In this document: piece after piece, positions 1-36,213 of the stretch | Numbering within the stretch: position 1 is the first letter of the stretch | How the letters are laid out: each line of letters begins with the position of its first letter | Assembly (NCBI RefSeq): GCF_000718775.1 | Contig: NZ_JOCB01000089.1 | Coordinates: forward strand, 1-36,213 | Length of the DNA: 36,213 bases | From: Streptomyces sp. NRRL S-31 | GTDB lineage: Bacteria > Actinomycetota > Actinomycetes > Streptomycetales > Streptomycetaceae | Direction of reading: 5' to 3' | Notes under the pieces: model-generated | Database searches by the model: none | What the model was told of the DNA's origin: nothing | The model's input: the letters and a program-made list of their open reading frames with translations, nothing else | Program-made: the position numbers and the translations under genes

Positions 1-1
1 C

Positions 2-70
2 GCGCGCTGGCTGTCGCGGCGCGGGCCGTCCGACGCGGCGGCCCTGCGGCGGTCCGGCCTCGCGTCCTGA
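2..70 (+). CDS. C-terminal end of an upstream gene (partial)
   Basis: Reading back from the TGA at 68-70 gives an open frame to the window edge that ends in RRSGLAS. A strong hairpin follows eight bases after the stop, which supports this being the real end of a plus-strand gene. The visible 22 residues are Arg/Ala/Ser-rich and carry no recognisable domain, so no function can be given. Confidence 0.35.
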   Translation, partial: ARWLSRRGPSDAAALRRSGLAS

Positions 71-78
71 GCCGGCCG

Positions 79-98
79 CCCGCCCCGCGGAGGGCGGG
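79..98 (+). terminator. GC-rich hairpin terminator after the upstream partial gene
   Basis: CCCGCCC at 79-85 pairs perfectly with GGGCGGG at 92-98 around a six-base loop, eight bases after a stop codon. There is no T-run, which is normal for Streptomyces terminators. Confidence 0.5.
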
Positions 99-105
99 GC
101 CGCGG

Positions 106-217
106 GGTCCATGACGCCGGGGGCGGGGCACAGGGTCCACAGCGCCGGGGCGAAGTCGCTCGGTCCATGACGCCGGGGCAGGGCCGCAGGGGCCATAACG
201 CCCGGGCAGGGGGTCGG
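106..217. repeat. Four tandem copies of a 28-bp repeat
   Basis: Units start at 106, 134, 162 and 190, each exactly 28 bases. They share a GGTCCATGACGCCGGGG-like head (GGTCCACAGCG in copy 2, GGGCCATAACG in copy 4) and a more variable tail. The array lies between the upstream terminator and the promoter/leader of the protease gene at 291. It has no unique spacers, so it is a minisatellite and not a CRISPR array. Confidence 0.75.
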
Positions 218-290
218 CTGATGTCTTACGGAGCGGAGCGGGCCCTCCCTACGGTTTCGGCACTCCAACCGAATCCGAGGAGACCTCCCC

Positions 291-1646
291 ATGCTCCAAC
301 GACACCTCAGAGCCGCGTGCGCCGCCGCCGCGGCGGCGGGTGCCCTGCTCGTGGCCGGGCTCAGCGGCTCCGCGAGCGCCCAGCCGACCGCCTCCCCGGC
401 GGCCCCCACGGCGGCCCGGACGCTGCGCACCTCCGACGCGCCGCCCGCGCTCCTCGGCGCGCTCCGGCGCGACCTCGGCCTCGACCGGCGGCAGGCGGAG
501 CGCCGCCTGGCCAACGAGGCCGAGGCGGGCGCCACCGCGGGCCGGCTGCGGGCCGCGCTGGGCGCGGACTTCGCGGGCGCCTGGGTGCGCGGTGCGGAGT
601 CGGCCACGCTGACCGTGGCCACCACGGACCCGGCGGACGTCCCGGCGATCCGGGCGCGCGGCGCGGTCGCGGCCGTCGTCGGCCATTCCCTGGCGGAGCT
701 GGACGCGGCCAAGGCGCGCGTGGACCGCGCCGCCGCCCACCGTCGCACCTCACAGACCCCGGTCTGGTACGTGGACGTGCCGAGCAACACGCTCGTCGTG
801 CAGGCGACGCGGCCGGCCGCCGCCCGCGCCCTGCTGGCGGCCGCCCACGTCGACGCCTCCCTCGCCCGGACCGTGAAGTCGTCCGAGCGCCCCCGCCCGC
901 TGGACGACCTGCGCGGCGGCGACGCGTACTACATCGGCAACAGCAGCCGATGCTCGATCGGGTTCCCGATCACGCGGGGCACCCAGCAGGGCTTCGCCAC
1001 GGCCGGCCACTGCGGACGGGCGGGCAGCACCACCACCGGCTCCAACCGGGTCGCGCAGGGCACCTTCCAGGCGTCGGTCTTCCCCGGCAACGACATGGCG
1101 TGGGTGGCGGCCGGCACCAACTGGACGGCGACCCCGAACGTCAACGGCTCCGGCGTCCAGGTCGCGGGGTCCACGCAGGCCACGGTGGGCTCCTCGGTGT
1201 GCCGCTCCGGCTCCACGACGGGCTGGCACTGCGGCACGGTGCAGCAGCTCGACACGAGCGTGACGTACCAGGAGGGCACCGTCGCCGGTGTCACCCGCAC
1301 CTCGGTGTGCGCCGAACCGGGCGACTCCGGCGGGTCGTTCATCTCCGGCAGCCAGGCCCAGGGCGTCACCTCGGGCGGTTCGGGCGACTGCACGAGCGGC
1401 GGCACGACGTTCTTCCAGCCGATCAACCCGATCCTCCAGTCCTACGGCCTCACGCTGAAGACGACCGCGCCCGGCCCCGGCGATCCGGGCCCCGGCGACC
1501 CGGGCGGCACCTGGTCGGCGGGCACCGTCTACCAGGCGGGCGACACGGTGACGTACGGCGGTGCCGGCTACCGCTGTCTCCAGGGCCACCAGGCGCAGGC
1601 CGGATGGGAGCCCCCGAACGCCCCGGCGCTGTGGCAGCGGCAGTGA
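291..1646 (+). CDS. Streptogrisin C-like secreted S1 serine protease with chitin-binding tail
   Basis: This is a secreted chymotrypsin-fold endoprotease made as a pre-pro-enzyme of 451 residues. Residues 1-30 form a signal peptide (RHLR, then an Ala-rich core, then ASAQ). About 60-190 resemble the alpha-lytic protease prodomain, with the mature domain from about residue 207. The triad is visible as His240 (TAGHCG), Asp268 (NDMAW) and Ser346 (GDSGGS), with paired cysteines as in streptogrisins. A Gly-Pro-Asp linker leads to a C-terminal module of about 45 residues with the Trp/Tyr pattern of a CBM5/12 chitin-binding domain (TWSAGTVYQAGD, ALWQRQ). This architecture matches streptogrisin C and suggests protein degradation on chitin-rich material outside the cell. 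The start is supported by GAGGAG eight bases upstream of the ATG. Confidence 0.93.
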   Translation: MLQRHLRAACAAAAAAGALLVAGLSGSASAQPTASPAAPTAARTLRTSDAPPALLGALRRDLGLDRRQAERRLANEAEAGATAGRLRAALGADFAGAWVRGAESATLTVATTDPADVPAIRARGAVAAVVGHSLAELDAAKARVDRAAAHRRTSQTPVWYVDVPSNTLVVQATRPAAARALLAAAHVDASLARTVKSSERPRPLDDLRGGDAYYIGNSSRCSIGFPITRGTQQGFATAGHCGRAGSTTTGSNRVAQGTFQASVFPGNDMAWVAAGTNWTATPNVNGSGVQVAGSTQATVGSSVCRSGSTTGWHCGTVQQLDTSVTYQEGTVAGVTRTSVCAEPGDSGGSFISGSQAQGVTSGGSGDCTSGGTTFFQPINPILQSYGLTLKTTAPGPGDPGPGDPGGTWSAGTVYQAGDTVTYGGAGYRCLQGHQAQAGWEPPNAPALWQRQ

Positions 1647-1712
1647 GCGGCCGAACCACCAGATCACCGGACTACCGGGGCCGGGCATGATCGGGGCCAG
1701 TACGCTCGTGCC

Positions 1713-2678
1713 ATGGTCGAACATCGCATGGTTGACGTGAACGGCGTCCGGCTGCACATCGCCGAGCAGGGCGAGGGCCCCTTGGTGGTGCTCCTGCACG
1801 GCTTCCCCGAGTCATGGCACTCCTGGCACCGCCAGTTCGGCCCGCTGGCCGACGCGGGGTTCCGTGTCGTGGCGCCCGACCAGCGGGGCTACGGGCGCAG
1901 CGACCATCCCGCCGCGGTCGAGGCGTACACCATCCTGCACCTGGTCGGCGACGTGGTCGGGCTGATCCGGGCGCTGGGCGAGGAGAAGGCGTACGTCGTG
2001 GGGCACGACTGGGGGGCGCCGGTCGCCTGGCACACCGCGCTGCTGCGGCCGGACCTGGTGCTCGGGGTGGCCGGTCTGAGCGTGCCGCCGCCGTTCAGGG
2101 GGACGCGGCCGCCGCTGCCCGCGATGGACGAGATGTTCGACGGCCGCTTCTACTGGAACTACTTCAACCGTCCCGGCGTCGCCGACGCCGAGTTCGCCGA
2201 GGACACCCGCACCGCGCTGCGGAAGTTCTTCTACTGGGCGTCCGGGGACGCGCCCGGCGCCGGGCAGGGCAAGCAGCCGCTGGTCGACCCCGAGCGCGGC
2301 TGGCTGGCCACGATGCCGGATCCGGAGGTGCTGCCGGAGTGGTTCGGCGAGGCAGACCTCGACGCGCTCACCGAGAGCTTCGCCCAGGGCTTCACCGGGG
2401 CCCTGAACTGGTACCGCAACCTGGACCGCAACTGGGAGCTGACCGCTCCCTGGCACGGCGCCGTCGTCACCCCGCCGGCCCTGTACGTCTACGGCGACCG
2501 GGACGTCGTTCCCGCCTTCCCCGGCACGCCCGAACTCATCGAGCGCCTGCCGTCGCTGATGCCCAACCTGTGGCGCGAGCCGCTGAAGCTGCCGGGCTGC
2601 GGCCACTGGACCCAGCAGGAGCGCCCGGACGAGGTGAACGCGGCGCTGATCGAGTTCCTCCGCGGCTGCGCCTCCTGA
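1713..2678 (+). CDS. Epoxide hydrolase-like alpha/beta hydrolase
   Basis: This 321-residue alpha/beta hydrolase has the signature of soluble epoxide hydrolases, which open epoxides to diols through an ester on an Asp nucleophile. Visible elements are the oxyanion-hole motif HGFPESW at 29-35, the nucleophile elbow GHDWGA with Asp99, and the late catalytic His298 in GCGHWTQQE. A cap domain occupies the middle (FYWNYFNRPG, NWYRNLDRNW). No signal peptide is seen, so it should be cytosolic. The ribosome site is weak; an in-frame ATG at 1728 is an alternative start. The substrate cannot be read from the sequence, and haloalkane dehalogenase is less likely given the motif set. Confidence 0.88.
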   Translation: MVEHRMVDVNGVRLHIAEQGEGPLVVLLHGFPESWHSWHRQFGPLADAGFRVVAPDQRGYGRSDHPAAVEAYTILHLVGDVVGLIRALGEEKAYVVGHDWGAPVAWHTALLRPDLVLGVAGLSVPPPFRGTRPPLPAMDEMFDGRFYWNYFNRPGVADAEFAEDTRTALRKFFYWASGDAPGAGQGKQPLVDPERGWLATMPDPEVLPEWFGEADLDALTESFAQGFTGALNWYRNLDRNWELTAPWHGAVVTPPALYVYGDRDVVPAFPGTPELIERLPSLMPNLWREPLKLPGCGHWTQQERPDEVNAALIEFLRGCAS

Positions 2679-2737
2679 CAGGGGCGCGGCCGGCGGCCCC
2701 CGTCGGGAGGGGGTCGGCTTCCGAGGGACCGTCCGGC

Positions 2738-2830
2738 ATGGACACCGCCCGGAGGAACGACGTCACCGTCACCGGCGATCCGCGCGGACGTGCGGTGGTG
2801 CCGGCGCACGGGTTCGGCTGCGATCGGCAC
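2738..2830 (+). pseudogene. N-terminal remnant of an RsbQ-like alpha/beta hydrolase
   Basis: From an ATG with a GAGGGACC ribosome site, about 31 codons read like the start of an RsbQ/KAI2-family hydrolase: MDTARRNDVTVTG, then VVPAHGFGCDRH. HGFGCD is the family's oxyanion-hole motif. After residue 31 the similarity stops and the frame becomes Arg/Ala/Pro-rich; no catalytic Ser or His region follows. The remainder seems to have been deleted at a junction close to the convergent 53-residue gene. RsbQ normally partners a PAS-type RsbP phosphatase in stress signalling, so its loss is of interest given the phosphatases further right. The call rests on motif memory; a short de novo frame is the alternative. 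Confidence 0.6.
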
Positions 2831-2929
2831 ACGCGAGGCGCTCGACCCGCGCGACGCGGGGCGGCGAGGGGACCCGGCCGGGCCGCCCCTCCTCGCCGCC
2901 CCGCGCACCGCCGGTGGGCGACGGGCGGG

Positions 2930-3091
2930 TCACCTTCCCGATGCCGCCCGGCGGGCGCGCAGTTTGCCGAAGAGCTGCTGGGCCTGGGCCCGGCGGCGTG
3001 GGTCGGACGCGGTGCGGCGCACCTGTTCGATCGTGCGCCGGCCCTGGGGGCTGCGCGCGAACTGCCTGAGCCGGTCGAAGACAGCGGACAC
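2930..3091 (-). CDS. 53-residue basic protein of unknown function
   Basis: A GTG start preceded by GAGAGGAG at good spacing opens a 53-residue frame: MSAVFDRLRQFARSPQGRR, then TIEQVRRTASDPRRRAQAQQ and a basic tail. It is highly charged and predicted helical, with no transmembrane segment and no cysteine. It lies about 100 bases downstream of the S9 peptidase gene on the same strand and may be the last gene of that operon. Proteins of this style (SPQGRR, DPRRR) are, as I recall, common small actinobacterial hypothetical proteins. No function can be assigned. Confidence 0.7.
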   Translation of the reverse strand: MSAVFDRLRQFARSPQGRRTIEQVRRTASDPRRRAQAQQLFGKLRARRAASGR

Positions 3092-3189
3092 GACACTCCT
3101 CTCGCCACGGTGGTCCCGGCTCGCGCCGGGCGTCGTGCCTGTCCGGCTACCCGGTGACCGGCGGTCCAGACCCGCGCGGCCCTGCCGGG

Positions 3190-5409
3190 TCAGCCGCTCA
3201 GATGCCGTTGCAGCCAGTCGGCGGCGGCCCGGCGGAAGAGCCTGCGGTTCTCGGCGCGGAGGAACTCGTGGCCCTCGTCGCGCAGCGTCAGCAGTTCGGC
3301 GTCCAGGCCACGTTCGCGCGCGGCCCGTACGAACTGCTCCGACTCCCCGGGCGGCACGTTGGTGTCGTGCTCGCCGTGCACGGCGAGCACCGGCGCGCGC
3401 AGCGCGTCGATACGGCTCATCGGGGAGAGCTGGTGGAGCAGTTCGCGGTCGTGCTCGGGGTGGCCGTACTTGTGCGCCGCCGACTGCGCGATCCACGGTT
3501 CGGTGCCCGCGAAGAACGTCGCGAAGTCCGACATGCCGCACACCGCCACCCCGGTGCGGAAGAGTTCCGGGTGCCAGACCAGGCAGGCGAACGTCAGATA
3601 GCCGCCGTAGGAGTGGCCCATCACGGCCAGCCGGGACGGATCGGCCGGTCCGGCCGACACCGCGTGGGCGGCGCAGTCGGCCACGTCCTCGATCGCGGCG
3701 AACCGCCCGGCCGCCAGGTCCGCATCGACGAACGACCGGCCGTAGCCGGACGACCCGCGCACGTCGGGGGCGAAGACGTCCAGTCCCCGTCCGAGGATCT
3801 CGTGGTAGAGCGGGTCGAGGACGGGGCGTTCCTGCTCCTCCGGCCCGCCGTGCAGGTGGAGGACGCAGGGCGCCGGTTCCCCGGGGCCGCGTCCCGGGGC
3901 CCGGTAGTACCAGCCGTGCAGCGGTACTCCGTCCCGCGCGGTCAGGCTCATCTGCACCGGTCGCACCGGCGGGCGGCCCGGGGGCACGGCGTCCTCGTCC
4001 CGGGACGACCACGGGGTGCGCACGGGAAGGGCACCGCCGGGGAGCCGCCACACGCCGGGGCGGCGCTGGGAGCCGGACAGGGCCAGCAGCAGCCCGGGGC
4101 CGGCGTCCACGACGCGGGTGGCCACCTCGTGGGGCAGGGACACCGGCCGGGGCGGCCCGGTCGCGGCACCGGCTGTACCGGTCGGGTCGGTGTCGAGGAC
4201 CTCGATCTCGCTGACGCCCCGGACGTTCCAGGCCAGTACGGCGGCGCTGCCGTCCCGGGCGCGGTGCAGCAGTTCCAGGTCGGCGTCCTCGCGCGCGGCG
4301 GCGACGGACCAGCCGCCGGGCCGCCCGTCGGCATCCAGCCGGGCGGTGAGCAGGACCGCGAACTCCCGGTAGGCGTCGCTGCGCAGCCAGAGGGTGTCCG
4401 CGTGGGGCGAGAACCCGCCGATCCACGGGTCGCCGTCGGCGACCGGCACCACGCAGGTCGTGGCGCGGTCGCCGGTGCGCAGCACCACCGCCTCGCGCCG
4501 GGCGCGCGGTCCCCGGCGCAGCAGCGCCAGGGTGCCGTCGTGGCTGAGGTCGCACACGCGCAGGGTCGCGGCGTCCTTCTCGGCGGCGAGCAGGACGGGG
4601 GCGGCCACGCCGTCGGGGTCGAGCAGGTAGGCCGACAGTCCGTCGCCGAAGCCGGCACCCGGTGCGGTGTGCCCGTCCGCGCCGGCGACCGCCGTGGGCG
4701 AGGGCCGGCCGAGCGCGCCCTCGTCGTGGGGTGCCGCGCCGAGGAGTACGGCGTCGCCGAAGCCGTGGGCCCCGCCGGCCGGCAGGCGGCCGGCCGGTGC
4801 GCCGGAGCCGGGCGGTGCGGGTTCGGCCCCGGTGTCCTGGGGCGGGGGCGCGGCGGTGGGCACGGCGACGGTGACCGCGAGGACCGAGCCGTCGTGCGCC
4901 CAGCAGCCGAGGTGGGCGGAGCTGCCCGGTTCGGCGCCGGCCAGGATGTGACGGCCGGTGCCGTCGGGCCGTACGCACAGCACCCGCAGGTGCTCGCCGC
5001 CGCCGGGTGCGGTGGTGTAGGCGATCCACCGGCCGTCGGGCGACCAGGACACCTCCTGGACGGGGTCCGGTTCGCCGTCGAGCAGGTGCACCCCGTCGCC
5101 GTCGGCCGGGCCCGCCCACAGCTGGGGTACGCCGCCCCGGTCGCAGATGAAGGCCACCTGGGCGCCGGAGGGGTCGGCCGACGGGTACCAGCAGCCGTGC
5201 GCGGCGAGCCGCGTGGTCGCGTCGCGCGGCCCGGCGGCGTCCGGCAGCGGGATGCGCGCGGGGGCGGCGAAGGCCCGGGTACGGCCGTCGTGGGCCGTCG
5301 GCGGGGCCGGGCCCGGACGCGGCGCCGGACGCCCGGCGGGGGCCGTGCCCGGGCCGGGCGTACTCTCCGTGTCGCGTTCCCCGGTCAGATACCGTGCGTC
5401 TGTAGCCAT
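3190..5409 (-). CDS. S9 family (prolyl oligopeptidase-like) serine peptidase
   Basis: This is a cytosolic peptidase of 739 residues with the S9 layout: an N-terminal beta-propeller of WSPDGRWIAYTT-type blades, then a C-terminal alpha/beta hydrolase domain. The nucleophile is Ser600 in GHSYGG; an Asp in HGEHDTNVPP and a His in DEGHEF complete the triad. The fold resembles acylaminoacyl-peptidases and dipeptidyl peptidases, which cleave short or blocked peptides. The ATG at 5409 lies inside the end of the amidotransferase gene (25-base overlap), so the two are probably translationally coupled; a GTG at 5433 is an alternative start. In the NAGGN osmolyte trio a peptidase is the third member, usually of family M42, so this enzyme may turn over or trim the product of the neighbouring enzymes. 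That role is inferred. Confidence 0.9.
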   Translation of the reverse strand: MATDARYLTGERDTESTPGPGTAPAGRPAPRPGPAPPTAHDGRTRAFAAPARIPLPDAAGPRDATTRLAAHGCWYPSADPSGAQVAFICDRGGVPQLWAGPADGDGVHLLDGEPDPVQEVSWSPDGRWIAYTTAPGGGEHLRVLCVRPDGTGRHILAGAEPGSSAHLGCWAHDGSVLAVTVAVPTAAPPPQDTGAEPAPPGSGAPAGRLPAGGAHGFGDAVLLGAAPHDEGALGRPSPTAVAGADGHTAPGAGFGDGLSAYLLDPDGVAAPVLLAAEKDAATLRVCDLSHDGTLALLRRGPRARREAVVLRTGDRATTCVVPVADGDPWIGGFSPHADTLWLRSDAYREFAVLLTARLDADGRPGGWSVAAAREDADLELLHRARDGSAAVLAWNVRGVSEIEVLDTDPTGTAGAATGPPRPVSLPHEVATRVVDAGPGLLLALSGSQRRPGVWRLPGGALPVRTPWSSRDEDAVPPGRPPVRPVQMSLTARDGVPLHGWYYRAPGRGPGEPAPCVLHLHGGPEEQERPVLDPLYHEILGRGLDVFAPDVRGSSGYGRSFVDADLAAGRFAAIEDVADCAAHAVSAGPADPSRLAVMGHSYGGYLTFACLVWHPELFRTGVAVCGMSDFATFFAGTEPWIAQSAAHKYGHPEHDRELLHQLSPMSRIDALRAPVLAVHGEHDTNVPPGESEQFVRAARERGLDAELLTLRDEGHEFLRAENRRLFRRAAADWLQRHLSG

Positions 5410-7166
5410 ATCTCCAGCAAAGCCACTTGCCACAGTGCGTTCGCTCCGCGCTTGGTGTGGTGTCGGTCGGGGGCCGCCAGGAGTTCGGCGAGGTAGGAGT
5501 CCCGGAACAGTCCGCGCTCTCTGGCCTCGGGGGCGTTCAGCGCCTCCCGCACCCGTTCCAGGACGGGGCCGGCCATGTGGGTGATCGCCGGGACCGGGAA
5601 GTAGCCCTTGGGCCGGTCGACCACCTCGGGGGGCAGCAGTTTGCGGCCGGCGTCCTTCAGGACGCCCTTGCCGCCGTCGGCCAGCTTCAGCTCGGGGGGA
5701 CAGGCCGCGGCCAGCTCCACCAGTTCGTGGTCGAGGAACGGCACCCGGGCCTCCAGGCCCCAGTCCATGGTCATGTTGTCGACCCGTTTCACGGGGTCGT
5801 CCACGAGCATGACGTGGGTGTCCAGGCGCAGGGCCGCGTCGAGGGCGGTCTCGGCGCCGGGCACGGACATGTGCTCCCGGACGAACCGGCCGGAGACGTC
5901 GTCCCGCGGCAGCATGTGCGGCTGGAGCATGGCGGCGAGGTCGGCGTGCGGCCGGTCGAAGTAGGTCTCGGCGTACCTCTGCGGCTCCTCCTCGCGGGCC
6001 GCGGAGGCGAGTTCGGGGTACCAGCGGTAGCCGGCGAAGACCTCGTCGGCGCCCTGGCCGCTCTGCACGACCTTGACGTTCTTGGCCACCTGCTCGGACA
6101 GCAGGTGGAAGGCGACCACGTCGTGGCTCATCATCGGCTCGCTCATCGCCGCGACCGCCGCGTCCAGGGCCGTCGACACCTGCCGGGAGGGGATCATCAG
6201 CCGGTGGTGGTCGGTGGCGAACTCCCTGGCGATGAGGTCGGAGTACCGGAACTCGTCCCCCTCGTCGCCGCCTTCCGACTCGAAGCCCACGCTGAACGTG
6301 GCCAGGTCGCGCTGTCCCTCGTCGGCCAGCAGCGCCACGATGAGGCTGGAGTCCAGGCCGCCGGAGAGCAGCACGCCGACCGGTACGTCGGCGACCATCC
6401 GGCGGCGTACGGCGGTGCGCAGCGCCTCGAGCACCGCGTCCCGCCATTCGCTGGCGGTCATGCCCTCGTGTTCGGGGCGGCGCGTGTAGGACGGCTGCCA
6501 GTAGCGGTGGTCCCGGTGGGTGCCGTCCGGCTCGACGATCCGCACGGTGGCCGGCGGCAGCTTGCGCACTCCGGCCAGGACGGTGTGCGGCGCGGCCACG
6601 GTGGCGTGCCAGCTGAGGTACTGGTGGACGGCGACCGGGTCGAGCGCGGTGTCGACGTCGCCGCCCGCGAGGAGGGCGGGGAGCGACGAGGCGAAGCGCA
6701 GTCGGCCGGCGGTCCGGGACAGGTAGAGGGGCTTGATGCCGAGCCGGTCGCGTCCCAGGATCAGGCGGCCGGTGCGGTGCTCGACGAGGGCGAAGGCGAA
6801 CATGCCGTAGAAGCGGTCGACGCAGGCGGTACCCCACTGCCGGTACGCCTTCAGGATCACCTCGGTGTCGGAGGTGGACCGGAACCGGTGGCCCAGGCCC
6901 TGGAGTTCGGCGCGCAGTTCCTCGTAGTTGTAGACGCAGCCGTTGAAGACGCCGGTGATGCCGGAGTCGGGGTCGGTCATCGGCTGGGCGCCGCGCTCGG
7001 AGAGGTCGATGATCTTCAGTCGGCGGTGTCCCAGCGCCACGGCTCCGCGGGACCAGACCCCCTGGCCGTCGGGGCCCCGGGGGGCGAGCCGGTCGCTCAT
7101 CCGCTCCACGGCCCCTAGGTCGGGCCGCCCGCCGTCGAACCGCATCTCACCGCACAAGCCGCACAT
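5385..7166 (-). CDS. Asparagine-synthase-like amidotransferase, NAGGN (AsnO) type
   Basis: This 593-residue enzyme uses glutamine-derived ammonia to amidate an ATP-activated carboxylate. Cys2 of MCGLCGEMRFDGG is the class II glutaminase nucleophile. The glutaminase domain continues with LAPRGPDGQGVW, LGHRRLKIIDLSERGAQPM and VFNGCVYNYEELR. The synthetase domain has the PP-loop SGGLDSS at about residue 268. The N-terminal wording is closer to my memory of the amidotransferase of the N-acetylglutaminylglutamine amide pathway (AsnO, the 'trio' amidotransferase) than to a housekeeping AsnB. The start has GGAGG nine bases upstream and overlaps the stop of a possible 30-codon frame (TGATG). Its neighbours, a carboxylate-amine ligase and a peptidase, fit a dipeptide-amide pathway. 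Ordinary asparagine synthetase is the alternative. Confidence 0.88.
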   Translation of the reverse strand: MCGLCGEMRFDGGRPDLGAVERMSDRLAPRGPDGQGVWSRGAVALGHRRLKIIDLSERGAQPMTDPDSGITGVFNGCVYNYEELRAELQGLGHRFRSTSDTEVILKAYRQWGTACVDRFYGMFAFALVEHRTGRLILGRDRLGIKPLYLSRTAGRLRFASSLPALLAGGDVDTALDPVAVHQYLSWHATVAAPHTVLAGVRKLPPATVRIVEPDGTHRDHRYWQPSYTRRPEHEGMTASEWRDAVLEALRTAVRRRMVADVPVGVLLSGGLDSSLIVALLADEGQRDLATFSVGFESEGGDEGDEFRYSDLIAREFATDHHRLMIPSRQVSTALDAAVAAMSEPMMSHDVVAFHLLSEQVAKNVKVVQSGQGADEVFAGYRWYPELASAAREEEPQRYAETYFDRPHADLAAMLQPHMLPRDDVSGRFVREHMSVPGAETALDAALRLDTHVMLVDDPVKRVDNMTMDWGLEARVPFLDHELVELAAACPPELKLADGGKGVLKDAGRKLLPPEVVDRPKGYFPVPAITHMAGPVLERVREALNAPEARERGLFRDSYLAELLAAPDRHHTKRGANALWQVALLEIWLQTHGI

Positions 7167-7258
7167 CAGACAGCACCTCCGCGGCCGGCGTCCGGATGGC
7201 ACGGCGGTGTGCGGTGGGGGGACGGGGCCGTCGGTATCCGGTCGGGGCTGGTAGCCAT
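7166..7258 (-). CDS. Possible 30-residue peptide coupled to the amidotransferase
   Basis: On the minus strand an ATG at 7258 follows AAGGAG (7275-7270) by 11 bases and opens a 30-codon frame, starting MATSPDRIPTAPSPHRTPPC and ending GRGGAV. Its TGA overlaps the ATG of the amidotransferase by one base (TGATG), the usual geometry of translational coupling. The peptide is rich in Pro and His with a single Cys and matches no family I know. It may be only a leader that couples translation, or a chance frame; conservation would decide. Confidence 0.35.
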   Translation of the reverse strand: MATSPDRIPTAPSPHRTPPCHPDAGRGGAV

Positions 7259-7331
7259 GGTGCTCTCTTCTCCTTCGTGACATGGGGGTGGGTGTGGGGC
7301 GGCCCGGTGACGGCGGGGAGCCGCCCGCGCT

Positions 7332-8525
7332 TCAGTGCTCGGCGAGCCTGGCCGGGCGGGAGCCGGGGGTGTCCTGGGCGGCCGGCTCGGGGTAGGTGAG
7401 GTGCCCGGCGGGGTCCGCGACCGTCCGGCGGCTGCGGCCGGTCTGTCCCCGGGTCTCCGCTATCGCCAGATCGGTGCAGGCCAGCAGGTCCTCGGCCGTG
7501 GCCGTACGGCGCATACGGCGGGCGGCGCTGCCCTCCGCCAGCGCCCGCTCCGCGAGGTCCCGGACGGTGTGCCAGTCGTCGGCGGCCTCCAGGGCGGGGC
7601 GCACCCGGTCCAGCAGCCCGCGGACCACCTGGGCGGCGGGCGCCTCGTGCCGGGTGCGGGGGTCGACCAGGACGCCTTCGAGGCCGGACCGCGCGGCCCG
7701 CCAGCTCGCGGCGCGCAGCCACTCGTGCCGGCCCGCGCAGGCCGGGACGCGCGTCCCTGACGGCCGCTCGACGGCTTCGGTGACGAGGGCCCGGAAGAGT
7801 CCCGCGATGAGCACGACCGTCTCCGCGCGCGGGCAGGCGTCGCAGATGCGCAGCTCAAGGGTCTGCTGATGGGCGGAGGGCCGTATGTCGTAGTAGATCA
7901 TCCCGGCGTCGCTGATGACGCCCGAGTCGATGAGGTCCCGGACCGCCGCGTCGTAGGCGGCGGCGTCCGCGAAGCAGCCGGCCGGGCCCGCGGTGGGCCA
8001 GCGCTGCCACAGCATCGTCCGCCAACTGGCGTAGCCGGTGTCGGCGCCCAACCAGAACGGGGAGCTGGCGGACAGGGCCAGCAGGACGTGCAGCCAGGGC
8101 GACACCTCGCACATGACGCGTACGGCGAGGTCGCGGTCGGGGACGTCGACGTGGACGTGGGTGCCGCAGATCAGCTGCTCGTCGGCGACCATGCGGTACT
8201 CGTCGACCATGTGGCGGTAGCGGCGGCCCGCGGTGGGGTGGATGTCGGCGGTGCGGGCCAGCGGCACCGTTCCGGCGGCGACCGCCGCCAGGCCGTTCGC
8301 GGTCGCGGCGGCGTCGAGCAGGCGTCTGGTGCCGGTGATGTCGCCGTACAGGCCGCCCAGTGAGGCGTGCACACCGCTGTTCGACTCCACGGTCGCCTGT
8401 TGCAGCTCGGTCGTGAAGGTCTGCGGGGGGAGCTTCTCCAGGATCATGTCGGCCCGTGGCACGAGCCGGCCCGTCTCCACCTCGACGATGTGGAATTCCT
8501 CTTCCACTCCGATGCGCACAGTCAC
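7332..8525 (-). CDS. GCS2/YbdK-type carboxylate-amine ligase
   Basis: This 397-residue protein belongs to the glutamate-cysteine ligase family 2 (YbdK/EgtA-like), ATP-dependent enzymes that join the gamma-carboxyl of glutamate or a similar acid to an amine. Diagnostic pieces are the opening RIGVEEEFHIVE, TELQQATVESNSGVH, CGTHVHVDVPDRD and RPSAHQQTLELRICD; the Glu/Asp/His sets in these bind metal-ATP and substrate. The GTG start has AAGGAG four bases upstream. It heads the minus-strand operon leading to the amidotransferase and the S9 peptidase. In that setting it is a good candidate for making the dipeptide or gamma-glutamyl compound that is then amidated. The true substrate is unknown, and no acetyltransferase is present nearby. 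Confidence 0.88.
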   Translation of the reverse strand: MTVRIGVEEEFHIVEVETGRLVPRADMILEKLPPQTFTTELQQATVESNSGVHASLGGLYGDITGTRRLLDAAATANGLAAVAAGTVPLARTADIHPTAGRRYRHMVDEYRMVADEQLICGTHVHVDVPDRDLAVRVMCEVSPWLHVLLALSASSPFWLGADTGYASWRTMLWQRWPTAGPAGCFADAAAYDAAVRDLIDSGVISDAGMIYYDIRPSAHQQTLELRICDACPRAETVVLIAGLFRALVTEAVERPSGTRVPACAGRHEWLRAASWRAARSGLEGVLVDPRTRHEAPAAQVVRGLLDRVRPALEAADDWHTVRDLAERALAEGSAARRMRRTATAEDLLACTDLAIAETRGQTGRSRRTVADPAGHLTYPEPAAQDTPGSRPARLAEH

Positions 8526-8650
8526 GGCACTCCTTGGGGTGAGGGAGGAGGCTTGCCGCCTCGCCCCGGGAACCGCCCCCGGCACAGACGGTGGCGGGGG
8601 ATGCATCTCCGACTTCCCGTCTGGCCCATTACCAATCAGCCGGCACGCGG

Positions 8651-8695
8651 CGGAGGTGGCCGCGGCGGAGGTGGCCGCGGCGCAGGTGGGCGTGG
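8651..8695. repeat. Three tandem copies of a 15-bp repeat
   Basis: CGGAGGTGGCCGCGG occurs at 8651-8665 and 8666-8680, followed by a diverged copy CGCAGGTGGGCGTGG at 8681-8695. It lies in the divergent intergenic region (8526-8800) between the ligase and DUF2945 genes, just upstream of the sigma-B-like promoter candidate. Confidence 0.7.
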
Positions 8696-8727
8696 CCGGC
8701 CGGGCGGCGGCCGGGCGGACGCGGAGC

Positions 8728-8753
8728 GCGTCGGGCGCGCGCAACGTGGGTAC
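8728..8753 (+). promoter_or_regulatory. Sigma-B-like promoter candidate for the DUF2945/DUF3140 genes
   Basis: GCGT at 8728-8731 and GGGTAC at 8748-8753 are 16 bases apart, fitting the GNNT-N14-16-GGGTAC form known for stress sigma factors of the SigB group in Streptomyces. The first start codon is 47 bases downstream. GGGTAC is frequent by chance in such DNA, so this is only suggestive. Confidence 0.35.
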
Positions 8754-8800
8754 TGCGGCACGGTGAACCCCCGTCACCCCCCACCGGACAGGAGCACGGC

Positions 8801-9037
8801 ATGAGCAAGGCGAAGGACTCTTCCGGCAAGCGGCAGCCGTCCAAGGGCGACAAGGTCGCCTGGCGCAGCCACGGCAGCGAGACCACGGGCACCGTGGAGG
8901 AGAAGATCACCGAGCGGACCGAGGCTGCCGGACGCACCGTGGACGCCTCGCCCGACGACCCGCAGTACGAGGTGCGCAGCGACAAGTCCGGCCGTACGGC
9001 CGTGCACAAGCCGTCCGCCCTGAAGCGCAAGAAGTAG
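8801..9037 (+). CDS. DUF2945 (HVA1/TUDOR-like) small protein
   Basis: This is a 78-residue, strongly charged protein with a core of KGDKVAWRSHGSETTGTVEE, then ERTEAAGRTVDAS, QYEVRSDKSGRTAVHKPSAL and a Lys/Arg tail. The 'W..hG....G.V.......Y.V.sd.sG....Hkp..L' pattern is that of the DUF2945/hypervirulence-associated TUDOR family, a small beta-barrel of unknown biochemical role. AGGAG lies seven bases before the ATG. It is followed after seven bases by the DUF3140 gene, a common pairing, so both are probably expressed together, perhaps under general stress. Confidence 0.85.
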   Translation: MSKAKDSSGKRQPSKGDKVAWRSHGSETTGTVEEKITERTEAAGRTVDASPDDPQYEVRSDKSGRTAVHKPSALKRKK

Positions 9038-9044
9038 GCCGGCC

Positions 9045-9389
9045 GTGGCGGGCGAGGAGGACGCGCACCGAGAGACCTGGGACACCTTCCGCGAACTGGT
9101 GAACATGGCCCCGGCCGCGCTGGAGAAGTGGCTGGCGACCGACGAGTCCCGGGCGGCCGGACAGCACAAGGACGGCGGTGAGTCCACCGGTCACGCCTCC
9201 GGCCGCGCCATCGTGGGCATCCTGCGCAAGAAGAAGGGCGACCTCTCGGACGAGGACTACGCGCACATGCGCAAGGTGACCGGCTACATCCGCCGGCACC
9301 TCGCGCAGCGCCCTTCCGGGGACGTGCGCGACACCCGGTGGCGGTACTCGCTGATGAACTGGGGTCACGACCCGCTCCGGGACAGTTGA
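9045..9389 (+). CDS. DUF3140 family protein
   Basis: This 114-residue protein has the DUF3140 pattern: TWDTFRELVNMAPAALEKWL, then HASGRAIVGILRKKKGDLSD, DYAHMRKVTGYIRRHLAQRP and a C-terminal DTRWRYSLMNWGHDP. The mix of helical segments with a basic centre and the ending 'RWRYSLMNWGHDP' are typical. Biochemical function is not known. It starts with GTG seven bases after the DUF2945 stop, so the two form one transcription unit; homologues usually occur as such pairs. Confidence 0.85.
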   Translation: MAGEEDAHRETWDTFRELVNMAPAALEKWLATDESRAAGQHKDGGESTGHASGRAIVGILRKKKGDLSDEDYAHMRKVTGYIRRHLAQRPSGDVRDTRWRYSLMNWGHDPLRDS

Positions 9390-9494
9390 GGCACGGTGGC
9401 GCCCGGCGGTCCGGACCCACGGGAGGGCCGTACGGGACGGCGGCTGCCTACAGTGGAACGAGCACCATCCACGACGACACCCTGACGAGCGCGC

Positions 9495-10709
9495 ATGAGG
9501 TACCCCCACGCCGGCCCGGACGACGGGCCCAACACCCTGTTCGACCTCGACGCGCTCGACGCCGCCGCGGCACCCGAGGGCGGCGGCACGGCCGGGCGGA
9601 GCGGCCGGGAACCCGGCCCGCGGCCCTCCGCCTTCCGCGACTCCCCCGCGGCCCGGCGGCTGCTGCCGGTGCGGACCGTCTACGCGGAACCGGCCGCCGC
9701 CCGCTCCCCGCGCGGCCGCCAGATCCTCGCCCGTCACCCGGACGCGGAGGTGATCGAGGTGGAGTCGCACTGGCGCATCCCCGGGCTGCACGGCAACGAG
9801 GGCAATGTGCGGCGCTGGGTGCGCGTGAAGGGGGAGACCCTGGTGCTGGGCGAGAAGAAGACGTCGGCCACACGGCCCAACGGCCGGTCCGCCGACTGGA
9901 TCGCGCCCGGCCCCTCCAACGGCTGCGCCCTGGCCTGCGCGTACTGCTACGTGCCGCGCCGCAAGGGGTACGCCAACCCGATCACCGTCTTCACCAACAT
10001 CGACGGCATCATCGCCCACCTGGGACGGCACATCGCGCGCCTGGGCCGCAAACGGGAACCCAACCAGTGCGACGAGTCGGCGTGGGTCTACGACATCGGG
10101 GAGAACGGCGACTGTTCGGTGGACGCGCTGATCTGCGACAACACCGCGGATCTCGTGCACGCCTTCCGCCGGTGGCCCACGGCGAAGGCGTCGTTCGCGA
10201 CCAAGTTCGTCAACCCCGACCTGCTGGCGCTGGACCCGCGGGGCCGGACCAGGATCCGTTTCTCGCTGATGCCGGCGGCGGACTCCCGCCTGCTCGACCT
10301 GCGGACCTCGCCGGTGGACGACCGGATCGCCGCCGCGGCGGACTTCCTGGACGCGGGGTACGAGGTGCACTTCAACCTCTCCCCCGTGGTCGTGCGGCCC
10401 GGCTGGGAGGAGTCGTGGACCGAGCTGCTGCGGCAGCTCGACGACGTGCTGCCCGACCGGGTGAAACGGCAGGCGGCCGCCGAAGTGATCATGCTGACGC
10501 ACAACCAGGAGCTGCACCAGGTCAACCTGGGCTGGCACCCCCGCGCCGAGGAGGTGCTCTGGCAGCCGCCGCTCCAGCAGGCCAAACGGTCGCAGAACGG
10601 GACCCTGAACGTGCGCTACACCAACCGGGTCAAGGCCGGGGCGGTGCGCACCCTGCGCGAACTGGTGTCGGCCCACGCCCCCTGGCTGCGCATCCGCTAC
10701 GCCTTCTGA
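9495..10709 (+). CDS. Spore photoproduct lyase-like radical SAM protein
   Basis: This 404-residue protein has the radical SAM cluster motif C144-x3-C148-x2-C151 (CALACAYCY), followed by VPRRKGYANPITVFTNID, as in the SplB family. Later landmarks are WVYDIGENGDCSVDALICDN, ATKFVNPDLLALDPRGRTRI and the C-terminal NVRYTNRVKAG. True SplB repairs the spore photoproduct thymine dimer in Bacillus endospores using a 4Fe-4S cluster and S-adenosylmethionine. Actinomycete homologues are common, but their substrate is not established, and Streptomyces spores lack the endospore DNA state. The N-terminal 45 residues are low in complexity. The ATG at 9495 has only a weak ribosome site. Confidence 0.88.
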   Translation: MRYPHAGPDDGPNTLFDLDALDAAAAPEGGGTAGRSGREPGPRPSAFRDSPAARRLLPVRTVYAEPAAARSPRGRQILARHPDAEVIEVESHWRIPGLHGNEGNVRRWVRVKGETLVLGEKKTSATRPNGRSADWIAPGPSNGCALACAYCYVPRRKGYANPITVFTNIDGIIAHLGRHIARLGRKREPNQCDESAWVYDIGENGDCSVDALICDNTADLVHAFRRWPTAKASFATKFVNPDLLALDPRGRTRIRFSLMPAADSRLLDLRTSPVDDRIAAAADFLDAGYEVHFNLSPVVVRPGWEESWTELLRQLDDVLPDRVKRQAAAEVIMLTHNQELHQVNLGWHPRAEEVLWQPPLQQAKRSQNGTLNVRYTNRVKAGAVRTLRELVSAHAPWLRIRYAF

Positions 10710-10750
10710 GGGCATCGGCCCCACCGGCGCGACATCCCCGGCGCCCAGCT

Positions 10751-10756
10751 GGGTAC
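10751..10756 (+). promoter_or_regulatory. GGGTAC -10-like element upstream of the PRC-barrel gene
   Basis: A GGGTAC hexamer lies 41 bases before the start at 10792, the place expected for a stress-sigma -10. I see no good GNNT element 14-16 bases upstream, so support is weak. Confidence 0.2.
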
Positions 10757-10791
10757 CCCCTGCACAGGAGGACCGGCACAGGAGGTTCCGC

Positions 10792-11148
10792 ATGTTCGAG
10801 GCATCCGACATCCGTGAGTGGCGAGGCCATGACGTCGTCGACGCGGACGGCCACAAGATCGGCGCACTGGAGTCCGTCTACGTGGACACCAGCACCGACC
10901 AGCCCTTCTTCGCCACGGTGACGGTGGGGCTGCCCACCCGTCGCCGGCTGGCGTTCGTGCCCCTCGTGGGGGCGACCGTCGGCCCGGGCTACCTGAAGGT
11001 CACGTACGGCAAGGACCAGGTGAAGAAGGCCCCGTCGATCGACCTCGACGGCGAACTCCCCGCCTCGGAGGAGGCGGCGGTCTTCGCCCACTACGAGCTG
11101 CCCTACGCGCCGGGCGCCGGCGGTGAGCGACGCCTGGGCCGCCGCTGA
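10792..11148 (+). CDS. PRC-barrel domain protein
   Basis: This 118-residue protein opens with an IREWRGHDVVDADGHKIGAL segment, then ESVYVDTSTDQPFFATVTVG and LAFVPLVGATVGPGYLKVTY. 'G..V.d.dG..iG.v..vyvd......a.v' is the PRC-barrel signature, a small beta-barrel used for protein contacts or RNA/ribosome-linked adaptors. It is soluble, with a basic C-terminus. A strong ribosome site (AGGAGGTTCCGC before the ATG) decides the start. It is followed by a small membrane protein on the same strand. Function is unknown; such proteins are often stress-induced in Streptomyces. Confidence 0.85.
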   Translation: MFEASDIREWRGHDVVDADGHKIGALESVYVDTSTDQPFFATVTVGLPTRRRLAFVPLVGATVGPGYLKVTYGKDQVKKAPSIDLDGELPASEEAAVFAHYELPYAPGAGGERRLGRR

Positions 11149-11181
11149 TCCACCGAACCCTCGGGAGATCCGGGAGATCCG

Positions 11182-11355
11182 ATGACCGTGTTCCTGCTGC
11201 TGATCCTCGTCGCCATCGTCCTGGGCATCATCGGATTCGCCGTCCATGGCCTGTTCTACCTCCTGGTCATCGGCGCGGTCGTGATCGTGGTGGACCTCGT
11301 CTACGCCGCGATGCGCTTCCGCCGGGGCGGGCGGAAGCACCGCATCGCCCGGTGA
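11182..11355 (+). CDS. 57-residue membrane protein
   Basis: From ATG 11182 (GGGAGATCCG upstream) the frame encodes 57 residues: MTVFLLLILVAIVLGIIGFA, then VHGLFYLLVIGAVVIVVDLV, then a basic tail ending RKHRIAR. That gives one long or two short transmembrane helices with a positively charged cytoplasmic tail. It lies 33 bases after the PRC-barrel gene. Similar short hydrophobic proteins are common in Streptomyces stress regions. No catalytic role can be proposed. Confidence 0.75.
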   Translation: MTVFLLLILVAIVLGIIGFAVHGLFYLLVIGAVVIVVDLVYAAMRFRRGGRKHRIAR

Positions 11356-11440
11356 CGCTCCGTTCACCCACACGAATCAATCTCACCGCCCCGGGCGGGC
11401 CCGGGCGCATGACCGGCCCGCCGCCGGTGAGACATCGGAC

Positions 11441-12205
11441 ATGGACGAACCGACCCCGGCGGCCCCGCTGCCCGCCCCGCGTGACCCTCCCCCGCCCGAC
11501 GCCGTGTTCACGGCGGACTTCGCCTCCACGGCCCAGTGGGTCGCGGGCCGCTCCTCGGCCTATCCGGGGAGCGGCCCGGTCAATCCCGGCGACGACAAAC
11601 TGGACTACCTGGTGGCCGACGCGCACCACAGCCGCTCGGGCGTCTTCCGGGCCACCCGCCGGGCGGACGGCCTCTGGGACACCGGCCTGCTGACCACCGA
11701 GGGCAGCGAGGAAGGGTTCACGCTGCGGACCGGGGACGTGCTGGAGACCCGGGTGCGGCTGCCGGAGGAGACCGGCGCCTGGCCGGCCGTCTGGACCTGG
11801 CGGGACGGCGACCAGGAGATCGACGTCTTCGAGTACCACCCGGACAACCCGGACCTGCTGGAGTTCACCAACCACGTGCGCGGCGGCAACCGGTACGTCC
11901 ACGACGACGCCGTCCGTCCGGGCGCCTGGGTGGACCTGCGCACCGACTTCGGACGGCACTCGGTGGTCTGGTGGCTGAACGGCACACGGGTCTTCACGGA
12001 CCGGCGGGGTGTCGGGCGCGGCTGGCACGCCAGTCTCATCGTCAATCTCTCGGTCTGCGCCGGGCGCTATCACCCACCGCCCGATCCGGCGACCGACGAG
12101 ATGACCTTCGAGGTGGGCAGCCTGGTGGTCCGCCGTCCGTCGGCGGACGGCCCCTCGTCCGGTCAGGCGGCGGTCCCGTCCCGGTCCGAGGACGGCCACA
12201 CATAG
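11441..12205 (+). CDS. GH16-like (concanavalin A-fold) glycosidase without signal peptide
   Basis: This 254-residue protein shows the glycoside hydrolase family 16 active-site strand E-x-D-x-x-E as EIDVFE: Glu126 nucleophile, Asp128, Glu131 acid/base. It is preceded by GAWPAVWTW and followed by EFTNHVRGGNRYVHDD and HSVVWWLNGTRVF, all typical of laminarinase/lichenase-type beta-jelly rolls. Most GH16 enzymes are secreted, but here the N-terminus (MDEPTPAAPLPAPRDPPPPD) has no hydrophobic signal, so it may act inside the cell, on spores, or be exported another way. The start is not fixed by a strong ribosome site. The 3' end overlaps the convergent 12163-12639 gene by 43 bases. The exact beta-glucan substrate is unknown. 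Confidence 0.78.
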   Translation: MDEPTPAAPLPAPRDPPPPDAVFTADFASTAQWVAGRSSAYPGSGPVNPGDDKLDYLVADAHHSRSGVFRATRRADGLWDTGLLTTEGSEEGFTLRTGDVLETRVRLPEETGAWPAVWTWRDGDQEIDVFEYHPDNPDLLEFTNHVRGGNRYVHDDAVRPGAWVDLRTDFGRHSVVWWLNGTRVFTDRRGVGRGWHASLIVNLSVCAGRYHPPPDPATDEMTFEVGSLVVRRPSADGPSSGQAAVPSRSEDGHT

Positions 12206-12639
12206 GGCAGATCGGCGGGGACACCGGGGAACACCTCCGCGTAGGCGTCCCGGTCCTTGCGGACGAGCGCGGACTGGTGGCTGCGGTGGAAGGCCGCGTC
12301 CCCGAGCCACGGCGGCAGCTCCCCCGCGGCGGCGAGCGCGGCCTGGTCACGGACCGGAGCGCCCGGACGGCAGCCGGCGAACCCCGCCACCAGGGACGCG
12401 GCACAGCTGTCCTGGTGCCCGTGTTCCCGCCAGACCCGGCAGATCTCCAGGCCGTAGCGGACCAGGGCCTCCTCGTAGCCGTGCCACATCCGCACGGCCG
12501 GGTGCCTGCGCCAGCCGTAGCCGGGGACGGTCAGGCCGCGCAGGACCTGGAGCGCCTCGACCCGCTGCTTGCCCAGGCGGCGGCGGTCCAGGAGCAGGGC
12601 GGAGCGCCGGAAGTCGGAGTCGGGCAGGAACGTCTGCAT
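12163..12639 (-). CDS. MSMEG_6728 family protein (pyrimidine-dimer DNA glycosylase-like)
   Basis: This 158-residue protein begins MQTFLPDSDFRRSALLLDRR, then LGKQRVEALQVLRGL, PGYGWRRHPAVRMWHGYEEA and FHRSHQSALVRKD. This is the pattern of the MSMEG_6728/Pyr_excise group, placed near T4 endonuclease V-like pyrimidine-dimer glycosylases. The family link is annotation-level; enzymatic repair by this branch is not, to my knowledge, shown. A UV-repair role would fit the photoproduct-lyase-like gene 1.5 kb away. Its 3' end overlaps the GH16-like gene. The ribosome site is weak (AGGAC). Confidence 0.75.
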   Translation of the reverse strand: MQTFLPDSDFRRSALLLDRRRLGKQRVEALQVLRGLTVPGYGWRRHPAVRMWHGYEEALVRYGLEICRVWREHGHQDSCAASLVAGFAGCRPGAPVRDQAALAAAGELPPWLGDAAFHRSHQSALVRKDRDAYAEVFPGVPADLPYVWPSSDRDGTAA

Positions 12640-12746
12640 GGGCGCCGTCCTGGAGCGGGTGCGGGGATGGGGGACGGGGTCAGGGCCGGGAGTCGTGGGG
12701 TCGGTTCGTCGCTCGGTTCGTCGCCGGGTGCTCCTCGTGTCGTGGG

Positions 12747-12761
12747 CCGGCCCGGGGCCGG
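12747..12761 (-). terminator. Hairpin immediately downstream of the SDR gene
   Basis: CCGGCCC at 12747-12753 and GGGCCGG at 12755-12761 are complementary, directly abutting the stop codon of the minus-strand SDR gene. The stem is very GC-rich but the loop is tight, so the effective stem is shorter. Confidence 0.35.
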
Positions 12762-13643
12762 TCAGCGGGGGTGCCGGCGGGCCGCGTCGTCGGCCGCGCC
12801 TCCGGCGCCGAGGGGTCCGGTGGTCAGCAGTGATCCTCCGGCTTCCAGACGGGCCACGTCGTGCCGGGACCGGCGCAGCACCAGCGGCGGCAGGACGGCC
12901 CGCACCGGCTGGATCAGCCGCAGCCAGGGCGGTGCGTACACGGCCGTGCGCCGGCGCTCCAGGCCCCGTACGATCCGCTCGGCGACCTCCGCGACGTCGT
13001 ACACCCGGCGGGCGGGCCGCGGCATGTGGCCGCGCAGCTCGCGCAGCACGGTGTACCGGTCCGCGTCGTGGATCATGTCGGTGTCGGTCCAGTTCAGGTA
13101 GGCGATGCCCACGGCGACGCCATGGCCGGCGACCTCGGCGCGCAGCGCGTGCGCGAAGGCCTCCACGCCCGCCTTGGAGGCGCAGTAGGCGCTCATCAGC
13201 GGTGCGGCGCCGAGGGAGGCGAGCGAGGCGATCTGGAGGTAGTAGCCGGCCGAGGCCCGCAGGTCCGGCAGGAAGGCCCGGGCGGTCTGGGCGCTGCCGG
13301 TGAGGTTGACGTCGACGACCCGGCGCCACTCGGCGGGGTCCGTGGCCTCGAACAGGCCGCCCTGGGCGACACCGGCGTTGGCGATCACGACGGAGGGGGT
13401 GCCGAGCCGGTGCCGTACCTCGCGGGCGGCCCGCCTCAGGGTCGTCAGGTCGGTCACGTCGGCCTCGATGGCGAGCGCCGGGGTCGGCAGCCGTGCGGCC
13501 ACCTCCGCCAGCAGGTCCGGCTCGTGCCCGAGCAGGGCGGTCCGGGCGCCGCGCCGGGCGACCTCGTGGGCGAGCGCGGCGCCGACGCCGCGGGCGGCGC
13601 CCGTCACCACGACGGTCCGGTTCTCCAGGGGGCTGCTCGGCAC
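12762..13643 (-). CDS. Short-chain dehydrogenase/reductase (SDR)
   Basis: This 293-residue classical SDR is a cytosolic NAD(P)-dependent oxidoreductase. It has the dinucleotide motif TGAARGVG near the N-terminus, ADVTDL, the NAG motif in VIANAGVA, and the catalytic Ser and Tyr-x-x-x-Lys in SAYCASK at about residue 150. A C-terminal extension of about 90 residues (VYAPPWLRLIQPVRAVLPPL) resembles SDRs of lipid or short-chain alcohol metabolism, but the substrate is not evident. The GTG start has GGAGGAG at good distance. It lies 29 bases after the 150-residue gene on the same strand, so the two are probably cotranscribed. Confidence 0.9.
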   Translation of the reverse strand: MPSSPLENRTVVVTGAARGVGAALAHEVARRGARTALLGHEPDLLAEVAARLPTPALAIEADVTDLTTLRRAAREVRHRLGTPSVVIANAGVAQGGLFEATDPAEWRRVVDVNLTGSAQTARAFLPDLRASAGYYLQIASLASLGAAPLMSAYCASKAGVEAFAHALRAEVAGHGVAVGIAYLNWTDTDMIHDADRYTVLRELRGHMPRPARRVYDVAEVAERIVRGLERRRTAVYAPPWLRLIQPVRAVLPPLVLRRSRHDVARLEAGGSLLTTGPLGAGGAADDAARRHPR

Positions 13644-13672
13644 GGTCTCCTCCCTCTCTCGCGGGGCTCGGG

Positions 13673-14125
13673 TCAGGACTCGCCGGCCGGCGGACGCGCC
13701 ACATGGCCGGGGTGCCCGCGGGTGCGGCGGGCCTCCTTCATCTCCGCCTCGTACAGGTGGCTCCGGCCCTGGGCCAGGGTGCTCACCGCCTCGCGTTCCA
13801 GCTCCCGGAACGGCTGGTAGTAGCCCTCGTCGTACGCCTCGACGATCTGGAACGTCCAGCGGCCCGGGAGGACGTTGCGGCCGAGGATCTCGGTCTCCAC
13901 CTTGTCCGCCCAGCCGGGGTGTCCGGCCTCGCGCAGCAGCCGTACCGTCCGGTCGAGTTCCAGGTCGGCCCCGCCGGTGAGCTGGTGGAAGCTGTACAGG
14001 TGGCCGCGGGCGCGCTCCGTGGTCTCCAGCGCCTTCGACAGGGAGCCGAGGGCCTCGACGGTCCGGTCGTCGACGCCTTCGGGACGGCGGTGCCGGGGGG
14101 CGGGCGCGTCCTGGTCTTCGTTCAT
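13673..14125 (-). CDS. 150-residue hypothetical helical protein
   Basis: The frame starts at an ATG with GGGAG four bases upstream and encodes a soluble, acidic, helix-rich protein: VEALGSLSKALETTERARGH, LYSFHQLTGGADLELDRTVR, WTFQIVEAYDEGYYQPFREL. No metal or nucleotide motif is visible. It looks like a conserved actinobacterial protein without a known function. GGGTAC (within 14157-14164, minus strand) lies just upstream and could be part of a stress-type promoter, though no matching -35 was found. It precedes the SDR gene. Confidence 0.75.
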   Translation of the reverse strand: MNEDQDAPAPRHRRPEGVDDRTVEALGSLSKALETTERARGHLYSFHQLTGGADLELDRTVRLLREAGHPGWADKVETEILGRNVLPGRWTFQIVEAYDEGYYQPFRELEREAVSTLAQGRSHLYEAEMKEARRTRGHPGHVARPPAGES

Positions 14126-14219
14126 GGCACTCCCTGGATGCTGTGGGGCGGATGCCGGGTACCCGTTCTCCCTTCCCGCTCGGCCGCGCGACCGGATACG
14201 CCGTCCGCCGAACGTGTGA

Positions 14220-15839
14220 TCAGCCCTTCCGTCCGGTGCGGTCCCGGCCGGTGAGGAGGCGCTGGGCGCCGGTCAGGCCGGAGGCGCGGTGGGCGCGCAG
14301 GGCGGCCCGTGCGGCGTTGGCACCGGGGGCGCCGTGCACCCCGCCGCCGGGGTGGGCGCCCGCGGAGGCGAGGAAGAGGCCCTTGACGGGGGTCTCCGGG
14401 CGTCCGGTGCCGGGCAGGGGGCGGAAGAAGAGCTGCTGGTGGAGGGCGGCCGTGCCGCCGTTGATGGCGCCGTCCGAGAGGTTGGCGTCCAGTGCCTGGA
14501 GCATGGGCGGCGCGAGCACGCGCCGGGCGCGTACGAGGGCGCGGAAACCCGGGGCGAAGCGTTCCACCTGGCGTTCCACCCGGTCCGCCATGCGCTCCCG
14601 GTCCGCCGGACCCCACTCGCCGGTGATGCCCTCGTGTCCGGCGTCCGCCCGGATGTCACGGGGCACGTGGGTGTACGCCCAGGCCGACTCGGTGCCCTCG
14701 GGGGAGCGCGAGGGGTCGGCCAGGGTCATCTGGCCGAACAGGACGAAGGGCCGGTCGGGCACCCGGTGCATGGCGATCTGCGCGGCGAAGCGGGTCAGCT
14801 CGTCCAGGCCGTCGGCCAGGTGGACGGTGCCGGCCCGGCGGGCCTCCTCGGCCCGCCACGGCACCGGGCCGTCCAGCGCCCAGTCCACCTTGAAGGTGGC
14901 GAAGTCCCACTGGAAGCCGCGCAGGTCCGCCAGCACCTGATCGGGCAGGTGCTCGGCGCCGACGAGTTCCCCGTACAGGGCGGGCACGGAGACGTCGGCG
15001 AGCACGGCCCTGCGCGCGGGTACCGTCTCCCCGCCCGCGGTACGCACCCCTACGGCGCGCCGGCCGCGGACGGTGACGCGCTGGACCCGCTGTCCGCACC
15101 GGACCTCTCCCCCGCGCGACCGCAGCCGCCGCACCAGCGCGTCGGTGAGGGCGCCGGCACCGCCGACCGGGACCGGGAAGCCGTACGTCTGTCCCAGCAT
15201 GGACATCAGCCAGCCGAAGCCGCCGCTGCCCGCCGTCTCGGGGGCGAGGTCGGCGTGCAGGGCGTTGCCGGCCAGCAGCAGCCGGCCGCCTTCGCCGCGG
15301 AACTCCTCCTCGCCCAGCCGGCGCACCGGCAGGACCAGCGACCGGGCGGTGCGCAGGCCGCCCGCCGCCCGCAGCCTCCACAGCAGCCGCGTCGCCGCCT
15401 TGACCGGCGGGAACGGGGTGAACAGGGCGTCCAGCACATCCGGGCGCAGCGTCTGCCAGAGGTCGAACAGGCGCTGCCAGGCGGCTCCGTCGCCGGGTGC
15501 GAACACCTCGGCGGACGCGGCGGTCGTGTCGATCCGCCGGTCCAGTACGGCGCACCGGCCGTCGGTGAGGGGATGCGCGAGGACGTGCGGTGCGTGGCTC
15601 CAGCGCAGCCCGTGGTCCTCCAGGCGGAGCCCGGCGAGGATCGGGGACGCGGCGGCCAGCGGGTAGAAGGAGCTGAAGAGGTCGTTGACGAAGTCGGGGT
15701 GGACTCCCCGGTCGTGCCGGACGGCGCCGCCCGGTTCCGGCTGCTCCTCGAGCACCTGGACGCTCCAGCCGGCGTCCGCCAGGAGATTGGCGGCCACCAG
15801 GCCGTTGGGTCCGGCCCCGATGACCACGGCGTCAGGCAC
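14220..15839 (-). CDS. CrtI/PYROXD2-like FAD-dependent oxidoreductase
   Basis: This 539-residue flavoprotein has an N-terminal ADP-binding fold VVIGAGPNGLVAANLLADAG, then the phytoene-desaturase-like EEQPEPGGAVRHDRGVHPDF and a C-terminal FAD loop GLFLASAGAHPGGGVHGAPG. It belongs to the broad amine-oxidase/phytoene-dehydrogenase-like group. It is distinct from the cluster CrtI at 23282 and lies 2.4 kb beyond the end of crtU, so a carotenoid role is not implied. The GTG start at 15839 overlaps the stop of the SRPBCC gene by eight bases, so the two are coupled. The substrate is unknown. Confidence 0.85.
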   Translation of the reverse strand: MPDAVVIGAGPNGLVAANLLADAGWSVQVLEEQPEPGGAVRHDRGVHPDFVNDLFSSFYPLAAASPILAGLRLEDHGLRWSHAPHVLAHPLTDGRCAVLDRRIDTTAASAEVFAPGDGAAWQRLFDLWQTLRPDVLDALFTPFPPVKAATRLLWRLRAAGGLRTARSLVLPVRRLGEEEFRGEGGRLLLAGNALHADLAPETAGSGGFGWLMSMLGQTYGFPVPVGGAGALTDALVRRLRSRGGEVRCGQRVQRVTVRGRRAVGVRTAGGETVPARRAVLADVSVPALYGELVGAEHLPDQVLADLRGFQWDFATFKVDWALDGPVPWRAEEARRAGTVHLADGLDELTRFAAQIAMHRVPDRPFVLFGQMTLADPSRSPEGTESAWAYTHVPRDIRADAGHEGITGEWGPADRERMADRVERQVERFAPGFRALVRARRVLAPPMLQALDANLSDGAINGGTAALHQQLFFRPLPGTGRPETPVKGLFLASAGAHPGGGVHGAPGANAARAALRAHRASGLTGAQRLLTGRDRTGRKG

Positions 15840-16323
15840 GGCCGGTCCCCTCCGCGGCGGGTGACGGCCGCGTGTGCGTCCCGCGGCGCGTGTCGCCCTG
15901 CTCGCAGCAGCGGGCGAGCCGGGCGAGCATGGCGCGGTGGCGCAGCTGGATGAACGTCTCGACGGCGACGTTGTGCACGGCCGCTCCGATGCCGTGCAAC
16001 GGGTGCTCGTCCACGATCACCAGGCAGTCGTCGCCCCATTCGCGCAGCTCGATGGAGCAGCGGGCGGTGCCGAGGGCGCCGGCGGTGATCTCCAGCTCGA
16101 GCCGGGACCGCTCCCGGCAACTGCGGACGACCGTCTCGTTGGCGAGCCGGAACGGGCCGAGCCGGATCTCGTACTCGAGGGACGAGTTCTTCTCCGGCCA
16201 CCGCCCGTGCTTCGGCCGGGAGGCACCCGTGCCGACCACCCAGTCGGCGTACCGGCGGCCGTCCGAGAGCACTTCCCACACGGCGGCGGGGTCGGCGTTG
16301 ATCACGCGGTGACGAACGGCCAT
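15832..16323 (-). CDS. SRPBCC-fold protein (polyketide cyclase/START-like)
   Basis: The 163-residue protein begins MAVRHRVINADPAAVWEVLS with DGRRYADWVVGT next, the usual entry of the SRPBCC hydrophobic-pocket fold. ETVVRSCRERSRLELEITAG and a C-terminal helix (VHNVAVETFIQLRHRAMLAR) follow. Such proteins bind lipids or other hydrophobic ligands. CGGAGG five bases before the ATG fixes the start. It is the first gene of a coupled pair with the FAD oxidoreductase, suggesting it binds or presents that enzyme's substrate. A perfect 6-bp dyad lies just upstream. Confidence 0.85.
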   Translation of the reverse strand: MAVRHRVINADPAAVWEVLSDGRRYADWVVGTGASRPKHGRWPEKNSSLEYEIRLGPFRLANETVVRSCRERSRLELEITAGALGTARCSIELREWGDDCLVIVDEHPLHGIGAAVHNVAVETFIQLRHRAMLARLARCCEQGDTRRGTHTRPSPAAEGTGRA

Positions 16324-16343
16324 GCGGGCCTCCGATCGGTACT

Positions 16344-16359
16344 GGTCACAGCCGTGACC
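16344..16359. promoter_or_regulatory. Perfect inverted repeat upstream of the SRPBCC gene
   Basis: GGTCAC at 16344-16349 and GTGACC at 16354-16359 are separated by four bases, starting 21 bases upstream of the minus-strand ATG at 16323. The size and position suit an operator for a dimeric regulator. The regulator is unknown. Confidence 0.45.
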
Positions 16360-16487
16360 GGGTGCCCAGTGGCCGGGCGCCCAACCGCGTCGGCGGTCCA
16401 GGCGTGCCGGGTCGGCCCTGCGGGCAACCGGAGGACACCCGAGGACGCAGCAGGCCGGGGCGGACACGGCCGGCGAGGAGGCAGGCG

Positions 16488-16634
16488 ATGGAATGGTGGG
16501 GCTGGATCGTCTTACTGGTGGCGGTGATCGGGCTGGTCGTGGCGGCGACGCTGTCGGTCCAGGCCAAACGCCGTGCCGGGACGGTGATCGCGGTACGCGG
16601 GGGGCGCCGGACCGGTCGAGGGGGGCCGCGGTGA
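16488..16634 (+). CDS. 48-residue single-pass membrane protein
   Basis: The frame MEWWGWIVLLVAVIGLVVAA, followed by TLSVQAKRRAGTVIAVRGG and a basic end, gives one transmembrane helix and a positively charged tail. A GAGGAGGCAGGCG stretch precedes the ATG. Its TGA overlaps the GTG of the PRC-barrel gene by GTGA, so it is the first member of a three-gene coupled operon with two PRC-barrel proteins. It may anchor a PRC-barrel partner at the membrane; that is inferred only from coupling. Confidence 0.72.
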   Translation: MEWWGWIVLLVAVIGLVVAATLSVQAKRRAGTVIAVRGGRRTGRGGPR

Positions 16635-17206
16635 TCACGTTGATGCTCGCTTCGGAGCTGTCCGGGCGTGAGGTCGTGACCCTCGGCGGTGACGCGGTGG
16701 CACGGATCAAGGACACCGTCTTCGACGCCGGAGCGGGCCGCATCACCGGTTTCACCCTGAGCGGCCGGGGCCTGCTGGCCGGTCCGCTGAAGCGGAGCCT
16801 GCCGTTCGCGGCGGTGCACGCGCTGGGGCCCGCCGCCGTGATGATCCCGAGCGTGGACGTCCTCGGCGACCGGGCGGCGGTCCTGGGGTCCGACGCGGCC
16901 GGGCGCGGTCCGGTGATCGGCGCGCCGGTGATCACCGACCAGGGCACCGAGGTCGGCACCGTGCGGGACGTGGTGGTCGAGTCCGGCACCGAAGGGCTGG
17001 TCATCGGGTTCGAGATCACCGCGGCCGACTCCTCGGGCGGGAGGCGGAGCAAGGTGTTCGTACCGCGCGGGGAGACGCTGGCCGTCTCCGGTGAGGCCCT
17101 GGTGGTGCCCGCCCGGGCCCGTCACTTCGTGGCCGAGGACCTGCCCGGCTTCGGCGCCCAGGTGGAGGCGTTCCGGTCGGGCGCCGGTGAGGGAGGGGCG
17201 GCATGA
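16631..17206 (+). CDS. PRC-barrel protein, two-domain
   Basis: This 191-residue protein carries two PRC-like units: LMLASELSGREVVTLGGDAV through ITGFTLSGRG, and then GRGPVIGAPVITDQGTEVGT through EGLVIGFEIT. Both show the 'G..V....G..iG.i.d.v.d' beta-barrel pattern. It starts at GTG 16631 within the previous stop codon (ATG 16643 is an alternative) and its end overlaps the next ATG (ATGA). No enzyme motif is present; PRC barrels usually act as interaction or adaptor modules. Confidence 0.82.
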   Translation: MITLMLASELSGREVVTLGGDAVARIKDTVFDAGAGRITGFTLSGRGLLAGPLKRSLPFAAVHALGPAAVMIPSVDVLGDRAAVLGSDAAGRGPVIGAPVITDQGTEVGTVRDVVVESGTEGLVIGFEITAADSSGGRRSKVFVPRGETLAVSGEALVVPARARHFVAEDLPGFGAQVEAFRSGAGEGGAA

Positions 17207-17622
17207 TGCTCTTCACGCGGACGCGGGGCCTGCCGGTGATCAGCGCCGAGGAGGCCACGGTCCTGGGCACGGTGGACGAGCTGACCGTCGACGCCCACAC
17301 CAGGAGCGTCGCCTGGCTGCGTCTGAAGGGCGCGCCGAAGGACCGTGCGGTCATCGGATGGGACGCCGTGGAGGCCGTGGGGCACGACGCCGTGATCGTG
17401 CGCTCGCGGCCCATCACCGGGCCCGCGCCCGAACACCGCGAGGCCCTCGGGAGCCGGGTCCTGACCGAGCGGGGCGTCGAGCACGGAACCGTCAAGGACA
17501 TCGCCTACGACCCCGTCTCGGGGAAGCTGCTCACCCTCTACACGGCACTCGGTGACATCCCCGGACACCGCCTGATCGGCCTCGGCTCCTACGCCGTGAT
17601 CGTCCACGCGGAACACGGCTGA
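17203..17622 (+). CDS. PRC-barrel protein
   Basis: The 139-residue protein has two PRC-like repeats: LPVISAEEATVLGTVDELTV and LGSRVLTERGVEHGTVKDIA with YDPVSGKLLTLYT. It overlaps the preceding gene by four bases (ATGA), so the three genes form one operon. It resembles the second half of its neighbour, which suggests an internal duplication. It is the last plus-strand gene before the convergent repeat-rich intergenic region. Confidence 0.82.
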   Translation: MMLFTRTRGLPVISAEEATVLGTVDELTVDAHTRSVAWLRLKGAPKDRAVIGWDAVEAVGHDAVIVRSRPITGPAPEHREALGSRVLTERGVEHGTVKDIAYDPVSGKLLTLYTALGDIPGHRLIGLGSYAVIVHAEHG

Positions 17623-17630
17623 ACCCTGCC

Positions 17631-17654
17631 GGGGCGGGGGCGGGGGGGGGCGGG
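17631..17654. other. G-run with quadruplex potential
   Basis: Directly after the PRC-barrel gene, four or more G-tracts of at least four bases separated by single C bases (GGGG C GGGGG C nine G C GGG) fit a G-quadruplex motif on the plus strand. It borders the tandem repeat array. Confidence 0.5.
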
Positions 17655-17930
17655 TTCCGGTTCGGCCGGGGGGCCGGGTACCGGCACGGCCGGGGGCGGG
17701 GTTCCGGCACCACCGGGAAACCGGGTGCCAGCACGGGCGAGAGGCCGGCTTCCGGCACGGCCGGCGGGCCAGGTTCTAGTACCGCCGGAGGCGGGGTTCC
17801 GGCACGGCCGAGAGGCCGAGTGCCAGCACGGCCTAGGGAGGGGTGCCGGCACCGCCGGGAAACCGAGTGCCAGCACGGCCGGGGACGGGGTTCCGGCACC
17901 GCCAGGAGGCCGGATTCCGGCACGGCATGG
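17655..17930. repeat. Degenerate 23/24-bp minisatellite, about 12 copies
   Basis: Units begin with T(T/A/G)CCGGCAC-like heads at 17655, 17679, 17702, 17726, 17750, 17774, 17797, 17821, 17844, 17868, 17891 and 17915. Periods alternate mostly between 24 and 23, giving a higher-order period near 47. Heads TTCCGGCAC and TGCCAGCAC partly alternate, supporting a dimer unit. The array sits between convergent genes (PRC-barrel, plus; crtU, minus) and encodes nothing convincing. Confidence 0.8.
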
Positions 17931-17984
17931 ATCACTCGGACCGGCACGGGGTCCCGGGCCCCCACCCGGCGCGGGTGTCCAGAC

Positions 17985-18029
17985 CCCACCCGGCGCGGGT
18001 GGGCTAATCCCGCCCGGCGGTCGGGCGGG
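17985..18029. terminator. Two adjacent strong hairpins in the convergent intergenic region
   Basis: CCCACCC/GGGTGGG (17985-17991 with 17997-18003, five-base loop) and CCCGCCC/GGGCGGG (18009-18015 with 18023-18029, seven-base loop) are both perfect 7-bp stems. A diverged copy of the first lies at 17961-17976. They could stop transcription from either side. Confidence 0.55.
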
Positions 18030-18103
18030 TGAGCGGGGTCGGGCGTGCGGACGGGGGCGGGATCACCTGAACCGCCGTGGGGGCCCGGTCCCTAAGGAAC
18101 ACG

Positions 18104-18193
18104 GGTCGGCCCCGGCTCGGCCGACCGCCGGGCGGTGGTCCCGGACCGGACCGGACCGGCGCAAGCGCACCGAGCCCCCCACCAGGTGGGGGG
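18104..18193 (-). terminator. Hairpins downstream of crtU
   Basis: Reading away from crtU, CCCCCCACC/GGTGGGGGG (18175-18183 with 18185-18193) comes first, about 37 bases after the stop, then GGTCGGCC/GGCCGACC (18104-18111 with 18119-18126, seven-base loop). They are probable terminators of the crtYTU operon. The first arm pair has a one-base nominal loop, so the real stem will be a little shorter. A (CCGGA)n run lies between them. Confidence 0.55.
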
Positions 18194-18229
18194 CCGGAAC
18201 CGCAAGGCCCGGTCTCCGGGACCGGGGGG

Positions 18230-19789
18230 TCATCCCGGTCGGCATCCGGCCAGGGCCCGCAGCAGGGCGCTACGGCCGCGGTGCGGCACCGTCCACAGGG
18301 GGACCCCCTGGACCCCCCACCGTTCGAGCAGGGCGTTGGCGGCCAGGAAGCCGGAGGTCGCGGCCCGTTCCATCAGGGCCACCGGCAGGCCGGTGCGGAC
18401 CAGGTCCCCGGCGACCACGAGCGACGGGTCGGGGGTGCGGACGGCCGGCCGGTCGCGGTAGCCGCCCACCGGGAAGAGCGGGCAGTCCTCGCGCCACTCG
18501 TGGCGTACGTCGACGATCGCGGCCCCCCGGGACTCGGGGTAGACGGTCCGCAACTGCTCGACCAGGCGCTTCTCCTCGACGTCCCGGGCGGCGTGCGCCG
18601 GTACGGCGTAGGCGTGCAGTTCCACCACGGAGCCACCGGTGCCCGCGGCCCAGCGGGCGGCCTCGTCCTCCCAGCGGTCCGGCACGCTGACGTTGTCCAG
18701 GGTCGCGAACCCGCCGGTGCCGAGGAATCCCGGCCGGCCGGGCGCCATGGGCCGGTCCAGCCACAGCCGGGTGACCAGGAAGGCGGGGGCGGTGCGCAGG
18801 CGGGCGATCCGCTCCCGCCACGGGGCGTCGCCCAGTCGCTCCGAGCGGGCGACGACGCGGCGCAGTCCGGCGGTGTCCAGGGCGAGGACCACGCTGTCGT
18901 AGTGCCGTTCGTCCCGGTCGGTGGCGACCGAGTGGCCGCCCGCCCCGGTGGGGGTGACGCCTTCGACGGCGGTGCCGGTGCGCACCTCGGCGCCGTGCCG
19001 CCGCAGGTATCCGGCCAGCGGGTCCCACAGGGCGGCCGGGAAGGGTGCGCGGGGCACGTCGAACAGCAGCCCTTCGGCGGAGCCGAGGAAGTAGATGTGG
19101 AACATGAGCGCCATCTCGGCCGCCGAGAGCTGCCGGGGGTCGGCGAAGAAGCTGCGGGAGAACACCTCGAACGCGAGGTGCCGGGCCCGCCCGGGGAAGT
19201 TGACGGCGTCCAGGAAGTCATGGGCGCTGACGTGGTCGAGCCGGTCGTAGATCCCGGGAACGCGGACGTCGAGCAGCGGCAGGGCCGCGGCGGGGCGCAT
19301 CGCGCGCATCTCCCGCGGGGTGAAGGAGGGGCTGAGGGCCGCGAAGCCGAGCGCGCTCCACGGCGGGGTGCGCGGGACGTGGCGGAAGCCGTCCCGGGTC
19401 CCGTCGGCGTGCAGCAGCGGGTAGTCGGGCAGGCCGGTCAGGCGCCGCAGTCCGGGGTCGGTACGGCGGAGCAGTCCGCGCAGGTTGTAGTACTGGCGGA
19501 AGAAGGCGTGGAAGCCACGGCTCATGGTCACCCGCGTGCCGTCCCGCAGCTCGGTCGGCCAGCCCCCGGCGCGTCCGCCGAGGTACGGCTGCCGCTCGTA
19601 CAGCGTGACGGCCACCCCGCGTTCGGCGAGCGCCGTGGCGGCGGCGAGGCCGGCGATGCCGCCGCCGATGACGGCGGTCGTGGGGCGGTCGTCTCCGACG
19701 CGCCGCCTCCCGGGCGGTGCCGGGAGCAGCCGGGCCCGCCGGTCCCGGCCCCGGCGGGCGTGGTCCGCCCGGCGCCCCGTCCCGCTCAT
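18230..19789 (-). CDS. crtU: CrtU, beta-carotene desaturase/methyltransferase (isorenieratene synthase)
   Basis: CrtU converts the beta-ionone rings of beta-carotene to aromatic rings by desaturation and methyl migration, giving isorenieratene. The 519-residue protein has the FAD fold VIGGGIAGLAAATALAERGV with YERQPYLGGRAGGWP, then GFHAFFRQYYNLRGLLRRTD and VPGIYDRLDHVSAHDFLDAV, characteristic of this CrtI-related branch. The C-terminal GDLVRTGLPVALMERAATSG is the FAD-binding end. An Arg-rich stretch of about 35 residues precedes the fold; the start at 19789 is chosen because ATGA overlaps the crtT stop. It is the last gene of crtYTU. Confidence 0.92.
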   Translation of the reverse strand: MSGTGRRADHARRGRDRRARLLPAPPGRRRVGDDRPTTAVIGGGIAGLAAATALAERGVAVTLYERQPYLGGRAGGWPTELRDGTRVTMSRGFHAFFRQYYNLRGLLRRTDPGLRRLTGLPDYPLLHADGTRDGFRHVPRTPPWSALGFAALSPSFTPREMRAMRPAAALPLLDVRVPGIYDRLDHVSAHDFLDAVNFPGRARHLAFEVFSRSFFADPRQLSAAEMALMFHIYFLGSAEGLLFDVPRAPFPAALWDPLAGYLRRHGAEVRTGTAVEGVTPTGAGGHSVATDRDERHYDSVVLALDTAGLRRVVARSERLGDAPWRERIARLRTAPAFLVTRLWLDRPMAPGRPGFLGTGGFATLDNVSVPDRWEDEAARWAAGTGGSVVELHAYAVPAHAARDVEEKRLVEQLRTVYPESRGAAIVDVRHEWREDCPLFPVGGYRDRPAVRTPDPSLVVAGDLVRTGLPVALMERAATSGFLAANALLERWGVQGVPLWTVPHRGRSALLRALAGCRPG

Positions 19790-20505
19790 CGCGCGGCCTC
19801 CGGCCGCCGGGCGACGAAGGTGTGGGCGATGCCCGTCTGCCAGCCCGGCAGGGGCAGGGTCCGTACGTGGTCGAACCCGGCCGCCCGGATCCGGGCGGCG
19901 AAGCGGTCGGCGGTGTCGAACCGCGTGACGCTGTGCCAGAGGTGGCGGTACAGCGCGCCGTCGCCGAGGACGGACGCCACCGGCCGCAGCAGGCCCCGGC
20001 AGACCAGCGTCCACACCGTCCGGTCGGCGCGGCGCCCGCTGAGGGTGTATTCGTGCACGCCGAGCCGGCCGCCGACCGCCAGCAGGTCGCGCGCGGCGGT
20101 CAGGACGCCGTCGGGATCGGCCACGTTGCGCAGCAGGTAGGCGGCGAAGACCGCGTCGAACGGCCCCGTCACCCCGGCGTCGGCGAGGCGTTCGGCCGGT
20201 GCCCGGACGAAGGTCACCCCGCTCGCCCAGGGTTTTGCGGCGGCCCGGCGCAGCATGCCGGCGGAGGCGTCGACGGCGGTGATGTGCGCGGCGGGCAGCA
20301 CGGCACGGAGCGCGGCCGTCGAGGCGCCGGTGCCGCAGCCCAGGTCCAGCAGGCGCAGGCCCGCCCCGTGTCCGGGCAGGCCGAGGCGGCGCACCGAGCG
20401 CCGGAGCTGTGCGTGGTAGCCGGGGTTGGCGGCGACCAGCGCGTCGTAGCTGCGGGCCGCGTGGTCGAACGCGGTGGAGAGGTCCTCGTCGCGCAGCAGG
20501 GTCAT
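19786..20505 (-). CDS. crtT: CrtT, class I SAM-dependent methyltransferase of the carotenoid cluster
   Basis: The 239-residue protein has the SAM-binding motif LLDLGCGTGA at about 52-61, the acidic end of strand 2 in ITAVDASAGML, and AERLADAG plus FDAVFAAYLLRNVADP further on, like UbiE/COQ5-type enzymes. In S. griseus-type clusters this gene (crtT) sits between crtY and crtU. Its substrate has not been clearly established; aromatic carotenoid synthesis is usually explained without it. It overlaps crtU by ATGA and starts 36 bases after crtY. The start follows GGAGACCGT. Confidence 0.88.
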   Translation of the reverse strand: MTLLRDEDLSTAFDHAARSYDALVAANPGYHAQLRRSVRRLGLPGHGAGLRLLDLGCGTGASTAALRAVLPAAHITAVDASAGMLRRAAAKPWASGVTFVRAPAERLADAGVTGPFDAVFAAYLLRNVADPDGVLTAARDLLAVGGRLGVHEYTLSGRRADRTVWTLVCRGLLRPVASVLGDGALYRHLWHSVTRFDTADRFAARIRAAGFDHVRTLPLPGWQTGIAHTFVARRPEAAR

Positions 20506-20541
20506 ACGGTCTCCAGGGACGGCGGGTCGGGGCGGGGGCGG

Positions 20542-21729
20542 TCAGTCGGACGGGCGGCGGGGCAGGCCCGGCAGTTCGAGCGCCGAGCGGAGCATCGGGC
20601 CGATCGGTGTGCGCAGGCCCACGGCGAGGTCCTCGCGCAGCCGGGTGCCTCCGTCGAGGAAGCGCAGCAGCCGGGGGGTGGGGACCCGGGCGAACAGCCG
20701 GCAGAACAGCGCGGGGCCGTCCACCCGGCCGCTGGCCAGGGCGCGCAGCAGGACGGCGTCCATGGCGCGGGAGCGGGCGGAGTGGGCGGGGGGCGGCACC
20801 GGCCGGTGTCCTTGGCGCAGGGCCGCGGCGACCGCGCGGGTCTGGCGTTGCAGGCCGGCGAACGTGTAGCCGGTGGCGGGCCGGGTGGCGCCGCCCACGG
20901 CGCCGATGCGGAACACCGAGGCGCCCACCTGGCGGGGCATCGGGGCGTCCGTCATCGGGATGACGCCGGTCTCGGTGGCGAGGACGCGGGTGCCGGTCAG
21001 GCCCAGCACGTCCCGGGCGTAGTGCCGTACGGCCTCGGTGTAGCCGCTGTCGGTGAGCGGCCGGGGCGAGAACTCCGTGTACTCGACGAGCGCCTCGCAC
21101 GCTCCGGTGGGCAGGACGTAGCCGAACGACAGCCCGTCGGCGGGCTGCGGGGTGCGGAAGTCCATGAGTTCGACGGTGTCCGGGTCGAAGGCCGGGCGGG
21201 CGGTGCGCACGAACCAGCCGTGGAAGTGCTGGAGCAGGGTGGTGCGGGCGGCGGGCAGGCTGCCGAGGGGCCGGGAGTCGAACACCCAGCGGGCCGTGAG
21301 CACGTCCGTCCGGCCGTCGGGGGCGCGCAGCCGGACGCGGGCGCCGCCCTCGACGTCCTCCACCGTCTCGACGGTGGCCTGGACGCGCCGCACGTTGGGG
21401 CTGCGCGCCAGGTCCGGGCCGACGAGGGCCTCGAAGTCGTCGGAGCGGATCATCTTGTAGCGCAGCGGGGCGAGGTCGCCCTCGACCGGGTGGCCGTGGG
21501 GCGGGCGCACCTGCACGCGGCGCCAGCGGGCGGTCAGCGCCGCGTCGAAGCGTCCGGGGCCCGCCTCCCAGTAGCACCAGGTGCGGCGCGGCGGGCGCAG
21601 CGGGCCGGGCGGCGCCTCCAGCAGGACGACGGTGGGCGTGCGCAGCCCGGGTCTGTGCCCGGCCAGCCGGTGGGCCAGGGACAGGCCGGCGGCTCCCCCG
21701 CCCACGACGGCCACCTCCGCCTCGAACAC
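20542..21729 (-). CDS. crtY: CrtY, lycopene beta-cyclase
   Basis: CrtY closes both ends of lycopene to give beta-carotene using a reduced flavin. The 395-residue protein begins with the FAD-binding VAVVGGGAAGLSLAHRLAGH, then PPRRTWCYWEAGPGRFDA (the CrtY-type W-C-Y-W-E region), VFDSRPLG, FHGWFVRT and a C-terminal RIGAVGGATRPATGYTFAGL, all hallmarks of CrtY-family cyclases. The GTG start has GGGAG five bases upstream. It leads the crtYTU operon, divergent from crtE. The product feeds CrtU. Confidence 0.93.
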   Translation of the reverse strand: MFEAEVAVVGGGAAGLSLAHRLAGHRPGLRTPTVVLLEAPPGPLRPPRRTWCYWEAGPGRFDAALTARWRRVQVRPPHGHPVEGDLAPLRYKMIRSDDFEALVGPDLARSPNVRRVQATVETVEDVEGGARVRLRAPDGRTDVLTARWVFDSRPLGSLPAARTTLLQHFHGWFVRTARPAFDPDTVELMDFRTPQPADGLSFGYVLPTGACEALVEYTEFSPRPLTDSGYTEAVRHYARDVLGLTGTRVLATETGVIPMTDAPMPRQVGASVFRIGAVGGATRPATGYTFAGLQRQTRAVAAALRQGHRPVPPPAHSARSRAMDAVLLRALASGRVDGPALFCRLFARVPTPRLLRFLDGGTRLREDLAVGLRTPIGPMLRSALELPGLPRRPSD

Positions 21730-21971
21730 GAGGGCTCCCTTCCGTGCTGCGCGTCCGTGTGCGCAGCGCGCACTGTCCGCGTATTCCCGCCCGTGTGCCC
21801 GAACGGATGCGGGTCACTCGAATGCGACACGCATCCGTCATGTCGGGTGAGAGATGTGGAAGACACCGTCACAGACGGCCCGTCGCGCTTCGGCCGTCAG
21901 CGCATCCACGCCCGGCGCGCGCGCCGAAGACGTGATGACGAACCGCTCTGTGATCAGACGAGAGGAACCGG
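21730..21971. promoter_or_regulatory. Divergent crtY/crtE control region with inverted repeat
   Basis: The 242-base gap separates crtY and crtE. CGGATGCG (21804-21811) and CGCATCCG (21830-21837) form a perfect 8-bp inverted repeat with an 18-base spacer containing GTCACTCGAATGCG. The position suits an operator shared by both operons. In S. coelicolor the crt genes are induced by light through LitR and the sigma factor LitS (established). No LitR or LitS gene is in this window, and no confident -35/-10 pair was identified. Confidence 0.6.
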
Positions 21972-23285
21972 ATGCGCCCCACGCAGCCGAAGGAACCCCA
22001 CGCGGTATCGCCGCCCCCCGGCCCGCGCCCGGTACCGCCGTCGGGCGGCGCCGTCCGGGTGTGTCCAGAGGAGGTGGCCGGCGTGGCCGGGGACGGAGTC
22101 CCGGCCGGTCTCGACGACGTGCGGGCGGTCGACGCGGACGTGCCCGCCGCCGTCGGCCGGGTCCTCGACCATGTGCTGGCCGAGCGTGTCGCGCGGGCCC
22201 GCGCCATGGACGCCCGGTTCGCCGGGGAACTGGCCGGGCGGGTGTCCCGGTTCACCCGGTCCGGGGGCAAGCGCACCCGCTCGCAGTTGCTGTGGTGGAC
22301 GCTGCGGGCCTGCGCGGGGACCGACGAGGTGCCGGTCGCCGCCGGCCTGCGGATCGGGGCCGCGCTGGAACTGTTGCAGACCTGCGCCCTGGTGCACGAC
22401 GACGTGATGGACGGCTCGGCGCTGCGACGCGGCCGTCCCGCGCTCCACGCCCAGTTGCGCGCCGAGTACGCGGGCGCGGCCTCCCCCGAGCGCGTCGCCC
22501 GCTTCGCGGAGGCGGGCGGGCTGCTGGCCGGCGATCTGGCGCTGGCCTGGTCGGACGACATGGTGGCCGGCACTCCCCTGGCGCCGGTGACCGCGGGGGT
22601 GGTCCGCCGGCTGTGGAGCGACACGCGCACGGAGATGGTGGCCGGTCAGTACCTGGACGTGCAGGGCCAGCTGACGGGCGCGTACACCCTGTCCCGGGCG
22701 CTGCGCACGGCCTGTCTCAAGAGCGGCAGGTACTCCGTGGAGCGGCCCCTCGCGCTGGGCGCCGCCCTGGCGGGCGCGGATGACGCCACGACGCGCGCGC
22801 TGTGCGCGGCCGGCATCCGCATGGGCATGGCCTTCCAGCTCCGCGACGACCTGGACGACGTCTTCGGCGCGCCCCGGCGGACCGGCAAGCCCCGCGGCGG
22901 TGACATCCGCGAGGGCAAGCCGACCTGTCTCGTCGCCCTGGCGCGGCGCCGGGCCGCGGCGATGGACGATCACCGGGCGCTGGCCGTCCTGGACCGCTCG
23001 CTCGGCGATCCCCGGCTGACCGACGCGGATCTGGACCGGGTCAGGGAGGTGCTGACCGGGACCGGTGCCCGGGAGGCGGTCGAGAGCAGGATCAGCCGGC
23101 TGGTGGGGCAGGGGCTGTACCGGCTCGACGGTGTCCTGCCCGAGCACGGGGCGGGGGGCCGGCTGCGCGAGCTGCTCACCCGCACGGCCGGCGGGGCGGC
23201 GGGGGACGGCGACGGCGCTCCGCGCCCCGGACCGGACCCGGCCGGGTCACTGGCCGCCTCCGGCGCGCGGGAGACCGGGCGGTGA
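21972..23285 (+). CDS. crtE: CrtE, geranylgeranyl diphosphate synthase
   Basis: CrtE condenses isopentenyl diphosphate with allylic diphosphates to GGPP, the C20 precursor. The 437-residue protein has both Asp-rich magnesium motifs, DDVMD at 143-147 and DDLDD at 292-296, plus GGKRTRSQLLWW, LLQTCALVHDD and MAFQLRDDLDDVFG. It is longer than bacterial IspA-type enzymes because of a Pro-rich N-terminus of about 35 residues and a disordered C-terminus. GAGAGGAA lies five bases before the ATG. The stop overlaps the crtI start by GTGA, so it leads crtEIBV. Confidence 0.94.
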   Translation: MRPTQPKEPHAVSPPPGPRPVPPSGGAVRVCPEEVAGVAGDGVPAGLDDVRAVDADVPAAVGRVLDHVLAERVARARAMDARFAGELAGRVSRFTRSGGKRTRSQLLWWTLRACAGTDEVPVAAGLRIGAALELLQTCALVHDDVMDGSALRRGRPALHAQLRAEYAGAASPERVARFAEAGGLLAGDLALAWSDDMVAGTPLAPVTAGVVRRLWSDTRTEMVAGQYLDVQGQLTGAYTLSRALRTACLKSGRYSVERPLALGAALAGADDATTRALCAAGIRMGMAFQLRDDLDDVFGAPRRTGKPRGGDIREGKPTCLVALARRRAAAMDDHRALAVLDRSLGDPRLTDADLDRVREVLTGTGAREAVESRISRLVGQGLYRLDGVLPEHGAGGRLRELLTRTAGGAAGDGDGAPRPGPDPAGSLAASGARETGR

Positions 23286-24820
23286 GGCGCACCCTGCCCG
23301 GGCGTACCGACCACGTCGTGGTGGTGGGAGCCGGTCTCGCCGGACTGTCGGCCGCTCTGCACCTGCTCGGCGCCGGACGCCGTGTGACCGTCGTGGAGCG
23401 GGGCGCGCTGCCCGGCGGCCGGGCCGGGCTGCTCCGTCTGGGCGGCTACCGGGTCGACACCGGCCCCACCGTGCTGACCATGCCCCACCTCGCCGACGAG
23501 GCCTTCGCGGCGGTCGGCGACAGCCTGCGCCGCCGGGTCGAACTGGTCCCGCTGCACCCCGCCTACCGGGCGTGTTTCGCGGACGGCGGCACGCTCGACG
23601 TGCACACCGACGCCGACGCGATGACGGCGGAGGTGGAACGCTTCGCCGGGCCCGGTGAGGCGGCCGGTTACCGGCGGCTGCGCGCCTGGCTGGAGAGGCT
23701 CCACCGGGCGCAGATGCGCCGTTTCATCGACGCCAACTTCGACTCGCCGCTGAACCTGCTCAACGCCGACCTCGCCCGGCTGGCCGCGCTCGGCGGGTTC
23801 GGCCGGCTGGACGCGCGGATCGGGCACTTCCTGAAGGACGAACGGCTGCGCCGGGTGTTCACCTTCCAGTCGCTGTACGCGGGGGTGCCGCCGGCGCGCG
23901 CCCTGGCCGCGTACGCGGTCATCGCCTACATGGACACCGTCGCCGGGGTGTACTTCCCCCGGGGCGGCATGCACGCCCTGCCGCGTGCCATGGCGGACGC
24001 CGCCGCCGACGCGGGAGCCGAGCTGCGCCACGGGGAGGAGGTCGTCCGGCTGGAACGCTCGGGCGGCCGGATCACCGCCGTCGTCACGGACCGGGACCGC
24101 GTGCCCTGCGACGCCGTCGTGCTCACCCCGGACCTGCCGGTCGCCTACCGGCTGCTGGGCCGCCGGCCCCGGCGTCCGCTGCGGCTGCGGCACTCGCCGT
24201 CCGCCGTGGTGCTGCACGCCGGAACGGACCGGACCTGGCCGCAGCTGGCGCACCACACCATCTCCTTCGGCGCGGCCTGGCACTCCACGTTCGCCGAACT
24301 CACCCGCACCGGACGGCTGATGACCGACCCCTCCCTGCTGATCACCCGGCCCACCGCCACGGATCCCTCGCTGGCCCCGCCGGGCCGCCAGCTGCACTAC
24401 ATCCTCGCGCCCTGCCCCAACACCGACATCGGGCCGGACGCCGCGGCGTGGGGCGAACTCGGTCCCCGCTACCGGCGGGCGCTGCTGCGGGAGCTGGAGC
24501 GGCGCGGTCTGGCGGGGATCGAGGCCGCCGTCGAGGAGGAGTCGCTCGTCACCCCGGCGACCTGGCAGGCCGAGGGCCATGCGGCGGGCACGCCCTTCTC
24601 TGCCGCCCACACCTTCGCGCAGACCGGGCCGTTCCGGCCGCGCAACCTGGTGCGGGGCACGGAGAACGCCGTCCTGGCCGGCTGCGGGACCACACCGGGC
24701 GTCGGCGTACCGACCGTGCTGCTGTCCGGCAAACTCGCCGCCCTGCGGATCACCGGTCCGCCCCGTCCCGCGTCCGCCCGCTCGCGCACCTCGCCGGCCC
24801 CCGCGAAGGAGACCTCCTGA
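23282..24820 (+). CDS. crtI: CrtI, phytoene desaturase
   Basis: CrtI dehydrogenates phytoene to lycopene. The 512-residue flavoprotein opens with [20 protein letters not shown], then [20 protein letters not shown] and [11 protein letters not shown], as in CrtI-type desaturases. The C-terminal end has [20 protein letters not shown] followed by [16 protein letters not shown], the FAD/membrane contact. Its GTG start lies within the crtE stop (GTGA) and its TGA overlaps the crtB ATG, so translation is coupled throughout. It also carries [14 protein letters not shown], typical of the family. Confidence 0.94.
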
Positions 24821-25887
24821 TGACCGACCGTGAACTGGACGCGGCCGGGATCGGCGACCCGGTGCTGCGCGCCGCGTACCGGCACTGCCGCGCCCTCAAC
24901 GCACGGCACGGCAGGACGTACTTCCTCGCCACCCGGCTGCTGCCGGTCGAGCGCCGGCCCGCCGTGCACGCCCTGTACGGCTTCGCCCGCTGGGCCGACG
25001 ACATCGTGGACCGCCTCGGTGCCGGCGCGGACACCGGGCGGCGCGCGGCGGCCCTGGCGGAGCTGGGGCGGAGCCTGGAGGAGGGGCTGCGGGACGGGCG
25101 CGGCGAGGAGCCAGTGGTGCGGGCGCTCGCCGACACCGCGCGCCGGTACGGCATCGAGCACGCGCTGTTCCGTGACTTCATGTCCGCGATGACCGCCGAT
25201 CTCACCGTGACCGACTACGCCACCTACGCCGACCTGCGCGGCTACATGCACGGCTCGGCGGCGGTGATCGGATTGCAGATGCTGCCCGTCCTGGGCACGG
25301 TGGTGCCACGCCGGGAGGCGGCACCGTACGCGGCGGCGCTGGGGGTCGCCTTCCAGCTCAGCAACTTCCTCCGGGACGTGGGCGAGGACCTGGACCGCGG
25401 GCGCGTGTACCTGCCCGCCGACCTGCTGGCGGGCCATGGCGTCGACCGGGAGCTGCTGCGGTGGAGCCGGGACACCGGCCGGGCCGATCCGCGCATCGGT
25501 GCGGCGCTGCGCGAGTTCGAGGCGCTGACGCGCGGCGTCTACCGGCAGGCGCTGCCCGGCCTCGCCCTGCTGGACCCGGTGTCGCGCCCGTGCGTCCGCA
25601 CCGCGTTCGTCCTGTACGGCGGCATCCTGGACGCGGTCGCCGAGGGTGGCTACGCGGTGCTGCACCGGCGGGCGGTGGTCCCCCGCGGGCGCCGGGCGGC
25701 CGTCGCCGCCGACGGGGTGGCGCGGGTGGTCGCCGCGCGGTGGCGCGCCCGCCGGCCGGTACGGCGCCCGGCGGCACCGGACGCGCTGACCGGCCCGGGG
25801 TGCGGACCCGTGTCCGGACCGGCGCCCGACTCGTCCTGCGAAGCGGTGGTGACACCGTGCGCTGCGGCCGTGCGGGAGATCGCGTGA
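24820..25887 (+). CDS. crtB: CrtB, phytoene synthase
   Basis: CrtB joins two GGPP to phytoene. The 355-residue protein has the squalene/phytoene synthase pattern: [35 protein letters not shown] (first Asp motif), [18 protein letters not shown] and [20 protein letters not shown] (second Asp motif). The last 80 residues (rich in Arg, Ala and Pro) go beyond the catalytic fold. The start codon overlaps the crtI stop by one base (TGATG), and the end overlaps crtV by GTGA. Confidence 0.94.
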
Positions 25888-26909
25888 GGCCCGTTCCGCC
25901 CGGGCGGCGCCGCCGGCTGCCGCTCTCGCTGCGCCGGGACCCGGTGCCCTGGGACCGTCAGCGGCCCACCTGGCGCGACGCCGCGCCCGGGGTGATCGCA
26001 CAGGCGTTGAAGCGGGCCCAGGCCCGCCCGTCCGGCAACTGGTACGTCGTCGGCGCCTCGTCCGGCCTGGGCGGCGACCGCCCGGTCGCCCGGACGGTGG
26101 CGGGCCGGGAGGTGGTGGTGTGGCGCGGCGCCGACGGCCGTGCGGTGGGCGGTCCCGGCGTCTGTCCCCATCTCGGGGCGCCGCTGCGGGACAGTCCCGT
26201 CCGCTGCGGCACCCTGGTGTGCCACTGGCACGGGCTCGTCCTGGACGGCGTGCCGTACGCGGGCTGGGCGCCGTACCCGGTGCACGACGACGGCGTGCTG
26301 CTGTGGGTGCGGCTGGACGAGGTGGGCGGTGAGGCGCCGCTGGAGGCCCCGGTCGTCCCGCGGCGGCCCGAGCGGGCGCGCGCGCTGACGGCCGTCTACA
26401 CCGGCACGGGGGTCTGCGAGCCCGAGGACGTGGTGGCCAACCGTCTGGACCCGTGGCACGGCGCGTGGTTCCACCCGTACTCGTTCGTCGACCTCACGGT
26501 GGTCGGGTCGCCCGAGGGCTCCGGGCGCGGGGACCGCGATGGTGAGGACGCCTTCACCGTCGACGTCTCCTTCAAGGTGGCCGGACGGCTGGTCGTACCG
26601 GTCCGTGCCGTGTTCACCGCCCCGGGGCCGCGCACGGTCGTCATGCGCATCACGGAGGGGGAGGGCGAGGGTTCCGTCGTCGAGACCCACGCGACACCGC
26701 TGGGGCCGGACGACGCGGGCCGGCCCCGGACCGCCGTGACCGAGGCGGTGACGGCGGCCTCCGGCCGGCCGGGGTTCGCCGTCGTCCGGCGGGCCGCGCC
26801 GCTGCTGCGGCCGCTGGTGCGCACGGCCGCGGCACGCCTGTGGCGGGACGACCTGGCCTACGCGGAACGCCGGTGGCGGCTGCGTGCCACGGGACGCTTC
26901 CCGGGCTGA
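25884..26909 (+). CDS. crtV: CrtV, Rieske-type DUF5914 protein of the carotenoid cluster
   Basis: This 341-residue protein carries a Rieske [2Fe-2S] signature: C94-P-H96 (VCPHLGAPL) and C113-H-W-H116 (VCHWHGL) with the usual 16-residue spacing. A C-terminal domain ([20 protein letters not shown]) matches DUF5914-type proteins found in streptomycete crt clusters under the name CrtV. Its reaction is not established; older annotation as a methylesterase does not fit the Rieske motif. A redox or oxygenase role on the carotenoid is a reasonable inference. It is the last gene of crtEIBV, followed by a strong hairpin. Confidence 0.85.
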
Positions 26910-26917
26910 GCAGCGGC

Positions 26918-26950
26918 CGGCCCCGGCGGGACGAGGTCCCGCCGGGGCCG
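26918..26950. terminator. Strong bidirectional hairpin between crtV and rpmG
   Basis: A perfect 15-bp stem (26918-26932 with 26936-26950) closes a GAG loop. It begins nine bases after the crtV stop and ends 33 bases before the rpmG stop on the other strand, so it can terminate both convergent operons. Confidence 0.8.
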
Positions 26951-26982
26951 CGGCCCCGCCCGGCGTGCCGGCGGCGCCGGGG

Positions 26983-27147
26983 TCAGCGCTCCTCGCGGAA
27001 GGGGACGTGCTCTCCGGCCACCGGGTCGTACTTGCGCAGGACGAGCCGGTCCGGATCGTTCAGCCGGTTCTTGCGCGTGACGTAGGTGACGCCGGTTCCG
27101 GCCGTCGACTTCAGCCGGACGACGGGACGCACGGTGCTGCGTGCCAT
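26983..27147 (-). CDS. rpmG: 50S ribosomal protein L33, cysteine-free form
   Basis: The 54-residue protein [20 protein letters not shown], then [20 protein letters not shown] and a short acidic/basic tail, is a clear L33. It lacks the two CxxC zinc pairs, so it is the C-minus paralogue type. In S. coelicolor such zinc-free paralogues of ribosomal proteins are controlled by the zinc regulator Zur (established), but I see no convincing Zur box here. AAAGGAG six bases before the ATG supports the start. It is a solitary gene divergent from the phosphatase gene at 27327. Confidence 0.9.
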
Positions 27148-27326
27148 GGGGTGCTCCTTTCCTCGACCGACACCGCCCGCCCTGAGCGGAGCATGTCAGT
27201 CACAGGAGCTGCAACCGCCGCGGGCCCCGGGACATTCCCGCCCCGGCCGTCCCCCTCGGCGCCGACCCCCCGGACGGCCCACATCCCCCGGGACCGGCTT
27301 GCGTCGTACGCCTCCATGCGGAACTG

Positions 27327-29072
27327 TTGTCGGAAGACATCTGTTGTCGTCGCAGAGAGGTGGTGGGGCGCGTCCGAGGCGCGTCCCCGCGTGTGTTCCA
27401 TTCCAGCGGCTCACCCGTAGATCCGCGCAGTGCCGCGGTCAGCGTCGGCGCGGCGTGGGCCCATGCCCCCTACCCGGTGATCGTCGCGGACCGGGACAGC
27501 GCCGTCGTCGAACTCAACGCGGCCGCGCGGCTGCTGTGGTCGGACGCCGCCCCGGGCGACCGGTTGCGCGACACCGTGCCGTCCTGGCTGGTCGAGGCCC
27601 ACGGCAGATTCTCCGACGGCGTGGCCGACGGCACGGGACGGGCCGCAGGCACCGTCGCGGACCGCTTCTTCGAGGCCCACCCGACCCCGGCGGACGACGG
27701 CGACGTGGTGTGGTGGCTCGTCGACGACACCGACCGGCGGCTGGCGGAGGCCGCCCTGGCCGGCGCCCGGCAGCGGTCCGCGCTCCTGGCCGACGTCTCC
27801 GGCCAGTTGCTGTCCACGCTGAACCTGGCCCGGTGCATGGAGGCCACGGCGCGCATGGCCACCGATCACCTCGCCGAGGCGGCCCTGCTCATCGCGCCGC
27901 CGCAGGGCCGTCACCACCAGCTGACCTACGCGCACCGCGGCGGGCCGGTGACCCGGGTCACCGCGCCGGTCGACGTGCGCGCCGTACCGGGTCTGGCCGA
28001 GGCGCTCCAGGGGTTCCCGCCGGTACCGGCACGCTGGATCAACCCGGCCGAGCTGCCCGGCTGGGTGCGCCCGGCGGAGTTCGCCGGGCCGGTGGGCTCC
28101 GTGATCGTCGCCCCGCTGCCCGGACACGGGGTGCCCGCGGGCGCGCTCATCCTGCTGCGCTCCAGCCGGGAGCAGGCGTTCAGCGACGAGGAGGAGCTGT
28201 TCGCCCGGCTCTTCGCCGCCCGGGCCGGAGCCGCCCTGTCGGCCGCCCGGCTCTACACCGAGCAGGCGTCCATCACCGCCACGCTGATGCGGGAACTGCT
28301 GCCGCCGCGCCTGGAGAGCGTGCACGGGGTGGAGTACGCGGGGGCCTACCGCCCGGCCGGGGACAACGAGCGGATCGGCGGCGACTTCTACGACGTCCAC
28401 CCCGGCGCCGGTCCCGCCGAGGAGACGCTGGTGGTACTCGGGGACGTGGCCGGCAAGGGACTGGACGCGGCGGTGCTGACCGGCAAGATCCGCAACACGC
28501 TGCACGCGCTGCTGCCGCTCGCCGACGACCACGCCCGCACGCTGACCCTGCTCAACAGCGCGTTGCTCTCCTCCCACCACACCCGGTTCGCCACCCTCGT
28601 CCTGGCCTCCGTGCGCCGTCGCGGCAGCAGGGTGGAGCTGCGCCTGACCAGCGCGGGCCACCTCGCCCCGCTGATCGTCCGCAACGACGGCACCGTGGAG
28701 GAGAGCGGCACCCGCGGCTCGCTCATCGGTGCCCTGCCGAAGGTCGGCGCGAACACCGACCGGGTGACGCTGCGGCCCGGGGAGACCTGCCTGCTCTACA
28801 CCGACGGCGTCACCGAGGCCCGCGGCGGACCGCTGGGTGACGAGCTCTTCGGCGAGCAGCGGCTCAAGCGGGCCCTGGCCGAGTGCGCGGGCCTGCCTGC
28901 CGAGGCGGTCGTCGAGCGGATCCAGATGCTGACCGCCGGGTGGGTGGGCGCGGGCAGCCACGACGACGTCGCCACCGTCGCCATCAGCGCGCCGCGCACC
29001 ACGGATCTGACGGTGGTGGGCGGCGGCGGCCGGCGCCGGGCCGCCGGCACGACGTACGGGAGGAACGGGTGA
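27327..29072 (+). CDS. SpoIIE-type PP2C phosphatase with PAS-like and GAF regions
   Basis: This is an RsbP/RsbU-like Ser/Thr phosphatase that would dephosphorylate STAS anti-anti-sigma proteins. About 25-130 resemble a PAS sensor (YPVIVADRDSAVVELNAAAR), 150-320 a GAF domain, and 330-560 the SpoIIE phosphatase. The manganese site is intact: GGDFYD near 351-356, GDVAGKGLDAAV, and SHDDVATVAI at the end. The start is uncertain: a TTG at 27327 gives the longest form (581 residues); GTG codons at 27360, 27363 and 27393 are in frame. Its stop overlaps the cobalamin-binding gene by GTGA, and a STAS gene follows, so sensor, phosphatase and target form one operon. Confidence 0.88.
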   Translation: MSEDICCRRREVVGRVRGASPRVFHSSGSPVDPRSAAVSVGAAWAHAPYPVIVADRDSAVVELNAAARLLWSDAAPGDRLRDTVPSWLVEAHGRFSDGVADGTGRAAGTVADRFFEAHPTPADDGDVVWWLVDDTDRRLAEAALAGARQRSALLADVSGQLLSTLNLARCMEATARMATDHLAEAALLIAPPQGRHHQLTYAHRGGPVTRVTAPVDVRAVPGLAEALQGFPPVPARWINPAELPGWVRPAEFAGPVGSVIVAPLPGHGVPAGALILLRSSREQAFSDEEELFARLFAARAGAALSAARLYTEQASITATLMRELLPPRLESVHGVEYAGAYRPAGDNERIGGDFYDVHPGAGPAEETLVVLGDVAGKGLDAAVLTGKIRNTLHALLPLADDHARTLTLLNSALLSSHHTRFATLVLASVRRRGSRVELRLTSAGHLAPLIVRNDGTVEESGTRGSLIGALPKVGANTDRVTLRPGETCLLYTDGVTEARGGPLGDELFGEQRLKRALAECAGLPAEAVVERIQMLTAGWVGAGSHDDVATVAISAPRTTDLTVVGGGGRRRAAGTTYGRNG

Positions 29073-30166
29073 GCGCTCCCTGGGCGGTCGGCACCGACGC
29101 CCTGGTGGACGAGTTGTGGCGGGCGGTGGCGGACGGCGACGAGTACACGGCCGTCGGCGTCGTCCGCCGGGCGCGGGCCGACGGGACGGACGAGGAGACG
29201 CTGCTGCTCGACGTGATCGCCGCGGTGCAGGCGAGGGTCGGCACGGAGTGGGCCGCCGACCGGCTGACCGTGGCGCAGGAACGCGCCGCCACCGCCGTCA
29301 ACGAACGTGTCGTCACCGCCCTGGTGCACGACCGGTCCCCGGCCGGCCGGGACGAACGGCCGCCCCGGGGCCGCGTCACGGTCGGCTGCGTGGACGGGGA
29401 GTGGCACGCCATGCCGGCGCGGCTGGTCGCGGAGGTGCTGCGGCTGCGGGGCTGGCGGGTGGACTACCTCGGCGCCCGGACCCCCACCCCGCACCTGGTG
29501 TCCCACCTGCACAGCACCAGTGCCGAGGCGGTCCTGCTGTCCGGGTCGATCCCCACGCGCCTGTCCGCCGCGCACGCCGCCGTCACCGCCTGCCAGGCGG
29601 TCGGCGTCCCGGTCCTCGCGGGCGGCCGGGCCTTCGGGCCGGACGGCCGCTACGCCCGCGCGCTGGGGGCCGACCACTGGGCGCCGGACGCCCGGGCCGC
29701 GGCGGCCGTACTGGACCGCGCGCCGGCACCGCCCGATCCGACGGCGGCCCGGCAGGTCCTGGACGACCTGCCGCACCTGTCCGACCAGGAGTACACCTAC
29801 GTCGCCCGGGCCCGCGGCCGGCTCGTCCGGCAGACGCTGACCAGCCTGGAGGAACGGTTCCCCGCGCTGCGCGCCTACACCGACGCGCAGCGCGAGCGGA
29901 CCGCCGAGGACCTCGCCCACATGGTCGACTCCCTGGCCACCGCCCTGTACGTCGACGACACGGCGCTGTTCACCACGTTCCTGTGCTGGACCGCCGACGT
30001 CCTTCAGGCGCGGCGGGTGCCGGCCCACTCGCTGGTGGCCGCGCTCGCGGTGCTCGGCGAGAACCTGCTCGACTTCCCCCGCGCCCTGCGCCTCATCGGC
30101 GACGGCACCGCCGCGCTCGCCGGGCGCCCCCTTCCCCCCGTCCCCGGAGCCCGCCCCACAGCATGA
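29069..30166 (+). CDS. Cobalamin-binding sensor-like protein in a phosphatase/STAS operon
   Basis: This 365-residue protein has a four-helix cap (about 10-80) and a Rossmann B12-binding domain (about 95-220) like MetH and CarH/LitR sensors, but no DNA-binding domain. The cap has W61-x9-E71-R72, matching the W-x9-E(H) element that holds the upper adenosyl face in photosensitive CarH-type proteins, with Arg replacing His. DGEWHAM places His113 where the lower cobalt ligand lies; the family motif E/D-x-H-x-x-G lacks its Gly here. LLSGSIP and VLAGGRAFG complete the corrinoid site. A helical domain of about 110 residues follows (RERTAEDLAHMVDSLATALY, then TFLCWTADVLQARRVPAHSL), resembling globin-like stress sensors. 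It overlaps both the phosphatase and STAS genes. Confidence 0.85.
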   Translation: MSAPWAVGTDALVDELWRAVADGDEYTAVGVVRRARADGTDEETLLLDVIAAVQARVGTEWAADRLTVAQERAATAVNERVVTALVHDRSPAGRDERPPRGRVTVGCVDGEWHAMPARLVAEVLRLRGWRVDYLGARTPTPHLVSHLHSTSAEAVLLSGSIPTRLSAAHAAVTACQAVGVPVLAGGRAFGPDGRYARALGADHWAPDARAAAAVLDRAPAPPDPTAARQVLDDLPHLSDQEYTYVARARGRLVRQTLTSLEERFPALRAYTDAQRERTAEDLAHMVDSLATALYVDDTALFTTFLCWTADVLQARRVPAHSLVAALAVLGENLLDFPRALRLIGDGTAALAGRPLPPVPGARPTA

Positions 30167-30510
30167 CCCACCTGCCTCCACCCGCCCTGCGCCTCACCGT
30201 CGCACGGGTAGCCCGCGAACTGACCGTCGGCGTCGCCGGTGACCTCGATCCCGACACCGGCGACCACCTGGTCGACACGGTCACCGAGCTCCTGGCCCTG
30301 CACCCAGGGGTACGGGGCGTGCGCCTCGACTTCGCCGAGCTGTCCCGCATCGACTCCGGGGGGCTCTCGGCCCTGCTGATGGTCCACCGCCGGACCGGCG
30401 CCGCGGGCTGCGTCCTGTACCTGGACAACCGTCCGGCCCCGCTGGAACGCCTGCTGCGGCAGACCGGCACCCTCGACCACCTCACCGCCCGCCCGGCGCA
30501 CGCATCCTGA
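30163..30510 (+). CDS. STAS domain anti-sigma factor antagonist
   Basis: The 115-residue protein is a single STAS domain, the type that binds an RsbW-like kinase/anti-sigma factor when unphosphorylated. The phospho-acceptor Ser65 lies in LSRIDSGGLSALLMV (SpoIIAA/BldG D-S-x-G pattern). LTVARVARELTVGVAGDLDP forms the first strands. The ATG overlaps the previous stop (ATGA), so it is the coupled downstream partner of the phosphatase and the B12-binding protein, and the likely phosphatase substrate. A perfect 10-bp hairpin follows. Confidence 0.88.
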   Translation: MTHLPPPALRLTVARVARELTVGVAGDLDPDTGDHLVDTVTELLALHPGVRGVRLDFAELSRIDSGGLSALLMVHRRTGAAGCVLYLDNRPAPLERLLRQTGTLDHLTARPAHAS

Positions 30511-30553
30511 GCCAGGGCCGGGCCGGGCGGGCGGCCGGCGTTCCCTCCGGCCC

Positions 30554-30576
30554 GTGACACCGGCACCCGGTGTCAC
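30554..30576 (+). terminator. Terminator of the phosphatase/B12/STAS operon
   Basis: GTGACACCGG (30554-30563) and CCGGTGTCAC (30567-30576) form a perfect 10-bp stem with a three-base loop, 44 bases after the STAS stop codon. Confidence 0.75.
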
Positions 30577-30657
30577 GGATACTTGTCCGGAGGCAACTTT
30601 TCGCCCGGACGGGGTAGGAGAACCGCGCGAGGCGAGGCGGCACGGCGCCGCGCGGCC

Positions 30658-31044
30658 ATGGACCAACGGCACGGGGACGACGGAATGCAGTGGGAAAGCA
30701 GGGCCACCGTGAAGGTGACCTGCCACGACCGAGTCTTCGAGATCGCGGTGCGCGGCGAGGTCGACTACGAGGAGAACGATCTGTTGCAGGCCGCCTGGGC
30801 GGAGGCGGACGACTCCGGACGCCCGGCGACCGTGGTGGACCTCTCCCGGGTCACGTTCGCCGACAGCGGACTGCTCAACGCGCTGCTCGACGCCTGGCGC
30901 CGGCACCGGGCCACCGGCCGCGAACTGATCCTGCTCGGCCCCTTCCACTCGACGGTCGAACGGCTCTTCTCCCTGACGGGCACCAAGGAGCACTTCACCA
31001 TCACCGATTCCCGCGCCAGGGCCATGCGCGCGGGCGACGCCTGA
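30658..31044 (+). CDS. STAS domain anti-sigma factor antagonist (second)
   Basis: The protein of about 128 residues is a STAS domain with VFEIAVRGEVDYEENDLLQA, VVDLSRVTFADSGLLNALLD and HSTVERLFSLTGTKEHFTI. Ser70 in ADSG is the likely phospho-acceptor. Start choice is uncertain: ATG 30658 is used, but ATG 30685 with GGGGAC upstream would remove nine residues. It lies after the terminator of the preceding operon and so probably has its own promoter. The minus-strand ATPases just beyond are candidate binding partners. Confidence 0.85.
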   Translation: MDQRHGDDGMQWESRATVKVTCHDRVFEIAVRGEVDYEENDLLQAAWAEADDSGRPATVVDLSRVTFADSGLLNALLDAWRRHRATGRELILLGPFHSTVERLFSLTGTKEHFTITDSRARAMRAGDA

Positions 31045-31122
31045 GGCGGGGAGCGGGGCGCGTGCGCGCGGGTCGGCCCGGCGCACCGCCTGTCGGTCAT
31101 CCACTGCCGACGGCCACGCGGG

Positions 31123-31626
31123 CTACACGGGGGTACGGCCGGTGAGGCTTCCGTCCGGGTCGTCGGTGAGGGCGATACGGGCGGTGACGCGCTTGCCGAC
31201 CGGCTCCCGCCGCACCTCGAACCCCTGGACGACCGCCATCACGATCTCCAGTCCGTGCTGCCCGACCCGGCCCGGATCGGCGGCCCGCGCCACCGGCAGC
31301 ACCGGTTCGCTGTCCCAGACCGCCACCTCGACCAGGCCGCCGACGATCCGCAGCTCCATCAGCACCGGGCCCGGAGCGTACTTGCGGGCGTTGGTGACCA
31401 GCTCGCTGACCACCAGCCGGGTGACGTCCAGCGCCCGCGCCGACACCGGCAGCCCGAACTCGCCCTGCACCCGGGCGAGGAAACCGGCCGCGTGCCGGCG
31501 TGCCTCGGCGATGCACGGGCCCTGACCGTCCAGTGGAACAGTCTCCTGGATCGACTCGGCTCCCGTGGCCCCCTCACCACCAGTACCCGACGTCAACGGC
31601 TCCATAATGCGCGTTCCCCCGTTCAT
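31123..31626 (-). CDS. RsbW-like ATP-binding protein (anti-sigma factor type)
   Basis: The 167-residue GHKL ATPase has the N-box SELVTNARKYA and the glycine motif VGQHGLEIVMAVV; AVWDSEPVLP gives the D of the G1 box. Such proteins in Streptomyces are free-standing serine kinases or anti-sigma factors acting on STAS proteins. The first 40 residues are Gly/Thr-rich and probably disordered. It is convergent with the STAS gene ending at 31044, the most obvious candidate partner. An internal ATG eight codons in is an alternative start. Confidence 0.85.
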   Translation of the reverse strand: MNGGTRIMEPLTSGTGGEGATGAESIQETVPLDGQGPCIAEARRHAAGFLARVQGEFGLPVSARALDVTRLVVSELVTNARKYAPGPVLMELRIVGGLVEVAVWDSEPVLPVARAADPGRVGQHGLEIVMAVVQGFEVRREPVGKRVTARIALTDDPDGSLTGRTPV

Positions 31627-31714
31627 GGCCCACGCTTACCCGCCATCGGGCGGGACATGCCCGGTGTGTCCGGCGTTTCCACCGCCGTCGGCGCGACGGC
31701 ACCGGGCGGACGCC

Positions 31715-32161
31715 TCAGTGGGCCAGGGGAAGGACGGCCCGGACGGCCTTGCCCCGGGTCCCCGGCTCGACGCGCACCTGCGCGGACAGTTCCAGGACCA
31801 TCGGCCAGCCGAATCCGCCCGGCGCCCACACCGGGGAGCGGCGCCGGTACGGCGGGGAGGGGCTCGCGTCGTCCACCGTGACGGTGACCCGCCCCTCCTC
31901 CGCGCGCAGGGCGAAGCCGGTGACACCGCCGGCGTGCTGGATGGCGTTGGTCACCAGCTCGGACACCACGAGCAGCACGGCCTGTTCCTGGTCGGGACGG
32001 CGGGGCCTGAGCCGGGACAGGAAGGAACGCGCCACATCCCGTGCGCGTTCAGCCGTGCGCGGACAGGTCTCGGGCGGCTGCGCACCCTCCGGGGAAGACC
32101 GCACGGTTCGCATTCCTCCGATGGCGTAGGCGATGGCGTGGGGACGGTACGGCGACGGCAC
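31715..32161 (-). CDS. RsbW-like ATP-binding protein (second)
   Basis: This GHKL-fold protein has the N-box SELVTNAIQHA and the later glycine-rich GGFGWPMVLELS, with TVTVDDASPSPP as the D box. The length is 148 residues from the GTG at 32161, or 132 from the ATG at 32113, which has GGAGGA very close. ERARDVARSFLSRLRPRRPD gives the first helices. The gene lies 88 bases upstream of the first ATPase on the same strand and may share its transcript. A palindromic AT-rich element lies about 255 bases upstream. Confidence 0.85.
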   Translation of the reverse strand: MPSPYRPHAIAYAIGGMRTVRSSPEGAQPPETCPRTAERARDVARSFLSRLRPRRPDQEQAVLLVVSELVTNAIQHAGGVTGFALRAEEGRVTVTVDDASPSPPYRRRSPVWAPGGFGWPMVLELSAQVRVEPGTRGKAVRAVLPLAH

Positions 32162-32563
32162 TGACGTCCCCCGTCCGGGTCCCGTCTCCGGTGGTCTGCC
32201 GTGCGGGCCTCAAGGGTGTGCCGGGTGGGCCGTGCCGTCTTCCCCCCTCGTGTGCCCAGGGCGGCGCGGGCATAAAACGGACGTGGCGGCCGTGCTCACC
32301 GGGACGTCCGGGCCCGGTCCGGACGGCGCCGCGCGGATTCCGCGCTCTCGGGGTATCCGGATCCAGAGGGCTGCTGCGGGACGCCCGGCACGATGACCGG
32401 GGCAAGCAGTTGCCGTTTGACAACTATAGTCGTGAGACAACAAAGTAACCGTGTCGCACGGACATGGGGAAGGATCTGTGATGTTCCGGTGGACGCAGTC
32501 CGCTGCGTGTTCCGGCCGCTCTCGCCGAAAGGCGGCCTCGGATGGGGCGCCGCGCCCCGCGCA
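32162..32563. promoter_or_regulatory. Noncoding region with MarR-operator-like palindrome (32418-32435)
   Basis: This 400-base stretch between MarR and ATPase genes holds no convincing gene. Within it, 32417-32440 is unusually AT-rich for this genome: TTGACAAC, a perfect ACTATAGT palindrome at 32423-32430, then CGTGAGACAA. About the dyad at 32426/32427, half-sites TGACAACTA and TCACGACTA (reverse complement of 32427-32435) match at 7 of 9 positions. TATAGT reads as a -10 on both strands. It could be the operator of the adjacent MarR protein and the promoter region of the minus-strand ATPases. Confidence 0.5.
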
Positions 32564-33049
32564 TCAGGCCGTCCGGCTGTCGGAACCCTCCGCGTCGTCG
32601 TGTATCTGCGTGGCCGCCGCGGCGCAGAACGCCTCCAGCCCTTCCAGCAGCGCGGCCCGCTTGGTGGCCGGCATCAGCGTCAGGACTTCCTGGAGCTCCC
32701 TCTCCCTGCGCGCCCGCAGGTCGTCGAGGAAGGCACGCCCCCGGCTGCTGAGGTACAGCCGTACCTCGCGCCGGTCGGTGGGGCTCACCACGCGGTCGAC
32801 GAACCCGGCCGCCTGGAGCCGGTCGCACAGCCGGCTGGTGGACGGCGGGGTGGAGGCGAGCGAATCGGCGAGGGTACGCAGGTTGATGCCCTCGTGGTGC
32901 TCAAGGATGAGCAGCACGCGCAATTGGGACGCGGAAGCGGGCGCGGTGGACGCACGACCCCAGAGCACTTCCAGTAGCTCACCGGCCGTGGAGGTCACAC
33001 GGGCGACCTCGTCGGGCTGTGGCAGATGTCGGAAGGCAGTCACAGTCAC
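32564..33049 (-). CDS. MarR family transcriptional regulator (first)
   Basis: The 161-residue protein has a MarR winged helix: SASQLRVLLILEHHEGINLR, TLADSLASTPPSTSRLCDRL (recognition helix) and SPTDRREVRLYLSSRGRAFL (wing), then a C-terminal dimer helix. These proteins repress genes and release DNA on ligand binding. It is divergent from the SpoIIE-like phosphatase at 33186 across 136 bases. It is clearly related to the second MarR at 34627-35127 (shared SRLCDRLxAAG and RREVRL). The first GTG at 33049 is used as start; one at 33043 is equally possible. Confidence 0.88.
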   Translation of the reverse strand: MTVTAFRHLPQPDEVARVTSTAGELLEVLWGRASTAPASASQLRVLLILEHHEGINLRTLADSLASTPPSTSRLCDRLQAAGFVDRVVSPTDRREVRLYLSSRGRAFLDDLRARRERELQEVLTLMPATKRAALLEGLEAFCAAAATQIHDDAEGSDSRTA

Positions 33050-33160
33050 ACTCTCGCAGGCTCTGGGACGTTTGCCAGCCTACTAGGGAAGCGAGCCGAC
33101 GAAAGATGCCCCGCAGGACCGGCGCGCACGGATCGAGCGCCACCATGCGACCGGAATCAG

Positions 33161-33180
33161 ACCAAGGATTGGTGTTTTTT
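33161..33180 (+). terminator. Terminator-like hairpin with T-run just before the phosphatase start
   Basis: ACCAA (33161-33165) pairs with TTGGT (33169-33173) around GGA, followed by G and six T bases (33175-33180). This intrinsic-terminator shape lies only five bases before the GTG at 33186, an unusual place. The five-pair stem is weak. Confidence 0.35.
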
Positions 33181-33185
33181 CCATC

Positions 33186-34346
33186 GTGAACAGATTTGTG
33201 ACCGCTGAACGCGCCCTGCGTACGGCGGCACCGCACGAGTTGCTCGACGCCGTCCGCCGCGTGCTCGCCGAGCAGTACGGGGCGCGGTCAGCCGAGCTGT
33301 TCATGGCCGACTACGGCCTGACGGTGCTCCAGCCGGTCTCCGCGCTGCCGCACTCGCCGGAGCCGCTGCCGCTGCACGGCAGCGCGGCCGGCCGCGCCTT
33401 CGGCGCGCAGGAGCCGTTCGTGGAGCCGGACCGGGACGGGCTGGTCCGCGTGCATCTGCCCGTGAGCGTGCGCGGCGACCGGATCGGTGTGCTGTCGGTG
33501 ACCCTGCCGGACGGCGACCCGGCCGCGAGCCCGCTGGCCGAGCTGGCCGACATCGCCCAGGTGCTCGGCCATGAGGTGGTCGTCGCCGAGCGGGACACCG
33601 ACCTCTATCTCCAGGCCCGCCGCAAGGAGCGGCTCACGCTCGCCGCCGAGATGCAGTGGCAGCTGCTGCCCGGCTGCTCGTGCACCCGTCCGGAGTACGA
33701 ACTGGGCGCCCAGCTCGAACCCGCCTACGCCATCTTCGGCGACAACTTCGACTGGTCCGCGACCGCTGACCGCCTCATGCTGTACGTCACCAACGGCATG
33801 GGCGAGGGCATAGAGGCCGCCCTGCTGACCAGTCTGGCCATCAACGCGCTGCGCAACGCCCGGCGGGCGGACCTCTCCCTCGCGGACCAGGCCGCCCTGG
33901 CCGACCAGGCGGTCTACGCCCACTACCAGGGCCGCTCCTACCTCTCCGTGCTGATGTTCGACTTCGAGCTCGCCACCGGACGCGTGAAGGTGGTGGACGC
34001 CGGATCCCCGCAACTGCTGCTGCTGCGCGGCGGGAGCGTCGAACGGGTCACCTTCGAGGCCCAGTTGCCCCTCGGCATGTTCGAGGAGACCGACTACATG
34101 ACCCAGGAGTTCCGGGTGGAGCCCGGCGACCGGCTGGTCTTCGTCAGCGACGGGGTGTATGCCGTCGCCGACCCCAAGGGCGAGGCGTACGGGGACGCCG
34201 CGCTCGCGCGGGCCATCCAGTCCACCCGTCTGCTGCCCGCCGCCGAGGTGCCGCGCGCGCTGCTGCGGGAGCTGTCGGGCCACCGCGGCCGGTCCGTCCC
34301 GGACGACGACGCGCTGGTGGTGTGCCTGGACTGGCACGGGCGCTGA
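33186..34346 (+). CDS. Atypical SpoIIE/PP2C-like phosphatase with GAF-like N-terminus
   Basis: This 386-residue protein has an N-terminal sensor-like region (about 1-140: VLAEQYGARSAELFMADYGL, VRVHLPVSVRGDRIGVLSVT), then a SpoIIE-type phosphatase fold (EMQWQLLP, AYAIFGDNFDW, ALLTSLAINALRNARRA, GDRLVFVSDGVYAVAD, DDDALVVCLDW). The first metal motif keeps both Asp (GD186NFD189), but the usual GDVMGHG-type loop reads T-N203-G-M-G-E207-G, with Asn for the metal-binding Asp and Glu for His. Activity may therefore be altered or lost. I recall this variant as a recurring Streptomyces subfamily beside MarR genes. No good ribosome site precedes the GTG; GTG 33198 is an alternative. Confidence 0.85.
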   Translation: MNRFVTAERALRTAAPHELLDAVRRVLAEQYGARSAELFMADYGLTVLQPVSALPHSPEPLPLHGSAAGRAFGAQEPFVEPDRDGLVRVHLPVSVRGDRIGVLSVTLPDGDPAASPLAELADIAQVLGHEVVVAERDTDLYLQARRKERLTLAAEMQWQLLPGCSCTRPEYELGAQLEPAYAIFGDNFDWSATADRLMLYVTNGMGEGIEAALLTSLAINALRNARRADLSLADQAALADQAVYAHYQGRSYLSVLMFDFELATGRVKVVDAGSPQLLLLRGGSVERVTFEAQLPLGMFEETDYMTQEFRVEPGDRLVFVSDGVYAVADPKGEAYGDAALARAIQSTRLLPAAEVPRALLRELSGHRGRSVPDDDALVVCLDWHGR

Positions 34347-34430
34347 CGAGACCCCGGGACGCCCGCGTCGCCGCCGCCGGGCGGGTGCGCCCGCGCGGGG
34401 CTGCCGTGCCGGCCGCGGGCAGCCGGCCGG

Positions 34431-34497
34431 CACGCGGATCGCGGGACATACGGCCTTCGCGGAGGCAGGGGGCATGCGGCCGACACGCGGATCGCGG
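34431..34497. repeat. Direct repeat CACGCGGATCGCGG, 53 bases apart
   Basis: The 14-base sequence occurs at 34431-34444 and 34484-34497, each followed by an ACATACGGCC/ACGTCCGGCC-like tail, in the 280-base convergent gap between the phosphatase and the second MarR gene. I see no other signal in that gap. Confidence 0.5.
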
Positions 34498-34626
34498 ACG
34501 TCCGGCCGCCGCGCCGCGGGCGGGGTTGAGCGTCCCGCCCCCCGCCTCCCCGCGGAGAGCCCTGACAGGCCCCGGCGGGCCGCACGGAAAAGCCGCCCCT
34601 GTCCTCGGTGACCGCGCCCTGCCCCG

Positions 34627-35127
34627 TCACCCGGCGTCGGGGTCCCGGGCCGGCGGGTCGTCGCCCAGCACGGCCAGGAAGGCGCGCAGGCCGTGGATCA
34701 GGGCGGCCCGGTCCCCCGGCCGCATGGCGTCCAGCACCGCCGCCAGCGCCCGCGCCCTGCGCAGGGCGATGTCGCCGAGGACGTGCCGCGCCTGTCTGGT
34801 GAGGTTGAGCCGCACCTCACGCCGCTTGTGCGGGTGCGAGGCGCGTTCCAGCAGACCGGCCGCCTCCAGCCGGTCGCACAGCCGGCTCGCCGTGGGAAGT
34901 CCGATGTCCAGCCGCTCCGCCAGAGCCGTGAGGTTCAGCCCCGGTGTCGCCTCCAGCGCCCGCAACGCCCGCAACTGGTGCAGCGACAGCCGCAACGCGA
35001 CCTCCTGGGGCGCCAACGACCACAGGGCCGTCAGGCTCTCCACGGCGTCGGCGATTTCCAGCGCGGCGGCCGCCACGTCCTTCCCCACGCTCGCCCGGTC
35101 GTCACCGGGGCCGCCGAGATGGGTCAC
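34627..35127 (-). CDS. MarR family transcriptional regulator (second, paralogue)
   Basis: The 166-residue winged-helix protein has SLHQLRALRALEATPGLNLT, ALAERLDIGLPTASRLCDRL and SHPHKRREVRLNLTRQARHV, aligning along its length with the MarR at 32564-33049. The two flank the atypical phosphatase, one divergent and one convergent. Its GTG start overlaps the TGA of an 11-codon leader by GTGA. A sigma-B-like GCTT-N15-GGGTAC lies about 60 bases upstream. The target genes and ligand are unknown. Confidence 0.88.
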   Translation of the reverse strand: MTHLGGPGDDRASVGKDVAAAALEIADAVESLTALWSLAPQEVALRLSLHQLRALRALEATPGLNLTALAERLDIGLPTASRLCDRLEAAGLLERASHPHKRREVRLNLTRQARHVLGDIALRRARALAAVLDAMRPGDRAALIHGLRAFLAVLGDDPPARDPDAG

Positions 35128-35159
35128 GAAAACATCTCTTTCAGTAAATCCCGGGCCAT
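35124..35159 (-). CDS. 11-codon leader peptide overlapping the second MarR start
   Basis: An ATG at 35159 opens MARDLLKEMFS and stops in TGA, which overlaps the MarR GTG start (GTGA). GGAGGTGAGAGGGG lies upstream at slightly long spacing. The MarR start has no clear ribosome site of its own, so translation of the leader may deliver ribosomes to it. Regulatory or chance origin is not decided. Confidence 0.4.
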   Translation of the reverse strand: MARDLLKEMFS

Positions 35160-35185
35160 AGCAGTGCCCCTCTCACCTCCGGCTG

Positions 35186-35210
35186 GTACCCGATCGCTCC
35201 AGTCGCAAGC
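35186..35210 (-). promoter_or_regulatory. Sigma-B-like promoter candidate for the second MarR gene
   Basis: On the minus strand GCTT (35210-35207) and GGGTAC (35191-35186) are 15 bases apart, fitting GNNT-N14-16-GGGTAC. Transcription would start shortly before the leader peptide. On the plus strand a lone GGGTAC (35267-35272) lies 33 bases before the methyltransferase start, without a clear -35. Confidence 0.35.
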
Positions 35211-35304
35211 AAGAAGCGCGCCGGTGTCCACGGCGCGCTGCGGGAGCCCGTCCTGTTCCCTACCGTGGGTACGGGGGCACGGCCTTGGGGCAGGAGGTGC
35301 GGTC

Positions 35305-36123
35305 ATGGCAGGTTCGCCGTCCGCGGACGGGGCGGCCCCCGGTGGCGGTCACTACGGGGAGGATCTGTTCGCGCCGTGGGAACCCCGGGAAGCCGAACGC
35401 GTCGACGCCGCCGCGCTGGTGTACGACCCGGTGACCACCCGCCGGCTGCGCGCCCTGGGCGCCGGGCCGGGCATCCGCTGCCTGGACGTGGGCGCGGGGA
35501 CCGGCACGGTGGCGCGGTGGCTGCTGGAGGAGGCCGGTGCCGCGGAGGTCGTCGTGCTGGACCGGGACACCGGGGCGCTGGAGGCCCTCGCGGGTCCGCG
35601 GCTGCGCGTCGTCACCGCCGACCTCACGGACGAGGGGCTGCGGCCCGGCCGCTTCGATCTCATCCACGCGCGGTTCGTCCTCATGCACCTGCCCCAGCGG
35701 CGCCGGCTCATCACCCGGCTCGCGGGGTGGCTCGCCCCCGGCGGCCGGCTGGTGCTGGGCGATGCCCTGGAGGTGCCGGACGCGCTCGACGGCTCCTCCG
35801 CCTACCGGCGCACCATGGACGCCATGTGGCGGGCGCTGCGGTCGACGATCGGCACCGATGTCTCCTCCGTCCCGGCGTACCCGCACTTCCTGCGGGAGGA
35901 GGGGTTGCGGGACGTCGCCGCGGAACTCGTCGTCCCGCCGCTCGTGGCCGGCGGCCCGCTGGCCCGGTTCTGGGCCGAGACCTGGCACCGGATGCGTCCG
36001 GCCCTGGAGGAGACCGGCCTGGTGGACGCGGCGGTCGTCGACGAGGCGCTGGCGTACCTGGCCTCCCCCGGCCTCGCCGAGCTGGGGCCGGGCATGGTGC
36101 TGGCCTGGGGCCGGCGGAGCTGA
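35305..36123 (+). CDS. Class I SAM-dependent methyltransferase
   Basis: The 272-residue protein has motif I LDVGAGTGTVARWLLEEAG at about 60-78, the acidic strand-2 end VVVLDRDTGALE, and FDLIHARFVLMHLPQRRRLI as motif II-III, as in small-molecule methyltransferases. GGAGG seven bases before the ATG gives a confident start. The gene is divergent from the second MarR gene (177-base gap) and could be one of its targets. The substrate cannot be read; the N-terminal HYGEDLFAPWEPREAERVDA is family-like but not diagnostic. Confidence 0.88.
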   Translation: MAGSPSADGAAPGGGHYGEDLFAPWEPREAERVDAAALVYDPVTTRRLRALGAGPGIRCLDVGAGTGTVARWLLEEAGAAEVVVLDRDTGALEALAGPRLRVVTADLTDEGLRPGRFDLIHARFVLMHLPQRRRLITRLAGWLAPGGRLVLGDALEVPDALDGSSAYRRTMDAMWRALRSTIGTDVSSVPAYPHFLREEGLRDVAAELVVPPLVAGGPLARFWAETWHRMRPALEETGLVDAAVVDEALAYLASPGLAELGPGMVLAWGRRS

Positions 36124-36132
36124 GAGCCGACG

Positions 36133-36146
36133 GGGCGGCACCGCCC
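36133..36146 (+). terminator. Short GC-rich hairpin after the methyltransferase gene
   Basis: GGGCGG (36133-36138) and CCGCCC (36141-36146) are complementary, ten bases after the stop. The two-base loop means the working stem is about five pairs. Confidence 0.3.
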
Positions 36147-36213
36147 GCCCGGCGCGGCAACCGGGGCGGTCGGGCGGCGGGGCCCCGGCGGCGAGCCGTA
36201 CGGCGGGGCGGGG

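Follow-up and report, generated by a model that had tools for sequence, protein, structure and literature searches.

Photocobilins are the closest described relatives of the sensor encoded at this locus. Light opens the dimer of SasPcob and raises the cyclase turnover of AbDPcob more than 10-fold (PMC10979010). Sections of the same paper describe an isolated cyclase that is affected by photocobilin proteins supplied in trans, and call the role of standalone photocobilins less clear. A photocobilin-SpoIIE-STAS link has already been printed there as a network prediction, in which STAS, SpoIIE and PP2C proteins are the predicted partners of SasPcob (PMC10979010). Parts of another study propose a shared coiled-coil linker control for PPM phosphatases and GGDEF cyclases (PMC12143880), and the available sections of PMC12705666 describe how LitR with LitS turns on the Streptomyces carotenoid (crt) genes in light. 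An earlier note on this DNA had offered cobalamin as a different entry point to partner switching. That link had already been predicted in print; what we add is the adjacency to carotenoid genes, and we found no carotenoid link to photocobilins in the main text of PMC10979010.

The window, meaning the whole 36,213-nucleotide stretch of Streptomyces sp. NRRL S-31 that we analysed, contains the following features (crt names were assigned from Pfam families):

20542..26909, mixed strands: carotenoid genes by Pfam, namely lycopene cyclase (minus) and polyprenyl synthase, CrtI-type oxidase, phytoene synthase and Rieske/DUF5914 (plus)
27363..29072 (alternative start 27327), plus strand: SpoIIE/PPM serine phosphatase, by Pfam and predicted structure
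29069..30166, plus strand: photocobilin homologue (the B12 protein), 365 aa, with four-helix bundle, Rossmann B12 domain and C-terminal globin domain
29249..29251, plus strand: W61, adenosyl-stacking Trp by alignment (role in SasPcob from PMC10979010)
29279..29284, plus strand: conserved E71, followed by R72 at a position where the other 181 scored sequences have His
29405..29407, plus strand: H113, expected lower axial cobalt ligand, aligned with SasPcob His108
29492..29494, plus strand: H142, aligned with SasPcob His137, which forms a salt bridge to the biliverdin of the other monomer
29909..29911, plus strand: D281, aligned with SasPcob Asp270, a biliverdin contact
29987..29989, plus strand: W307, aligned with SasPcob Trp296, which contacts the biliverdin D ring and the corrin
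30163..30510, plus strand: STAS anti-anti-sigma protein, 115 aa (Pfam STAS_2)
30355, plus strand: predicted phospho-acceptor S65 of the STAS protein, in I-D-S-G-G
30658..31044, plus strand: second STAS protein by Pfam, a possible second substrate
31123..31626, minus strand: HATPase_c_2 protein by Pfam, candidate anti-sigma kinase
31715..32161, minus strand: HATPase_c_2 protein by Pfam, candidate anti-sigma kinase

As the earlier note had read them, the phosphatase, B12 and STAS genes overlap by GTGA at the first junction and ATGA at the second. The middle protein is, with near certainty, a full-length photocobilin homologue. Compared with PDB sequences, it aligns over residues 14-352 with 8J2X (E = 9e-78) and 8J2W (9.2e-78) and matches the photocobilin 8J2Y at 5.3e-33; the best match outside the photocobilins is the MerR-family B12 protein 8JBS (1.7e-11), and the best CarH chain reaches 6.8e-8. 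Pfam assigns B12-binding (6.3e-14) and B12-binding_2 (7.4e-12) domains (PF02310 and PF02607, respectively) and, as had been claimed, no DNA-binding domain at E values up to 0.01. The MerR N-terminal domain of CarH/LitR is absent, and the NCBIfam CarH model matches from its position 81 with 50 bits against a cut-off of 400. The AlphaFold2 model of the protein alone (pLDDT 85), a prediction that the earlier note had proposed, matches photocobilin 8J2W in Foldseek (E = 1.3e-22, TM 0.81). Pfam, model and Foldseek agree on the AdoCbl domain architecture, a four-helix bundle followed by a Rossmann fold, while the PDB alignment and the model place a bilin-type globin domain from about residue 215 onwards. 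The CarH/LitR-like sensor first described is indeed a cobalamin protein of the light-sensing type, but the C-terminal bilin-binding globin domain had been overlooked: with B12 and biliverdin sites, this is a photocobilin homologue and not a bare CarH-like sensor. It is scarcely credible that the protein is instead a B12-dependent methyl-transfer protein found by chance in a regulatory operon, a reading already disfavoured. There are weak matches to corrinoid proteins (1y80, 9e-10; 7xcn, 1.3e-6), but the photocobilin match beats them by some 68 orders of magnitude or more and extends over the globin domain, and no corrinoid methyltransferase occurs among those neighbour clusters to which a name could be given.

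The residues of the predicted AdoCbl and biliverdin sites (W61, E71, H113, H142, D281 and W307) are all present in the window copy, among them the three named in the earlier note (W61, E71 and H113); H113 sits in D-G-E-W-H, which fits the E/DxH lower-ligand motif. The W..EH motif is nevertheless incomplete in this copy, the residue after E71 being Arg and not His. Among 182 scored sequences this position is Arg in the window copy only and His in the other 181. All 80 named loci have His, and 77 carry the residue set W-E-H-H-H-D-W. Because Arg72 replaces this His, we class the window protein, judged from its sequence, as a variant photocobilin homologue and stop short of calling it a working photocobilin; the substitution may affect its photocycle or dimer.

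The rarity of Arg72 would fit a blind paralogue, uncoupled from light and left as a scaffold or a constitutive setting of the phosphatase, and two properties of the genome point the same way. A second operon copy, L003 on contig C61, has the standard residues, with His after E71, and shows every sequence feature tested, and the sole heme oxygenase match is missing some 100 residues from its centre in this assembly, which makes biliverdin supply doubtful in this strain. We nonetheless consider this reading unlikely. The window copy has two departures (H72R and P166S) at the 84 best-conserved columns, where the set median is 1; dN/dS relative to L068, the nearest locus with available DNA, is 0.34 for the B12 protein, 0.22 for the phosphatase and 0.43 for STAS, giving no clear sign of decay; and Arg72 may be a base-call error. 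As for the other cofactor, an adenosyltransferase family member (PF02572) is present in this genome. Heme oxygenase was found in 139 of 150 Streptomyces genomes, so its co-occurrence does not discriminate and was rejected as a test.

Across the scored sequences, W61 and E71 are kept in 182 of 182 and the bilin-pocket residue D281 in 179 of 183. Together with the crt and LitR neighbours described below, this argues against a sensor of corrinoid status or redox, in which AdoCbl versus other cobalamins would set phosphatase activity in the dark. AdoCbl alone does lower AbDPcob cyclase activity relative to the apo protein (PMC10979010), but we regard such a dark mechanism as quite improbable here.

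The upstream protein is predicted to be a PPM phosphatase that has, besides its catalytic Asp residues, a long linker helix and two domains of sensory type. In agreement with the first reading of the sequence, it matches SpoIIE (PF07228, 1.9e-39) and contains D341, D361, D481, D534 and D535, all five of which are conserved in 59 of the 61 genus loci scored and in 70 of the 72 named loci scored (the remaining two in each set are only partly aligned). In the model, a PAS-like domain (about 28-121), a helix (123-151), a GAF-like domain (155-270) and a long helix (275-311) precede the PPM domain, PAS-like and GAF-like being our reading of the predicted structure. The downstream protein (STAS_2, 1.1e-13) is likewise a predicted STAS anti-anti-sigma factor, and S65 is the phospho-Ser claimed for it.

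The photocobilin homologue is present in 57 of 150 Streptomyces genomes, and the gene order is not specific to this strain. Of 64 further genus loci, 63 have the phosphatase upstream of the photocobilin and in the same orientation (in one it is undetected), as do 77 of 80 named loci, and an upstream phosphatase also occurs in two further families of the class (f3 and f6). A 4-base ATGA or GTGA overlap joins phosphatase and photocobilin in 42 of the 59 measurable pairs of genus loci. This recurrence and overlap make the pairing more than a chance arrangement, and the tie of sensor to phosphatase and STAS proposed from one window recurs in the genus. As a three-gene unit it recurs less strictly: STAS, the least constant member, is downstream in 44 of the 64 loci, which against 63 of 64 for the phosphatase leaves phosphatase and photocobilin as the conserved core.

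With STAS undetected in 20 of 64 loci and the phosphatase in 1, it is a serious minority possibility that the photocobilin gates a phosphatase whose substrate is a STAS protein from another locus, the STAS in cis being a dispensable accessory. The 20 named crt-adjacent loci are consistent with this: 8 have no detected STAS and 7 have a STAS protein without the Ser. However, the Ser is kept in the other 5, in the window locus, itself crt-adjacent, and in 42 of 43 scored STAS proteins of the genus set.

Our preferred reading is that the operon type is a light-gated partner switch, with a probability of roughly 0.65. Green or red light would break the Co-C bond of AdoCbl, and the photocobilin dimer would then open. 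The rearranged photocobilin would bind the phosphatase at its sensory or linker region and alter the enzyme's dimerisation and activity, acting as an RsbT-like co-regulator in trans. The active phosphatase would dephosphorylate STAS, local or elsewhere, which would capture an anti-sigma kinase and so release a sigma factor of the SigB type. One subclade may have coupled this output to the carotenoid cluster. Control of the phosphatase by light or corrinoid is what we infer from the genes. The light-gated switch is supported by the photocobilin match, the conservation of the upstream phosphatase, crt adjacency, the PF02572 adenosyltransferase and the genus-wide heme oxygenase. It is weakened by Arg72, the incomplete heme oxygenase, the loci with undetected STAS, a scan of 26 window proteins in which no sigma factor turned up, and a promoter search that found none of SigB-like type. 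In the DNA preceding the phosphatase gene, a strict SigB-like pattern occurs in 0 of 55 loci (0.4 expected) and a loose one in 5 (2.6 expected), 10 of 65 loci having been left out where the phosphatase start was unaligned or upstream DNA too short; a SigB-type promoter for the phosphatase thus gains no support from either pattern. Neither pattern has a site on either strand at 21650-22300 in the window (crtY-crtE region).

The carotenoid neighbours are more than the coincidence they might have been: crtI lies within 10 kb of the photocobilin in 7 of 57 genomes, against 0.1-0.45 expected. Named loci with His72 and crt neighbours include those of Streptomyces echinatus CECT 3313 (L137), where crt is upstream, and S. 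griseoincarnatus JCM 4381 (L150), where crt is downstream and STAS was not found. On the locus tree, built from 62 of 65 rows after removal of shortened or split rows (L051, L059 and L063), the crt label changes at least three times and is not significantly clustered (107 of 500 shuffles as low). Among 74 crtI genomes, photocobilin and LitR lie within 10 kb of crtI in 7 and 13, respectively, and both in none; chance would give both in about 1.2 genomes, so this exclusion is not significant alone, and at 20 kb genome G061 has both near crt. The CarH model search of this genome returned two photocobilins only. An absence of LitR from this genome was considered and dropped, since a Streptomyces LitR query hit fragments of LitR close to the ends of contigs C28 and C153. 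We tentatively suggest that Streptomyces may have two B12-based light inputs to carotenoids: LitR, and a photocobilin-phosphatase input working by phosphorylation and partner switching and responsive to both red and green light. The crt clusters with such a neighbour within 10 kb have either LitR or a photocobilin, in our sample never both. Since local STAS is lost or Ser-less at many photocobilin-side clusters, the phosphatase there would answer to a distant partner. CrtS of S. griseus is a SigB-like factor for carotenoids. The available part of PMC5742136 does not mention CrtS in this role.

If the light-gated switch is correct, B12 and bilin would carry a light signal into bacterial partner switching, standalone photocobilins would have a native enzyme target, and Streptomyces would have a red-light response beyond what LitR provides. 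The trio is a ready test bed, with a candidate phosphatase and STAS substrate adjoining the sensor, named culturable strains and a visible pigment readout.

Among known systems, we had presumed SCO7325-SCO7327 of S. coelicolor to be the counterpart of the window trio, and dropped it as no sequence link was made. SCO7327 is OsaD, tied to osmotic sensing in the available sections of PMC9739823; no mention of SCO7326 was found in the literature searched. The RsbU-RsbV-RsbW and RsbP systems of Bacillus subtilis share with the window a PPM phosphatase, a STAS substrate and HATPase proteins close together, whereas the window input is a separate B12-bilin protein instead of stressosome-released RsbT, and no sigma factor was found nearby. 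CarH/LitR has the same four-helix and Rossmann AdoCbl domain and W..E motif; unlike it, the window protein has no MerR DNA-binding domain, has an extra globin domain and would act via a phosphatase. AbDPcob (8J2Y, sensor part) contains the same sensory module, shown there to control an enzyme, but is fused to that GGDEF enzyme, shares 30% identity and has His in place of the bilin-pocket Asp that the window protein keeps as D281. SasPcob of Saccharothrix syringae (8J2W, 8J2X) is, like the window protein, standalone, of similar length and with the same domain order, at 46% identity in the structural alignment and with all chromophore residues but one the same; unlike SasPcob, the window copy has Arg72, carotenoid genes nearby and a genome with two copies of the operon.

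Pfam confirmed the phosphatase, B12 and STAS genes of the earlier note, and all three lie on the plus strand joined by the four-base overlaps it had described:

27363 (or 27327) to 29072, + strand, SpoIIE-type phosphatase (Pfam)
29069 to 30166, + strand, B12 protein of 365 residues (Pfam), a photocobilin homologue
30163 to 30510, + strand, STAS protein of 115 residues (Pfam)
26983 to 27147, opposite strand, small gene between the carotenoid cluster and the operon, ribosomal protein L33 from a reading of its translation

The carotenoid cluster lies 5' of the operon, and because the opposite-strand gene intervenes, the two are adjacent but separate transcripts. The sequence CTGTTGTCG is present twice, 17 bases apart, at 27324-27349, immediately 5' of where the phosphatase probably starts. 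On its 3' side the trio is followed by a second STAS gene, a pair of HATPase genes, one MarR gene and another SpoIIE gene. In 17 of 65 loci, counting the window, relatives of each of these last two genes (32564-34346) occur no more than 8.5 kb from photocobilin, often placed differently than here. A further light-damage gene, encoding a spore photoproduct lyase-like protein (PF20903), occupies 9495-10709; it has no match (E up to 1e-20) within the short flanks of the 64 other loci.

Residues 14-352 of the B12 protein align to the chains of SasPcob, the Saccharothrix syringae photocobilin (8J2X and 8J2W, E 9e-78), and the protein also matches the sensor part of the photocobilin-GGDEF fusion AbDPcob (8J2Y, E 5.3e-33); the best non-photocobilin chain is 8JBS (1.7e-11) and the best CarH chain reaches 6.8e-8. 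An AlphaFold2 model of the protein alone, as the earlier note had proposed, was built from a 36-row alignment, A1 (mean pLDDT 85, pTM 0.80), and Foldseek ranked 8J2W first (E 1.3e-22, TM 0.81, 46% identity). The C-terminal part, for which no Pfam family scored above cut-off, is a globin domain. Photoglobins are homologous to the RsbR globin of the stressosome, which therefore served as outgroup in one study (PMC10151467), and light-response signatures of such domains have been given (PMC11796333).

The relevant residues of SasPcob are Trp61, Glu71-His72, His108, His137, Asp270 and Trp296 (PMC10979010), corresponding in the structure-chain alignment to window W61, E71-R72, H113, H142, D281 and W307. 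The W61, E71 and H113 singled out earlier thus align to Trp61, Glu71 and His108. We counted each position over 184 aligned sequences (the window, 64 loci and, of the 120 listed database hits, the 119 that are 330-400 residues long). All 182 sequences with a letter there conserve W61 and E71, and H113 is kept in 183/183, followed by D281 (179/183), H142 (175/183) and W307 (173/183). Position 72 is His in 181 sequences and Arg in the window alone; it is also His in all 80 loci from named strains (the best 80 of 561). Nine divergent relatives (L057, L058, L060-L062 and L064-L067) have Phe in place of the bilin-pocket Trp, four of them also in place of the bilin-pocket Asp, possibly a natural loss of bilin binding.

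Since the signature His72 is missing, we file the window protein as both photocobilin homologue and variant. The Glu-His pair of SasPcob connects the adenosine to the dimer interface (PMC10979010), so by analogy the photocycle of the window copy may be altered. At the 84 best-conserved columns it departs twice (H72R and P166S; set median 1), and dN/dS against L068, the nearest locus comparable at the DNA level, is 0.34 for photocobilin, 0.22 for the phosphatase and 0.43 for STAS; neither the photocobilin departures nor its dN/dS gave signs of a pseudogene. The same genome carries a second phosphatase-photocobilin-STAS operon (contig C61, locus L003, about 6207-9552) whose photocobilin has the standard seven residues, with an extra STAS gene upstream on the opposite strand (5718-6053). 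The genome's sole heme oxygenase match (L099, contig C65, about 2093-2416) has its N-terminal part fused in frame to its C-terminal part without some 100 central residues, which may be a real deletion or an assembly collapse; genome G082 has a similar two-piece match.

In an even draw of 150 Streptomyces genomes, 57 encode a photocobilin homologue (E up to 1e-20). The gene order, for which the earlier note had proposed a survey, is not unique to this strain: among all 64 listed loci of this draw, the window excluded, 63 have a same-strand phosphatase match upstream and 44 have STAS downstream (43 within 500 bases), and the phosphatase-photocobilin junction is an exact four-base overlap in 42 of 59 measurable pairs. 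The exception to the upstream phosphatase, L051 (genome G016, contig C37), has a truncated photocobilin with an in-frame stop and retains STAS, with no phosphatase found there; it looks like a decaying second copy. No STAS match was obtained at 20 loci (L041, L053-L058, L060-L067, L069-L071, L074 and L083), and at L069 the second STAS gene occupies the STAS place. In the phylum sample, a relative (E up to 1e-30) is present in 23 of 396 genomes, of which 6 are Streptomyces. Two more families of the class have the phosphatase adjoining photocobilin (L113, L115, L116, L122, L125, L135); the 15 loci outside the class have no phosphatase match within 1.5 kb or shorter flanks, save L127, with one about 0.9 kb downstream. 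The stable unit is therefore phosphatase plus photocobilin, and STAS is a frequent third member.

The carotenoid neighbourhood also recurs. The gene crtI (window query) is present in 74 of 150 genomes, together with photocobilin in 41 against 28 expected (Fisher P 2e-5, kinship uncorrected). The two lie within 10 kb in 7 genomes, the window's included, where about 0.1 is expected from random placement and about 0.45 within 2 Mb of chromosome arms. In 3 of the 13 genomes with both on one chromosome-size contig, the distance is 10 kb or less, where cross-genome pairs, folded on distance to the end, predict 0.08 (P 7e-5). crtI is upstream and co-directional in the window and L068, and downstream, in either direction, at L070, L071 and L074 and at L041 and L091. 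On the tree, six of the seven carotenoid-side photocobilins fall in one 11-row subclade, L091 being separate; the labels were equally clustered in 107 of 500 shuffles.

Carotenoid genes lie in the 6 kb flanks of 20 of the 80 named-strain loci, a set (best 80 of 561) skewed towards near relatives of the query and in part repeating the same genomes (L137 and G016). Of these 20, 8 have no detected STAS, 7 have one without the serine and 5 have one with it; by comparison, 46 of the 60 other loci have a serine-bearing STAS (Fisher P 8e-5, kinship uncorrected); the window STAS, itself carotenoid-side, retains its serine. LitR, the CarH-type regulator whose LitR-LitS system controls crtE (PMC12705666), is a neighbour of crtI, at 10 kb or less, in 13 of the 74 crtI genomes. 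None of the 74 has both LitR and photocobilin within 10 kb of crtI, which is not significant alone; one has both within 20 kb, and in four genomes photocobilin and LitR are within 60 kb.

Taken together, homology, residues, gene order and spread are supported by our analysis: judged from sequence, the operon is real and conserved, and its B12 protein is related by homology to a known photoreceptor family, one signature residue being changed. We hypothesize that window-type proteins would bind adenosylcobalamin and biliverdin, that photocobilin would place the phosphatase under light control, with light activating it by analogy with AbDPcob, and that the phosphatase would act on the STAS protein, with output through a sigma factor.

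Our literature search, with most subscription journals outside it, returned no paper on photocobilin in a Streptomyces partner switch. The phosphatase link is already predicted in print: STRING networks give STAS, SpoIIE and PP2C-like phosphatases as potential SasPcob partners, in a study whose gene-neighbourhood analysis covered 506 sequences and took four species further, one a Streptomyces (PMC10979010). Its main text mentions carotenoids once, regarding CarH, and we found no description of the carotenoid linkage or of how frequently STAS or its serine is lost at carotenoid-side loci. In the AlphaFold2 model of the phosphatase (36-row alignment A2, pLDDT 79, pTM 0.58), a PAS-like and a GAF-like domain are separated by a helix and followed by a long helix (275-311) and then a PPM domain, the sensory labels being our reading of model secondary structure; Pfam gives only a sub-threshold GAF there, and by profile search and Foldseek the PPM domain falls among RsbU-type, RssB and SpoIIE phosphatases. 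A linker helix has been proposed as a control point shared by PPM phosphatases and GGDEF cyclases (PMC12143880), and the predicted helix here, with that proposal, would fit the control that photocobilin exerts on the GGDEF enzyme of AbDPcob.
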